Part shown: one piece after another, positions 1-64,000 of the stretch
Position numbering within the stretch: the stretch's first letter is position 1
How the letters are laid out: every line of letters starts with the position of its first letter
Assembly (NCBI RefSeq): GCF_006088715.1
Contig: NZ_CP030771.1
Coordinates: 3,224,001 to 3,288,000 of the forward strand
DNA from: Streptomyces sp. YIM 121038
GTDB taxonomy: Bacteria > Actinomycetota > Actinomycetes > Streptomycetales > Streptomycetaceae
DNA length: 64,000 bases
Direction: 5' to 3'
Translations under genes and position numbers: made by a program
The notes under the pieces: generated by a model
Seen by the model: the letters and a program-made list of their open reading frames with translations, nothing else
Databases searched by the model: none
What the model was told of the DNA's origin: nothing

Positions 1-348
1 CTGCGCGCGCCCGGCGGCAAGACGGACCGCACGGTGCTCCTGGACAGCCGGCGCATCGCGTTCAACGAGAAGACGCAGCGGGCCCAGGTGGACCTCGCCA
101 AGGACGACGGCTCGCGCCTGAAGCTGGTCGGCGAGACCCTGCCGCTGCTCTGCGTGGTCCTGGGCGGGGCGCTCGCGCTGTTCGGCGGCGCGCTGGTCCT
201 GCGGGGCCGCGACGCGGGCGCGAACGGGGCGGACGACCCCCACGGCCCGAACGGCCCGGATGGCTCGAACGGGCACGGTGGAAATCCGGATGCGGAAGGT
301 CCACATTCCGATATCTCACGAAGCACCCTGCAATCCAGCACGAAGTGA
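1..348 (+). CDS. C-terminal end of a DUF3068 (PorA-like) membrane protein, 5' end outside window
   Basis: The reading frame is open from base 1, so this is the tail of a longer protein. About 115 residues are visible. They contain the pattern typical of the end of DUF3068 proteins: a polar segment (KLVGETLP), one strongly hydrophobic membrane helix at about residues 50–72, a short basic stop-transfer stretch (LRGRD), then a flexible Gly/Asn/Asp/Pro-rich cytoplasmic tail. A second in-frame GTG at 34 is not a convincing start because the upstream codons also look coding. In actinomycetes DUF3068 genes commonly precede the glycosyltransferase/methyltransferase/AftD set found here, which supports the call. 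The family function is unknown; a cell-envelope role is inferred from the neighbours. A hairpin terminator follows at 396. Confidence 0.55.
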   Translation: MRAPGGKTDRTVLLDSRRIAFNEKTQRAQVDLAKDDGSRLKLVGETLPLLCVVLGGALALFGGALVLRGRDAGANGADDPHGPNGPDGSNGHGGNPDAEGPHSDISRSTLQSSTK

Positions 349-395
349 TGAGACGTCAGATCTAAGAAGGCCTGAAATTGTCACGCCGGTGAGTA

Positions 396-415
396 GCCGC
401 ACCGTTCGGTGCGGC
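396..415 (+). terminator. hairpin terminator after the DUF3068 gene
   Basis: GCCGCACC and GGTGCGGC form a perfect 8-bp stem around a GTTC loop and are followed by GAAAA. It lies 48 bases after the stop codon and separates this gene from the downstream operon. Confidence 0.5.
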
Positions 416-622
416 GAAAACTAACCACCCCACCCACACGCACCGGCCCGCACCACCCCCCGAGCACCCCGCGCCCCCGACCGACCTGCGGGATTCCGCC
501 CCCACGCACCGTCCGGAACCCGCCGAGCACCACCCGTCCGCCACCACAGCCAGGAAGAGCGCCACCGCACTGCCGTCCGATCCCCCCACAGTTCCGCACC
601 CTGAGACGAGTTGGAGCACCCC

Positions 623-1804
623 ATGCCCCAGCACGTGCCGTCGTCGCTGCGCCCCGCCGCCCAGCGGCCCGCGCGGCTCCTGCCGGCGCTTCCCCCGCAG
701 CCGCGCCGGATCGCCTTCCTCGCCCGCCGCGATCTCGGCAACCCCGCGGCAGGCGGCTCCGAACTCCTCGTCGACCGCCTGGCCGACGGGCTGACCCGCG
801 AGGGTCACCAGGTCACGCTGCTGTGCGGCGGACCCGCCGCACACCGCGACTACCGCGTGGTGTCGGCGGGCGGCGACCTGGGCCACTACCTGCGCGCCCG
901 CTCGACCTACCGCCGCCGGATCGGCGGCAGCGACCTGCTGGTCGAGGTGTGCAACGGCATGCCGTACCTGGCGCCCCTGTGGCACCGCGGCCCCACCCTC
1001 TGCCTGGTCAACCACGTCCACACCGAGCTGTGGGCGATGCGCTTCCAGGGCCCCCTCGCCCCGGCCGCCCGGCTCGGGCGCAGGCTCGAACACTGGGCGC
1101 TCGCGGGCGCCCAGCGCGGCAATCTCCTGGTCGCCGTCTCGCCCTCGACGGCCACCGCCCTGCGCGACCTGGGCGTCGACCGCGACCGCATCCGCGTCGT
1201 GCACAACGGCGTGGAGGAGCCCGGACCGCTGCACGAGCGCTCCGACGAACCGCTCTTCCTCGCCATGGGCCGCCTCGTCGAGTACAAGCGCGTCGATCTG
1301 CTCCTGCGCCTGTGGGAGCAGGTCCGCCCGGTCACGGGCGGGCGGCTCGTCATCGTCGGCGAGGGCCCCGAGCGGGCCCGCCTGGAGCGGATGGCGGGCC
1401 CGGACGTGCAGTTCACCGGGCACGTCTCGGAGGCCGAGAAGCACCGGCTGCTGTGTGCCGCCTGGCTGCTCCTGCACCCCTCCGCCGTCGAGGGCTGGGG
1501 CCTGGTCATCACCGAGGCCGCGGCGCGCGGCACGCCCGCGATCGGCTTCGACGTACCCGGCGTACGGGACTCCGTCGAGGACGGCGTGACCGGTCTGCTC
1601 GCGGGCGGCGAGAGCTCCTTCGCCGCCGCCTGGTGCACGCTCGCGCTCTCCACCGAGCGGCGCCGGGCGTTCGGCAAGGCCGCCGCCGAGCGCGCCGCGC
1701 AGTTCCGCTGGGCCAACACCGTGCGGCAGTTCGCCGCGGTGGCCGCCGAGGCCGTCGCCGCGCACGAGCCGCCACCCGCGCCACGTCCCGAGGGGTCCGG
1801 GTGA
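623..1804 (+). CDS. GT4-family glycosyltransferase (GT-B fold)
   Basis: A 393-residue retaining glycosyltransferase. The N-terminal Rossmann half contains GGSELLVDRLADGL (about residue 40), where GT4 enzymes bind acceptor or donor. The C-terminal half has VAVSPSTATALRDLGV, HNGVEEPG and the E-x7-E region EGWGLVITEAAARGTPAIG that binds the nucleotide-sugar. No signal peptide or membrane helix is visible, so it probably acts at the cytoplasmic membrane face. The ATG at 623 is preferred over the in-frame TTG at 611 because a GGAG at 613–616 is correctly spaced for it. The stop codon overlaps the next gene by GTGA, indicating translational coupling. Donor and acceptor are not predictable; the AftD-like gene downstream suggests assembly of an envelope glycan. 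Confidence 0.85.
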   Translation: MPQHVPSSLRPAAQRPARLLPALPPQPRRIAFLARRDLGNPAAGGSELLVDRLADGLTREGHQVTLLCGGPAAHRDYRVVSAGGDLGHYLRARSTYRRRIGGSDLLVEVCNGMPYLAPLWHRGPTLCLVNHVHTELWAMRFQGPLAPAARLGRRLEHWALAGAQRGNLLVAVSPSTATALRDLGVDRDRIRVVHNGVEEPGPLHERSDEPLFLAMGRLVEYKRVDLLLRLWEQVRPVTGGRLVIVGEGPERARLERMAGPDVQFTGHVSEAEKHRLLCAAWLLLHPSAVEGWGLVITEAAARGTPAIGFDVPGVRDSVEDGVTGLLAGGESSFAAAWCTLALSTERRRAFGKAAAERAAQFRWANTVRQFAAVAAEAVAAHEPPPAPRPEGSG

Positions 1805-2538
1805 AGGATCCCTCGCTGCGCCGCTCCGCGACCCTGTTCCGGGCCTTCCTGCGGGAGCGGCAGGAACCGGAGCGCTGCTACGCGCTGCTCGCCCGGGACG
1901 CCGCCGACCAGGTCGAGCGGTATCTGCCCGTCAACGGCAAGGTGGTCGTGGACGTCGGCGGCGGCGCGGGCTACTTCACCGAGGAGTTCCGCAGACGCGG
2001 CGCGCAGGCGTTCCTCTTCGAGCCGGACCTGCGGGAGCTCGGCGCCCGGGACGCGAGCGGCGCCAAGCCGCCCGAGGGCGCGGTGGTCGCGGACGGCTAT
2101 CTGCTGCCCGTGGCGACCGGCGCCGCCGACGTCACGTTCTCCTCCAACGTCCTGGAGCACGTCGCCGACCCGCAGACCTTCCTCAGCGAGCTGGTCCGGG
2201 TCACCCGGCCCGGCGGGCTGATCTACGTGGCGTTCACGAACTGGCTGTCCCCGTGGGGCGGCCACGAGTGGGCGCCCTGGCACTACCTGGGCGCCGAGCG
2301 CGCCCGCGCCCGCTACGAGCGGCGCACCGGCACGCCCGCCAAGCACACGCTCGGCGTCAATCTCTTCGCGCACCACATAGGACCCACGCTCAGACAGGTG
2401 CGGGCGCGCGACGACGTCACCGTCGTCTCCGCGCGCTCGCGCTACTGGCCGTTCCTCGCCGAGTCCGTGGCGAAGGTACCGGGCGTGCGTGAGTTCACGA
2501 CCTGGAACCTTCTCCTCATCCTCAGGCGGTGTCCATGA
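1801..2538 (+). CDS. class I SAM-dependent methyltransferase
   Basis: A 245-residue Rossmann-fold methyltransferase. The SAM-binding motif I is VVVDVGGGAGYFTEEF (about residues 42–57), followed by the acidic motif II (FLFEPD) and the post-motif VTFSSNVLEHVADPQTFL, typical of methyltransferase-11/25 enzymes. The C-terminal half is rich in Trp and aromatic residues (NWLSPWGGHEWAPWHYLG), common in small-molecule or glycolipid methyltransferases. The GTG start at 1801 overlaps the preceding stop by four bases and is preceded by a GAGGGG ribosome-binding site. It ends with an ATGA overlap into the next gene. The substrate is unknown; O-methylation of a sugar or glycolipid made by the same operon is the simplest inference. 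Confidence 0.8.
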   Translation: MKDPSLRRSATLFRAFLRERQEPERCYALLARDAADQVERYLPVNGKVVVDVGGGAGYFTEEFRRRGAQAFLFEPDLRELGARDASGAKPPEGAVVADGYLLPVATGAADVTFSSNVLEHVADPQTFLSELVRVTRPGGLIYVAFTNWLSPWGGHEWAPWHYLGAERARARYERRTGTPAKHTLGVNLFAHHIGPTLRQVRARDDVTVVSARSRYWPFLAESVAKVPGVREFTTWNLLLILRRCP

Positions 2539-5500
2539 CCACAACGGTCCAGGCCCCTCCCCCGGCCGCGACGCGGCCGACGGCGCGCCGGCCCGAACCC
2601 GAGCACGGCCCGCGCCGGCGGCGCTGGCTCGCCGGGTTCTGGGCCGTCACGCTCGTGTGCTTCCTCGCGGTGAAGCCGGGGCGGATGACGTTCGACACCA
2701 AGCTGGGTGTCGCCGTCGATCCATGGCAGTTCCTGTCCGACCTCGGTCAGCTGTGGCACGACCGGGGCGGCTTCGGGGGCCTCCAGGACCAGTACATCGG
2801 GTACGCCTTCCCGATGTTGCCGTACTACGCGCTCACCGACCTGCTCCAGCTGCCGGTGTGGATCGCGGAGCGGCTGTGGTTCTCGCTGATCGTGACGGCC
2901 GCGTTCTGGGGCGCGCTGCGGCTCGCCGAGCGGCTCGGCATCGGCAGCCGCGGCTCGCGGCTGCTCGGCGCGGCGGTGTACGCGCTGTGGCCGACGTTCA
3001 CCGTGGTGATCGGCTCGACGTCGGCGGCGGCGCTGCCCGGCGCCTTCCTGCCGTGGGTGCTGCTTCCGCTCACCAACGACCGCGTGACCGCGCGGATCGC
3101 GGCGTTCCGCTCGGCCCTCGTCATTCCGTTCATGGGCGGCGTGAACGCGGCGTCGACGCTGGCCTCGCTGCTCCCGGTCGCGCTGTACCTGCTGTCGCGC
3201 CCGAACGGGCCGCGCAAGCGCAAGCTCATCACCTGGTGGGTGCCGGGCGTCATCCTGGCCACCGCCTGGTGGGTGGTGCCGCTGCTGCTGCTCGGCGTCT
3301 ACGGCGAGAACTTCCTTCCGTACGTGGAGAACGCGGCCACCACGACCGGCACCATGTCGGCCACCGAGGCGCTGCGCGGCGCCGGGAACTGGGTGGCGTA
3401 CCTGCACTTCGGCGACGCCTGGCTGCCCGCGGGCTGGACGGTGGCGACCTCCGTGGTCACCGTCGTGTGCTCGGCGCTCGCGGCCGGGCTCGGGCTCGCC
3501 GGGCTCGCCCGCCGCGACCTGCCGGAGCGGCGGTGGCTGACCCTGACGGTCCTCTCGACCGTCCTGGTCCTGCTCGCCGGGTACGGCGGCGCCTCCGGCG
3601 CGCTCTTCCACGGCACGGTGCAGGACTGGCTCAACGGCTGGCTGGTGCCGTTCCGCAACATCTACAAGTTCCAGACGGGCCTCGCGCTCGCCCTCGCCCT
3701 CGGTCTCGCGCACCTGGCGGCCGTGGTGAGCCCCGCGCGCGGCGCACGGGCCCTGCCCGGGCGGCGGTACGCGCCCCTGATCGCGGCCGTCCTGGTGCTT
3801 CCCGGTCTGCTGTGGCCGTATCTGAACGGCTCGATCCTGCAGCCCGGCTCGTTCAAGAAGCTGCCGAACCACTGGCAGGCCACGGCCGACTGGCTGGACA
3901 AGTACTCGCCGGACTCGCGCGCCCTGGTGGTGCCCGCGTCCGCGCACGGCATCTACACCTGGGGCTCCCCGATCGACCAGCCCCTGGACGTGCAGGCCGA
4001 GTCGCGCTGGGCCCAGCGCGACTACGTGCCCTTCGGCACGCCCGGCAACCGGCGCGCCATGGACGCCGTCGAGCAGGCCCTGATGACGGGCAGTCAGGTC
4101 CCGGGCCTGAAGGACTACTTGACGCGGGCGGGCCTGTACTACGTGGTCGTGCGCAACGACCTCGACCCGGACCAGATCGGGCACGTCCCCACGGCGACCG
4201 TCAAGCGCACCCTGGAGCAGTCCGGCTACACGCGGGTGACCGGCTTCGGCCCCACCCAGACCGGCGGACGGATCGCGAACGACACGCCCGTGCAGGTCGA
4301 GGGCCTGTACCCGCGCCAGCGCGCGGTGGAGATCTACACACCGGGCAAGGACACCCCGCGGCCCGGCCAGGCGGGCCTGAAGCCGGTGTCCAACACGGCC
4401 GTCGTCAGCGGCGGCCCCGAGGCGCTGCTCCCGCTGTCCGCCGATCCCCAGCTGCGCGACCGCCCCGTGGTCCTGACCGGGGACAACCACCCCGGCCTCG
4501 GGTCCGCGCCCGGGCTCCAGGCGGTCGGTGACGGCCTGCGGCGCGCGGACACGCGGTTCGGCCTGGTCAACACCAACACCTCGTACACGTACACCCGCGA
4601 CGAGCGGAACGCGCCGGACGCGCTCCAGGATCCGGGCAGGAAGCCGCACCAGATCCTGCCGACCAAGGGGATCGAGCACCAGACGACGGCGGAGCTGCGC
4701 GGCGCGAAGTCGGTGACGGCCTCCTCCTACGGCAACTGGCTCTTCCACCTGCCGCAGTACGACCCCGTGAACGCCTTCGACGGCAACCCCGGCACGGCCT
4801 GGACGGAAGGCAACCCGGGCAGCCCCGACGGCGAGTGGATCAAGGCGGAGTTCCGCAAGAAGACGGCCGTCCCGGCCTCGTTCAAGGTGACGCCGCTGCC
4901 CCAGGACGGGGTGCGGGCGGCCCCGACGCGGGTGCGGGTCGAGACCGAGAAGGGCAAGAAGGACTCGTTCCTCAAGGCCAACGGCACGACGCAGCGCGTC
5001 GCCGCCGTGCCGGGCGACACCGACTGGATCAAGATCACCATCCTGGACTCCCAGGTGGCCACGGAGGGCCTGACCGGCGCCGGGTTCGCGGAGATCAGCA
5101 TCCCCGGCGTCCAGGTGACCAAGCTGCTGCGGATGCCGAACGACGTGAAGGGCACGGAGGGCGCCGACGCCGACGCGACGACGTACTCCATGCACCGCTC
5201 GGCCGACCTCAGCGGTCTGTCGCCCGTGACCTCCGAGGCGGGGCTGCACCGCCGGTTCACGACCGAGGGGCAGGACACGTACGACGTGCGGATGAGCGCC
5301 GTCGCCGTGCCCGGGTCCAAGCTCGACGAGCTGCTCTACGACGTGGCTCCCGACCAGCGCCAGCAGATCCGCGCCAGCGCCGACTCCACGTCCGGCCTGG
5401 GCACGGGCCTGTCCGCGCGCAATCTGACGGACGGCGACCTGACCACCGCGTGGATCGCGGGGGACACCCCGGTGATCCATCTGCGCTGGCCCGGCAAGGT

Positions 5501-7052
5501 GCCCGTCGGTGAGATCGTGCTGCCCCCCGCGGGCGGTCTGTCGACGCGGGCCCAGAAGATCGAGATCAGCTCGCCGGACGGCGCGGCCGTCGCCGGGGTC
5601 GACGAGAACGGCATGGCGCGCTTCACGCCGATCACCACCGACCGGCTCGACATCACCATCACCGAGACCGCGCCGCTGACCCTGCACAACCCGGTCGCGG
5701 ACGAGAAGCTCCAGCTGCCCGTGGGTCTCACCGAGGCGTACGTCCCGGCGCTCGACCAGTACCGCACCAAGCAGCCGCGGGCCGGGCGCACCTTCGAACT
5801 CGCCTGCGGCCAGGGCCCCGAGGTGGCCGTCGACGGCAAGCTCTACCCGACCTCCGTGAAGGGCACCGTGCGCGACCTCGTGCAGCGGCGGCCCGTCGAG
5901 GTCACGCTGTGCGAGCGCGGCGAACGGAAGCCGGAGCCCCGGCCCGAGGTGAGCCTGGGCGCGGGCGAGCACACCGTGGAGGCCGGTGACGCGGGCCCGC
6001 TCAAGCTCACCGACGTGACACTGACGCGTGGCACGCCGGGCGACCTCGACACGACCGCGCGCGACCTGCGCGTCAAGGACTGGCTCGGCGACCGGCGCGA
6101 GCTCGCCGTCGGGGACGGCGCGGCCGCGTACCTCACCACGTACGAGAACGTCAACGACGGCTGGAAGGCCACCCTGAACGGCGAGGAGCTGCGCGAGGTG
6201 CGGCTCGACGGCTGGCAGCAGGGCTGGCTGATCCCGGCCGGCGAGGGCGGCACCGTCAAGCTCAGCTACGAGCCGTCGACGGCGTACGAGGCCGGGCTCA
6301 TCGGCGGTGGCGTCGGCGTCCTCGCGCTCGTGGTGCTCGTGTTCGTGCGCCGCAGGGACGCCAACCCGGACGGCCCCGACCTGGCGCCGCCCGCGCCCGG
6401 CGTGGTCCTCGGCACGGTGGCCCTGACCCTGGTGGCCGTGGTCGTCGCGGGCTGGTTCGCGCTGCTCGTGCCCGCCCTCGCGGTGCTCGCGTGGCGGCGG
6501 CACCAGCTGCTCGCGCCGCTGGCCTTCGTCGCGCTCACCGGGGCGGGGATCGCCGCCGCCGTCGGTGCCGGGGAGACGGTCGCCGCGGACGAGGGCGCCT
6601 TCGGGCACGCGGCCCAGATCATGGCGTTCATCGGCCTGTTCGCGGCCCTGGTGGCGGTGCGGGAGGCCACCCCCGCGGGGGCGGCGGGGCCGGGCGGAAC
6701 GCCCGTGCCCGGTCGGGCCGCGCCGCCCGCCGCGCCGCCCGCGGGGCCGCCGCGGTCACCGGCGGCGGTCCCGGCAGCGGCGCCGGGCGCCGGACCCGCG
6801 GGCGCCGGGGCTTCCCCGGGCGGTGACCCGCTCGCGAAGCCCGCCCCGGCGCCGGGCGGTGACCCGCTCGCGAAGCCGGCACCGGGCCCCGGCCCGTCCG
6901 CGCGGCCCGCCGGGCCCTCGGACAGCGACCCGTCGGCGACGACGCTGCCGCTCGGCCCCGACCGCGACGCGGGCACCCCGCCGCCGCTGCCGCAGCGGCA
7001 CCCGGAGCCCGGCGACGGCACGGAACAGCAAGGGAAGGACCACCGGCCATGA
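2535..7052 (+). CDS. AftD-like alpha-(1->3)-arabinofuranosyltransferase (DUF3367 family), giant GT-C membrane protein
   Basis: A 1505-residue protein with the architecture of mycobacterial AftD, which is about 1400 residues and adds arabinofuranose from a polyprenyl-phosphate donor outside the membrane. Residues about 35–440 hold many hydrophobic helices of the GT-C fold. A long extracytoplasmic part follows, including a discoidin/F5-8C-like carbohydrate-binding region near residues 720–830 (DPVNAFDGNPGTAWTEG). A cluster of membrane helices returns near 1255–1380. The cytoplasmic tail is Pro/Ala/Gly-rich and contains a 26-bp direct repeat (6816–6841 and 6852–6877, 36-bp period) encoding GGDPLAKPAP twice. 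ATG 2535 (ATGA overlap with the previous stop) is chosen over GTG 2529. Streptomyces lack mycolic acids and classic arabinogalactan, so the exact glycan is uncertain. Confidence 0.8.
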   Translation: MTTTVQAPPPAATRPTARRPEPEHGPRRRRWLAGFWAVTLVCFLAVKPGRMTFDTKLGVAVDPWQFLSDLGQLWHDRGGFGGLQDQYIGYAFPMLPYYALTDLLQLPVWIAERLWFSLIVTAAFWGALRLAERLGIGSRGSRLLGAAVYALWPTFTVVIGSTSAAALPGAFLPWVLLPLTNDRVTARIAAFRSALVIPFMGGVNAASTLASLLPVALYLLSRPNGPRKRKLITWWVPGVILATAWWVVPLLLLGVYGENFLPYVENAATTTGTMSATEALRGAGNWVAYLHFGDAWLPAGWTVATSVVTVVCSALAAGLGLAGLARRDLPERRWLTLTVLSTVLVLLAGYGGASGALFHGTVQDWLNGWLVPFRNIYKFQTGLALALALGLAHLAAVVSPARGARALPGRRYAPLIAAVLVLPGLLWPYLNGSILQPGSFKKLPNHWQATADWLDKYSPDSRALVVPASAHGIYTWGSPIDQPLDVQAESRWAQRDYVPFGTPGNRRAMDAVEQALMTGSQVPGLKDYLTRAGLYYVVVRNDLDPDQIGHVPTATVKRTLEQSGYTRVTGFGPTQTGGRIANDTPVQVEGLYPRQRAVEIYTPGKDTPRPGQAGLKPVSNTAVVSGGPEALLPLSADPQLRDRPVVLTGDNHPGLGSAPGLQAVGDGLRRADTRFGLVNTNTSYTYTRDERNAPDALQDPGRKPHQILPTKGIEHQTTAELRGAKSVTASSYGNWLFHLPQYDPVNAFDGNPGTAWTEGNPGSPDGEWIKAEFRKKTAVPASFKVTPLPQDGVRAAPTRVRVETEKGKKDSFLKANGTTQRVAAVPGDTDWIKITILDSQVATEGLTGAGFAEISIPGVQVTKLLRMPNDVKGTEGADADATTYSMHRSADLSGLSPVTSEAGLHRRFTTEGQDTYDVRMSAVAVPGSKLDELLYDVAPDQRQQIRASADSTSGLGTGLSARNLTDGDLTTAWIAGDTPVIHLRWPGKVPVGEIVLPPAGGLSTRAQKIEISSPDGAAVAGVDENGMARFTPITTDRLDITITETAPLTLHNPVADEKLQLPVGLTEAYVPALDQYRTKQPRAGRTFELACGQGPEVAVDGKLYPTSVKGTVRDLVQRRPVEVTLCERGERKPEPRPEVSLGAGEHTVEAGDAGPLKLTDVTLTRGTPGDLDTTARDLRVKDWLGDRRELAVGDGAAAYLTTYENVNDGWKATLNGEELREVRLDGWQQGWLIPAGEGGTVKLSYEPSTAYEAGLIGGGVGVLALVVLVFVRRRDANPDGPDLAPPAPGVVLGTVALTLVAVVVAGWFALLVPALAVLAWRRHQLLAPLAFVALTGAGIAAAVGAGETVAADEGAFGHAAQIMAFIGLFAALVAVREATPAGAAGPGGTPVPGRAAPPAAPPAGPPRSPAAVPAAAPGAGPAGAGASPGGDPLAKPAPAPGGDPLAKPAPGPGPSARPAGPSDSDPSATTLPLGPDRDAGTPPPLPQRHPEPGDGTEQQGKDHRP

Positions 7053-8389
7053 CCGCGCTGGAACACCCGGCCCGGCCCGCGGACGGCTCCGGCCGTCCGC
7101 GGCGCCGGGTGCCGTTCCCCGTCGTCGACGAGGTCGCCCGGCACTGCCTCCAGGAGGAGGAGCCGGAGACCGTCCACATCGAGGTGCACCTGCCGGGCGC
7201 CCCGGACCCGGACCGGCTGCGGACGGCCTTCACCGCGGCGCTGCGCCGCCATCCGCGCATCCTCATGCGGGAGGCGCGCGGCGCCTGGTACCGGCGCCGC
7301 TACGAGTGGGAGCTGACCGAAGGACCCGACGTGGAGGTCGTCACCTTCCCCGAGGCGCGGGCGGACGGCCTGCGGCGGGCCCGGGAGCGGGCGCTGTGCG
7401 ACGCGCCGCCGCTGACCGCGTCCCCGCCGGTGCGCCTGGAGGTCGTCGCCGCACCGGAGTCGAGCGGCAGCGTGCTGTTCCTCACCATCAACCACACCGC
7501 CCTGGACGGCCCCGCCTGTCTGCGCGTCCTCGCCACGGCCGCCGAGCTGTACGGGGGCCGGGACAACGCGCCCGCCGCGCCCCCGACGCGCACGCCCGCC
7601 ACCGCTCCGGCGGCGGACGCGCCGGAGCTGCCCTCGCCGTGGACCCCGCCCGCCCGCGTCGCCCACGGGGCGCCCGAGCCGTCGGCGGGCAACGGCATGC
7701 TGGTCGCGGAGCTGCCGGTGCCGCGCCGCCCCAAGGGCTCGCCGTTCACCGTCAACGACCAGCTGATGATCGCGACCGCCCTGATGATCGCCCACTGGAA
7801 CCGCGAACACGGGGCGAGGCCACGGCCGTTGCGCATCACCATGCCGGTGGACGACCGCCCGCGCGACATGTCGATGCCCATCGGCAACGGCACCCGGCTC
7901 GTCGAAGTCCCCTTCGGCGCCGACGAGCTGACCCCGCTGCTCGACGCCGAGCCGCGCCCCGAGGACGTCCGTACGCTCCTGCGCCGCACCTCCGACCGCA
8001 CCCGGGCCCTCAAGGCCCTGTCCCGGCCGCAGCTCGGCCACGGCGCGACCCTGCTCACCGCGCCGGTCCTGCCGGTCGGGGTGCGGGCGGCCGTCACCCG
8101 GGGGCTGCGCAGGGCCGCCGCGCCGTGGACGTCGACGACGCTGCTGAGCAACATCGGCCGGATCCCGTACGCGCTCGACTTCGGGGACGCCGGGGCGGCG
8201 CACGCGGTGTGGTTCTCGGCGCCCGCCCGCATGCCGCGCGGCCTGACCGTGACCACCGCGTCCACCGCGGGCCGGCTGCACCTGGCCCTGCGCTGGTCCC
8301 GGACGCTGCTCGGCCACGGCGACGGCGCCCGTCTGCGCGACCTCTTCGAGCACTACCTCCACGTCACCGAGGAGGAACCCGCCCCATGA
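7049..8389 (+). CDS. condensation-domain/PapA-like acyltransferase
   Basis: A 446-residue protein of the CoA-dependent acyltransferase/NRPS-condensation superfamily. The catalytic HxxxD is visible in FLTINHTALDGPACL at about residue 150, where the first His of the usual HH pair is Asn. The second half contains the ITMPVDDRPRDMSMPIGNGTRLV segment, equivalent to the DFGWG-side solvent-channel region in this fold. The N-terminus (VPFPVVDEVARHCLQ…VHIEVHL) resembles stand-alone condensation proteins found beside AftD genes. It overlaps the previous gene by ATGA and the next by ATGA, so it belongs to the same translationally coupled operon. Acylation of a sugar or lipid intermediate is inferred; acyl donor and acceptor cannot be deduced. 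Confidence 0.65.
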   Translation: MTALEHPARPADGSGRPRRRVPFPVVDEVARHCLQEEEPETVHIEVHLPGAPDPDRLRTAFTAALRRHPRILMREARGAWYRRRYEWELTEGPDVEVVTFPEARADGLRRARERALCDAPPLTASPPVRLEVVAAPESSGSVLFLTINHTALDGPACLRVLATAAELYGGRDNAPAAPPTRTPATAPAADAPELPSPWTPPARVAHGAPEPSAGNGMLVAELPVPRRPKGSPFTVNDQLMIATALMIAHWNREHGARPRPLRITMPVDDRPRDMSMPIGNGTRLVEVPFGADELTPLLDAEPRPEDVRTLLRRTSDRTRALKALSRPQLGHGATLLTAPVLPVGVRAAVTRGLRRAAAPWTSTTLLSNIGRIPYALDFGDAGAAHAVWFSAPARMPRGLTVTTASTAGRLHLALRWSRTLLGHGDGARLRDLFEHYLHVTEEEPAP

Positions 8390-9150
8390 CGACGACCGGC
8401 ACGACAGGGGCCGCGGCGCGGCCCGCGCCGAAACGCCCGCACGGCCTGCGGGACTTCTACGAGAACCCGGCCGTCCCCGTCGCCTCCGGTGACGCCCGCA
8501 GCCTGCGGCAGGCGCGGATGCTCGCCGCCGCGCTCGGCCCCGCCACGCGCGGCGCCCGCGTGGTCCTCGACGTGGGCTGCGGCGACGGCTCCGCCGCCCG
8601 GGTCGCGGCGCCCCTGCTCGCCGGGCACCGCGTCATCGGCGTCGACTGGTCCCAGGACGCGCTGCGCCGCGCGAGCGGCCACCTGCCGTACGTCGTGCGC
8701 GGCGAACTCACCGACGGCGGCCTCCCGTTCGCGTCCGGCACCGTCGACGCGGTCCTGTTCAGCGAGGTCGTCGAGCACCTCGTCGACCCCGACTCGGCCC
8801 TGGACGAGCTGCGCCGCGTGCTGCGCCCCGGCGGCCACCTCATGCTGTCCACGCCGAACCTCGCCGCCTGGTACAACCGCGGGCTGCTGCTCGCCGGGGT
8901 GCAGCCGGTGTTCTCCGAGGTGAGCCTGCGCGCCATCCACGGCCGCCCGGGGCGCGAGGTCGTCGGGCACCTGCGCCTTTACACCGCCCGCGCGCTGCGG
9001 GAGTTCGTGGCGGCCTCCGGCTTCGACGTGGTCCGGCTCGCGGGCGCGCCCTTCCACGGCGTGCCCCGGCCGCTGCGGGCCCTGGACCGGCTCGCCTGCG
9101 CCGTACCGGGCGCCGCCTCGATCCTGCTGCTGCACGCCCGGAAGGCCTGA
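8386..9150 (+). CDS. class I SAM-dependent methyltransferase
   Basis: A 254-residue methyltransferase distinct from the one at 1801. Motif I is VVLDVGCGDGSAARVA (about residues 60–75), motif II is VIGVDWSQDALRRA, and VDAVLFSEVVEHLVDPDSAL plus LRPGGHLMLSTPNLAAW are the methyltransferase-11 motifs IV and V. The N-terminus (GLRDFYENPAVPV) resembles methyltransferases acting on sugar or lipid-linked substrates. ATG 8386 overlaps the previous stop (ATGA). The substrate is unknown. A second methyltransferase in one operon, together with a Trm112-like protein, suggests successive methylation of one glycan or regulated methyltransferase activity. Confidence 0.8.
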   Translation: MTTTGTTGAAARPAPKRPHGLRDFYENPAVPVASGDARSLRQARMLAAALGPATRGARVVLDVGCGDGSAARVAAPLLAGHRVIGVDWSQDALRRASGHLPYVVRGELTDGGLPFASGTVDAVLFSEVVEHLVDPDSALDELRRVLRPGGHLMLSTPNLAAWYNRGLLLAGVQPVFSEVSLRAIHGRPGREVVGHLRLYTARALREFVAASGFDVVRLAGAPFHGVPRPLRALDRLACAVPGAASILLLHARKA

Positions 9151-9154
9151 GCCC

Positions 9155-10078
9155 ATGTGGGTGGGTGTGGTGGCGGCGCTGCTCGCGAACGTCCTGTACA
9201 GCACCGGTTTCGTCCTGGAGAAGCGGGCCCTGTCCGCGATGCCTTCGGTGAGCGTGCGGGCGCCGCTGCGGCTGCTCGGGCAGGTCGTCTCCAGCCCGCT
9301 GTGGCTCGGCGGCTCGCTCGCCCTCGCGGCGGGCTTCGGCGCGCAGCTCGCCGTCTACCGCACGCTGCCGATCGCCGCCGCCCAGGGCATCTTCGTCTCC
9401 GGCCTCGTCCTGCTCCTGCTGCTTTCGTCGCGGCTGCTCGGCGAGCGGACCTCGGGGCGCGAGCGGATCGCCGTCGGCGCGATCCTGGTCGCGCTGCTCA
9501 TGGTGGTGCTCTCCCTGGACGAGGGCGCCGACACCGTGGGCAAGGACGCCCCGGTGGCGCTGGTCCTGCTGGTCAGCCTCCCGTCGCTCGCCCTCGGCGT
9601 GTGGCTGTACGCGAACGGCGAGCGCCGGGCCGGACAGCTCCACCGGCAGCCGACGTCGGGCGTGGAGTACGGCGTCGCCGTCGGCCTCCTGTACGGCGTC
9701 AGCTCGCTGGCCATCAAGGGCGTCTCCAGCTCGCTGACGACGCACGGCATCGGCGGCGCGCTCCTTGACCTGCTGCGCTCGCCGTACCCCTATCTGCTGC
9801 TGTTCACCGGCGCGTTCGGCCTGGTCATGTCGCAGGCGGCGCTCCAGCGGTGCCGGGCCTCGCTGATCGTGCCGGTGTGCACGACGGTGACGAGCCTGTT
9901 CACCGCGGTGCTCGGCACGCTCGCGTTCGGCGAGGCGCTGCCCCACGACCCGGCGCGCCTCGCGCTGCGCGTCGCGGGCACGGCCCTGGCCGTGACGGTC
10001 CTGCTCGTCATGCCCAAGCACGACGCGCCGCCCGCCGCCCACACCCCCACGCCTCCCAAGGAGCTGACCTCAGGATGA
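9155..10078 (+). CDS. EamA/DMT-like integral membrane transporter
   Basis: A 307-residue protein with about nine to ten hydrophobic helices and very few charged residues inside them, as in drug/metabolite transporters of the EamA type. The start is typical: MWVGVVAALLANVLYSTGFV with ALEK/ALS after the first helix, then paired repeats such as GVAVGLLYGVSSLAIKG in the second half, suggesting the two-fold repeat of this family. It lacks a signal peptide and ends with a short Pro-rich cytoplasmic tail. It begins four bases after the previous stop and overlaps the Trm112-like gene by ATGA. In this operon it may move a lipid-linked or nucleotide-linked intermediate across the membrane; the substrate is not predictable. 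Confidence 0.7.
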   Translation: MWVGVVAALLANVLYSTGFVLEKRALSAMPSVSVRAPLRLLGQVVSSPLWLGGSLALAAGFGAQLAVYRTLPIAAAQGIFVSGLVLLLLLSSRLLGERTSGRERIAVGAILVALLMVVLSLDEGADTVGKDAPVALVLLVSLPSLALGVWLYANGERRAGQLHRQPTSGVEYGVAVGLLYGVSSLAIKGVSSSLTTHGIGGALLDLLRSPYPYLLLFTGAFGLVMSQAALQRCRASLIVPVCTTVTSLFTAVLGTLAFGEALPHDPARLALRVAGTALAVTVLLVMPKHDAPPAAHTPTPPKELTSG

Positions 10079-10308
10079 ACCCCGACGACCCGCTCCTGAA
10101 GATCCTCGCCTGCCCGCTGGACAAGGGGCCGCTGGTGCTCGTGCTGCCCGAGCGGTCCGACCCGGCGGAGGTGGACCAGGCCCTGTACAACCCGCGCCTG
10201 CGCCGCCGCTACCCCATCGTCGACGGCATTCCGCAGCTCCTTCCCTCCTCCGGCGAGCAGGTCACCGAGGAGGAGCACGAGCGGCTCCTGACGCAGACCG
10301 CTCCCTGA
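10075..10308 (+). CDS. Trm112 family protein
   Basis: A 77-residue protein of the Trm112/UPF0434 family. It begins MNPDDPLLKILACPLDKGPL, the usual N-terminus with the first Cys of the zinc-knuckle-like fold, and ends in the conserved RRRYPIVDGIPQLLP. Only one Cys is present, so zinc binding is probably lost, which is common in bacterial members. Trm112 proteins in eukaryotes and archaea are partners of methyltransferases. The two methyltransferases in this operon make such a partnership plausible here, but that is inference. The start ATG overlaps the upstream stop (ATGA), making it the last gene of the operon. Confidence 0.85.
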   Translation: MNPDDPLLKILACPLDKGPLVLVLPERSDPAEVDQALYNPRLRRRYPIVDGIPQLLPSSGEQVTEEEHERLLTQTAP

Positions 10309-10366
10309 GCCGGGGCGCGGAGGGGCCGTCCGCCCCCCGGCCGGGCGATGGGCCACGATGGTTCCC

Positions 10367-10960
10367 ATGCCCTCAAGCCCCTCCGCGCCCTTCACCCCGC
10401 TGGACTTCCAGCTGGTGCTGCTGCGCCGCATGGCCGACCACAACCCGGACCTCGTCGAGGACGCCCGGCACGCCCTCGGCGTCTCCATCGGCGAGATGCG
10501 CGAGGCCAACCGGCGCTGGCAGGCGATGGTGCGCTCCCCGCGGTCGCGGGCCGCCGTCTCCCGCTACCGCTCGGTGCTGGGCGAGCCGGAGGCCACCGCC
10601 CGGCGCACCATCGGCGACCTGGAGTGCGAGGCCCTGCTGTGGCCGGTGCCGCTCTGGCCCGACCTCCGCTTCGAGGTGCTGCTCGGGCCGCGCAACGCCG
10701 TCTGGAACGAGTGGCTGGTCCGGGCCCCCGGCGCCGCGCCCCCCGCCCTGCGCGCGCTCGCCGACCTCACGCCCTGGTCCTGCACGGTCGACGAGGCCGC
10801 CCGCGCCTTCGCCCCCGCGCGGCCGATGGAGGGCACGGCGCCGACGCGGTGGCGGCTCGCGTTCAGCGCCGCGGACGGGGAGACCGGGCGGCCGCGCGCG
10901 TGCGTGGCGGAGTTCACCTGGGGCCTGTTGCAGCGCGTCTCGTACCCCGAGGGCCCTTAG
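10367..10960 (+). CDS. conserved hypothetical protein
   Basis: A 197-residue cytoplasmic protein of unrecognised family. No membrane helix, signal peptide or enzymatic motif is visible. The N-terminal part is helical (DFQLVLLRRMADHNPDLVEDARHALG) and contains a possible coiled segment; the rest is Trp- and Arg-rich with alternating hydrophobic residues (PLWPDLRFEVLLGPRNAVWNEWLV), suggesting a beta-sandwich-like half. An in-frame ATG at 10358 is an alternative start; neither has a strong ribosome-binding site, so leaderless translation is possible. It stands alone between the envelope operon and a convergent ATP-grasp gene. No function can be assigned. Confidence 0.7.
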   Translation: MPSSPSAPFTPLDFQLVLLRRMADHNPDLVEDARHALGVSIGEMREANRRWQAMVRSPRSRAAVSRYRSVLGEPEATARRTIGDLECEALLWPVPLWPDLRFEVLLGPRNAVWNEWLVRAPGAAPPALRALADLTPWSCTVDEAARAFAPARPMEGTAPTRWRLAFSAADGETGRPRACVAEFTWGLLQRVSYPEGP

Positions 10961-10976
10961 CGGGGCCCCGGCCCGC

Positions 10977-11858
10977 TCACTGTCCGGCCGCCTTCACGAT
11001 CAGCTCCGCGACCACCGGCAGGGACTCCGGGTGGACGTCGAGGAACAGGTTCGGCTCGATCAGCTCCAGCTCCATCACGTGCGGCGCGCCGTCGTCGCCG
11101 TCGACCAGGTCCACGCGGGCGTACAGCAGCTCGGGGGCGCCGGGCACGGCGGCCAGGGCGCGCTCGGCGAGGGCGAGTTCGGCGTCGGTGGGCTGCCAGG
11201 CGCGGACGTCGGGGTGCGAGGTCTTGTCGGCGTCGTACGCGGTGCCCGGGGTGAGGACGGCGCCCTTGCGGATGGCGTGCCGGTAGTGGCCGCCGAAGAA
11301 GATCAGGGCGCGCTCGCCGGTGGTGTCGATCCGGCTCATGTAGGGCTGCACCATCGCGGTGAGGCCCTCGGCGTCCAGGCGGGCGAGGTGGGCCCGCGCG
11401 GCCGCGTGCTCGCCGGGGCCGTAGCGCCCCGCGAGGTGGGAGCCGCCGCCGACGGTGGGCTTGATGACGAACTCGCCCGCGGGCAGGTCCGGTTCCGCGC
11501 CGGACCCCGGGGCCGCGTACGCCGTCGGCACGGTCGGCACCCCGGCCGCCGTCAGCTCGCCCAGGTACCGCTTGTCGGCGTTCCAGCGCACGACGTCCGC
11601 CGGGTTGGCCAGCCGCGTCACCGAGGCGACGTGCCCGGCCCAGGCCGTGAACTCGGCGACGTGCTCGATGTAGTCCCAGGTCGAGCGTATGAGAACGAGG
11701 TCGTACGCACCCCAGTCGACGTCCGGGTCGTCCCAGTGCGCGACCCGCGCGGTGGCGCCCGCCGCGCCGACGGCACGCGCGAGGTCCGGCAGGTCGCGGT
11801 CCACGGCGCCGATGTGGTCCTGGGGCCGGAAGGTGGCAAGGGCGACGGCGAGGGCCAC
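10977..11858 (-). CDS. ATP-grasp superfamily protein
   Basis: A 293-residue protein with an ATP-grasp fold of the RimK/glutathione-synthetase-like type. The N-terminal Rossmann-like part contains DWGAYDLVLIRSTWDYIEH. The central ATP-binding region carries FVIKPTVGGGSHLAG, the Lys and Gly-rich loop that cradles ATP. The end has the acidic metal-binding segment HVMELELIEPNLFLDVHPES with the Glu/Asn pair typical of the family. Family members ligate a carboxylate to an amine or thiol through an acyl-phosphate. GTG at 11858 is preferred because GAGGAG lies at the right distance upstream; longer ORF extensions run into low-complexity DNA. It is monocistronic and convergent with the hypothetical gene. 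The substrate is unknown. Confidence 0.8.
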   Translation of the reverse strand: MALAVALATFRPQDHIGAVDRDLPDLARAVGAAGATARVAHWDDPDVDWGAYDLVLIRSTWDYIEHVAEFTAWAGHVASVTRLANPADVVRWNADKRYLGELTAAGVPTVPTAYAAPGSGAEPDLPAGEFVIKPTVGGGSHLAGRYGPGEHAAARAHLARLDAEGLTAMVQPYMSRIDTTGERALIFFGGHYRHAIRKGAVLTPGTAYDADKTSHPDVRAWQPTDAELALAERALAAVPGAPELLYARVDLVDGDDGAPHVMELELIEPNLFLDVHPESLPVVAELIVKAAGQ

Positions 11859-12267
11859 GGGCGCTCTCCTCGGGTACGGGGGCCCGGGGCGGGGCACCAT
11901 GGAGCCGGACGGCGGGGGCCGCAGGCTAACCCGCCCCTCCCTCGCCGGGAAAGCGCATTTCCCACGGTGGCTCCGCGGGCCCCCGGCCGGGGGCTTGGGC
12001 CGGTGGGGAGGTGGATAGGTTGGCGGGGGAAGTGATCGTGGTGTCGGAGGGCGGCGAGGGGGAGCGGTGCGGGGTGAGCGCGGGGCCGTGCGTGCGGCGC
12101 TCCCCCGCGCCGCGCGCACACGGACCGGCCCTCCTCCACGGGCGCGGGCTGCCGCCTCGTCGGCCCCGCGCCGCGCGCACACGGGCCGGACGCCCCGCGC
12201 GCCGGGCCGACCGGCCGCGCCCGCCGCGCCCCGCGCACACGGCCCCGCGCCGGACGCCCTGCGCGAC

Positions 12268-12339
12268 GCCGCACGCGGACACGGGCCGGGCTCCCGGCGC
12301 TACGCCGCACGCGGACACGGGCCAGGCGCCCGGCGCTAC
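12268..12339. repeat. two tandem copies of a 36-bp unit
   Basis: Copy one is 12268–12303 and copy two 12304–12339. They differ at two positions (G/A and T/G). Each begins GCCGCACGCGGACACGGGCC. A partial third copy (GCCACACCGGGGCAC) follows. Confidence 0.85.
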
Positions 12340-12402
12340 GCCACACCGGGGCACGCACCAGCCGCCCCGCACCACGCCGCACCCCCACCCACACCCCCAC
12401 CC

Positions 12403-12444
12403 GCACGGGCACGGGCACGGGCACGGGCACGGGCACGGGCACGG
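12403..12444. repeat. seven-copy GCACGG hexanucleotide array
   Basis: Seven perfect consecutive GCACGG units, preceded by an imperfect CCCCAC/CCCACA stretch. Hexamer arrays keep any overlapping frame open (His-Gly in one frame, Ala-Arg or Thr-Gly in others), so the array itself says nothing about coding. It is expected to vary in length by slippage. Confidence 0.95.
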
Positions 12445-12591
12445 GCCGGAAACCCCGTGTCCCGCGTCCGCGGAGCGGACCCCCCCCGGCCGGCGGGCCG
12501 GTCTGCCGATCGCTGCGACACCACGCCGTCGGTGGCGCAACTCCCTCATCAAGCCGCCGTGCACACGCTGAGCACCTACGGAGGACGACTC

Positions 12592-14052
12592 GTGGAACCC
12601 GAACCCCTCATCCCCGCCCTCACGGCGCCGGGCGACGCCCCGGCCCTGCGGTTCGGCGACCGGGCCCTGAGCTACGCCGAACTCGGCGCCGCGGCGGGCA
12701 CGTTGGCCGGGCGCATCGCCGACGCGGGCGCGGCCCGCGTGGCCGTGTGGGCGACCCCCACCCTGGAGACCGCCGTCGGCGTGGTGGCGGCGCTGCTCGC
12801 CGGGGTGCCCGCGGTGCCGCTCAACCCCAAGTCGGGCGAGAAGGAGCTGGGGCACATCGTCGGGGACAGCGCGCCGTCCCTGGTGCTCGCGGGCCCGGGC
12901 GACGAACTGCCCGGGGCCCTCGCGGGGCTTGACCGCGTCGACGTGGACCCGGCGGCGGACGGGCCCGCGCCCGCCGCGCCCCGGGAGGTGTCGCCCGACG
13001 CCCCCGCCCTCGTCGTCTACACCTCCGGCACGACGGGCCCGCCCAAGGGCGTGGTGCTGCCCCGCAGCGCGCTCGCCGCCACCCTCGACGCGCTCGCCGA
13101 CGCCTGGCAGTGGACCGGCGACGACGTCCTGGTGCACGGCCTTCCGCTGTTCCACGTGCACGGCCTGATCCTCGGCGTCCTCGGGCCGCTGCGGCGCGGC
13201 GGATCGCTGCGCCACCTCGGCCGGTTCAGCACGGACGGCGTCGCCAGGGAGCTGGCCGCGGGGGCCACGATGCTCTTCGGCGTGCCCACGATGTACCACC
13301 GCGTCGCGGAGGCGCTGCCCGACGAGCCCGGCCTGGTCAAGGCCCTCGCGGGCGCGCGGCTCCTGGTGTCGGGCTCGGCGGCGCTGCCCGTGCACGACCA
13401 CGAGCGGATCGCGTCGGCCACGGGGCGGCGCGTCATCGAGCGGTACGGCATGACCGAGACGCTCATGAACACCAGCGTCCGCGCGGACGGCGAGGCCCGC
13501 GCGGGCACCGTGGGCGTGCCGCTGCCCGGCGTCGGGCTCCGCCTCGTCGACGAGGCCGACCGGGAGGTCCCCGCGGAGCCCGACGCCGTCGGCGAGATCC
13601 AGGTGCGCGGGCCGAACCTCTTCACCGAGTACCTCAACCGGCCCGACGCCACGGCGGCCGCGTTCGCCGACGGCGGCTGGTTCCGGACCGGGGACATGGC
13701 CGTGCGGGAGCCCGACGGGTACGTCCGCATCGTCGGGCGCAAGGCGACCGACCTCATCAAGAGCGGGGGGTACAAGATCGGCGCCGGGGAGATCGAGAAC
13801 GCGCTCCTCGAACACGACGGGGTGCGGGAGGCCGCCGTCACCGGGGAGCCCGACCCCGACCTGGGCGAGCGGGTCGTCGCGTGGATCGTCCCCGCGGACC
13901 CCGGGCGGGTGCCGTCCCTGGACGAGCTCGCCTCCCACGTGGCGGACCGGCTCGCCCCCCACAAGCGCCCCCGGGCCCTGCACGTCCTCGACGCCCTGCC
14001 GCGCAACGACATGGGCAAGATCCTGAAGCGAGCCCTGACCTCGGCCGGCTGA
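12592..14052 (+). CDS. matB: malonyl-/methylmalonyl-CoA ligase MatB
   Basis: A 486-residue adenylate-forming enzyme that joins malonate or methylmalonate to CoA using ATP. The P-loop is YTSGTTGPPKG at about residues 143–153. The A5-type motif RRVIERYGMTETLMNTSVRADG, the hinge region GWFRTGDMAVREPDGYVRIVGRKATDLIKSGGYKIGAGEIEN and the catalytic Lys476 in NDMGKILKRAL are all intact. Length and motifs match, as I recall them, S. coelicolor MatB (SCO2444, about 485 residues), which is structurally characterised. GTG 12592 is chosen because a GGAGGA sits six bases upstream; upstream open frame runs into repeats. It is monocistronic, ending in a very strong terminator. It could supply extender units to the polyketide genes 33 kb downstream, but it is a conserved core gene. 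Confidence 0.9.
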   Translation: MEPEPLIPALTAPGDAPALRFGDRALSYAELGAAAGTLAGRIADAGAARVAVWATPTLETAVGVVAALLAGVPAVPLNPKSGEKELGHIVGDSAPSLVLAGPGDELPGALAGLDRVDVDPAADGPAPAAPREVSPDAPALVVYTSGTTGPPKGVVLPRSALAATLDALADAWQWTGDDVLVHGLPLFHVHGLILGVLGPLRRGGSLRHLGRFSTDGVARELAAGATMLFGVPTMYHRVAEALPDEPGLVKALAGARLLVSGSAALPVHDHERIASATGRRVIERYGMTETLMNTSVRADGEARAGTVGVPLPGVGLRLVDEADREVPAEPDAVGEIQVRGPNLFTEYLNRPDATAAAFADGGWFRTGDMAVREPDGYVRIVGRKATDLIKSGGYKIGAGEIENALLEHDGVREAAVTGEPDPDLGERVVAWIVPADPGRVPSLDELASHVADRLAPHKRPRALHVLDALPRNDMGKILKRALTSAG

Positions 14053-14058
14053 ACCGCC

Positions 14059-14110
14059 CGTCGTCTGCCGCCCACCCGCCCCCGAGGGGGCGGGTGGGCG
14101 GCAGACGACG
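14059..14110. terminator. 25-bp perfect stem-loop, bidirectional terminator
   Basis: Arms 14059–14083 and 14086–14110 are perfect inverted repeats with only GA between them, so the real stem is about 24 bp with a CGAG loop. There is no T-run, as usual in Streptomyces. It separates the convergent matB and peptidase genes. Confidence 0.9.
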
Positions 14111-14129
14111 GCGCTGGACCGAGCCGATC

Positions 14130-14168
14130 CAGCCCGTCCGGCGTTTGAGGACGAGGCGCGGAGCGCCG
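14130..14168 (+). repeat. Streptomyces dispersed intergenic repeat, copy 1
   Basis: This 39-bp segment contains CCCGTCCGGCGTTTGAGGAC and recurs with one mismatch in inverted orientation at 29558–29596. From memory the same word is abundant in intergenic DNA across Streptomyces genomes, usually just after stop codons, as here between a terminator and a convergent gene. Confidence 0.8.
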
Positions 14169-14189
14169 ATGGCCCGGGATCCGGGGCGG

Positions 14190-17100
14190 CTAGCGCACGC
14201 CCACGCCGCGCAGGATCTCCTGGGTGACCGACCCGCCCCGGTCGTCCGAGGCGGAGCCCCGCAGCGACACCGCGGCAGCACCTCGCGGCACCCGCAGCTT
14301 CCCGCTCCAGGACGCCCCGTCCCTCCGCAGCCGGACGTCCGTCCACGAGGCCCCGTCGTCGTAGGACACCTCAAGGCGCGCGGAGCGGATGGCGCCCGGG
14401 GCGGCGGCACCCCGGACGTAGGCGGCCGAGAGGCCCACCGGCAGCGCCCGGCCTCCCCGCACGTCCCCGTACAGGTCGGTGTCGACGTCGAAGCCGAGGT
14501 TCAGCACGGGCAGGACGGTCCTGCGGTCGGCGGGGGTGCGGGCGGAGCGGACGGTCCACTCGGCGTGGCCCTTGGTGGCCAGGCGCCACCGCTCGGCGGA
14601 GAGCGTGGTGTCGGTCACGACCTTGTACGTGCGCTCCTCGGGCGCGGCGTCCCACACGTGGACGCCGGAGCTCTGCCGCCGGTCGACCAGCTCGCCGTCG
14701 GCGTAGACGGCGCTGACCTGCGTCATGGAGTCGTCGTTCCACACGTCGCCGAAGCCGGTGTGGTCGGGCCCGGAGTCGCCCCAGCCGGGCACGTTGAAGG
14801 CCAGGTCGTCGCCGGTGCGCTCCTGGCCCCAGCCGAGCCCGGAGCCGAGCCACGGGTGCCAGACGGGCTTGAACCAGTTCAGCGCGGTGTGCCTGCCGCC
14901 CCGGTAGTCGACGAGCCCGCCGCGCTGCTCCAGTGCGGTGGGCCCGGCGTGGACGGTCTCGTGCCACAGGCGGCCCTTGCCGGAGGCGACGTAGTCGGTG
15001 CGCTCGGCGGGGTACGCGATCTTCTCCAGGAAGCCGAGGCCGACGGGGAAGGTGTCGGTGAGGGAGTAGCGGAACTCCCCGCCGGGCGTGGCCTTGCGCG
15101 CGGGCGCGTGGAACGCGGCGTCCACGACGGCGAGTTCGCGCGTGCCCGGCGCGTAGGTCAGCGGCCGGTCCGGGACGGCTCCGGTGAAGCCGTCCTCCAG
15201 GTCGTAGACGTAGGGCGTGTAGGGGGTGCCGGTCGTCTCCAGAGTGCGGCCCGCGCGCGCGGCGGCGAGCAGCCGTGCCCCGTCGGCGGCGTCGACCGTG
15301 GCGATCGTCAGGGGCCGGTCCGCGTTGTCGTCCGTGCCGAACCAGGCGTTGAGGCGGCCGGGCACGCCGTCGGTGACGAACAGCGCCTCGGCGCCCGCGT
15401 CCTGGGCGGCCCGGGCGAGCGCGGCGGGCGTGGGCTGCCCGGCGGCGCCGGTGCGGCGCACGACGGCGGCCTTGCCGCGCGCGTCCCCGCCCGCGTACGC
15501 GCCCGGGGTGCCGTCCCCGGCGTCGAAGGCCTTCAGCCGGACCCGGCCCTCGGGAACCGTGCCGCCGGGCTGCGCGACGGCCGCGCCGACGCCCTCGACG
15601 TCGAGGACGGGCTTGCCGAGGCGCCAGACGGTGCGGTACGCGAAGGCGCCCTGCCGCACCTTCGGGGTCGGTGCCGCGAAGACGCTGTCGTACCTGACGG
15701 GCACCTGCACGGCGCCCTGGTAGGAGGAGCCGTTCGCGGTGCGGGCGGCCTCCATGAGCAGTTGCCGGGTCTCGGTGCGGCGCGGGACCTTCGCGGTGAT
15801 CTCCCGCAGGTCGCGCGCGTCGAGGGTGACGGTCCTGTCGCGGTCGAGGGTGACCTCGGGCGCGGCGAGGAAGCCGAGGCCGAGGGAGTCCGCGCCGTGG
15901 GCACCGCGCACGTCGAGGAAGGAGGTCAGGGAGTACGCGCCGGGCTTGAGCCGCAGCTTCAGCTCGCCGGAGGCGCCGACCGCCGCCGGGGTGGGGTCCG
16001 CGCCCTCGGCCAGCGGGTGCACGACGACGTCGGCGCCGGTGGGGGCGCCGTCGCGGTCCTTGACCCGCAGCGTGAGCGTGTACCGCTCCTCCTCCTTGAC
16101 CAGGCCGAACGCGGTGTGCGCGACGCGCTTGCCGCCCGCGCTCGCGACGATGCGGCCGCTGGTGTTGCCGACGGGCGCCCGCGCCCCGTCGCCGGTGACG
16201 GTGGTGGCGGCGGTGCCGTGCGCGGGCACCGTGAGCTTCTCGTCGGCGAGCGTGACGACGCCTTCGGCGGCGCCCTCCGCGGCCAGGCTCAACTCCACCG
16301 GTTCGTCGGACGCGTTGGTGTACGTCACCGTCCTGCGCACCGGCTTGTTGCCGTCGTACGGCCACGCGTAGAAGCCGAGGTCGGCGGCGCCGGTCGCGGT
16401 GACCTTCGCGCCGATCGCGGACGGCACGTCCACGCGGCCCGCGCCGAGCGTGTACGCGGACGCGTCGAGCTCGTGCGAGGTGGACATCAGGGCGTCCTTG
16501 AGCCGCTGCCCCGACCAGTCGGGGTGGCGCTCGGCGAGCAGCGCGGCGACGCCGGTGACGTGCGGGGTCGCCATCGACGTACCGCTCATCGTGGTGTAGT
16601 CGCCCTGTCCGGGCGTCAGTCGGGAGCGGGCGGCGAGGATGTCCACGCCCGGGGCGGACAGGTCGGGCTTGAGGGCCCGGTCGCCGTGGCGGGGGCCCTG
16701 GCTGGTGAAGTACGCGGCCTCGTCGGCGGAGTCGACGGCGCCGACGGTGAGCGCGGAGTCGGCGGCGGCGGGCGAGCCGATGGAGGAGGGCGCGCCGGTG
16801 TTGCCCGCGGCGACCACGAAGAGGGCGCCGGTCTCCTCGGTGAGGGCGTTGACGGCGGCGGCCATCGGGTCGGTGCCGTCGCTGGGCTCGCTCGAACCGA
16901 GGCTCAGGGACACGATCCTGGCGTCCACGTCCCTGGCGGCCCACTCCATCCCGGCGACGATCTGCGACTCGCTGCCGAAGCCCTCGTCGCTGAGCACCTT
17001 GCCGACGGCGAGCTCCGCGCCGGGCGCGACGCCCTTCTCCTTGCCGTCGGACGCGGCGCCGCTGCCGCCGACCGTGGAGGTGACGTGGGTGCCGTGGCCG

Positions 17101-17927
17101 CCCCGGTCGGCGACCTCCTCGCCGGGGACGAAGCTCTTCGTCGCGCCCACGCGGCCCTTGAGGTCGGGGTGGGTGGCGTCGACGCCGGTGTCGAGGACGG
17201 CGACCTTCACGCCCTTGCCGGTGAGCCCGGCCTGCCAGGCCTCGGGGGTGCCGATCTGGGCGTTGCTGGCCGCCATGTCCGCCCGGACCCGGCCGTCGAG
17301 CCACACCTTCGCGATGCCGCCGCCGAGGGTGCGCGGGGCCTTGCCGCCGCTGGTGACGCTCCGCCAGAAGGCCGTTCCCGGGGCCGCCTTGAGCGCGGCG
17401 CCCCGGATGCTGCGCAGCGCGCGGACCTGGCGCGTGCCGCGCGGCGCCGCACGGACGGCGGGGGCGTCCTTCTTGTACGTGACGATGAGCGGAAGGCCAC
17501 CGGAGGCGGCCCCGCGTGCTCCCCGGCGGGCGCCGGCTCCTTGGCGCATCAGCTCCGACACGTCGAAGAGGCGCTCGTCCAGGACGCCCGCGCGCAGATA
17601 GGGGCGGGCCTCGTCCGGTACGACGGTGACGCGGCCGTCGACGACGCGCGTGCGCACGGCGCCGCTCGCGCCGCGCGGGCGGTCGACGGTGACGGTCTGC
17701 TTGCCGTGGCCGAGCCGGGTGACGGTCACCTCGTCGCCGGTGACGAGGGTGACGGTGGACTGCCGTGCGGGCGCGGCCGGTTGGGGCGCCCGGGGGCCGG
17801 GCCCCGGTGCCGCCGCGGCGGAGGCGGCGGTCAGGCCCGCGGGCAGCAGGGCGAGGGCGAGCCCGGCGGGCAGGAGTCCGCGGCGGGCCTTTCGGGGGCG
17901 GCGGGCTTGACGGGGTCTCGGTCTCAA
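14190..17927 (-). CDS. secreted subtilisin-family (S8) serine peptidase, large multidomain
   Basis: A 1245-residue exported protease. The N-terminus (RRPRKARRGLLPAGLALALL…ASAAAAP) is a long, Arg-rich signal peptide, possibly Tat-dependent. A pro-region follows, then the S8 domain with Asp246 (VAVLDTGVDATHPDLKG), His278 (GGHGTHVTSTVGG), the oxyanion Asn in VVAAGNTG and Ser451 (MSGTSMATPHVTG). The remaining 750 residues are beta-rich, with Fn3-like segments and a PA-like region near residue 850 (AEALFVTDGVPGRLNAWFG). TTG 17927 is chosen because AAGAGAGG lies five bases upstream; ATG 17954 would place charged residues before the same signal. The enzyme is monocistronic and ends at the matB terminator. 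Extracellular protein degradation is expected; the natural substrate is unknown. Confidence 0.85.
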   Translation of the reverse strand: MRPRPRQARRPRKARRGLLPAGLALALLPAGLTAASAAAAPGPGPRAPQPAAPARQSTVTLVTGDEVTVTRLGHGKQTVTVDRPRGASGAVRTRVVDGRVTVVPDEARPYLRAGVLDERLFDVSELMRQGAGARRGARGAASGGLPLIVTYKKDAPAVRAAPRGTRQVRALRSIRGAALKAAPGTAFWRSVTSGGKAPRTLGGGIAKVWLDGRVRADMAASNAQIGTPEAWQAGLTGKGVKVAVLDTGVDATHPDLKGRVGATKSFVPGEEVADRGGHGTHVTSTVGGSGAASDGKEKGVAPGAELAVGKVLSDEGFGSESQIVAGMEWAARDVDARIVSLSLGSSEPSDGTDPMAAAVNALTEETGALFVVAAGNTGAPSSIGSPAAADSALTVGAVDSADEAAYFTSQGPRHGDRALKPDLSAPGVDILAARSRLTPGQGDYTTMSGTSMATPHVTGVAALLAERHPDWSGQRLKDALMSTSHELDASAYTLGAGRVDVPSAIGAKVTATGAADLGFYAWPYDGNKPVRRTVTYTNASDEPVELSLAAEGAAEGVVTLADEKLTVPAHGTAATTVTGDGARAPVGNTSGRIVASAGGKRVAHTAFGLVKEEERYTLTLRVKDRDGAPTGADVVVHPLAEGADPTPAAVGASGELKLRLKPGAYSLTSFLDVRGAHGADSLGLGFLAAPEVTLDRDRTVTLDARDLREITAKVPRRTETRQLLMEAARTANGSSYQGAVQVPVRYDSVFAAPTPKVRQGAFAYRTVWRLGKPVLDVEGVGAAVAQPGGTVPEGRVRLKAFDAGDGTPGAYAGGDARGKAAVVRRTGAAGQPTPAALARAAQDAGAEALFVTDGVPGRLNAWFGTDDNADRPLTIATVDAADGARLLAAARAGRTLETTGTPYTPYVYDLEDGFTGAVPDRPLTYAPGTRELAVVDAAFHAPARKATPGGEFRYSLTDTFPVGLGFLEKIAYPAERTDYVASGKGRLWHETVHAGPTALEQRGGLVDYRGGRHTALNWFKPVWHPWLGSGLGWGQERTGDDLAFNVPGWGDSGPDHTGFGDVWNDDSMTQVSAVYADGELVDRRQSSGVHVWDAAPEERTYKVVTDTTLSAERWRLATKGHAEWTVRSARTPADRRTVLPVLNLGFDVDTDLYGDVRGGRALPVGLSAAYVRGAAAPGAIRSARLEVSYDDGASWTDVRLRRDGASWSGKLRVPRGAAAVSLRGSASDDRGGSVTQEILRGVGVR

Positions 17928-18146
17928 GGCGACCTCTCTTCGTCGGCACCACATGCGGGTGGCGCCCGGGGCGCGGGGGCCCGCGAGCGATGCGGCAAGT
18001 GTCAGTCCGCTTGTGTTGCGGGAGAGTTGCGCGGGCCTGGCGGGAAGCTGCCAGGGCGGCTTTCCGCCAGCGGGGACGTCCGCCAGAATGTGGGCTCGGA
18101 GACCGAGCAGCGGGCCGCGTTGGGCCCGCGTGACGACGGGGGCTGC

Positions 18147-18542
18147 ATGGGCGGTATGGACGGTGGGTTGGTCGAGTACACGACGAACAGCGGCGCGCGG
18201 GTGGTCGTGGCGCTCGACCCCGACGACCTGGACGGCGTCCGGCTCGTCTCGCGCGGCGACGGGCCCGCGCAGGCCGCCCGCACCTTCGAGGCCACCCTGG
18301 ACAGCGCGCGGGCGGCCGCCGAGTCGGCGCTCCAGGTGTTCCGCGACGGCACGCTCAAGCCGGACACGGTGGAGATCGAGTTCGGCGTGCGGATGACGGC
18401 GGAGGCCGGGGCGGTGCTCGTGAAGGGCTCCGCCGAGGGCCATCTCCTGGTGCGGCTCTCCTGGTCACCGGAGAAGGACCCCGCGCCCTCGGGCCCCGCG
18501 TCGGCCCCCGCCCCGCGCCCGGAGTCCGCCGCCACCTCATGA
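18147..18542 (+). CDS. Trypsin-co-occurring domain 1 (Trypco1, CU044_2847-like) protein
   Basis: A 131-residue single-domain protein. It shows the Trypco1 pattern: an N-terminal strand pair (GLVEYTTNSGARVVVALD), a helix with ARTFEATLDSARAAAESALQVFR, then the signature DTVEIEFGVRMTAEAGAVLVKGSAEGHLLVRLSW. A Pro/Ala/Ser-rich tail of about 20 residues ends the protein. In comparative genomics of bacterial conflict systems these small proteins occur beside trypsin-like proteases and NTPases, and are thought to be sensors or adaptors. The next gene, a trypsin-like protease, starts with an ATGA overlap, so the two are translationally coupled. ATG 18147 is the first plausible start; ATG 18156 is an alternative. 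Confidence 0.75.
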   Translation: MGGMDGGLVEYTTNSGARVVVALDPDDLDGVRLVSRGDGPAQAARTFEATLDSARAAAESALQVFRDGTLKPDTVEIEFGVRMTAEAGAVLVKGSAEGHLLVRLSWSPEKDPAPSGPASAPAPRPESAATS

Positions 18543-20377
18543 GCAGCGCGTCCTGGCACGCCCGGGTGGAGTGCGGCCGCGAGACGGGCGCGGGCTTCCT
18601 CGTCTCCGACCGGCACGTGCTGACCTGCGCACACGTCGTACGGGACAGCGCGCGGGCACCGGTCGCCGTCGCCTTCCCGCACCGCGGGGACCTCGGCGCG
18701 GTGGCGGCGGAGGTCGACGCGCACGGCGGCTGGGCGGGGCGCGGCACCGACCCGGGCGACCTCGCCGTCCTGGAGCTGGCGAGGCCGGTGCCGATCGCGC
18801 CCGCGGGGTTCGCCGGGCCCGACGACGCCTACGCGGAGCCCCGGCCCCGGCTGGTCGCGTACGGCTTTCCCCGCGGGTACGAGGAGGGCACCATCGCCGA
18901 GTACCGCGCCACCGCCGCCCAGTTGATCGCCGACGAGTGGATCCAGCTGGAGGCCTGGAGCGCCCACGGGCAGCCGCTCGCGCCCGGCTTCAGCGGGGCC
19001 GCCGTGGCCCTCGCGGACAGCGGGCTCGTCGTCGGCATGGTCTCGGCGGCGGCCGGGGCCGCGGGCGTGCGCACGGGCCGGATGCTGCCCGCGCACGTCC
19101 TGGCCCGCTACTGGCCCCGCCTCGCCGGGCTCGTCCCGGCCCCGCCGCGGCCCGGCACGGACCCGGCGCGCCTGCGCGACCTGGTGGACCGGGCCGAGCG
19201 GGCCGGGGCGGCCCTCGCCTGCGCGCCGGAGCGCCTCTACCGGGAGGCGGTCGGCCCCCTCGGCCCGCCACCGCCGCCCGACGGCTTCCCTTCGCTGTGG
19301 TCGGCGGCGTGGTACGTACTCTCGGAGGTGGAGGTGCCGGGCGCGGCGGCCCGCTTCACGGAGTCCCTGCGGGCCCTGGTGGAGCCGTCCGTTGAGGCGG
19401 CGGGCCTCTCCGGGCGGACGGCCGCGCCCGTCCCTGAGGCCGTGGCCGTGGCGGGCGAGGCGGTGCGGGCCCCGGGGCCGGTGGGCGTGCGGGAAGCGCC
19501 GTGCGTCCCGGCCCCGCCAGCCGCGCCCGCCCCCTCGCCCGCGCCCGCCCCGGCGGGCCCCGGGGCGCGGGACCGGGCCGTCTGGTCGCCCATCCTCGTG
19601 GAGCTCGCGCGCAGCGGGGCCGGGGACGACCAGGTCCTGGTCGAGGTGTCGGCCTGCCGGGACGGGCGCAGGCACCCCGTGGGCTCGCGGACGCTCGCGC
19701 GCGGGCGGGTGCGCCGCCAGGTGCAGGAGCTGATCGAGGAGGCCTTCGGCAGGCTCCCCCTGGACGCGGCCGAGCTGATCGCCTTCGTCCTGCCCCGCGA
19801 GTGGCTGAACGAGCCCGTGGCGCACTGGGCGCGCAGCGCCGACGACCCCACGCCGCTCGGCTGCTCGTACCCGCTGGTGGTCACCGACAGGGCGCGGCGC
19901 GCGGGCGGTCTGCGGCACCAGCTCGCCCGCAAGTGGGAGCGGCTCGACGCCAAGGCCACCACGACCGTGCACCGGGTGGACTGCGCCGCCGGGGAGAAGC
20001 CGAACAAGCTGCGCTTCCGGCTGCGCCACGACGAGGCCGACCTGGCGGGCTTCGCCGCGCCGCCGAGGTCGCCGCGGCTGCGCCCGCACTTCGAGGCGTC
20101 CCTGAACGCGCCCGCGCCGGTGCTGCTCTGGCCGCGCACGGGCTGCGCGCACGACGGCGGCGACTGCACGGGCGCGGCCTTCCTCGACCAGCTCGCCGCC
20201 CATCTGTCCCGGCTCCCGCCCGCCGAACTGCCGCGCCACGTCCTGGAGTTCCGGGAGGCCGCCGACGCGGCCGACGAGCCCGACCGGCACTGGGCGCGGG
20301 ACATACAGCTGCTGTGGGACGACCCGCGCTGCTTCCCGGACGCCGCGCCCGCCCCGCTGCGCTCCCCCGTCGCCTGA
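18539..20377 (+). CDS. trypsin-like serine protease fused to VMAP-C domain (conflict-system effector)
   Basis: A 612-residue protein without signal peptide, so it probably acts inside the cell. Residues 1–205 are a trypsin/DegP-like domain with an intact triad: His32 (LTCAHVV), Asp74 (GDLAVLEL) and Ser152 (APGFSGAAV). Residues about 210–290 resemble a VMAP middle (M0-like) helical region (PPPPDGFPSLWSAAWYVLSEV). A Pro/Ala linker follows, then from about 340 a domain with the VMAP-C pattern, including LIAFVLPREWLNEPVAHW, GCSYPLVVTDRAR and WLWPRTG-like LLWPRTGCAHDG. VMAP stands for vWA–MoxR-associated protein. Protease fused to VMAP-C beside MoxR is a recognised arrangement in predicted NTP-dependent conflict systems; activation of the protease by the ATPase is inferred. 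Confidence 0.75.
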   Translation: MSSASWHARVECGRETGAGFLVSDRHVLTCAHVVRDSARAPVAVAFPHRGDLGAVAAEVDAHGGWAGRGTDPGDLAVLELARPVPIAPAGFAGPDDAYAEPRPRLVAYGFPRGYEEGTIAEYRATAAQLIADEWIQLEAWSAHGQPLAPGFSGAAVALADSGLVVGMVSAAAGAAGVRTGRMLPAHVLARYWPRLAGLVPAPPRPGTDPARLRDLVDRAERAGAALACAPERLYREAVGPLGPPPPPDGFPSLWSAAWYVLSEVEVPGAAARFTESLRALVEPSVEAAGLSGRTAAPVPEAVAVAGEAVRAPGPVGVREAPCVPAPPAAPAPSPAPAPAGPGARDRAVWSPILVELARSGAGDDQVLVEVSACRDGRRHPVGSRTLARGRVRRQVQELIEEAFGRLPLDAAELIAFVLPREWLNEPVAHWARSADDPTPLGCSYPLVVTDRARRAGGLRHQLARKWERLDAKATTTVHRVDCAAGEKPNKLRFRLRHDEADLAGFAAPPRSPRLRPHFEASLNAPAPVLLWPRTGCAHDGGDCTGAAFLDQLAAHLSRLPPAELPRHVLEFREAADAADEPDRHWARDIQLLWDDPRCFPDAAPAPLRSPVA

Positions 20378-20410
20378 CCGCCCGCCCCCTACGGAGATCC
20401 CGGAGTCCGC

Positions 20411-21442
20411 ATGTCCCTGTGGCCCGTCTACACCGGCGGCAGCGAGCCGCACGACGGCATCACGAAACTGCCGCCGCCGCCCCCGTGGCGCGCCTTCGAC
20501 GGCGGCCCCGTCCTGCCGGTCCCGGAGCCGGGCGCCCGCGCGACGTCGCCGGACCGCGCGCACCGCGCCCGTACGTACCGCGCGACACAGGAGTGCGTCC
20601 AGCTCGTCAACGCCGCCCTGTACCTGCGCCGCCCGCTGCTCGTGACCGGACCGCCCGGCAGCGGCAAGTCGAGCCTCGCCTACGCCGTCGCGCGCGAGCT
20701 GGGGCTCGGCCCGGTCCTGCGGTGGAACATCACCAGCCGCAGCACGCTGCACGACGGGCTCTACCAGTACGACCCGCTGTCGCGCCTGTACGCGGCCGGT
20801 CGCGCCCAGGAGGACGGGGCGCCCCAGGACCGCGCGGGCGTCGAGGACCATCTGCGCCTCGGCCCGCTCGGCACCGCCCTGCTGCCCTACGAGCGCCCCC
20901 GCGCCCTGCTCGTCGACGAGGTCGACAAGAGCGACCTGGACCTCCCGAACGACCTCCTCAACGTCCTGGAGGAGGGCCAGTACGAGATCCCCGAGCTGGT
21001 CCGCGTCGCCCGCCACGCGCCGGAGGCGGACCTGCTCACCGCCGACTCCGGGCCGCCGGTCGCGGTCCGGCAGGGGCGGGTGCGCTGCCGGGCCTTCCCG
21101 TTCGTGGTGCTCACCAGCAACGGCGAGCGGGAGTTCCCGCCCGCGTTCCTGCGCCGCTGCGTCACGCTGCGCCTTCGGCAGCCGCACGGCGAGCACCTGG
21201 AGGAGATCGTCCGCGCCCACCTCGGCACGCCCGACGCCTACGCCCGCGAGCTCATCACCCGCTTCGTGGAGCGCGGCAGCGGCGGCGAACTGGCCACCGA
21301 CCAGCTCCTCAACGCGATCTACCTCACGGGCGCGGCGGGCCTCGACGCCCCGTCGCGGGACGAGCTGGCCCGGCTGCTCATGCCGTATCTGAGCGAGGGC
21401 GGGGGCCCGGCCGGTGACGAGGGGCCCGATGCCGCCTTCTGA
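20411..21442 (+). CDS. MoxR-type AAA+ ATPase of the conflict system
   Basis: A 343-residue AAA+ ATPase. Walker A is GPPGSGKS at residues 80–87, Walker B is ALLVDEVDKSD near 167–177, sensor 1 is FVVLTSNGE, and the arginine finger lies in FPPAFLRRCVTLRL. The insert DLPNDLLNVLEEGQYEIPE between Walker B and sensor 1 matches the MoxR/RavA clade. The N-terminal 45 residues form a short lead (WPVYTGGSEPHDGITKLPPPPPWRAF) that is typical of MoxR proteins paired with SAV_2336 proteins. GGAG at 20402 fits the ATG at 20411. It overlaps the next gene. MoxR ATPases remodel partner proteins; here the partners are presumably the VMAP-C protease and the SAV_2336 protein. Confidence 0.8.
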   Translation: MSLWPVYTGGSEPHDGITKLPPPPPWRAFDGGPVLPVPEPGARATSPDRAHRARTYRATQECVQLVNAALYLRRPLLVTGPPGSGKSSLAYAVARELGLGPVLRWNITSRSTLHDGLYQYDPLSRLYAAGRAQEDGAPQDRAGVEDHLRLGPLGTALLPYERPRALLVDEVDKSDLDLPNDLLNVLEEGQYEIPELVRVARHAPEADLLTADSGPPVAVRQGRVRCRAFPFVVLTSNGEREFPPAFLRRCVTLRLRQPHGEHLEEIVRAHLGTPDAYARELITRFVERGSGGELATDQLLNAIYLTGAAGLDAPSRDELARLLMPYLSEGGGPAGDEGPDAAF

Positions 21443-24400
21443 CGCCCCGCCGCCCCCGGCGGACCGGTCCGGCGGGCCCGCGCGCACCCCCGTCGACCGG
21501 CTCTCCGCCGTGCTCGCGGCGGCGCGCTCCACCGGCACCGGGCCTTCGGCCGAGGAGCTGGCCGAACTCCTCTGGCTCGCCCGGCACATGGCGCCGCCCC
21601 CGGGCGCCCCGGACGAGGACGGCGACGGGGCCGCGCGGCCCCCGCGCGCGGCCCCGCCCGCCGCCGACCGCCGTCCCGAAGCCCCGCCCGAGCCGCCGCA
21701 CCCCGCCCCGCCGGAGCCGCCGCCCGAGGACCGCGTCCCGCTGCACCTGCCCGCGGGGCCCGGCCCGCGGCCGCGCCCGGGGCCGCAGGGAACGCCGCGC
21801 CCGGCGGACCCGGCGCCGGACTCCGGCGCCGGAACACGGTCCGGCACCCTCGGCGCGGGCGGCGGCGGCACCAGCATCCGCGTCCCCGTCCCGCCCATGA
21901 TCCCCCACCCCCTCGCCCTCCAGCGCGCCCTGCGCCCCCTCGGCCGCCGCGTGCCCGCGCCCGACCGGCACGTCCTCGACGAGGCGGCCACGGCCCACCG
22001 CATCGCCGCGCTCGGGGCGGGCCCGCGCGCCTGGCTGCCGGTGCTCCGCCCGGCCGACGAGCGCTGGCTGCGGCTGTGCCTGGTGTACGACGACGGGCCC
22101 ACGATGCCGGTCTGGCTGCCGCTGGTCCGCGAACTGCACACCGCGCTCGTCCAGTCGGGCCTGTTCCGCACGGTGGAGCTGCACCGCGCCGCGCCGGACG
22201 GCACGGTCCCGGCGCGCGCGGCCGACGTACCCGCGACGGGCCGCACGGTCACGCTCGTGGTCAGCGACTGCATGGGCCCGCAGTGGCGCGAGGGCCCGGC
22301 CGGCCGCCGCTGGTTCCGGACGCTGCGCCACCAGGCGGACCGGCTGCCGCTCGCGGTGGCCCAGCCCCTGCCCGAACGCCTGTGGCCCACCACGGCGCTG
22401 CCCGCCGCCCCGGGGCTCCTCGGCGCGCCGCACGCGGCGGCCCCGACGGCGGCACTCGACTTCGTCCCGTACGACGGTTCCCGCCCGCCCGCCGGAGCCG
22501 TGCCGGTGCCCGTCGTCGAGGTCGCCCCGGTGTGGCTGCGGCACTGGGCGGCGCTGGTGGCCGACACCGGCGGCCGCCAACTGCCGGGCGCCGCCGCGTG
22601 GCTGGGGCCCTGCCCCGCGCCGCCCGACGGCGAGCCGCCGCGCGAGGACGTCGCGCTGCTGTCCGCCGAGGACCTGGTCCTGCGCTTCCGCTCGTCGGCG
22701 TCCCCGGAGGCGTTCCGCCTCGCCGGTCATCTGGCGGTGGGCGAACCGCACCTTCCGGTGATGCGGCTCGTCCACGCCGCCGTGTCACGCCGCCCGCTCC
22801 CCCAGCACCTGGCGGAGGTCGTCCTCAGCGGCATGCTGAGGGAGCGGCCGGGCGGAGCGCCCGGGGCGTACGCCTTCCGCGAGGGCGTGCGGGAGGTGCT
22901 GCTCACGACCCTGCCGCGGTCCGCCAGGGAACGGACCCGGCAACTCCTGGCCCGGGTGGGCGCGTTGATCGACGAGCGGGCGGGAACGGCGCCGGGAGCG
23001 CTGCGGGCCGTGGCCCCCGGAACGGGCCGGGGCGCCGAGGAAGTGGCGGCGGAGCCCTTCGCCGAGGTGAGTCCGGACAGCGTGCGGCGCCTCACCGAGC
23101 ACACGGGTCTTTTCGCGGGCCGCTACCGGCTGCTGCACCGCATGGCGGCGGCGGACGAGTGGCTGGCCGAGGACACCCGCGGCGACGGCGAACAGGTGCT
23201 GATCCGGACCTACTCACGCCGGACGTGGGGACGCCTGAACGTGCTCGGGAACGCGATGCGGCTCGTCAAGCTCCGCCACCCGGGCGTGGCCGCCGTCACC
23301 GACTACGGCGTGGTGGACACCTCCCCCTACGTGGTGCAGGCGTACATCCACGGGAACGACCTGCGCGTCCTGCTGCGCGACTCCCCGCACGGCCTGCCCG
23401 GCCCGCAGCTGATCTCGCTGCTGCCCGGCATCGCCGAGGCCCTGGCCCTCCTGCACGACCACGGCCTCCCCCACGGGGCGCTCTCCCTGCGGACCGTGTT
23501 CGTCACGCCGGAGGGCCCCGTCCTGAAGGTCCTGGACTTCGTGCCGCTCGGCACCGCGAGCCGCACCGACGACTTCCGCGCGCTGGGGGAACTCGTCCGC
23601 ACGCTGTGCCTGGGCCAGGAGCCCGGGGGAACGCTCCACCTGCGGCTCACGGGCCTGCCGGAGCGGCTGCGCGTGGTCCTGGAGACCTCCATCACCGACC
23701 TCCTGTCCCACCACCCGGACACCCAGGAGGAGGGGTTCACGCGCCTGCGCGACCTGGCGTTCACGGGCCGCCGCTACTGCTTCTTCGGCCGCGTCCGCGT
23801 GTTCCAGGACGAGCGCCCGCTGCCCACCGGTCCGGGCCCGGAACAGGCGCTGCTCCTCGCCCTCGTACGGGCGGAGGGAGAACCCGTCGACGAGGACGGT
23901 CTGGTGGCCGCCCTCTGGGACGAGGACGACGTGCCGCCCGACGCGGATCGCCTCGTCGACGCCTACGTCACCCGCCTGTCCGAGACCCTCGGCGTGATGC
24001 GGGACGACGACGGCTACTTCCTGCCGATGGACCCGGTGGACGGAACCGCCGCCGTCGACGTCCTCCGCTTCCGGGACCTGCACGCCGGGGCGGAGCGCGC
24101 GTACGCGGCGGGGAGCGCCCGGCCCTTCGCCGAACGCGCCGCGGCCGCGCTCGCGCTGTGGACGGACGAGCCCTTGGAGGGCGTGCCGGGACCCGCCGCC
24201 CGCGCGTTCCGCGCGCAGCTGCGCGGCATGCGCCAGTCGCTCCTGGAGCGCGTGTCCGACACCGGTACGACCCTCTCCTTCGCCTTCGCGGCCCGCCCGG
24301 GCTGGCAGGCGGACGCCCTGACGAAGCTGAGCCGGGCGGTGATCGAGCTGCTGGTCCAGGGCGGCGTCGGGGCCGAGCAGTTCGAGCTGCTGCCCCGCGA

Positions 24401-25343
24401 GAACGGCTGGGACGCGGCCCTCGGCCCCGGCACCCCCCTGCCCGAGCTGATGACCGTGCTCCTGGAGGAACTGCCCGACGTCGTACGGAGGTTCAACGGG
24501 CTCGGCCTCGTCGTCACGGTCGACGACCCCCCGGGGCCGGGCCTGCCGCCGAGCACCGACCACGCGCTCGTGGTCGTCCCCTCCGCGCTGCGCGCGGCCC
24601 TGGACGACCCGCTCTTCGAGCCCGTGCCCGGCGCGGAGTCCTGGTACCGCAGGCTCCCGGCCGACCCCGGCGCCCTGGCGGCGGACCTCGGCCGCGCCGC
24701 CGCCGTCGTCCTCGGCTTCGACGGCACCCTCGCCCGCCTCTACGCCCCCGGCAAGGCCCGGGACGCCGCGCTGCGGCTGCTCTCGCTGGTCGTGCGGGAG
24801 CGGGAGGTCGACGGGGACGGGGCCGGGGCTGAGTTCGCGCACCCGGTGGACGTCCTGCGCGCGTTCGCCGGGGAGGGCGCCCCGGCGGGCGAGCTGCACG
24901 ACCAGCTGGACCGGATCGAGCGTCAGGCGGTGTACGGGGCGCGGCCCGTGCCGCACGCCGCCGCGCTGGTGCGGGCGGTGCGGGCCGCCCGCCGGGGCCT
25001 GGGCGTCGTCACCGACACCGCGCCGCGCGCCGTGGCGACGTACGTGGCGACGCACGCGCTCGACGTCCCGGCCGACGCGATCGCCTGCCGCAGGCCCGAC
25101 CTGACGCGGCTGCTGCCCGACCCGGACGGGCTGCGCCGGGTCCTGGAACGCCTCCGCACCCCCGCGGAGCGCTGCGTGATGATCGGGTCCACCGTGGCGG
25201 AGGCCGGGGCGGCGGCGGCCGCCGGGGTGCCGTTCGTGGGGCTCGCCCCGGACGGCCGCGCCCGGGACCGCCTCCTCGCCGCCGGGGCCCGGCACACCGT
25301 GGGCTCCCTTGCGGAGGTCGTGGACGCCGTGCGCGGCCGCTGA
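21429..25343 (+). CDS. SAV_2336-family multidomain protein with pseudokinase, winged-helix/BTAD, cyclase-like and HAD-like domains
   Basis: A 1304-residue cytoplasmic protein. After a 150-residue Pro-rich lead, residues about 150–480 match the SAV_2336 N-terminal region (WLRLCLVYDDGPTMPVW, VVSDCMGPQWREG). Residues about 563–775 fold like a Ser/Thr kinase but lack the catalytic HRD and DFG motifs (HGALSLRTVF, VLDFVPLG), so it is a pseudokinase. About 785–935 form a winged helix plus BTAD-like helical repeats (GRVRVFQDERPL…ARAFRAQLRGMRQSLLERV). About 950–1080 resemble a degenerate nucleotide-cyclase fold. The end is HAD-like with GFDGTL at 1096, where the nucleophilic Asp is Gly. ATG 21429 is chosen (GAGGGG upstream); GTG 21414 is possible. 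It overlaps the MoxR gene. It is probably the sensor or scaffold of the system; domain borders are approximate. Confidence 0.7.
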   Translation: MPPSDAPPPPADRSGGPARTPVDRLSAVLAAARSTGTGPSAEELAELLWLARHMAPPPGAPDEDGDGAARPPRAAPPAADRRPEAPPEPPHPAPPEPPPEDRVPLHLPAGPGPRPRPGPQGTPRPADPAPDSGAGTRSGTLGAGGGGTSIRVPVPPMIPHPLALQRALRPLGRRVPAPDRHVLDEAATAHRIAALGAGPRAWLPVLRPADERWLRLCLVYDDGPTMPVWLPLVRELHTALVQSGLFRTVELHRAAPDGTVPARAADVPATGRTVTLVVSDCMGPQWREGPAGRRWFRTLRHQADRLPLAVAQPLPERLWPTTALPAAPGLLGAPHAAAPTAALDFVPYDGSRPPAGAVPVPVVEVAPVWLRHWAALVADTGGRQLPGAAAWLGPCPAPPDGEPPREDVALLSAEDLVLRFRSSASPEAFRLAGHLAVGEPHLPVMRLVHAAVSRRPLPQHLAEVVLSGMLRERPGGAPGAYAFREGVREVLLTTLPRSARERTRQLLARVGALIDERAGTAPGALRAVAPGTGRGAEEVAAEPFAEVSPDSVRRLTEHTGLFAGRYRLLHRMAAADEWLAEDTRGDGEQVLIRTYSRRTWGRLNVLGNAMRLVKLRHPGVAAVTDYGVVDTSPYVVQAYIHGNDLRVLLRDSPHGLPGPQLISLLPGIAEALALLHDHGLPHGALSLRTVFVTPEGPVLKVLDFVPLGTASRTDDFRALGELVRTLCLGQEPGGTLHLRLTGLPERLRVVLETSITDLLSHHPDTQEEGFTRLRDLAFTGRRYCFFGRVRVFQDERPLPTGPGPEQALLLALVRAEGEPVDEDGLVAALWDEDDVPPDADRLVDAYVTRLSETLGVMRDDDGYFLPMDPVDGTAAVDVLRFRDLHAGAERAYAAGSARPFAERAAAALALWTDEPLEGVPGPAARAFRAQLRGMRQSLLERVSDTGTTLSFAFAARPGWQADALTKLSRAVIELLVQGGVGAEQFELLPRENGWDAALGPGTPLPELMTVLLEELPDVVRRFNGLGLVVTVDDPPGPGLPPSTDHALVVVPSALRAALDDPLFEPVPGAESWYRRLPADPGALAADLGRAAAVVLGFDGTLARLYAPGKARDAALRLLSLVVREREVDGDGAGAEFAHPVDVLRAFAGEGAPAGELHDQLDRIERQAVYGARPVPHAAALVRAVRAARRGLGVVTDTAPRAVATYVATHALDVPADAIACRRPDLTRLLPDPDGLRRVLERLRTPAERCVMIGSTVAEAGAAAAAGVPFVGLAPDGRARDRLLAAGARHTVGSLAEVVDAVRGR

Positions 25344-25379
25344 CCGGCCGGGCCCGCCCGGGTCACGGGCGTCGTGGCG

Positions 25380-26741
25380 TCAGGCCTGCGGGTCGCGGGC
25401 GTCGTAGCGGAGGAAGGCGCGCCAGCGCAGCACCAGCAGGCCCACCGCGAGGACGCACGCCGCGCCGCCGCCGACGATCGCCACCCGGGGCGATGCCAGG
25501 TCGCCGACCGTGCCCGCGAGGAAGTCGCCGAGGCGGGGGCCGCCCGCCACCACCACGATGAACACGCCTTGCAGGCGCCCCCGCATGGCGTCCGGCGTGG
25601 CCGCCTGGAGCATGGTGCTGCGGAACACCATGGAGATGGTGTCGGCGGCGCCCGCGAGGGCCAGGAAGACGACGCCCAGCCAGAGGTCGCGGGTGAGGCC
25701 GAAGACGGCGACGGCCGTGCCCCAGCCCGCCACCGAGAGCGCGATGGCGAACCCGTGGTGGTGGATGCGGCCGAGCCACCCGGAGAACACGCCGCCGAGC
25801 AGCGCGCCCACGGCGGGCGCCGCCGCGAGCAGGCCCGCGGTCTTCGCGTCGCCGCCGTACCAGACGATGGCGATGGCGGGGAACAGCGCGCGCGGGTGCG
25901 CGAGCACCATCGCGCACATGTCGGTGAAGAACGTCATGCGCAGGTTGGGCCGGGTGGCGAGGAAGCGCAGGCCGTCGACGACGGAGGCCCGGCGCCGCTT
26001 GCCGCCGTCCGCCGCCGCGCCGCCGCCGTCGGCGCCATCGGCACCGTCGTCGCCGGGGAGCATCGCCGGCAGCCGCCACATCGCGTACAGGGCGGCCGTG
26101 AAGGCGACGGCGTCGATGGCGTACGCCGCCTGGTAGCCCCACAGGCCGACGATGAGGCCGCCCAGCATGGGGCCGACGGTCGTGCCGGAGGTGGTGGTCA
26201 GGGAGGTGAGGGCGTTGGCGGCGGGCAGCTGCTCGGGCGGGAGCAGGCGGGGGATCATCGCGGTGCGGGCGGGCGAGTTCAGGGCGCCGCACGTCGCCTG
26301 GAGCGCGACCACGCCGTACAGGAACCACACGTGGTGGAAGTCCGCGAACGCCGCCGCCGCGAGGACCACCGACAGGGCGCACAGGCCCATGGCCGAGTAC
26401 AGGCCGAGCTTGCGGCGGTCCACGGTGTCCGCGATCGCGCCCCCGTACAGGCCGAAGACGACGAGCGGGACGAGTGAGAACAGTCCGACGAGGCCGACCG
26501 AGAAGCTGGACCCGGTGATGTCGTACACCTGGAGGGACACCGCGAGGGCGGTCATCGCCTGGCCGATCCAGGAGACGGTGTTGCCGAACCACAGGCGCCG
26601 GTAGTCCGCGGAGGTCCGCAGCGGGGTCAGATCGGCGAGGATACGGCGCTTGGGCGCGGCGGACGCGCCGGAACCGGGCCCCGTGTCCGCTATGGCGGGG
26701 CGCTCGTCGTCAGTCGCGTCTTCAGTGGATGCTCGTGTCAC
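25380..26741 (-). CDS. MFS transporter (EntS/DHA3-like)
   Basis: A 453-residue major facilitator protein with about twelve membrane helices. After a 35-residue cytoplasmic lead, it starts LTPLRTSADYRRLWFGNTVSWIG, the typical opening of the MFS_3 (EntS-like) group. Motif A appears as GLYGGAIADTVDRRKLG between helices 2 and 3, and GPMLGGLIVGLWGYQAAYAID is the helix-5 motif C region. The central loop is a run of Asp/Gly/Ala (DDGADGADGGGAAADGG). Members export drugs, siderophores or other small molecules. GTG 26741 is used; no clear ribosome-binding site is present, so it may be leaderless. It is convergent with the conflict system and divergent from the MreB-like gene. The substrate is unknown. 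Confidence 0.8.
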   Translation of the reverse strand: MTRASTEDATDDERPAIADTGPGSGASAAPKRRILADLTPLRTSADYRRLWFGNTVSWIGQAMTALAVSLQVYDITGSSFSVGLVGLFSLVPLVVFGLYGGAIADTVDRRKLGLYSAMGLCALSVVLAAAAFADFHHVWFLYGVVALQATCGALNSPARTAMIPRLLPPEQLPAANALTSLTTTSGTTVGPMLGGLIVGLWGYQAAYAIDAVAFTAALYAMWRLPAMLPGDDGADGADGGGAAADGGKRRRASVVDGLRFLATRPNLRMTFFTDMCAMVLAHPRALFPAIAIVWYGGDAKTAGLLAAAPAVGALLGGVFSGWLGRIHHHGFAIALSVAGWGTAVAVFGLTRDLWLGVVFLALAGAADTISMVFRSTMLQAATPDAMRGRLQGVFIVVVAGGPRLGDFLAGTVGDLASPRVAIVGGGAACVLAVGLLVLRWRAFLRYDARDPQA

Positions 26742-26943
26742 ACGGGATGCTAACCGGCCCCTCTGGAGGCCACGTACCGATTTACGCGCCGGGGAGCCCG
26801 GCCCGTCCGGTGTGCGGAACCACCCGCTCGGCCGCACCCCGCCCGGCCCACCCCCGCATGCGGCCGCCCCCGGGCCCCCGCAGGATGCGAAGGGCAGGGC
26901 CCACCGCCCGGTGGGCCCCCGCGTGCTCTCGGGAGGATCCGCC

Positions 26944-27981
26944 GTGACCGTCAGTCTGGAACAGCTGCGCCGCTGCCATATCGGCGTCGACCTGGGGGCG
27001 GCCCGCACGCGCGTGTTCGTGAAGGGGGCTGGGCTCGTCGTGGACGAGCCGAGCGTGGCCGCCGTGAACACGCGCACGGGCGCGCTCATCGCGGTCGGCC
27101 AGTTCGCGGAGCAGATGACGGGCCGCACCCCCGCCTACATCCGTGTCGTACGCCCCGTGTCCGGCGGCACGGTCGTTGACATCCAGATGGCCCAGCGCAT
27201 GCTGCGCAGCCTGCTCGGCGAGAAGCTGCGCCGCACCCTGCGCCGCAAGCCCCGCCTGCGCGCGGCCGCGTGCACCCCGCACGACGCGGACCCGCTCGCG
27301 CAGCGCGCCACCGTCGAGACCCTGGTGGGCCTCGGCGCGCGGCGCGTGGAACTGGTGGACACGCTCATCGCGGCGGCGGTGGGCTGCGGGCTTCCGGTGG
27401 AGCGCGCCGAAGCGACCATGATCATGGTGTGCGGCGCCGCGACCACGCAGGTCGCGGTGCTCTCCCTCGGCTCCATCGTGACGGCCGAGCGGATCCCGGT
27501 GGGCGGCGAGGCCATCGACCACGCGATCGTGCAGCACCTGCGCCACCAGCACGAACTGATGCTGCCCTCCCAGTCGGTACGCCCCCTCCAGCTCGCCCTC
27601 AGCGGCAACGGCCTGACCCCGCACGGCCCGGAGTCCACCGAGATCCACGGCAGGGACGTCGCGACGGGCCTGGCCCGCTCCGTCCAGGTCGACACGGCCG
27701 CCGTCCGCAACGCCATCCACACCCCGCTCACCGCCGTGCTCGACGGCATCGGCAAGGTGCTGCGCGACTGCCCGCCGGACCTCGTGGCCGACCTCGCCGA
27801 CCGGGGCATCATGATGGTCGGCGGCAGCGCGCTGCTCCCCGGCCTCGACCAGATGCTGCGGAACGCGACGGGCATGCCCGTGCACATCGCGGAGCGCCCC
27901 GACGTGTGCGCGGTGCTCGGCCTCGGTGCCATGCTTGAGGGCAAGATCCAGCCGCTGGTCCTCGCTCCCCTGACAGGCTGA
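26944..27981 (+). CDS. MreB-like actin homologue (Mbl-type rod-shape protein) with altered nucleotide site
   Basis: A 345-residue actin-fold protein. The PHOSPHATE-1 loop is HIGVDLGAARTRVFVKG and the ADENOSINE region is IMMVGGSALLPGLDQMLRNATGMPVHIAE. The PHOSPHATE-2 loop, normally VVDIGGGTTEVAVIS in MreB, reads MVCGAATTQVAVLS: the catalytic Asp is Val and the Glu that activates water is Gln. ATP hydrolysis is therefore doubtful. The GTG start at 26944 has GGGAGG seven bases upstream. In S. coelicolor a second MreB-like protein, Mbl (SCO2451, from memory), lies a few genes from matB and contributes to spore-wall synthesis; this gene is in the equivalent position, so orthology to Mbl is likely. 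Another MreB is expected elsewhere in the genome. Confidence 0.8.
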   Translation: MTVSLEQLRRCHIGVDLGAARTRVFVKGAGLVVDEPSVAAVNTRTGALIAVGQFAEQMTGRTPAYIRVVRPVSGGTVVDIQMAQRMLRSLLGEKLRRTLRRKPRLRAAACTPHDADPLAQRATVETLVGLGARRVELVDTLIAAAVGCGLPVERAEATMIMVCGAATTQVAVLSLGSIVTAERIPVGGEAIDHAIVQHLRHQHELMLPSQSVRPLQLALSGNGLTPHGPESTEIHGRDVATGLARSVQVDTAAVRNAIHTPLTAVLDGIGKVLRDCPPDLVADLADRGIMMVGGSALLPGLDQMLRNATGMPVHIAERPDVCAVLGLGAMLEGKIQPLVLAPLTG

Positions 27982-28020
27982 CGAGGCCCGGCCCGTCCGG
28001 GACGGGAGTACGCCGCCGCC

Positions 28021-29514
28021 ATGACCGACGACGTCGTCAGCGGAGCTCCGCCGCCCCTGCCGCTGCTCCTGGACGCGGTCATCGGCATCGGCACGGAGCT
28101 GTCCCTGCGCCCCACGCTCCAGCACATCGTGGACAGCGCCGCCGCGTTGACCGGGGCCCGGTACGCCGTGCTGCGGGTCCCGGCGGCGGAGGGCGCGCGG
28201 CCGGAGCGGTTCACGGCCGGGGCAGAGCGGGAGCCGGAGCCCGGCGCGACGGACTCCGGGGGCGGCACGGACCCCTCCATGCTGAGCGTCCCCATCCGCG
28301 TCCAGGACGAGGAGTTCGGCCTGCTCCGCCTCACCCACGCGCGGGGCGGCGCCTTCACCGCCGAGGACCGGGGGATGCTGCGGGTCCTCGCGAGCCAGGC
28401 GGGCATCGCCATCGCCAACGCCCGCCTGTACGAGACCGCCCGGCAGCGGGAGCGCTGGATCGAGGGCGCGGCGGCGGTCACCACGGCCCTCCTCACCGGT
28501 GAGGCGGCGCCCGACGCCCTGATGACGGTGGCTCAGCAGGCCCGGCTCCTCGCGGACGCGGCGGCGGGCGTCGTCCTCCAGCCGACGGCCGAGGGCGGCA
28601 TGCGGATCGTCGCGGCGGCGACCTCGGGGGCGGCCGGGCCGGGATACCGGCGCCACCCCGCCGCGGCCGCGCAGAACGACCTCATGGGGACCACCATCGA
28701 GCCCGGCAGCGCGGTCCTCGAACAACTCCTGGGCGGGCAGCCGGTGTTCATCGAGGACTCGGCGACCGACCCCCGGATGACGACCCATGTGCGGTCCCGT
28801 TTCGGGCCGAGCATGATGCTGCCGCTGCAGGCTGGCGGCCGTCTCATCGGTACGCTCGCGCTGCCGCGCCGCCGCGGCGAACGCCCGTACACGGCGGTGG
28901 AGCGGCTGCTCGCCACCCAGTTCGCCTCGCAGGCCGCGCTCGCCCTCGTGCTCGCCGACGCGCAGCAGTCCCGGCAGCGGCTCGCCGTGTTCGAGGACCG
29001 CGACCGCATCGCCCGCGACCTGCACGACCTCGTCGTCCAGCGGCTCTTCGCGACCGGCATGATGCTGGAGTCGACGCGCCGCAGGGCCGGTTCCGCCCCC
29101 GAGCAGTCGGCGCTCGACCAGGCGGTGGACGAGCTGGAGTCCACCATCCAGGAGGTGCGGACGGCGATCTTCGCGCTCCAGCAGCCGCCCGCCGACGCGC
29201 CGACGACGTTCCGGGGCAAGGTGCTCAAGGAGACGGCCGGGGCGGGCGCGGTGCTCGGGGTGCAGCCGTCGGTGCACTTCACGGGCGCCGTGGACACCCG
29301 GGTCACGGAGCCCGCCGCGGGCCGCCTCCTCGCCGCCCTGCGCCGGGCCCTGGCCGCGACGTCGCGGCGCCCCGGCGTCTCCCGGATCGAGGTGACGGTC
29401 GAGGCGGGGGTCCTGCCGGACGGGCGTGCCGGGGTGCGGCTCGTCGTCCACGACGACGGCGAGACGGACGCCGCCTCCGACACCGGCACCACCACCTGGC
29501 AGGCCCCGCTGTAG
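28021..29514 (+). CDS. GAF-domain sensor histidine kinase, DevS/DosT-like, with truncated ATPase domain
   Basis: A 497-residue cytoplasmic protein. Two GAF domains (about residues 15–145 and 150–315) are followed by the HisKA_3 dimerisation helix with phosphoacceptor His335 in DRIARDLHDLVVQRLFATG. This matches the DevS/DosT type of NarL-pathway kinase. The HATPase domain starts normally (AAGRLLAALRRALAATSRR) but the N-box Asn is missing and the protein stops shortly after VRLVVHDDGETD, before any G box. It therefore probably cannot bind ATP. No response regulator is adjacent. It starts 39 bases after the MreB-like gene with GGGAG upstream. It may act as a decoy or phosphate sink, or may need a second kinase. 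Confidence 0.8.
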   Translation: MTDDVVSGAPPPLPLLLDAVIGIGTELSLRPTLQHIVDSAAALTGARYAVLRVPAAEGARPERFTAGAEREPEPGATDSGGGTDPSMLSVPIRVQDEEFGLLRLTHARGGAFTAEDRGMLRVLASQAGIAIANARLYETARQRERWIEGAAAVTTALLTGEAAPDALMTVAQQARLLADAAAGVVLQPTAEGGMRIVAAATSGAAGPGYRRHPAAAAQNDLMGTTIEPGSAVLEQLLGGQPVFIEDSATDPRMTTHVRSRFGPSMMLPLQAGGRLIGTLALPRRRGERPYTAVERLLATQFASQAALALVLADAQQSRQRLAVFEDRDRIARDLHDLVVQRLFATGMMLESTRRRAGSAPEQSALDQAVDELESTIQEVRTAIFALQQPPADAPTTFRGKVLKETAGAGAVLGVQPSVHFTGAVDTRVTEPAAGRLLAALRRALAATSRRPGVSRIEVTVEAGVLPDGRAGVRLVVHDDGETDAASDTGTTTWQAPL

Positions 29515-29557
29515 CCGGGCCCTCCGGGGGCTGCCGCCCCTCGGACCCCCTCCTCAC

Positions 29558-29596
29558 CGGCGCTCCGCGCCTTGTCCTCAAACGCCGGACGGGCTG
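29558..29596 (-). repeat. Streptomyces dispersed intergenic repeat, copy 2
   Basis: Reverse-complement copy of the 39-bp element at 14130–14168, with one mismatch. It fills the gap between the convergent sensor kinase and MFS exporter genes, next to a GC-rich palindromic stretch that may also end transcription. Confidence 0.8.
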
Positions 29597-29632
29597 AATC
29601 CTTCGGCCGCGCGCCGTCGCCTTCCGCCGGGA

Positions 29633-30991
29633 TCAGGCCGGAGACCTGCTGAACCCCCGACTGCTCGGCACCAGGGCCGCCGCCGCCGGGGCCGCGAAGC
29701 ACAGGGCCGCGCAGGCCGCGAGGACCGGGCGGGGGCCGAAGGTGTCGATGGCCGGGGCGATCAGGGCGAGGCCCGCGGGGGCGAGGCCGTAGGACAGCAT
29801 GAAGTCCAGGGACGACACCCGCGCCAGCTTGTCGGGCGCGACCTCGCGCTGGGTGGCGGTGAACCACGGCACGTTGAACAGTTCGATGCCCACCCCGGCC
29901 ACCGCGTACGCCGCCACGACGACCGTCCAGTGCACCGGCAGGACGAGGCTCAGCGGCGCGAAGCCGTAGAGGGCGAGGCCCGCGAGGGCGGCCCGGCCCT
30001 GGGCGCGCGGCCGCCAGCGGGCGACGACCAGGGCGCCGCCGAGCGCCCCGAGGGTGTACGCGGTCATGGCGGCGGCCAGGACCACCCCGGTGCCGTACTT
30101 GTCGCGGCTGACCAGCGGCAGCGCCACGCCGGTCGCCGAGTAGCCGGTGGCTATGACGGTGGTCAGCGCCCCGAGTCCGGCCAGGAACCAGGGGTGGCGC
30201 CGGGCCTCGCGCAGCCCTTCGCCGAACTCCGCGAGGAAGGAGGGGCGTTCACCGGGCGGGCCCGCGTCCGCCGCGGCCGCCGTGTCCGCCCGGCCGGGGC
30301 CCGGCACCAGCGCCGCCACCAGCCACAGCACGCCGATCCCGAGCAGCAGCGCCCAGGTGTCGAGGACGACGGCGAGCAGCGCGGTGAGCGCGGGCCCGGT
30401 GAGCGTGGTGACCCGTACGGAGAGGGTCATCGCGGCGTTGGCGGCCTGGCGCCGGTCCTCGTCGACGACCTCGGCGGTCAGCGCCTGGAAGGCGGGGCGG
30501 CACGCGCCCTGCCCGGCGCCCGCGACCGCGGCGGCCACGAGCGTCAGCGCGAGCGAGCGGCCGAGGCCGAGCGCGAGGAGGGGCGTCGCGGCCGCGGCGG
30601 CGAGGCCCGACCAGAGCACCACGCCGCGCCGCGAGTACCGGTCGGCGAGGACGCCGCCGACGGCGACCGCGACGAGGAAGCCCGCGGTGCGGGCGGCGAG
30701 CAGCAGGCCGAGGGCGGCCGCGCCGATGGTGCGGTCGAGCACGGCGAGCCCGAGGACGAAGGGCAGCGCCCAGGTGGCGAGCCCGGACGCGGTGGTGCCC
30801 GCCCAGAGCCGCAGGAAGGCGGGTTCCCGCAGGACGCTCCGCGCGGGAGCCACGCCCCCTTCCGCGCCCCGTTCCACGCCCCCTCCCGTGCCCCGTTCCG
30901 CGCCCCGTTCCGCGCCCTCTTCCGCGCTTCCTACCGCGCTCCCTTCCGCACCCTCGGCGGGCCCGGCCGCTTGCGTTGGCGTGGTCGCCAC
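29633..30991 (-). CDS. MFS exporter (EntS-like), candidate metallophore exporter
   Basis: A 452-residue major facilitator protein with about twelve helices starting at residue 50 (LREPAFLRLWAGTTASGLATWALPFVLG). The helix-2/3 loop carries GGVLADRYSRRGVV, the MFS motif A of the enterobactin-exporter-like group, and the helix-11 region has ELFNVPWFTATQREVAPDKLARVSS, typical of this family. The N-terminal 45 residues are low-complexity Glu/Gly/Arg repeats (GAERGAERG) encoded by short tandem DNA repeats, so the true start could be further downstream, near residue 48. It is divergent from the metal-ABC operon across a 212-bp region with a Zur-like box. Export of the ligand made by that operon is the natural inference, not shown by sequence alone. 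Confidence 0.75.
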   Translation of the reverse strand: MATTPTQAAGPAEGAEGSAVGSAEEGAERGAERGTGGGVERGAEGGVAPARSVLREPAFLRLWAGTTASGLATWALPFVLGLAVLDRTIGAAALGLLLAARTAGFLVAVAVGGVLADRYSRRGVVLWSGLAAAAATPLLALGLGRSLALTLVAAAVAGAGQGACRPAFQALTAEVVDEDRRQAANAAMTLSVRVTTLTGPALTALLAVVLDTWALLLGIGVLWLVAALVPGPGRADTAAAADAGPPGERPSFLAEFGEGLREARRHPWFLAGLGALTTVIATGYSATGVALPLVSRDKYGTGVVLAAAMTAYTLGALGGALVVARWRPRAQGRAALAGLALYGFAPLSLVLPVHWTVVVAAYAVAGVGIELFNVPWFTATQREVAPDKLARVSSLDFMLSYGLAPAGLALIAPAIDTFGPRPVLAACAALCFAAPAAAALVPSSRGFSRSPA

Positions 30992-31143
30992 GTGACGTAC
31001 TCCTCTGCTGTCGTCCGCGCGGACCGCGCGGTCTTGAAATCGTTATGCGGCCTCGTTGGAGACCCCGAGTCCCCGCACTGGCAAGGGATTTGGCGCCCAC
31101 CCACGGGTGGCCGCGCCACGTCGGCGGGCACCCCGAGACCTGT

Positions 31144-31164
31144 TAATGAAAATGATTGCCATTA
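31144..31164. promoter_or_regulatory. Zur (zinc uptake regulator) operator
   Basis: A 21-bp imperfect palindrome with outer arms TAATG and CATTA and core AAAATGATTGC; eight of ten base pairs are symmetrical. It matches the actinobacterial Zur consensus as I recall it (TGAAAAT-N-ATTTTCA extended by TA/AT arms) at all but two positions. A TACAGT at 31163–31168 could be the −10 box, so bound repressor would block transcription of the importer operon. Confidence 0.75.
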
Positions 31165-31203
31165 CAGTACAGTGGTCGCGTCCCCATCCACACCGGAGGT
31201 CCC

Positions 31204-32220
31204 ATGCGTCCGCGTCACCCCGCCCGCCTCGGCACCGTCGCCCTCGCCCTGTCCCTCACGGCCGTCGGCTGCGCCTCCGGCGGCAGCGACCCGTCGGACG
31301 ACGGGGCGGCCGCCGCCCACAGGACGACCGTCACGAGCTGCGGGAAGAAGCTGGAGCTCGACGGTCCGCCGAAGCGCGCCGTCGCCCTCGACCAGTCCTC
31401 CACCGAGGTGCTCCTCGCGCTCGGGCTCCAGGGCCGCATGGCCGGCACGTCCAACCTCAAGACGAAGATCGCGCCGGAGTACAAGGCGGCGTACGACGAG
31501 GTGAAGGTGGTCAGCCCGAAGATCCTCACGAGCGAGCAGCTGCGGGCCGCGGCGCCCGACCTCGCCGTCGGCGGCTTCGCGGACTACTTCACCAAGGACC
31601 GCGTCGGCACCCGCGAGGAGCTGGCCCGCCTCGGACTGCCGTCGTTCGTGAGCGCCGTGGACTGCCCGCCGCGGGGCACCGACCGCACCCCCTTCGAGCT
31701 GCTCTTCAAGGACTACGCCGACCTCGGCAAGGTCTTCGGCGTCGAGAAGCGCGCCGAGAAGCTCGTGCGGGAGCAGCGCGCCGCGCTCGCCGGGGCCGCG
31801 AAGACGAAGAAGCGGGTCAAGGGCGAGCCGACCGTGGTGTGGCTGTACTCGGTGTACGGCGACACGCCGTACGTGGCGGGCGGCTCCGCGATACCCAGCG
31901 AGATGAGCCGCGTGGTCGGCGCGCGGAACGCCTTCGACGACGTCGACGAGGACTGGCCGCAGGTCAGCTGGGAGGAAGTCGCCAAGCGCAAGCCGGACTT
32001 CATCGTGCTCGGCGATCTGTCGGAGCGCGGCAAGCCGGGCGACAGTGCCGCGGACAAGCTCGCCGCGGTCCGTGCCGACCCGGTGATGGCGAAGCTGCCC
32101 GCCGTGCGGGAGAAGCGCTTCATCGAGATACCCGGCACGGAGATGGACCCCTCGGTCCGCGCGGTCGGCGCCCTGCCGCGGCTCGTCACGGGGATGAAGG
32201 ACCTCGGGTATGTCCGCTAG
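31204..32220 (+). CDS. substrate-binding lipoprotein of a FecCD-type metal/metallophore ABC importer
   Basis: A 338-residue lipoprotein. The signal peptide ends in LTAVGC, a lipobox whose Cys is at about residue 23. The mature part has the periplasmic-binding-protein type-2/TroA-like layout of siderophore and cobalamin binders: CGKKLELDGPPKRAVALDQSSTEVLLALG opens lobe 1, a long linking helix lies near the middle, and VAKRKPDFIVLGDLSE plus PAVREKRFIEIPG form lobe 2. GGAGG four bases before ATG 31204 supports the start. It is the first gene of a seven-gene operon directly behind a Zur box and overlaps the permease gene by 11 bases. Zinc or a zinc–ligand complex is the inferred cargo; iron-siderophore cannot be excluded from the protein alone. 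Confidence 0.8.
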   Translation: MRPRHPARLGTVALALSLTAVGCASGGSDPSDDGAAAAHRTTVTSCGKKLELDGPPKRAVALDQSSTEVLLALGLQGRMAGTSNLKTKIAPEYKAAYDEVKVVSPKILTSEQLRAAAPDLAVGGFADYFTKDRVGTREELARLGLPSFVSAVDCPPRGTDRTPFELLFKDYADLGKVFGVEKRAEKLVREQRAALAGAAKTKKRVKGEPTVVWLYSVYGDTPYVAGGSAIPSEMSRVVGARNAFDDVDEDWPQVSWEEVAKRKPDFIVLGDLSERGKPGDSAADKLAAVRADPVMAKLPAVREKRFIEIPGTEMDPSVRAVGALPRLVTGMKDLGYVR

Positions 32221-33376
32221 CCCGGGTCCGGTGGGCGTCGTCGGCCCGCCCGCGCCGCCGGGTCCAGGCGGCGGCGCGGTGGACCTGCTGCACCCGTCGG
32301 CCCGGACGGCGGCGCGCTCCCCCGGGGCCGCCGCCCCCTCCCCCGCCGCCCGGAACGTGCTGCGGGGGCCGGGCGCGCGGGCCGGGCTCTTCCTCCTGGC
32401 CGCGCTCGCCCTCGTCGCGTCCGCCGCCGTGTCCGTGCGCATCGGCACCACCGACGTCGGCTACGGGGACATCGCCCGCAGCGCGGGCTACCACCTGGGG
32501 CTCGGCGCCGAGCCCCCGGCGCCGCTCGTGGACTCGCTGATCTGGGAACTCAGGGTGCCGCGCGTGCTGCTCGCGGCCCTGGTCGGCGCCACCCTCGCGG
32601 TGTGCGGCGCCGCGCTCCAGGCGGTCACGCGCAACGCCCTCGCCGACCCCTATCTCCTGGGCATCTCCTCGGGCGCCTCGACCGGCGCGGTCACCGTCGT
32701 GGTGCTCGGCGTCGGGTCCGCCTCGCTCGGTGTGACGGGCGGCGCGTTCGTGGGCGCCATGGTGTCGTTCGCCCTGCTGATGCTGCTGCTGCGGCGCGGC
32801 GGCCTGGACTCGGTGCGGATCGTCCTGACGGGCGTCGTGGTGTCGCAGCTGTTCACGGCCCTCACCTCGCTCGTCCTGATGGCGTCCGGCGACGCGGAGA
32901 TGATCCGGGCGATCACGCAGTGGCTGCTCGGCTCGATGGCGCCCGCGCGCTGGGACGCGGTGGCCGTGACGGCCGTCGTGACGGCGGTGGGCCTGCTCGT
33001 GCTCTGGCTCAACTCGGCGGCCCTCGACGGGTTCTCCTTCGGCGCGGACGCGGCCTCGTCGCTCGGCGTCGACGTGCGCACCACGCGCTGGGTGCTCCTC
33101 GTCGTGACGTCCCTGATGACGTCGGTGGCCGTCGCCTCCGTGGGCGCGATCGGCTTCGTCGGCCTGATCGTGCCGCACGGCGTACGGTTCCTCGTCGGCC
33201 CCCGGCACCGGGTGCTGCTTCCGCTGTCGGCCCTGGTCGGCGCGGTGTTCCTGGTGTGGACGGACGCGCTCGCGCGGGTCGCGTTCACCCCGCAGGAGGT
33301 GCCCGTCGGCGTGTTCACCGCGCTGCTCGGCGTGCCGCTGTTCCTGCTCGTCCTGCGCGGGCGGGGTGAGCTGTGA
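32210..33376 (+). CDS. FecCD/BtuC-family ABC permease
   Basis: A 388-residue integral membrane permease. After a Pro/Ala-rich cytoplasmic lead of about 55 residues come roughly ten helices with the family signatures LRVPRVLLAALVGATLAVCGAALQAVTRNALADPYLLGISSGAS in the first half and SVGAIGFVGLIVPHGVRFLVGPRHRVLLPLS near the C-terminus, the loop that contacts the ATPase. ATG 32210 lies inside the upstream gene; the downstream ATPase overlaps by GTGA. The long N-terminal extension is unusual for the family but reads as coding. As in BtuC, it would form a homodimer that moves the chelate across the membrane. Confidence 0.85.
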   Translation: MSASPGPVGVVGPPAPPGPGGGAVDLLHPSARTAARSPGAAAPSPAARNVLRGPGARAGLFLLAALALVASAAVSVRIGTTDVGYGDIARSAGYHLGLGAEPPAPLVDSLIWELRVPRVLLAALVGATLAVCGAALQAVTRNALADPYLLGISSGASTGAVTVVVLGVGSASLGVTGGAFVGAMVSFALLMLLLRRGGLDSVRIVLTGVVVSQLFTALTSLVLMASGDAEMIRAITQWLLGSMAPARWDAVAVTAVVTAVGLLVLWLNSAALDGFSFGADAASSLGVDVRTTRWVLLVVTSLMTSVAVASVGAIGFVGLIVPHGVRFLVGPRHRVLLPLSALVGAVFLVWTDALARVAFTPQEVPVGVFTALLGVPLFLLVLRGRGEL

Positions 33377-34170
33377 GGATCACCGCGCAGAACGTGAGCT
33401 GGGCGGTCGCGGGCCGGGCCGTCGTCGACGGCGTGTCCCTGGACGTCGCCCCGGGCGAGACCGTCGGCCTGATCGGGCCCAACGGCTCCGGCAAGTCCTC
33501 CCTGTTGCGGTGCCTGGCCGGGCTGCGGGCGCCCACCGAGGGCGTCGTCCGCTACGACGGCGAGCCGATCGGGCCCTGGGGCGCGCGGCGCGTCGCCCGG
33601 CGCGTCGCCTTCGTGGAGCAGGCCGCCGACACCGACAGCGAGCTGCGGGTCGTGGACGTGGTGGGCCTCGGCCGGACGCCGTTCGGGGACCGGTGGCGCG
33701 GGCCCGGCGCGCACGACCGGGCCGTCGTCGAGGCCGCCCTGGCGCGGCTCGGCCTGACCGGGCTGCGCGAGCGCGCCTGGAAGGCCCTGTCCGGCGGCGA
33801 GCGCCAGCGCGCCCACATCGCCCGCGCGCTCGCCCAGCAGCCGTACGCGATCCTCCTCGACGAGCCGACCAACCACCTCGACGTCAAGCACCAGTTGGAG
33901 CTGCTCGCCCTGCTCGCGGGCACCGACCAGACCGTCCTGGTCGCGCTGCACGACCTGTCGCTCGCCGCCCGCCACTGCGACCGGCTGCTCCTGCTGCACG
34001 GCGGACGCCTCGTCGCCGCCGGGCCGCCGAAGGACGTCCTGACGCCCGAGCTGCTCGCGGAGGTCTTCGAGGTCGACGCCGAGCCGGGCCCCGACGCCCT
34101 CGGCCATCTCGCGATCAGCTACCGCGGCCCCCTCCCTCCCCCCGACTCCCCTACGGAAAAGGACAGTTGA
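33373..34170 (+). CDS. ABC transporter ATPase, FepC-like
   Basis: A 265-residue ATPase of the siderophore/cobalamin import group. Walker A is GPNGSGKSS (near residue 37), the signature is ALSGGERQRAHIARALAQQP, Walker B is ILLDEPTNHLD and the switch His lies in VLVALHDLSLAARHCDRLLLL. The end, DVLTPELLAEVFEVDAE, is the usual FepC C-terminus. GTG 33373 overlaps the permease stop by four bases, and the gene's TGA shares one base with the ATG of the methyltransferase (TGATG). This links the importer to the biosynthetic genes in one transcript. Confidence 0.9.
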   Translation: MRITAQNVSWAVAGRAVVDGVSLDVAPGETVGLIGPNGSGKSSLLRCLAGLRAPTEGVVRYDGEPIGPWGARRVARRVAFVEQAADTDSELRVVDVVGLGRTPFGDRWRGPGAHDRAVVEAALARLGLTGLRERAWKALSGGERQRAHIARALAQQPYAILLDEPTNHLDVKHQLELLALLAGTDQTVLVALHDLSLAARHCDRLLLLHGGRLVAAGPPKDVLTPELLAEVFEVDAEPGPDALGHLAISYRGPLPPPDSPTEKDS

Positions 34171-34907
34171 TGAACACCCGAGCCACCGGCCCCGACCTGC
34201 TGCGGCAGCTGCCGCCGCCCCTGCCCGCCGAGCGGATCGTCGCGCTCAACCAGCCGAAGGCGGACCTGCACACCACGCGCGCGTACGAGTGGAACGGCTG
34301 GAGCTTCGACGTGCCGCCCGGCGTGTTCCTGCCCGGCGAGACCAGCCGGATGGTGCACGAGCGGATCCTCGACGGCCGCATAGAGACCCGCGGCCTGCGC
34401 TACGGCGCCATGGGGGCCGGGCTCGGCGTGGAGGCCGTGGCCGCCGGGGTGCGCGGGGCGCGCGAGATCTACGCGATGGACGTGCACGCCACCAGCGTCG
34501 CCACCGCGGCCCGGCACTACGCCCGTCTGGTCGGCCCCCGGGAGGGCACGGCGTTCCTGCCCGCCGCAGGCGACCTCTTCGACGGGCTCCCGCCGGGCGC
34601 GCGGCTCGACGTCGTCACCTTCAACCCGCCCGCCGTCAGCCGGCCGGTGAGCGACGACCCCGACGTCGTGCGCAACACCTGCGTCGGCTCGGGCCTGCTC
34701 GCGCGGTTCTTCACCCAGCTCGCCGAGCGGGACCTGCTCGCGCCCGACGGCGTGGCGTACGTGATCGCGTCGAACACCGCCGATCTGCGCCGCATCGTCC
34801 AGGACGCCCAGGAGCGGGGCTTCGCGCCACGGGTCGACTCGGTGCGCGACTGGCACGACGGCGTCCTCACCTTCCTGTTCGCCTTCACCCGCGGAGGCCG
34901 GGCATGA
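34170..34907 (+). CDS. class I methyltransferase with NPP motif (candidate N-methyltransferase)
   Basis: A 245-residue protein with a Rossmann SAM-binding core: LRYGAMGAGLGVEAVAAGVRG is motif I and IYAMDVHATSVATAARHYA motif II. The catalytic strand reads LDVVTFNPPAVSRPV; NPP at this place is the mark of methyltransferases acting on nitrogen (HemK/PrmC and DNA-amine types). The N-terminal lead EWNGWSFDVPPGVFLPGETSRMV also resembles PrmC-like substrate-positioning segments. It follows the ATPase gene with a one-base overlap and is coupled to the DUF364 gene by ATGA. Methylation of an amino-acid-derived ligand is inferred from context. A PrmC function is unlikely because that gene normally sits beside prfA. 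Confidence 0.7.
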   Translation: MNTRATGPDLLRQLPPPLPAERIVALNQPKADLHTTRAYEWNGWSFDVPPGVFLPGETSRMVHERILDGRIETRGLRYGAMGAGLGVEAVAAGVRGAREIYAMDVHATSVATAARHYARLVGPREGTAFLPAAGDLFDGLPPGARLDVVTFNPPAVSRPVSDDPDVVRNTCVGSGLLARFFTQLAERDLLAPDGVAYVIASNTADLRRIVQDAQERGFAPRVDSVRDWHDGVLTFLFAFTRGGRA

Positions 34908-35734
34908 CGCGCCCCGGGAACGTCCAGGAACTCCTCGGCGCCGCCCTCGCGGGCGAACTGGGGCCCGATCCGGCCGGTCTCACGGCCACCAGCGTGTTCT
35001 GGATCCACCACGGCACGCGGCTCGCCGGGGGCGACGTCACCTACCTCAACCAGTACGTCCTCGTCCGCGTCGGCGGGGCCTTCGGCGGCTGCGCCTTCGA
35101 GGCGGGCGAGATCGACCCGGCCATCTGCCGCGAGGCGTCGGGGAGTTCGCTCGGCACACTCCTGAAGGACGCGCCGACGCCGCTGCGCACGGCCGCCCTC
35201 GACGCCTATCTGGCCTGTGTCGCGCCGCACCGGCGAACGCCCGGGGCCGAGCCGGTGACGCTGCCCGCCGGGCCGCCGGAGGTGCGCGCGGTGGCCCGGG
35301 ACACGGCCATCGCGGGCCTGCTCGACATCGAGCCGGGCGCCAGGGTCGCGCTGATCGGCGTCGTCAACCCGCTCGTCGCGGCGATCCGCGAGCGCGGCGG
35401 CGACCCGCTGCCCTGCGACTTCAACCTGCGGACGACCCAGTGGGGCGACCCCGTGAGCCGCGACATGCACGAGGTCCTCGACGCCGCGGACGCCGTCGTC
35501 GCCACCGGCATGACCCTGTCCAACGGCAGCTTCGACACGATCCTCGCCCGCTGCCGCGAGCGGGGCGTCCCGCTGGTCGTGTACGCGCAGTCCGGCAGCG
35601 CGGTCGCGCGGGCCTTCCTGGGCGCGGGGGTCACCGCGCTGTCCGCGGAGCCGTTCCCGTTCTCGCAGTTCAGCGCCGAGCCGACGGTCCTGTACCGGTA
35701 CCGGGCCGCGCCGGGCGACGAGGACGGGGCGTGA
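34904..35734 (+). CDS. DUF4213/DUF364 (putative heavy-metal chelation) protein
   Basis: A 276-residue protein. The N-terminal third (VFWIHHGTRLAGGDVTYLNQYVLVRVGGAFGGCAFEAGE) matches the DUF4213 cap, and the rest (DIEPGARVALIGVVNPLVAAIRE…EVLDAADAVVATGMTLSNGSFDTIL) is the Rossmann-like DUF364 domain. Structural studies of this family suggested a metal-chelating or small-ligand site, but no reaction is known. The His pair (WIHHG) and Cys residues (GGCAFE) in the cap could bind metal. It is tied by four-base overlaps to the methyltransferase before it and the kinase after it. Position suggests it handles or modifies the metallophore or the metal itself. Confidence 0.7.
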   Translation: MTRPGNVQELLGAALAGELGPDPAGLTATSVFWIHHGTRLAGGDVTYLNQYVLVRVGGAFGGCAFEAGEIDPAICREASGSSLGTLLKDAPTPLRTAALDAYLACVAPHRRTPGAEPVTLPAGPPEVRAVARDTAIAGLLDIEPGARVALIGVVNPLVAAIRERGGDPLPCDFNLRTTQWGDPVSRDMHEVLDAADAVVATGMTLSNGSFDTILARCRERGVPLVVYAQSGSAVARAFLGAGVTALSAEPFPFSQFSAEPTVLYRYRAAPGDEDGA

Positions 35735-36744
35735 GGGCCGGGACCGGGCGGGCCGCCTGTCACCACGGCGAGATCCTCCAGGGCGTGTTCCTTGACGGGC
35801 GCGGGCGGCGCGTCGCGGGCCTGGTCACGCTGCCGCTCGCCGGGCTCGGCACCCGCGCGGAGTTCACCCGCCGCCCGGGCACCGCGGCAGTGACGGTGGT
35901 CCCCGCCGACCGCACCAAGGCGCTGCGCGCGGCGACGTACGCCCTCGCCGAGTGCGCCGCGCACTGCCGGAGGCCGCTGGGCGGCGGCGAGTTGCGGCTC
36001 GTCGGCGACGTCCCGGTGGGGCTCGGCATGGGTTCGTCCAGCAGCGACGTGATCGCGGCCGTGCGCGCGGTCGCCGACGCGTTCGGCGTGCGCCTCGCGC
36101 CTGCGGCGGTCGCGCGCCTCGCGGTGCGCGCCGAGCGGGCCTCGGACCCGCTGATGCTGGACGGCCGCGCGCTGCTGTTCGCCCAGCGCGAGGGCCGCGT
36201 CCTGGAGGACCTCGGCGCGGCCCTGCCCCCGGCGGTCGTCGTCGGCTGCGCGCTCGGCGGCGGCCGGTCGGTGGACACCCTCGCGCTGCCCGCCCCCGCC
36301 CCGGCGGACGACACCGACGTACCGGCCTACGAGCGGCTGCGGGGACTGCTGCGCCAGGCCGTCGCCGCCGCCGACCCCGCGCTGCTCGGCCACGTCGCCA
36401 CCGAGAGCGCCCGGCTGCGCCAGCGGGTCCTGCCGCACGCGGAGTTCACCGCGCTCACCGGCATCGCGGGCCGCGTCGGCGCGCTCGGCGTACAGGTCGC
36501 GCACAGCGGCAACGTGGCGGGGCTGCTCTTCGACCCCGCCGCGCGGGACCTGCGCGGCCGGGTGCGCGCCTGCCGCCGGGCCCTCGCGGCCACGGGCATC
36601 CCCGCCACCTACACCTTCCACACCACCCCCACCCCGCCTGCGACCCCGAGCGAGGAGTCCCCGCATGGACGAGCACATCGCGGAAGCGATCGGCCGCCCC
36701 GACCTGATACGCGTGGCCGACGGGTTCGTCTGCCTGCGCTTTGA
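35731..36744 (+). CDS. GHMP-family small-molecule kinase, PduX/L-threonine-kinase-like
   Basis: A 337-residue GHMP kinase. The start AACHHGEILQGVFLDGRG aligns with the GTCGEFVQG opening of PduX, the L-threonine kinase of cobamide synthesis. The ATP-binding motif 2 is VGDVPVGLGMGSSSSDVIAAVRA (about residues 90–112). The C-terminal motif 3 is VGALGVQVAHSGNVAGLLF. GTG 35731 overlaps the DUF364 stop. The last 80 bases overlap the PLP gene, and the extra C-terminal tail (PHGRAHRGSDRPPRP) is not family-like, so its end is unusual. The likely reaction is ATP-dependent O-phosphorylation of a hydroxy amino acid (Thr, Ser or homoserine), making a leaving group for the next enzyme. No cobamide genes are nearby. 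Confidence 0.75.
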   Translation: MRAGTGRAACHHGEILQGVFLDGRGRRVAGLVTLPLAGLGTRAEFTRRPGTAAVTVVPADRTKALRAATYALAECAAHCRRPLGGGELRLVGDVPVGLGMGSSSSDVIAAVRAVADAFGVRLAPAAVARLAVRAERASDPLMLDGRALLFAQREGRVLEDLGAALPPAVVVGCALGGGRSVDTLALPAPAPADDTDVPAYERLRGLLRQAVAAADPALLGHVATESARLRQRVLPHAEFTALTGIAGRVGALGVQVAHSGNVAGLLFDPAARDLRGRVRACRRALAATGIPATYTFHTTPTPPATPSEESPHGRAHRGSDRPPRPDTRGRRVRLPAL

Positions 36745-37714
36745 GACCATGAAGGCCGTCTCGGCCCTCGCGGCCGTGCGCCACCTCCTGGACACCGGCG
36801 CGGTGCGCCGCGGCGACACGCTGCTCGACAGTTCGAGCGGCATCTACGCCTACGCGCTTGCGCTCGCCTGCCACCGCTACGGCATGCGCTGCCACATCGT
36901 CGGCTCCACCACCGTCGACCACACCCTGCGCACCCAACTGGCCGTCCTCGGCGCCACCTTGGAGCAGATGCCGCCGAGCGACGACCTGAAGCTCGACCAG
37001 CGGCGGCGCGTCGCGCGCGTCCACGAGATCCTGCGCGAGCACCCCGAGTACTTCTGGATGCGGCAGTACCACGACGACATCCACTACCTCGGCTACGAGG
37101 CGATCGCGGACCGCGTGTGCGCGGAGACCGGCGCCACCGGCGGCCTCACCCTCGTCGGCGGCGTGGGCTCCGGCGCCTCCACCGGCGCCCTCGCCCGCTA
37201 CGCGCGGGCCCGCCGCCCCGACGTGCGCCTGGTCGGCGTGCAGCCCTTCGGCAGCGTCACCTTCGGCAGCGAACACGTCGCCGACCCGGAGATCATCATC
37301 GCCGGGATCGGCAGCTCCATCCCGTTCGCCAACGTCCGCCACCCGGCGTACGACACCCTGCACTGGCTGTCCTTCGACACCGCGCTCGCCGGGAGCGTGG
37401 ACCTGCTGCGGCGGCACGCGGTGTTCGCGGGCCTGTCCACCGGCGCCGGATACGCGGCCGCGCGCTGGGAGCACGCCGCCGACCCCGGCCGCACCACGGT
37501 CTTCGTCGCCGCCGACACCGGCCACCGCTACGTGGACACGGTCTTCGCCCGGCACGCGGAGGCGGCCCCGCTGGCGTCCCTGGCGCCGCGCACGGTCACG
37601 TCCCTGGACGCGCTCGCGCTGCCCTGGTCGCGGATGGAGTGGGCGGGCGCGGCGGCCCCGGCCCCGGCCGCGGCGGGAACAGAGTCCGCGCGGGGGCCGT
37701 TGCAGCGCACATAG
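36665..37714 (+). CDS. cysteine-synthase-like fold-type II PLP enzyme, divergent
   Basis: A 349-residue PLP-dependent enzyme of the beta family. Lys30 in RFETMKAVSALAAV is the expected Schiff-base residue. The substrate-binding loop, usually TSGNTG, is SSGIYAYALALA, so the Asn that hydrogen-bonds PLP O3' is Ile. The phosphate-binding loop is LVGGVGSGASTGALARY, and VGVQPFGSVTFG is the following strand. Family members replace an acetyl or phosphate group on serine/homoserine with a nucleophile; SbnA, for example, uses O-phosphoserine to start 2,3-diaminopropionate synthesis. GAGGAG upstream supports ATG 36665. The pairing with a kinase directly upstream suggests an O-phospho amino-acid substrate. 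The product is unknown. Confidence 0.75.
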   Translation: MDEHIAEAIGRPDLIRVADGFVCLRFETMKAVSALAAVRHLLDTGAVRRGDTLLDSSSGIYAYALALACHRYGMRCHIVGSTTVDHTLRTQLAVLGATLEQMPPSDDLKLDQRRRVARVHEILREHPEYFWMRQYHDDIHYLGYEAIADRVCAETGATGGLTLVGGVGSGASTGALARYARARRPDVRLVGVQPFGSVTFGSEHVADPEIIIAGIGSSIPFANVRHPAYDTLHWLSFDTALAGSVDLLRRHAVFAGLSTGAGYAAARWEHAADPGRTTVFVAADTGHRYVDTVFARHAEAAPLASLAPRTVTSLDALALPWSRMEWAGAAAPAPAAAGTESARGPLQRT

Positions 37715-37741
37715 AGATCATTGCGGCCGCGGGGAGGCGTG

Positions 37742-38698
37742 GTGGAGCACGGGGCGGGCGAGGAGGGCGACGTCACCGCGTACGCCGTGGACGCGGTGCG
37801 GCGGCTCGTCGCCGTGGACGCGGCGCACGGCGCCCGCGCCGCCGTGCCGCTGGTGCGCGCGGCCCTGCGTGGCCTGCCCGGCACGGCCGCGGGGCCGCAC
37901 GCGCACCCGGCCCGCCGCCGCCCGCCCGGCGCCGCGCGGGGCGCGGCCGGCGACCGGCTCGCCGCCCTCGCCGAGCTGTACGAGGTCGCCGGGTGGGTCC
38001 TGTTCGACGCGGGCCACTACCGGCGGGCGCACCGGCTCAACGCGCGTGCGCTCGCCCTCGCGGAGCGGTGCGGCGACCGCTGGACGGCCCGCCTCACGCT
38101 CCTGAACGACAGCATGCTCCTGGCCCACACCGGGCGCCCCCGCGCCGCGCTGGCCGCCGCCGCCCGCGCGCGGGGGCCGCGGCCGCTGCCGCCGCGGGTG
38201 GCGAGCCTCGTGCTGGTCCGCGAGGCGCACGCGACCGCGCTGCTCGGCGCCCGGCGGGAGCCGCGCGTCCTGCTGGCGCGGGCCGGGAGCCGGTTCCTCG
38301 ACGGCGTCTCGCGGCACGACCCGCCGTGGGCGTGGTGGCTCGACGAGTGGGAGCTGCTCGGCCACCGCGGCTGGGTCCTCGCCCGGCTCGGCGACACCGA
38401 GGGGGCGGTGCCCGCGCTGCACCGCGCGGCCACCGCCCCCGGCCCGTCCTACCGGCACCTGTTCACCGCCCAGCTGCTCGCGGCCCTCGTCCGCGCGGGG
38501 GCCTGGCGGGACGCGGAGCACCTGGTCGCGGACCTCGCCCCGCACGCCGGGGCCATCGGCTCCGCGCGCACCACGGAGGTCCTCGGGCGGCTCGCCCGCC
38601 GCCTGCGGGAGCCCGGCGCCGCGCCCCCGTCCCTGCGGGACGCCGCCGTGTTCCTCCTGGAGTCACTGCCCGCTACCGGTCCGGCTCGTCGTCCATGA
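37742..38698 (+). CDS. TPR-like helical repeat protein (regulator lacking its HTH)
   Basis: A 318-residue alpha-helical protein. Tetratricopeptide-like repeats are visible: AELYEVAGWVLFDAGHYRRAHRLNARALALAERCGD, TARLTLLNDSMLLAHTGRPRAALAAAARARG and LLGHRGWVLARLGDTEGAVPALHRAAT. This matches the C-terminal part of Streptomyces XRE-type TPR regulators (NsdA-like), but no helix-turn-helix precedes it. GTG 37742 follows a GGGGAGG at four bases; GTG 37739 is also possible. It starts 27 bases after the PLP gene and may belong to the Zur-controlled operon or to the signalling genes after it. Its 3' end overlaps the convergent FHA gene by 26 bases. Confidence 0.6.
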   Translation: MEHGAGEEGDVTAYAVDAVRRLVAVDAAHGARAAVPLVRAALRGLPGTAAGPHAHPARRRPPGAARGAAGDRLAALAELYEVAGWVLFDAGHYRRAHRLNARALALAERCGDRWTARLTLLNDSMLLAHTGRPRAALAAAARARGPRPLPPRVASLVLVREAHATALLGARREPRVLLARAGSRFLDGVSRHDPPWAWWLDEWELLGHRGWVLARLGDTEGAVPALHRAATAPGPSYRHLFTAQLLAALVRAGAWRDAEHLVADLAPHAGAIGSARTTEVLGRLARRLREPGAAPPSLRDAAVFLLESLPATGPARRP

Positions 38699-39446
38699 GG
38701 CCGAGGTCGGGCGGCACCAGCGTGGTGGACTCCACCAGGCCCCTGAGCAGGTTGTGCAGCAGGCTGTTGTCGGACGGGCGGCCCACCGACGTGTCGTGCA
38801 GGAGCGGGTACGGGAAGCCGCTGTCGTGCAGCCTGCGCCGCACGACCTCGATCCGGTACTCGATCCTGCGCTCCCCCCAGAGCTCGTCGGGGCGCAGATA
38901 GGCGAGCTGCTCGGCCGCCCTGGGATAGGTCAGCGGGCGCGGGCTCTCCTCGTACAGCAGGTACTCCTGGCCGAGGACGACGAGCAGCAGCCGCTCCTCG
39001 TCCGACAGCGCCCACCGCTTGGGCGGCACGGTGTCGGCGCGGCGGCGGGAGACCGGGCCCAGGTCGTCGTGGCCCGTGACGTACAGCTCGACCAGGTGCT
39101 CGCGGTAGCCGGAGCCGCGTACGAACAGTGGGGTGTAGCCCGGCGCGAGCGGCACCGGGTCGGTGCTGGAGTGCATCATCCGGCCGCGCGGCAGGCGCAG
39201 CAGCTGGCGTCCGGTGTTGCGCAGCCACCAGGCGCGGTCGCGGTAGGTGAGTTCGCCGTGGCGGCGGCTCACCATCAGGTCGTGCTCGCCGACGCCGAGG
39301 TCGACGCCGGGCTCCTCGCCGCGTCCGAACCGCACGGTCAGGCCGGGCCTCGGCGGGGCCTGGAGGTCGCCGGTGACGGTGCGCGCGTGCAGGGTGCCCG
39401 GCGGCGCGGGCGCGACGCCGCGCGCGAGGCTCGCGGGACCGTTCAT
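38673..39446 (-). CDS. FHA-domain protein
   Basis: A 257-residue cytoplasmic protein. The forkhead-associated domain spans about residues 35–105, with the phosphothreonine-binding residues in VRFGRGEEP, LMVSRRHGEL and WWLRNTGRQLLRL. The C-terminal half (WALSDEERLLLVVLGQEYLLYE…ELWGERRIEYRIEVVRRRLHD) has the shape of a winged-helix or small all-helical domain. AGGAGGAG upstream supports ATG 39446. It lies just downstream of the membrane Ser/Thr kinase gene on the same strand (79 bases apart), so it is a good candidate to read that kinase's phosphorylation. Confidence 0.8.
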   Translation of the reverse strand: MNGPASLARGVAPAPPGTLHARTVTGDLQAPPRPGLTVRFGRGEEPGVDLGVGEHDLMVSRRHGELTYRDRAWWLRNTGRQLLRLPRGRMMHSSTDPVPLAPGYTPLFVRGSGYREHLVELYVTGHDDLGPVSRRRADTVPPKRWALSDEERLLLVVLGQEYLLYEESPRPLTYPRAAEQLAYLRPDELWGERRIEYRIEVVRRRLHDSGFPYPLLHDTSVGRPSDNSLLHNLLRGLVESTTLVPPDLGLMDDEPDR

Positions 39447-39525
39447 GGGCGTCTCCTCCTTGACCGCACGGTGTCCGCCAGTGTGGGCGGCCGGGCCCGG
39501 GACCCGTCCCGGAGCGCCCCTGCGG

Positions 39526-41430
39526 TCAGCGGAGTTCGGCCACCGCCGCCGTGGCGAAGCGCAGGGCGAGGCGGCGCAGCCGCTCCTGGGAGGGGTCGCC
39601 GCCGACGGTGACGTTCAGGGTCTCGACGGAGCGGCCGCCGCCCGGGCCGCGGTGGACGACGCGGACGCGGCAGGTGCGCGGCCCCTCCGCGCCCGGCTCG
39701 ACGACGGCGCGGCGGCCGCCGACGCGGGTGAGCGTGCCGTCGCTCGCGTCCGGCACCGAGCTGCCCTGGTCGAAGCGCAGCTCCAGCCAGAGGCGGCTGG
39801 TGGTGCTCGCCCACTTGCATTCCCAGTTGCCGAAGCCGACGTGGGGGTCGCGGGCGTCGACGCCGGGCATGGCTTCGAGGGCCCGCCCGGTCAGGAGCGC
39901 GCAGGCGTCCTGGTGGACGAGGGAGTCGGGCCCGGCCTCGGGGCGGCGGGCGAGCGGCCCGGCGTTGAGCCGCCGCACGGCCGTGCGGGTGGCGGCGTCC
40001 GCCATGGCGCACAGCCGCGCGGCGTCGACGCGCTGGGCCCGATTGCCGGACCCGGTGTCCTCCACGACGACGACGGCGTGCGCGTCGCGTTCGGTGGCCG
40101 GGAACAGCGCACGGACGCACTCGTCGCTGTCGCCGGACTCCTTCGCCACGGCCACGTCGCCCTGGGTGCGGTGGGGTGCGGGCCGTCCGGATGCGCCGCC
40201 CGTGTCGAGGTGGAACTGGACGTCCACGGGGGCGTCGCCGCCGGTGTCCACGAGGATGTCGCAGCGGTCGAAGTTGCCGTAGCGGCGGTCGAGTTCGGTT
40301 TCGCCGAAGCGTTCGAGGGCGGCCGGGTCCGCGAGGGCACACGGGTCGACGGTGCGGTGGTCACCGAGGGGCGGGGCCGCCGGGGTCCGGTGCGCGCCGC
40401 CGGAGCCGTCGTCGTGGCCCCCCGGCCGCAGGGGCGGCAGCCACAGGGCGGCGGCGAGCGTCACCCCGGCCACGGCCGCCACGATCAGGAACTGCCGTGA
40501 CCTGCCCGGCAGCACCATCCGCCCGGAGCTCTCGCTGTCCTGGCCGACGCCCTCGCCCGCGCCGTCGCCGCCCATGTCGCCGCGCGGCAGCGGCTCCTGC
40601 GGGCCCGCGATCCCGGCGAGCAGCCGGCCCGCCTCGGCCGCGCCCGGGCGGTTCTTCGGCGCGGGGTCGAGCATCGCGGGAAGGAGGTCGCCGAGCGGGC
40701 CGAGGTCCGGGTCGAGGGCGACCTCGCCGCGCTCGGCCTGCCGCTCGGCGACGAACGGGTCGACGTCGCCGCCGGTGCGCGGGCGCGGCGGGCGGCCGGT
40801 GACGAGGGTGTGCAGCAGGGCGGCGAGGGAGAACACGTCCGACGCCGGTTCGGGACGGCCGCGCACGACTTCGGGGGCGGCGTAGTCGGGCGTGTAGCTG
40901 AGCGTGCCGGGCGGGGTGAGGGTCTCCTGACCGCCCACCCGGTAGGCGGCGCCGAAGTCCGCGAGCTTGGCGAGGCCTTCGGGGGTGGCGACGACGTTGC
41001 CGGGCTTCACGTCGCCGTGCACGATCCCCTCGGCGTGCAGGGCGGCGAGCGCGGCCGCGACCTGGGTGCCGACGCGCGCGGCCCGCCGGGGCGTGAGCGG
41101 CGGCCGGTCCGCGAGGCTGCCCCCGGACACGTACTCCATGACCAGCCAGGACGCGGTCCTGCGGCGCGGCAGGGCGCGCTCGGGCAGCGTGAGCACGTCG
41201 TGCAGGGTGACGACGTGGGGGTGGCTGAACCGCGCGAGGGCGCGGGCCTCGGCCTCCAGGCGGTCGGACTCCCTGCGGTCGGTGCCGCGGCGGCCGCGCC
41301 GCCGCAGCCGCTTGAGGATGACCTGGCGGGGCAGCCGCTGGTCGCGGGCGATCCACACCTCGCCCATGCCCCCGTGGAGGGGGCCGCGCACCAGCCGGTA
41401 GCGCCCGCCGACCGTCGTGCCCCGGCGCAC
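39526..41430 (-). CDS. membrane-anchored Ser/Thr protein kinase (PknB-like)
   Basis: A 634-residue protein. The kinase domain spans about residues 8–275: glycine loop PLHGGMGEVWIA, catalytic Lys in QVILKRL, catalytic loop VHGDVKPGN (HGD instead of HRD), metal-binding LADFGAAY and APE in YAAPEVV. It should be active. One membrane helix follows near residue 320 (FLIVAAVAGVTLAAALWLPPL). The outer part is Cys-containing (DPCALADPAALERFG, DRCDILVD, QDACALLTG), resembling DUF3558-like sensor domains in two copies, not PASTA. The Cys pairs may form disulfides. GTG 41430 is the start. The FHA gene follows. Confidence 0.85.
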   Translation of the reverse strand: MRRGTTVGGRYRLVRGPLHGGMGEVWIARDQRLPRQVILKRLRRRGRRGTDRRESDRLEAEARALARFSHPHVVTLHDVLTLPERALPRRRTASWLVMEYVSGGSLADRPPLTPRRAARVGTQVAAALAALHAEGIVHGDVKPGNVVATPEGLAKLADFGAAYRVGGQETLTPPGTLSYTPDYAAPEVVRGRPEPASDVFSLAALLHTLVTGRPPRPRTGGDVDPFVAERQAERGEVALDPDLGPLGDLLPAMLDPAPKNRPGAAEAGRLLAGIAGPQEPLPRGDMGGDGAGEGVGQDSESSGRMVLPGRSRQFLIVAAVAGVTLAAALWLPPLRPGGHDDGSGGAHRTPAAPPLGDHRTVDPCALADPAALERFGETELDRRYGNFDRCDILVDTGGDAPVDVQFHLDTGGASGRPAPHRTQGDVAVAKESGDSDECVRALFPATERDAHAVVVVEDTGSGNRAQRVDAARLCAMADAATRTAVRRLNAGPLARRPEAGPDSLVHQDACALLTGRALEAMPGVDARDPHVGFGNWECKWASTTSRLWLELRFDQGSSVPDASDGTLTRVGGRRAVVEPGAEGPRTCRVRVVHRGPGGGRSVETLNVTVGGDPSQERLRRLALRFATAAVAELR

Positions 41431-41528
41431 CCCTGCTCCCCTCAGCCGTGGTCAGCACCCCGCGGGCGGCCGTGGGCGGCCACGCGCTCACCGAACCTAC
41501 TGCGGGTACGGGGCACGCCACAGGGCCT

Positions 41529-42353
41529 TCACGGGATGTCCGCGCACCGCACGCGCTCCGGCGCACCGTCCGCGGGCTCCCCCGCCGGTTCCCGGTGGTC
41601 GAAGGCGATCAGGGGGTCGCCGGTCAGCGGGTGGTCCAGGACGGCCGCCCGGACGCCGAACACCTCGGCGAGCAGCGCGGGCGTGAGCACCTCGCGCGGC
41701 GGCCCGGACGCGACGACGCGCCCGCCGTGCAGCACGTGCAGGCGGTCGCAGACCGAGGCGGCCGCGTTGAGGTCGTGCAGGGACACGAGCGTGGTGCGCC
41801 CCTTGCCGCGCAGCAGGGCGAGCAGTTCCACCTGGTGGCGCACGTCGAGGTGGTTGGTCGGCTCGTCGAGCACGAGGACGTCGGGGTCCTGGGCGAACGC
41901 GCGGGCCAGCAGGACGCGTTGGCGCTCGCCGCCGGACAGGGCCGCGAAGCGGCGCCCGGCCGCCGCGTCCATGCCGACCTCGGCGAGGGCGCGCGCGACG
42001 GTGTCCCGGTCCGCCGCGTCGTCCCCGGCGAAGGCCCGCTTGTAGGGCGTGCGTCCCATCGCGACGACCTCGCGCACGGTCAGCTCGACGTCCGCGCCGC
42101 GCTCCTGCGGCAGCGCGGCGACGTGCCGGGCCGACCGCGCGGGGGTCAGCTCGCGCAGATCGGTCCCGTCCAGGAGCACCCGGCCCGCCACCGGCCGCAG
42201 ATGGCGGTAGACGGTGCGCAGGAGCGTGGACTTGCCGCTGCCGTTCGGGCCGACGAGCCCGGTGATCTGCCCCTCGGCGGCGACGAGGTGGGCGCCCGCG
42301 ACGACGGTGCGCCCGGCGTAGGCGACGGACAGGTCCTCGATGTCGACGCGCAC
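41529..42353 (-). CDS. ABC transporter ATPase, FepC-like (second importer)
   Basis: A 274-residue ATPase. Walker A is GPNGSGKST, the signature is ALSGGERQRVLLARAFAQDP, Walker B is VLVLDEPTNHLD, and the switch His is in TTLVSLHDLNAAAS. The end (EVLTPALLAEVFGVRAAVLDHP) is typical of siderophore importers. It begins six bases after the permease stop, so it is the third gene of a lipoprotein–permease–ATPase operon transcribed leftwards. It is about as similar in motifs to the ATPase at 33373 as expected for separate family members, not a recent duplicate. Confidence 0.9.
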   Translation of the reverse strand: MRVDIEDLSVAYAGRTVVAGAHLVAAEGQITGLVGPNGSGKSTLLRTVYRHLRPVAGRVLLDGTDLRELTPARSARHVAALPQERGADVELTVREVVAMGRTPYKRAFAGDDAADRDTVARALAEVGMDAAAGRRFAALSGGERQRVLLARAFAQDPDVLVLDEPTNHLDVRHQVELLALLRGKGRTTLVSLHDLNAAASVCDRLHVLHGGRVVASGPPREVLTPALLAEVFGVRAAVLDHPLTGDPLIAFDHREPAGEPADGAPERVRCADIP

Positions 42354-42359
42354 GCGGCC

Positions 42360-43433
42360 TCAACTCCCGTTCTTCAGACGCCGGTCGAGCAGGAACAGCA
42401 TCGCCGGGGCGCCGATCAGCGAGGTGACTACCCCGACGGGCAGCTCCTGCGCGTCCATGGCGGTCCGGCACACGATGTCGACGACGACCATGAGGACGGC
42501 CCCGCCGAGCGCGGACAGCGGCAGCAGCCTGCGGTGGTCGTCGCCCACCAGGAGGCGCAGGGTGTGCGGCACCATCAGGGCCACGAAGGCGATCGCCCCG
42601 GACACCGCCACCAGGGACCCGGTGAGGACGCTCGTCACCACGAACAGCTCCCGGCGCAGCCGTCCCACGCCGACGCCGAGCCCGGCGGCCGTCTCGTCGC
42701 CCATCAGGAGCGCGTTGAGGCCCCGGGCGCGGGCCTGGAGCAGCACCAGGGCGGCCGGGACGGTCACCGCGGGCACGGCGATCAGCTGCCAGGTGGCGCC
42801 GCTCAGGCTGCCCATGAGCCAGAAGAGCACGCTGTGCGTCTGCTGCTCGTCCCCGGCCTGGAGCACGAGGTAGCTGGTGAACCCGGACAGGAACTGGCCG
42901 ATCGCGACCCCGGCGAGCACGAGCCGCAGGGGCGCGAAGCCGCCGCCGCGCCGGGCCACGGCCCACACCAGGGCGAAGGTCACGAGGGCGCCGGCGAAGG
43001 CCGCGCCGGAGAGCCCGAGCGCGCTGCCCGCGCCCGCCCCGAGGACGATCGCGGCGACGGCCCCCAGGGAGGCGCCGCTGGAGACCCCCAGCAGATAGGG
43101 GTCGGCCAGCGGGTTGCGTACGAGCGCCTGCACGGCGGTGCCGACCAGGCCGAGCCCGGCGCCGACGAGCGCGGCGAGCAGGGCGCGCGGCACCCGCAGC
43201 TGCCACACGATCAGGTCGCTGGTCCCGGGCCTGGGCGCGGCGCCGGTCAGCCTGCGCCCGACGACGCCCCACACCTCGCCCGGCGGCAGCGACGTCGAGC
43301 CCCAGGACACGGCCGCGGTGAGGGCCGCGAGGAGCAGCACGGCCAGACCCGCGGCGACGGGCCCGGCGGGCAGGACCCGCGCGTCGCCGTCGGCGCGGCC
43401 CGCCTCCTTCGCCCCGGTGCGCGGGGACGCCAC
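42360..43433 (-). CDS. FecCD-family ABC permease (second importer)
   Basis: A 357-residue permease with about ten helices. Family signatures are LRVPRALLAALVGAGLGLVGTAVQALVRNPLADPYLLGVSSGAS and VAVSGAIAFVALMVPHTLRLLVGDDHRRLLPLSAL. GTG 43433 is used because it lies two bases after the lipoprotein stop; longer frames only re-read that gene. The permease is shorter at the N-terminus than the one at 32210. It pairs with the neighbouring lipoprotein and ATPase. Confidence 0.85.
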   Translation of the reverse strand: MASPRTGAKEAGRADGDARVLPAGPVAAGLAVLLLAALTAAVSWGSTSLPPGEVWGVVGRRLTGAAPRPGTSDLIVWQLRVPRALLAALVGAGLGLVGTAVQALVRNPLADPYLLGVSSGASLGAVAAIVLGAGAGSALGLSGAAFAGALVTFALVWAVARRGGGFAPLRLVLAGVAIGQFLSGFTSYLVLQAGDEQQTHSVLFWLMGSLSGATWQLIAVPAVTVPAALVLLQARARGLNALLMGDETAAGLGVGVGRLRRELFVVTSVLTGSLVAVSGAIAFVALMVPHTLRLLVGDDHRRLLPLSALGGAVLMVVVDIVCRTAMDAQELPVGVVTSLIGAPAMLFLLDRRLKNGS

Positions 43434-43435
43434 GG

Positions 43436-44497
43436 CTAGCGGACCTTGCCCGGGTAGAGGGTCTTGGCGATCCGCACCACGGTGTCGGCGTTGGAGACGC
43501 CCGCGATGGTCGTGGCCTCGGAGCCGACGCGCAGGAACTTCCCCTGCCTCACCGCGCGCAGGCCCTTGGTGGCCGGGTTGTTCTCCAGCCACTTCCTGGC
43601 CTCGTCGAAGGCCTTCTCGTTGGCCGCGGCGCTGCCGCGGTTGCGGACGCCGAGCTGGATCCAGTCCGGGTTCTTGGCGACCACGTCCTCCCAGCCGACC
43701 TGCTTGAACGCGCCGTCGCAGGAAGCGAAGACGTTCCGGGCGCCCGCGAGGTTGATCACCGCGTGGCCGACCTGGCGGTTGCAGACGGCCGTGGGCTGCT
43801 TGGTCCCCGCGTCGTAGTCGAAGAAGAAGTACGTGGGCCGCTTCCGCTCGGGGACGCCGCGCACCGCCGTGCGCACGGCGGCCAGCTTCGTCCGCATGCC
43901 GTCGACGAGTTCCGCCGCCGTGCTCCGGTTGCCGGTGACGGCGCCGAGCGAGGTGATGTCCCGCTCCACGGCGGACAGATCGGTCACGGGGCCCTTCCGG
44001 CCCTGCGCGCAGGCGGTGGACTTCAAGTAGATGTGCTTCATCCCGACGGCCTTGTACTCCTCGGGGGTCGGGGCGTCACCCATGCCGCCGCCCATCCCGC
44101 CCATGGAGGCGAAGGTGTCGATGTACAGCTCGGCCCCGGAGCCGAGCAGCTTCTCCTTGGGGATCACGGAGCGGCTGAGCACCTTCACGTCGTCCGCCCG
44201 CGCCCCGAGCGCGCCCGGCAGCGTGCCCTTGCCGGGCGGGAAGCCGGTGCCGACCACCCGGTCCCCGGCGCCGAGCCTGAGCAGCAGCTCCAGGGCGGCG
44301 GCGTTGCTGGTCACGATCTTCCGGGGCGCGGCGGAGAAGGTGGTCGCGTCGCCCTCGCAGTCGGTGACCCGCACCGGGAACCCCGCGGCCCCGCCGTCCG
44401 CTGCGGAGCCGTCCGTGCCGTCGCCGCCACCGCCGCAGCCCGCGACCAGCAGACCGCCCACCGCGACCGCCACACCCCACCCCGTACGCGTACGCAT
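43436..44497 (-). CDS. substrate-binding lipoprotein of the second FecCD-type importer, with Met-rich loop
   Basis: A 353-residue lipoprotein. The signal peptide ends in LLVAGC (lipobox Cys at about residue 21). The mature protein is a TroA/FepB-like binder: VRVTDCEGDATTFSAAPRKIVTSNAAALELLLRLG opens lobe 1, and VVAKNPDWIQLGVRN and LRAVRQGKFLRVG belong to lobe 2. An unusual loop, MGGMGGGMGDAP, places three Met close together near the expected ligand side. Several extra Cys (STACAQG, TAVCNRQ, FASCDG) are also present. AGGAGAGG supports ATG 44497. No Zur box is seen upstream. The cargo could be a different metal chelate; Met/Cys content hints at a soft metal, which is speculation. Confidence 0.8.
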   Translation of the reverse strand: MRTRTGWGVAVAVGGLLVAGCGGGGDGTDGSAADGGAAGFPVRVTDCEGDATTFSAAPRKIVTSNAAALELLLRLGAGDRVVGTGFPPGKGTLPGALGARADDVKVLSRSVIPKEKLLGSGAELYIDTFASMGGMGGGMGDAPTPEEYKAVGMKHIYLKSTACAQGRKGPVTDLSAVERDITSLGAVTGNRSTAAELVDGMRTKLAAVRTAVRGVPERKRPTYFFFDYDAGTKQPTAVCNRQVGHAVINLAGARNVFASCDGAFKQVGWEDVVAKNPDWIQLGVRNRGSAAANEKAFDEARKWLENNPATKGLRAVRQGKFLRVGSEATTIAGVSNADTVVRIAKTLYPGKVR

Positions 44498-44667
44498 CGC
44501 ACCTCTCCTGGAACCGCTCGAAGGGCCGGGCCTCGCGCACCGGCAGCCCAGGAGTCGCGCCGGGGCCCCGCCGGGTTCCCGCCGCTTGCGCACGGGGGCG
44601 GGCGCATGCGCCGCCGAACCCGCGAAACCGCCGAACTCCCCTTCCCGCACAGGCTCTTCACCCACCC

Positions 44668-44698
44668 GCTGGAATTGTTATTCCTGCTACAATCCAGC
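44668..44698. promoter_or_regulatory. inverted repeat between divergent lipoprotein and msrA genes
   Basis: GCTGGAATTGT (44668–44678) and ACAATCCAGC (44689–44698) are inverted copies apart from one extra A, with a 10-bp spacer. The segment is unusually AT-rich for the window and contains TACAAT (a −10-like word). It lies 34 bases before the msrA start and could be an operator. Confidence 0.45.
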
Positions 44699-44731
44699 GA
44701 AAATTCGGACCTGAGTCTGGGGAGGACTCCG

Positions 44732-45280
44732 ATGGCCGATGAAATATCCGAATCCGGGAATGCCGAGACCGCGACACTCGGTCCCGGATGCTTTTGGTCC
44801 TTCGACGCGGTGATGCGTCGGACCCCCGGTGTGACATCAAGTGTCGCGGGTTTCGCGGGAGACCACGGCCCGCCCCCCAACTACGAGGACTACGAGCGCT
44901 ACGGACTCAATCCGCAGAAGTTCGTCGAGGCGGTGCAACTGACGTTCCGGCCCGACACCATCTCTTTCGAGGAGATACTCACCCTCTTCTTCCAGAGCCA
45001 TGATCCGACCACGCCGAACCAGAGCGGCGCGGACCACGGCACCGTTTACCACTCGACGATCTTCTACGCCGACGAGGACCAGCGGGCGCGTTCCGAGCAG
45101 GTCATGAACCGGGTGCGGAAGGAATTGGGGCAGGACATCGTGACCGATCTCCGGCCCTATCAGCAGTTCGTCGTGGCCGACTCCGATCAGCAGGACTTCT
45201 ACAACAAGAACCGCTTCCAGCCGTACTGCCGGGCGGTCATCGAACCGAAGCTCCGCACGCTGGGCATCGACGTCGACTGA
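44732..45280 (+). CDS. divergent peptide-methionine (S)-sulfoxide reductase, MsrA family
   Basis: A 182-residue MsrA-fold protein. The catalytic Cys is in LGPGCFWSFDAVMRRTPGV; in standard MsrA this reads GCFWxxE, and the substrate-binding Glu is Asp here. The Tyr that helps bind sulfoxide is kept (HGTVYHSTIFY), and FQSHDPTTPNQSG matches the HDPT motif. The usual CSGxTGHAE segment is replaced by YGLNPQKFVEAVQ. The C-terminal FYNKNRFQPYCRAVIEPKL holds a second Cys that may recycle the enzyme. GGGGAGGA upstream supports ATG 44732. Methionine repair is likely, but the altered pocket suggests a special substrate. It is monocistronic. Confidence 0.8.
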   Translation: MADEISESGNAETATLGPGCFWSFDAVMRRTPGVTSSVAGFAGDHGPPPNYEDYERYGLNPQKFVEAVQLTFRPDTISFEEILTLFFQSHDPTTPNQSGADHGTVYHSTIFYADEDQRARSEQVMNRVRKELGQDIVTDLRPYQQFVVADSDQQDFYNKNRFQPYCRAVIEPKLRTLGIDVD

Positions 45281-45304
45281 CGGCGCGACCCCGGCCGCGT
45301 ACGG

Positions 45305-45338
45305 GAAGGCCCTGACCGGAACCCCGGTCAGGGCCTTC
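45305..45338. terminator. 15-bp stem-loop between convergent genes
   Basis: GAAGGCCCTGACCGG and its exact complement surround an AACC loop, 25 bases after the msrA stop and 18 before the acyltransferase stop. It can end transcription from both sides. Confidence 0.85.
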
Positions 45339-45355
45339 GGCCCCGTGGGGGTCCG

Positions 45356-46690
45356 TCACGCGAAGGCCGCCGTCCAGTCCACGGCGACCCCGTGCACGTA
45401 CGCCTCCGCCAGCGCGGCGAGGAACCGGGCGGCGCCGCCGTCCTCGTTGCGCAGCGTCGCCATGAGCACCGCCGAGCGGCCGAGCTCCTCCACGATGTCC
45501 TGCATGCCGACGGTGAGCACGGGCTGGGCGCTGCACTCGACGAAGACCTCGTGGCCGTCGGCGACCAGGGAGCGCACGGCGTCGTCGAACCTGACCGTCT
45601 GGCGCAGGTTCCGGTACCAGTACTCCGCGTCGAGGCCCTCGGTGTCGACGCGCCGCCCGGTCACCGTCGAGTAGAACGGCACGTCGCCCGCCGCCGGTTC
45701 GACGCTCGCGGCCAGGTCGAGGAGGGTCTCCCGGAGGTCCTCCACGTGCGGCGAGTGCGCGGCGAAGTCCACGCCCGGCACCCGCCAGCGCATCATCCGG
45801 GCGGCCCGCAGCGCGGCGCCGAAGTCGGCCATGGCGGCCGCGTCGCCCGAGACGGTGATGGTCGCCGGGCCGTTCACCGCGGCCACCGAGAGGGCGCCCT
45901 CCCAGTCGGCCAGCATGGTCCGCACCTGGTCGCCCGGGGCGAGCACGGTCAGCATCTCGCCCCGGCCGCGGATCTTCGTCAGGGCCTGGCTGCGCAGCGC
46001 GACGATCCGCGCGGCGTCGTCGAGGGACAGCGCGCCCGCGACGTGCGCCGCGGCGATCTCGCCCTGCGAGTGGCCGACCGCCGCGCCCGGCTCGACGCCG
46101 AAGCGGCGCCACAGCCGGGCCAGGGACACCATCATCGAGAACAGCACCGGCTGCACGACGTCGACCTGGTCCAGCGGCGGGGTGCCCGGCACGCCGCGCA
46201 GCACGTCCTCGAGAGACCAGTTCAGATACGGCGACAGGGCCTTCTCGCAGTCCCGGACCGCCTCGGCGAACACGGGCGAGGCGTCGAGCAGCGCCACCGC
46301 CATGCCGGCCCACTGGGTGCCCTGGCCGGGGAAGACGAACACCGGCCGGGTGCCCGGCCCGGCCTGCCGCGGCGCCCGGCCGCTGATCACGTGCGGCGCG
46401 GGCCGGTCCTCGGCGAGCGCGCGCACCCCGTCGAGCAGTTCGGCGCGGTCGCGCCCGATGACCACGGCCCGGTACTCACCCGCGGCCCCGGCCGCCACGA
46501 GCGACCGGCCCACCTCGGCGAGCAGGCCGGCCTCGGCCTCGGCCGCGCCCGCCGCCGGGCCCGGGGCGAGCCGGGCGAGGAGGCGGCCGGCCTGGGCGCG
46601 CAGTCCCGCCGTGCTGCGCCCGGACAGCACCCACGGCACCGTGCCGGTCACTGCGCCGGTTCGAAGGTCTTGCGTGGCGGGCTTGGTCAC
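45356..46690 (-). CDS. free-standing polyketide acyltransferase (trans-AT)
   Basis: A 444-residue protein consisting of the KS–AT linker (VPWVLSGRSTAGLRAQAGRLL) and a complete AT domain. The oxyanion motif is VFVFPGQGTQWAGM and the nucleophile is in AVGHSQGEIAAAHVAG, where GHSQG is usual for methylmalonyl-specific AT domains. The second specificity motif reads FAAH (VDFAAHSPHV), neither HAFH (malonyl) nor YASH (methylmalonyl). It ends after the post-AT segment (YVHGVAVDW) with no ACP. GTG 46690 has GAGGAG seven bases upstream; GTG 46696 is too close. It is divergent from the regulator. It may load an unusual unit onto the synthase or remove stalled acyl groups. Confidence 0.8.
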   Translation of the reverse strand: MTKPATQDLRTGAVTGTVPWVLSGRSTAGLRAQAGRLLARLAPGPAAGAAEAEAGLLAEVGRSLVAAGAAGEYRAVVIGRDRAELLDGVRALAEDRPAPHVISGRAPRQAGPGTRPVFVFPGQGTQWAGMAVALLDASPVFAEAVRDCEKALSPYLNWSLEDVLRGVPGTPPLDQVDVVQPVLFSMMVSLARLWRRFGVEPGAAVGHSQGEIAAAHVAGALSLDDAARIVALRSQALTKIRGRGEMLTVLAPGDQVRTMLADWEGALSVAAVNGPATITVSGDAAAMADFGAALRAARMMRWRVPGVDFAAHSPHVEDLRETLLDLAASVEPAAGDVPFYSTVTGRRVDTEGLDAEYWYRNLRQTVRFDDAVRSLVADGHEVFVECSAQPVLTVGMQDIVEELGRSAVLMATLRNEDGGAARFLAALAEAYVHGVAVDWTAAFA

Positions 46691-46831
46691 GAGCACTCCT
46701 CGTCACTGCCAATCAGGGGGGACCGGTCGATGGCGGGGCGCGGCGCAGGACCGCTGCCCGTCGGCGGGACCGGGCAGCGCCAAGGCCACTGCCGATCGGT
46801 GGACCGCGAGCGCAAGATATCCCCGAAGCCC

Positions 46832-46860
46832 GGAACTACCGCCCACCGCGCGGTAATTCC
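46832..46860. promoter_or_regulatory. inverted repeat in the acyltransferase/regulator divergent promoter
   Basis: GGAACTACCGC (46832–46842) and GCGGTAATTCC (46850–46860) are inverted copies with one mismatch and a 7-bp spacer. The right half extended (46847–46860) is identical to 56318–56331 in the other intergenic region of the cluster. A TATAGG at about 46911 may be the −10 of the regulator promoter. Confidence 0.55.
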
Positions 46861-46962
46861 GCCGGTCAGGCCCGGTTACCGGGCGGTTACCCGCCGTGGC
46901 CGAAAGCGCGTATAGGCTGCCCGCACCCAGTCGCGTCCGCTTTCCGTTAGGGAGGCTACTCG

Positions 46963-48350
46963 TTGTCAGGCTGCCCGACTTCGCAGGCCACTATTCCTGC
47001 GCGTCCACAGATCACGTCCACCAGTTCCCTGCTGCATCTACTGCGCCCCGCTGACGACTCCGTACTCCATTTACCGGCGACGAATCCGCAGCTGGTCGAG
47101 GAGGTAGTCGCCCGCGTCGGTACGGGTGCGACCGGCTGGGCGATCGAGAACAGCCGCCTGCTGCTTGCCGAACTCTCCGGAGAGCCCTTCGCCCGTTTCG
47201 ACCAGAAGTCCCGCAGCGAGACCAGGCTCGTCGAGGCGATAGCGCTCTGGGTGGTCCTGCGGCTCAGCGGCATAAGATCCATCACCGGCGTCCTTTCCGC
47301 GGAGCTCACCCATACCATTCGGGAACGCATCTCGGACAACACGACCGTCGACCACGTCCTTCGCTATGTCCGAGCCGCCCACGCGAGTTTCACCCGTGAG
47401 CTGTTCGAGTTCCGCGACGCCGTGATCCCCGCCGAGGACCAGGCGACGATGATGCGGTCCATTTCCGCCGACCTCTTCGAGGGCATGGAGACGCTGTCCG
47501 CCGCGGTCGCCGAGAAGTTCGCCGCCGAGCGCGACCGCTGGTTCGCCGGTTCGGTGGGCGAGCGCCTGGAGCTGGTCTCCTCGATCCTCAAGGGCAAGCC
47601 CGTCGACACCATGCGGGCGCTGCGCCAGCTCGGGTACGACCTGACGCTGCACCACGTCGCGCTCGTCCTGTGGCAGGACGAGATCACCCCCGACAGCAGC
47701 CGCGAGCTGGAGGCCACGGCCCTGCGCCTGCTCGACCAGGTCGGCTGCTCCTCGATGCTGATGCTCCCCGCGGGCCCGGGGCGGCTGTGGGCGTGGGGCG
47801 GCCGCGCCACCGACCGCCCGGCCGAACTGCGGCGCTCCGAGCAGCCCGTGGACCTGCCCCCGCACATCCACGTCGCCTCCGGCCTGCCGGGCGACGGCGT
47901 GGCGGGCTTCCAGCGCTCCCACGAGCAGGCCGTCACCGCGGAGCGCGTCGGCGGCATCATCGAGCCGGGACCGTACGGGCTCTGCGACTACGGCGACCTG
48001 GAGCCGGTGATCCTGCTCGGCAACGACGCCGAGGCCACCGCCGACTTCGTGCGCCGCGAACTCGGTCCGCTCGCCGCCGACAACAGGTCCATGGCCGCGC
48101 TGCGCGAGACCGTGCGCTGTCTGCTGGACAACGAGCGCGGCGTCGCCCTCACCGCCAAACACCTGCACATCGCGAAGAACACCGTGGTCTACCGGGTGAA
48201 GAAGGCGGAGCAACTCCTCGGGCGGTCCCTGCGCGAGGACCGCCTCCGCTTGCACCTCGCGCTGTACCTGGCGGGACGGCTCGGCTCCACGGTGCTCGCC
48301 GACCACGATCCCGCGACAGGCCTTGAGAACTCGATTCGGGCGGTAGCCAA

Positions 48351-48354
<4 letters not shown>
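46963..48354 (+). CDS. PucR/CdaR-type transcriptional regulator with a TTA codon
   Basis: A 463-residue regulator. Its middle resembles the GGDEF-like domain of the PucR family (about residues 190–340), and it ends with the PucR-type helix-turn-helix: [44 protein letters not shown]. The N-terminal 160 residues are helical and may bind a ligand. TTG 46963 is chosen for GGAGG seven bases upstream. Codon 37 is TTA (47071–47073), the rare Leu codon read by the bldA tRNA in Streptomyces. The first third also has lower GC at third positions than its neighbours. The stop overlaps the PKS1 start by ATGA, so regulator and synthase are co-translated. It is probably the pathway activator. Confidence 0.85.
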
Positions 48355-54791
<6,437 letters not shown>

Positions 54792-54837
54792 ACGACGGCC
54801 CGACGCGGCACTCCCGGTAGAGCACTGGGCCCAGGCA

Positions 54838-54878
54838 CGGAGGGCCGGACGCGTCCCACGGACGCGTCCGGCCCTCCG
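54838..54878. terminator. 19-bp stem-loop after PKS1
   Basis: Perfect arms 54838–54856 and 54860–54878 (CGGAGGGCCGGACGCGTCC and complement) around a CAC loop, 47 bases after the PKS1 stop and before the convergent acyltransferase stop. Confidence 0.9.
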
Positions 54879-54892
54879 GCTTGGGGTGGCGC

Positions 54893-56041
54893 TCAGTCGA
54901 GTACGCGCTGGCCCTCCGCCTTCGCGGGGGGAACCGCGGCGACCGCGGCCGGGCGGTGGCGGCCGAAGCGGCGCATCAGGGGCCTCTCCACGCACCAGTA
55001 CAGGACGGTGGCGGACACCACGGCCGCCGCCAGCAGGACGAGGACCATGAGCGAGCCGGTCGCGAGGGAGAAGGTGCGGGTGGGGCCGAGCCAGTCGGCC
55101 ACCGTCACGATGATGATCCAGTGGACCATGTAGAAGGCGAAGGAGATCTCGCCGAGGAACACCATCACGGGCCTGCGGAACACCGACGGGGTCTGCTGCC
55201 GGTCGGCGACCGCGGCGGCGGCGATGAGCGGCGCGGTCCACACCGTCGACATCCCGGCCGTGCCCGCCAGGTACGGCAGCTTCAGGGCGAGCACATAACC
55301 GGCGACGGCGATCGCGAAGGCGGGCACCAGGCCGATGCGCGGCCACCGCCCCGCCGCCACGATCCGGGCCAGGACGATGCCGAGGACGAATTCGAGCGCG
55401 CGGACCGGCGGGAAGAAGTACACGAACCACACCTGGTCGAAGGAGACCTCGCCGGTCAGACCGAAGCCGATGAGACCGGGCCGGTCGCTCACCGCGTAGG
55501 TGGCGACGAGGAACGCGCCCACGATCAGCCCGAGCACCACGGCGAGCGCCGGCCACAGCCATTCCTCGCGGATGCGGCGCACCACGGGGAAAAGGACAGG
55601 AAAGGCCAGATAGAAGAAGAATTCACAGGCCAGTGACCAGCTCACCCCGTTGACGGCCGAACTCGTCCGGATGTCCGGGAACCACGCCTGCTGCATGGTC
55701 AGGGACGCGAGCCAGTCGACGGTGCGCGTGGGCCGGTCGGTGCTGAGCACGAAGAGCGCCGCGAGACCGAAGGTGACCCAGTGCATGGGCCCGATCTTCA
55801 CCAGGCGGCGGCGCCAGAACGAGGTCGTCGTGTCGCTCGCGCGGGCGGTCCAGGCGAGGACGAAGCCGCTCAGGATGAAGAAGAAGCCGACGCCGTACGA
55901 GCCGGAGAGGGCGAAGGCGTCCCGGAGCTTCACCCCGGTGTCGCCCGGGATGAGCTGGGTGTACCAGACGACGTGCGTGGCGAAGACCATCAGGGCCGCC
56001 ACGAAGCGCAGGCCTGTGAGGGACGGCAGCCGCGTCAGCAT
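54893..56041 (-). CDS. acyltransferase-3 family membrane protein (OafA-like)
   Basis: A 382-residue integral membrane acyltransferase with about ten to eleven helices. The opening RLPSLTGLRFVAALMVFATHVVWY carries the conserved family start with the catalytic His. SGSYGVGFFFILSGFVLAW, FWRRRLVKIGPMHWVTF and WSLACEFFFYLAFPVLFP are the next signature segments, and SFAFYMVHW lies near the end. The frame continues upstream to GTG 56197, but the extra residues are encoded by repeated TCGCTTTCC motifs and look unlike the family, so ATG 56041 is preferred despite a weak ribosome-binding site. Members O-acylate sugars, peptidoglycan or macrolides. Its place between PKS1 and PKS2 suggests tailoring of the polyketide, though self-protection is possible. 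Confidence 0.8.
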   Translation of the reverse strand: MLTRLPSLTGLRFVAALMVFATHVVWYTQLIPGDTGVKLRDAFALSGSYGVGFFFILSGFVLAWTARASDTTTSFWRRRLVKIGPMHWVTFGLAALFVLSTDRPTRTVDWLASLTMQQAWFPDIRTSSAVNGVSWSLACEFFFYLAFPVLFPVVRRIREEWLWPALAVVLGLIVGAFLVATYAVSDRPGLIGFGLTGEVSFDQVWFVYFFPPVRALEFVLGIVLARIVAAGRWPRIGLVPAFAIAVAGYVLALKLPYLAGTAGMSTVWTAPLIAAAAVADRQQTPSVFRRPVMVFLGEISFAFYMVHWIIIVTVADWLGPTRTFSLATGSLMVLVLLAAAVVSATVLYWCVERPLMRRFGRHRPAAVAAVPPAKAEGQRVLD

Positions 56042-56050
56042 GCGGTCCGC

Positions 56051-56277
56051 CCGGAAAGCGAGCGGCCGTGCGCAGGCCGGGCGGAATACGGCCGCCCGGA
56101 AAGCGACTGACGGGAAAGCGACCGGCCACAACGTGACCAGCCGGAACTCGGCCGAAAACAAACGGAATTGGTCTGTGATTGCGCAGGAATGGCCCACGCT
56201 ATCGGGTAACCTGACATGGGTGGCCTCCGTACCGGAAAGCGAATGTGACTGGGTAGCGGAAGACTGACACGCTTTCC
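56051..56277. repeat. dispersed GGAAAGCGA motif, four direct copies plus one inverted
   Basis: Copies of CCGGAAAGCGA at 56051–56061, 56096–56106 and 56232–56242, GGGAAAGCGA at 56112–56121, and the inverted CGCTTTCC at 56270–56277. The last direct copy and the inverted one form an imperfect 8-bp hairpin. Confidence 0.7.
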
Positions 56278-56317
56278 CACGCGCGCGGTCATGCCACGGT
56301 AACCGCGCGCCCCGGAG

Positions 56318-56353
56318 GGAATTACCGCGCGATGGGCGTGGAATTGCCGCGCG
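56318..56353. promoter_or_regulatory. paired direct repeats, candidate operator
   Basis: GGAATTACCGCGCG (56318–56331) and GGAATTGCCGCGCG (56340–56353) repeat at a 22-bp interval, two helical turns, which suits a dimeric regulator. The first is identical (reverse strand) to 46847–46860 in front of the cluster regulator. Confidence 0.55.
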
Positions 56354-56364
56354 GGCAGGAAAGA

Positions 56365-56414
56365 GCGAAGGGCCCGTTCGGAGCAGCGGCCGATGCCCCG
56401 AGCGGACCCTTCGC
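56365..56414 (-). terminator. stem-loop after PKS2
   Basis: GCGAAGGGCCCGTTCGG (56365–56381) pairs with 56398–56414 over 17 positions with two mismatches that become G·U pairs in RNA, around a 16-base loop. It is 58 bases beyond the PKS2 stop. Confidence 0.7.
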
Positions 56415-56472
56415 GACTTTCGGGCCCGCCGCCCCGCGGCGCCTCAGCGCGCGGTCACGGCGGGCCCCGCCC

Positions 56473-61920
<5,448 letters not shown>

Positions 61921-61932
61921 AAGACCCCCGCT

Positions 61933-64000
61933 TCAGGACGTGCCAAGTTCGCCATCGATGAGATCGAAGAGCTCCGCGAGCTCAAGACCGTCGAGCTCGC
62001 CGCCGGGCGGCGCGGACTCCGGTGCGGCCGTGGCCTCTTCGGCCGGTTCGGGTACGGCGGGCGCGGCCGGGCCGAGCGCGGCGCAGATGTGCGCGGCGAG
62101 CGCCGACGGCGTCGGGTAGTCGAACACCAGGGTCGCCCGCAGCCGGAGGCCGGTCGCCGTGCCAAGGCGGTTGCGCAGCTCCACGGCCGTCAGGGAGTCG
62201 AAGCCGAGCTCCTTGAAGGTGCGGCCCGGGTCGACCCCGCCCGGCTCGCCGTGGGCCAGGACGGTCGCGGTGTGCTCGCGCACCAGGGTGAGGAGGGCCT
62301 CCGCGCGCTCCTCGGCGGACAGCGCGGCCAGGCGCTCGCCGAGCGGGGCGGGGCCGCCGGGGCCGCCGGTGGCCGCCGCGGCGCGGCGGACCCGCTCGCG
62401 GACCAGGCCGCGCAGCAGCGCGGGCACCGCCCCCTGGGCCCGTACGGCCGCCGGGTCGAGACGGGCCGGGACGAGCAGGGGCGCGGCGGAGGACACCGCC
62501 GTGTCGAAGAGGGCCAGGCCCTCCGCCGACGTCAGCGGCGCGAGTCCGGCGCGGCGCATCCGGCTCAGATCGGCGTCCGCGAGGTGGCCGGTCATGCCGC
62601 TGGCCTCGGCCCACAGGCCCCAGGCGAGCGACACGCCGGGCAGGCCCCGCGCGGCGCGGTGCTGCGCGAGGGCGTCCAGGAAGGCGTTGGCGGCGGCGTA
62701 GTTCGCCTGCCCCGGGAGGCCGAGGATCCCGGCGACCGAGGAGAACAGCACGAACATCGACAGGTCGAGCCCCAGGGTCAGTTCGTGCAGGTTGAGGGCG
62801 GCGTCGACCTTGGGCCTGAGGACCCGGCCCAGCTGCTCGGGGCGCATCGCTTCGAGCACGCTGTCGTCGAGCAGCCCGGCGGCGTGCACCACGCCGGTCA
62901 GCGGCCGGTCGGCGGGGACCGCGGCGAGGAGCGCGGCCAGCGCGTCCCGGTCGGCGACGTCGCAGGCCGCCACGGTGACGTCCGCGCCCAACTCGGTCAG
63001 CTCGGCGGCGAGTTCGGCCGCGCCGGGGGCGTCGGGGCCGCGCCTGCTGGTGAGCAGCAGCCGCGTGGCGCCGTACCGGGTCACCAGGTGCCGGGCGAAG
63101 AGGCCGCCGAGCGTGCCGGTGGCGCCGGTGACGAGGACCGTGCCCCGCGCCAGGTCCGGCCGGGCCGTCGGCAGGCCCGTGGCGCGGGCGAGCCTGGGCA
63201 CGAGCAGCCGCCCCTCGCGCAGCGCCAGCTGGGGTTCGGCCGCGGCCAGGGCGGTGGAGAGGGCCGCGGTGGACGCCGCGTGGGCATCCAGGTCGATGAC
63301 CGCGAAGCGGTCGGGGTGCTCCCGCTGCGCGGTGCGGACCAGGCCCCACGCTGTGGCTCCCGCCATGGTGGGCCGGTGCTCGGGTGCGGGTTCATCGTGG
63401 CTGGTCGCGCAGTTCCCCGCGCCCCTGCGGGGCGCGTCTGCCGCCACCGCTCCGCGGGTGACGAGGACCAGCTTCGACGACGCGAAGCGCTCGTCGGCCA
63501 GCCACTCCTGGATCAGGCTCAGGGCGCGGCCCGCGACGGCGTGGGCGTCGGCCTCGGTGAGTGGGGCGAGGACGGTGTCCGGCACGGATCCCGCGGCGGC
63601 GAGCGCGCCGAGTCCCGCGTGGAGGGGCGCGCCGGTCGCGAGGTCGTCGGTGCCGACGGCCGCCCACGCCGGGGCCGCCTCGGGGGCCTCCGGCACGCGC
63701 GCCTCGGTCCAGTCCACGCGGAACAGCGCGTCCGGGGGCCCGGCGGTCAGCTCGCCCGCGGGCATCGGCCGCAGCGCGAGGGCCTCCACCGAGGCCACCG
63801 GCGCCCCGGAGGCGTCGGCGAGCCGCAGGGCGAGGGTGTCCGGGCCGTCAGGGGTGATCCACACGCGCAGCGCGGCCGCGCCGGTGGCCCGCAGCGACAC
63901 GCCCTGCCAGGAGAACGGCAGACGGCAGTCCGGGCCGTCCCCGACGGCGGCGTGCAGGGCCGCGTCGAGCAGCGCGGGGTGCAGTCCGAACCGGCCCGCG
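61933..64000 (-). CDS. type I polyketide synthase, 3' part with DH-KR-ACP and docking tail
   Basis: The 5' end lies beyond the window. The first visible residues are the C-terminal half of a DH ([18 protein letters not shown], with the catalytic Asp). A KR follows with GATGTLGG, B-type LLDDS, FSSVAG and NYAAAN, then an ACP with [16 protein letters not shown]. The tail is Glu/Pro-rich and ends GLELAELFDLIDGELGTS, a docking peptide of the LFDxID type. In the KR structural subdomain, after LVTRGAVAAD, about 25 residues ([16 protein letters not shown] and following) are encoded by a dispersed DNA repeat and have no counterpart in PKS2. Substrate and KS/AT type cannot be seen. It precedes PKS2 in the same leftward operon and should act before it. 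Confidence 0.9.
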   Translation of the reverse strand, partial: AGRFGLHPALLDAALHAAVGDGPDCRLPFSWQGVSLRATGAAALRVWITPDGPDTLALRLADASGAPVASVEALALRPMPAGELTAGPPDALFRVDWTEARVPEAPEAAPAWAAVGTDDLATGAPLHAGLGALAAAGSVPDTVLAPLTEADAHAVAGRALSLIQEWLADERFASSKLVLVTRGAVAADAPRRGAGNCATSHDEPAPEHRPTMAGATAWGLVRTAQREHPDRFAVIDLDAHAASTAALSTALAAAEPQLALREGRLLVPRLARATGLPTARPDLARGTVLVTGATGTLGGLFARHLVTRYGATRLLLTSRRGPDAPGAAELAAELTELGADVTVAACDVADRDALAALLAAVPADRPLTGVVHAAGLLDDSVLEAMRPEQLGRVLRPKVDAALNLHELTLGLDLSMFVLFSSVAGILGLPGQANYAAANAFLDALAQHRAARGLPGVSLAWGLWAEASGMTGHLADADLSRMRRAGLAPLTSAEGLALFDTAVSSAAPLLVPARLDPAAVRAQGAVPALLRGLVRERVRRAAAATGGPGGPAPLGERLAALSAEERAEALLTLVREHTATVLAHGEPGGVDPGRTFKELGFDSLTAVELRNRLGTATGLRLRATLVFDYPTPSALAAHICAALGPAAPAVPEPAEEATAAPESAPPGGELDGLELAELFDLIDGELGTS
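63397..63435 (+). repeat. 39-bp dispersed repeat inside the KR-coding part of PKS3
   Basis: The forward strand reads GTGGCTGGTCGCGCAGTTCC followed by a GC-rich palindromic part. It is identical to the reverse complement of 54736–54774. Because PKS3 is on the minus strand, the repeat has the same orientation relative to transcription in both PKS genes, but a different reading frame (here [13 protein letters not shown]). Confidence 0.9.

Follow-up and report, generated by a model that had tools for sequence, protein, structure and literature searches.

A window of 64 kb from the genome of Streptomyces sp. YIM 121038 (GCF_006088715.1, NZ_CP030771.1, positions 3,224,001-3,288,000 of the forward strand), the whole stretch of DNA analyzed here, contains a seven-gene operon. 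It probably encodes a zincophore system that does without NRPS and NIS enzymes: under zinc control, its products and a neighboring exporter would synthesize a small amino-acid chelator, release it and take it up again. The operon joins a FecCD-type importer to a methyltransferase-like protein (MT), a DUF364 protein, a GHMP-family kinase and a PLP enzyme resembling SbnA and cysteine synthase (CysK), and an MFS transporter gene lies divergent from it (Table 1). With start codons of our own choosing, all junctions from the lipoprotein gene through the PLP gene overlap, as the original prediction had described, and its calls of a divergent MFS transporter and of the DUF364 and PLP families were borne out by the Pfam scores. 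The lipoprotein gene has a GGAGG ribosome-binding site and a lipobox-like ..AVGC, both read from the sequence. A family scan of the eight genes found no NRPS modules and no IucA/IucC (NIS) synthetase. A second importer in the window (41.5-44.7 kb) is without a Zur-like box and was excluded from the system.

Table 1. Features of the candidate zincophore locus (positions within the window).
Feature	Position	Strand	Evidence or remark
Zur box	31144-31164 (21 bp), 15-bp core 31147-31161	+	core ends 42 bp upstream of the lipoprotein start codon
MFS transporter, predicted ligand exporter	29633-30991	-	Pfam MFS_1, 109.6 bits
Substrate-binding lipoprotein (Peripla_BP_2)	31204-32220	+	Pfam, 97.8 bits
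FecCD-type permease	32210-33376	+	Pfam FecCD, 292.5 bits
ABC transporter ATPase	33373-34170	+	Pfam ABC_tran, 120.1 bits
MT, SAM-dependent methyltransferase-like	34170-34907	+	class I fold, invariant FNPPA, weak HemK-type NCBIfam matches
DUF364 protein (PF04016)	34904-35734	+	Pfam, 45.9 bits (cut-off 23)
GHMP-family kinase	35731-36744	+	Pfam GHMP_kinases_N, 48 bits
Fold-type II PLP enzyme, SbnA/cysteine-synthase-like	36665-37714	+	Pfam PALP, 115.7 bits

The Zur box, with the core TGAAAATGATTGCCA and the 21-bp form TAATGAAAATGATTGCCATTA, is the sole site in the window with three or fewer mismatches to TGAAAATGATTTTCA, matched on both strands, and the same search of 100 shuffles gave no matches. 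Compared to the ChIP-derived Zur motif of S. coelicolor, tGaNNatSatNNtCa (PMC5472717), the box has a single mismatch over the 11 specified positions, in agreement with the near-consensus operator originally proposed for the operon promoter. The 11.1-Mb genome has five places with at most two mismatches to the Zur pattern, and at up to three mismatches, counting both strands, there were 24 matches versus six for the reversed pattern. Another of the five sites, whose box resembles that of the window, stands at the head of an operon encoding ZnuA, an ABC ATPase, an ABC-3 permease and a Fur-family protein; we read the Fur-family gene as the candidate zur gene because of its position at the end of this operon, which thus has a box of its own. 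Taken from sequence, these findings predict that the window operon is a Zur target, switched on under zinc shortage.

The genome contains five Fur-family matches in all, and the operon might instead make a metallophore for nickel, cobalt or iron under another member of that family with a Zur-like box. In clade 2, the only binding protein scanned (L108), from a cluster that a Fur-family gene adjoins, matched a NikA-type model far below the cut-off (143.5 against 600 bits). However, the window box fits the S. coelicolor motif and resembles the znuA box, while the best DmdR-type iron box in the window had 8 mismatches over the 19 positions of the consensus, and we consider a ligand for another metal unlikely.

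The Zur box and the cassette are conserved across genera. We compared 53 loci with the PLP gene from Streptomyces, Nocardiopsis, Pseudonocardia, Prauserella and other genera. Allowing up to one mismatch to the ChIP-derived motif, 32 of them have a site at the operon head; allowing up to two, 47 do. By comparison, 200 shuffles of the operon-head regions gave means of 0.04 and 0.55 loci, respectively, and 300 column-permuted motifs gave means of 0.05 and 1.15, with maxima of 5 and 41; since the latter null reached 41 of the 53 loci at two mismatches, the count at one mismatch is the firm figure. The counted boxes are non-independent events, L022-L028, L041 and L069, near relatives of the window locus, sharing almost the same box. 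The six misses at two mismatches include L054 and L057, whose heads are cut by contig ends; no such box was found in L044, L047 and L051, despite an uncut head region and the presence of MT or DUF364, or in L066, which has the PLP gene alone. In the background, 15 matches with at most one mismatch occurred in 877 kb, several of which precede separately placed FecCD operons (e.g., L031, L033, L064 and L068). The linkage of importer, exporter and biosynthetic genes, for which a co-occurrence check next to Zur boxes had been suggested at the outset, holds across genera. Also in favor of the zincophore reading, sister loci place a Fur-family gene beside the cassette and pair it with an importer of the Opp/NikA type; a PhyH-type dioxygenase is an addition in these loci.

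Of the 53 loci, 12, some cut by contig ends, had no FecCD or Opp importer match at the thresholds used, which counts against the zincophore reading. In many relatives, the importer is non-orthologous or placed in a separate operon. This would fit an amino-acid antibiotic or signal that Zur controls and that the cell releases at zinc scarcity, the importer serving another ligand, and distant relatives of the PLP gene in non-zinc contexts likewise suggest the supply of building blocks: loci without a Zur box have the kinase and PLP genes beside an NRPS (L215) or the PLP gene beside an L-amino-acid ligase (L066, L213). On the other hand, importers apart from the core often have their own Zur-like box (L031, L033, L039, L049, L057, L064, L068, L071 and L072) and the window importer heads the same operon as the biosynthetic genes; we consider an antibiotic or signal improbable.

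The constant part of the cassette is the PLP gene. The 53 loci comprise 29 with MT, DUF364, kinase and PLP, 14 with DUF364, kinase and PLP, five with MT, DUF364 and PLP, two with MT and PLP, and three others, and on a PLP tree of 81 rows there were 15 gene-content changes compared to a shuffled mean of 34.5. Because MT, the kinase and DUF364 are each missing from some relatives, no single four-gene pathway is fixed. Given the 14 loci without MT, we rejected a pathway in which this protein is obligatory, and for the same reason methylation of the ligand, part of the original prediction, is not established; where these loci have the importer directly upstream, the tblastn matches to the ATPase and DUF364 are ~20-460 bp apart. 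Supply of the kinase in trans was also rejected as a general explanation for kinase-less loci: whole-genome searches at E<=1e-5 found no kinase relative in four of four kinase-less clade-1 genomes tested (G522, G501, G1020 and G903) or in five of ten kinase-less clade-2 genomes (G401, G502, G1226, G921 and G1164), while the other five clade-2 genomes (G560, G595, G651, G479 and G1295) have one elsewhere. Natural loci of this kind, in genomes without a close kinase relative, suggest that the phosphorylated product may come from primary metabolism.

The kinase has invariant HHGE.LQG, GLG.GSS and AHSG.VAG motifs in 20 rows, with the conserved part extending to about residue 300 of a reading frame open to 36744, and is predicted to be an amino-acid kinase. 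It had been called PduX-like; the match is to GHMP kinases at family level, a family that resembles PduX. The three importer proteins also score against models of F420-0 and corrinoid transporters, each time below cut-off. With the PduX resemblance, the corrinoid scores could point to salvage of a cofactor or corrinoid, with zinc control being incidental, and in an outgroup locus without a Zur box (L214) a tetrapyrrole methylase gene is found within a few kb of the PLP and MFS genes. Yet the scan of the eight genes turned up no cobamide gene, an MFS relative is present in 47 of the 53 loci, and the kinase is missing from the five relatives that retain MT, DUF364 and PLP. In the gene searches made, the cassette was not seen in cobamide synthesis, the context that the original prediction had set against itself, and we regard salvage as highly improbable.

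Under the zincophore reading, the PLP enzyme would build the ligand. Its best NCBIfam model is TIGR03945, SbnA of staphyloferrin B synthesis, with 132 bits against a 350-bit equivalog cut-off, short of the equivalog-level SbnA-type enzyme that would mark an EDDS/EDHA-type cluster, and no SbnB was found among the eight scanned genes. Lys30 is invariant at the PLP-lysine position, and the best PDB matches include SbnA, cysteine synthases and 9k2p. However, SSSG is followed by Ile or Met (SGI/SGM) where SbnA has SGN, and SbnA-like chemistry is not assured because the enzyme lacks the Asn found after SG in SbnA and CysK. We predict that it couples an amine with an amino acid in activated form.

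MT matched no Pfam family at E<=0.001, although PF05175 appears in the database annotation of some relatives. In its AlphaFold2 model (pLDDT 90.5), the best PDB matches were N6AMT1/HemK2 (KMT9) and the carbamoyl N-methyltransferase Asc-Orf2, with PrmC at rank 16; where the original prediction had a methyltransferase, we read a SAM-dependent methyltransferase-like protein with putative activity. The DUF364 model (pLDDT 90.8) has as its best Foldseek PDB matches 3l5o (TM 0.59-0.67) and 3npg, both DUF364 members, so that the fold of solved members accompanies a Pfam score above cut-off. The structure paper connected the gene neighborhoods of DUF364 with metal transport and the synthesis of chelators, and deduced the role from fold and neighborhood (PMC2954201). 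The protein is predicted to be an enzyme acting on the ligand or a ligand precursor.

In the mechanism we propose, the promoter would be covered by zinc-bound Zur, which is probably the product of the Fur-family gene at the end of the znuA operon, and left free when zinc is lacking. The kinase would phosphorylate an amino acid with a beta- or gamma-hydroxyl, serine or homoserine being the likeliest, and the PLP enzyme would swap the phosphate for an amine donated by another amino acid to give a multi-amine, multi-carboxylate ligand; SbnA replaces phosphate likewise in making 2,3-diaminopropionate. MT, dispensable in relatives, and DUF364 may then tailor or extend the ligand, which the MFS protein would export and the lipoprotein and FecCD importer would return as its zinc complex. 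The kinase, PLP and MT/DUF364 chemistry and the identity of the ligand, which we infer, are the least certain steps.

The nearest known kind of metallophore is one of the aminopolycarboxylate or opine-like kinds. EDDS-type synthesis relies on a PLP enzyme resembling SbnA and involves neither NRPS nor NIS enzymes, and the EDDS cluster includes an SbnB-type cyclodeaminase and an argininosuccinate-lyase-like gene. In contrast to the aminopolycarboxylates EDDS and EDHA, the cassette has neither of these among the eight genes scanned, and has the GHMP kinase, DUF364 and MT instead. Zur control is common to the genes for [S,S]-EDDS of Amycolatopsis japonicum (PMC6103462) and, as predicted, the cassette. 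The opine-like zincophores staphylopine and pseudopaline likewise combine an amino-acid ligand and few enzymes with an exporter and an ABC importer; their Opp-type importer is also used by clade-2 relatives of the cassette, and actinobacterial opine-like loci encode FecCD importers (PMC7438024). An opine-like identity was nevertheless rejected, since the nicotianamine-synthase family PF03059 (CntL) had no match in 19 genomes, that of the window included, in a search whose control gave a match in one of 14. For opine dehydrogenase PF10100 (CntM), the 19 genomes and the control were alike silent, and none was among the eight genes scanned. Coelibactin of S. coelicolor, a putative non-ribosomal peptide (PMC3430247) from a Zur-repressed cluster and called a zincophore (PMC5472717), has the Zur control predicted for the operon, in which no NRPS was found. 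The expectation of a ligand unlike the common siderophore types holds against NRPS and NIS types and not against aminopolycarboxylate and opine-like metallophores, which are already recognized (antiSMASH 7).

We found no prior description of the cluster among the open-access papers listed. Relatives bearing a comparable site occur in several actinobacterial genera, so the cassette likely represents a zinc-scavenger family not yet described. If so, several genera of Actinobacteria have a zincophore type that search rules based on NRPS and NIS genes would likely miss, and its zinc ligand, the function of DUF364 and a divergent SbnA/CysK-like enzyme would become testable objects. Zinc chelators of this small amino-acid kind are of practical interest too, as aspergillomarasmine A inhibits metallo-beta-lactamases by zinc sequestration (PMC8319579).

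In one relative, L106, Zur boxes are common to the cassette and an operon encoding SAM synthetase and methionine-salvage proteins, which hints at a possible release of methylthioadenosine, as in nicotianamine synthesis. Genome-wide co-occurrence of mtnB and MT was unsupported: each was found in 18 of 295 genomes of the genus, and the link comes from this single locus because only G401 has both. In addition, an mtnA-mtnB-ARD operon with a Zur-like box (one mismatch) is present at L193 and L194, in genomes with no MT match, so that Zur-controlled salvage genes need not indicate the cassette pathway. The mtn genes of seven other genomes (L195-L201) have no Zur-like box; from the translations, the neighbors of the two listed, L196 and L198, look arsenic-related.

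The operon lies on the plus strand and runs from a lipoprotein gene through a FecCD permease and an ATPase to genes for a methyltransferase-like protein (MT), a DUF364 protein, a GHMP kinase and a PLP enzyme, with overlaps at all gene ends. This arrangement, together with a divergent MFS gene, had been described in the original prediction and is borne out by the window sequence. The importer, DUF364, kinase, PLP and MFS families that it had named were also recovered, as matches above the Pfam cut-off (Peripla_BP_2, FecCD, ABC_tran, DUF364, GHMP_kinases_N, PALP and MFS_1); the MT gave no Pfam match at E≤0.001. The cassette is best explained as a zincophore system, of which the ligand, metal and enzyme chemistry are putative. 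Among the matches listed in an open-access literature search, a zincophore system of this kind was not described.

The predicted Zur operator was the sole site within 3 mismatches of the consensus in the 64 kb of the window, with none in 100 shuffles; the 11.1-Mb genome has five sites at ≤2 mismatches, this one included. Another of the five heads an operon encoding ZnuA, an ABC ATPase, an ABC-3 permease and a Fur-family protein, an arrangement that links the motif with Zur in the organism itself. Compared with the ChIP-derived S. coelicolor motif tGaNNatSatNNtCa (excerpts of PMC5472717), the window box has one mismatch in 11 specified positions.

Coordinates of features in the window, its own genome (G000) and related loci
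Location	Feature	Coordinates	Strand	Remarks
Window	MFS gene	29633-30991	minus	divergent from operon
Window	Zur box	31144-31164		15-bp core 31147-31161
Window	Operon	31204-37714	plus
Window	Second ABC importer	41529-44665		Peripla_BP_2 binding protein and ATPase, further reading frames in between; no Zur-like box
Window	Acyltransferase-domain gene	45356-46696		near second importer
Window	Large gene resembling type I polyketide synthase	48351-54791		translation read by eye; few kb from second importer
G000	Further sites within 2 mismatches of Zur consensus	C1:7323573, C1:9009690, C2:926534
L106 (G401:C13)	Methionine-salvage run	920-8330
L193	mtnA-mtnB-ARD operon	8084-10718
L194	mtnA-mtnB-ARD operon	7925-10525
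L105	Octopine/nopaline-type dehydrogenase (PF02317)	504-1586		about 7.5 kb from cassette MT
L215 (G739:C1)	NRPS gene, relatives of the kinase and PLP enzyme, MFS gene	9290-18838		no Zur box
L213	PLP relative, L-amino-acid ligase and MFS genes	6786-10298		no Zur box
L066	PLP relative and L-amino-acid ligase	9001-11288		no Zur box

The PLP protein, used as query against GTDB genome contigs, yielded 53 loci, whose operon-head regions were defined by homology (22.6 kb in total) and scanned with the ChIP motif. A head-region site was present at ≤1 mismatch in 32/53 loci and at ≤2 in 47/53, loci that are related by descent and are not 53 independent events. Under 300 column-permuted motifs the mean was 0.05 (maximum 5) at ≤1 mismatch and 1.15 (maximum 41) at ≤2, and under 200 region shuffles 0.04 (maximum 1) and 0.55 (maximum 4), respectively. 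The remaining 877 kb of the loci held 15 sites at ≤1 mismatch, several of them preceding separate FecCD operons. Six of the 53 loci (L044, L047, L051, L054, L057 and L066) had no head-region site at ≤2 mismatches; the head regions of L054 and L057 are cut off (103 and 35 bases). The box sequence varies among branches (TGAAAATGATTGCCA, TGATAATCATTTCCA and TGAAAACGATAATCA). The cassette is real, conserved and Zur-boxed.

In whole-genome searches, MT matches at E≤1e-20 occurred in 2/396 phylum, 17/394 class, 19/394 family and 18/295 genus genomes, samples that overlap and count in the window's own genome. The further loci comprised a set of 18 cassette loci and a set of 26 loci, 13 of the 44 being already among the 53. 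When each locus was scanned over its full length, a looser criterion than the head-region test, 14/18 and 23/26 had a site at ≤1 mismatch, and among the 23 we discounted as support L159, which has the MT alone and a site distant from it. A PLP search at E≤1e-50 matched 8 of 158 class genomes, and four of its five new places were analyzed, a contig-end fragment in G710 being left out. L212 carries DUF364, kinase, PLP, importer and MFS genes with a box at 2 mismatches; no box was present in L213, L214 or L215, a second copy in G739.

Gene content across the 53 loci was MT, DUF364, kinase and PLP in 29, DUF364, kinase and PLP in 14, MT, DUF364 and PLP in five, and MT and PLP in two; the other three were L057 (kinase and PLP, cut by a contig end), L066 (PLP alone) and L074 (MT with a broken PLP gene). 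An MFS relative was found in 47/53. Some loci have the same type of importer as the window, others a non-orthologous FecCD system with binding proteins about 30% identical, at times in a separate operon; 12/53 loci, some cut by contig ends, had no FecCD or Opp match at the thresholds applied. An 81-row PLP tree requires 15 changes in gene content, compared with 34.5 with shuffled labels. The genes accompanying PLP are gained and lost in a modular, lineage-structured manner, and the MT is dispensable.

A second Streptomyces clade (clade 2) retains MT, PLP and DUF364, arranged as MT-PLP-DUF364-MFS. In eight of its loci a PhyH-type dioxygenase gene separates PLP from DUF364; an Opp-type binding protein is encoded upstream in L108-L112 and L166, and a Fur-family gene lies downstream in L106, L108, L115, L166 and L167. 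The sole NCBIfam match of the L108 binding protein at the threshold applied was NikA-type, below cut-off. In another branch (L105, L169-L171), a divergent kinase gene faces MT-PLP-DUF364-MFS-FecCD. At E≤1e-5, a kinase relative was found in 5/10 kinase-less clade-2 genomes and in none of the other five. It was absent genome-wide from four kinase-less clade-1 genomes (G522, G501, G1020 and G903); this clade-1 result suggests that the PLP enzyme acts on a phospho-amino acid supplied by primary metabolism, for example O-phosphoserine or O-phosphohomoserine.

In the clade-2 locus L106, a run of genes for a class I methyltransferase, MetK, MtnA, MtnB, acireductone dioxygenase, MTA phosphorylase and a FecCD permease is divergent from the cassette core, with two perfect Zur-motif matches between the gene sets. 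MetK, MtnA, MtnB and MTA phosphorylase scored above NCBIfam equivalog cut-offs and the dioxygenase above that of Pfam. Since aminocarboxypropyl transfer from SAM releases methylthioadenosine (excerpts of PMC10491745), this one locus suggested that the pathway might use SAM in this way; in iron-deficient rice, the methionine cycle is induced along with phytosiderophore synthesis (excerpts of PMC4883707). However, mtnB and MT each occur in 18/295 genomes and share only one, about chance level, and L193 and L194, from genomes that gave no MT match, each have an mtnA-mtnB-ARD operon preceded, at a distance of about 180 bp, by a Zur-like box (1 mismatch). Given these observations and the dispensable MT, we consider such use of SAM rather unlikely.

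The MT model (pLDDT 90.5) has N6AMT1/HemK2 and the carbamoyl N-methyltransferase Asc-Orf2 as its nearest structures, and its motif is NPPA. The PLP enzyme aligns with SbnA and CysK; in a 19-row alignment, Lys30 at the PLP-lysine position is invariant, as is SSSG, which is followed by Ile or Met in place of Asn. Its distant relatives lie next to L-amino-acid ligases (ATP-grasp with LAL_C2; L213 and L066) or follow a two-module NRPS gene and a kinase relative (L215; kinase 47%, PLP enzyme 36%), neighbors that would fit an enzyme making a non-standard amino acid. The DUF364 model (pLDDT 90.8) matches both solved DUF364 structures, 3l5o and 3npg, and excerpts of the 3l5o paper propose an inter-domain catalytic pocket and a role in the making of a metal chelator (PMC2954201).
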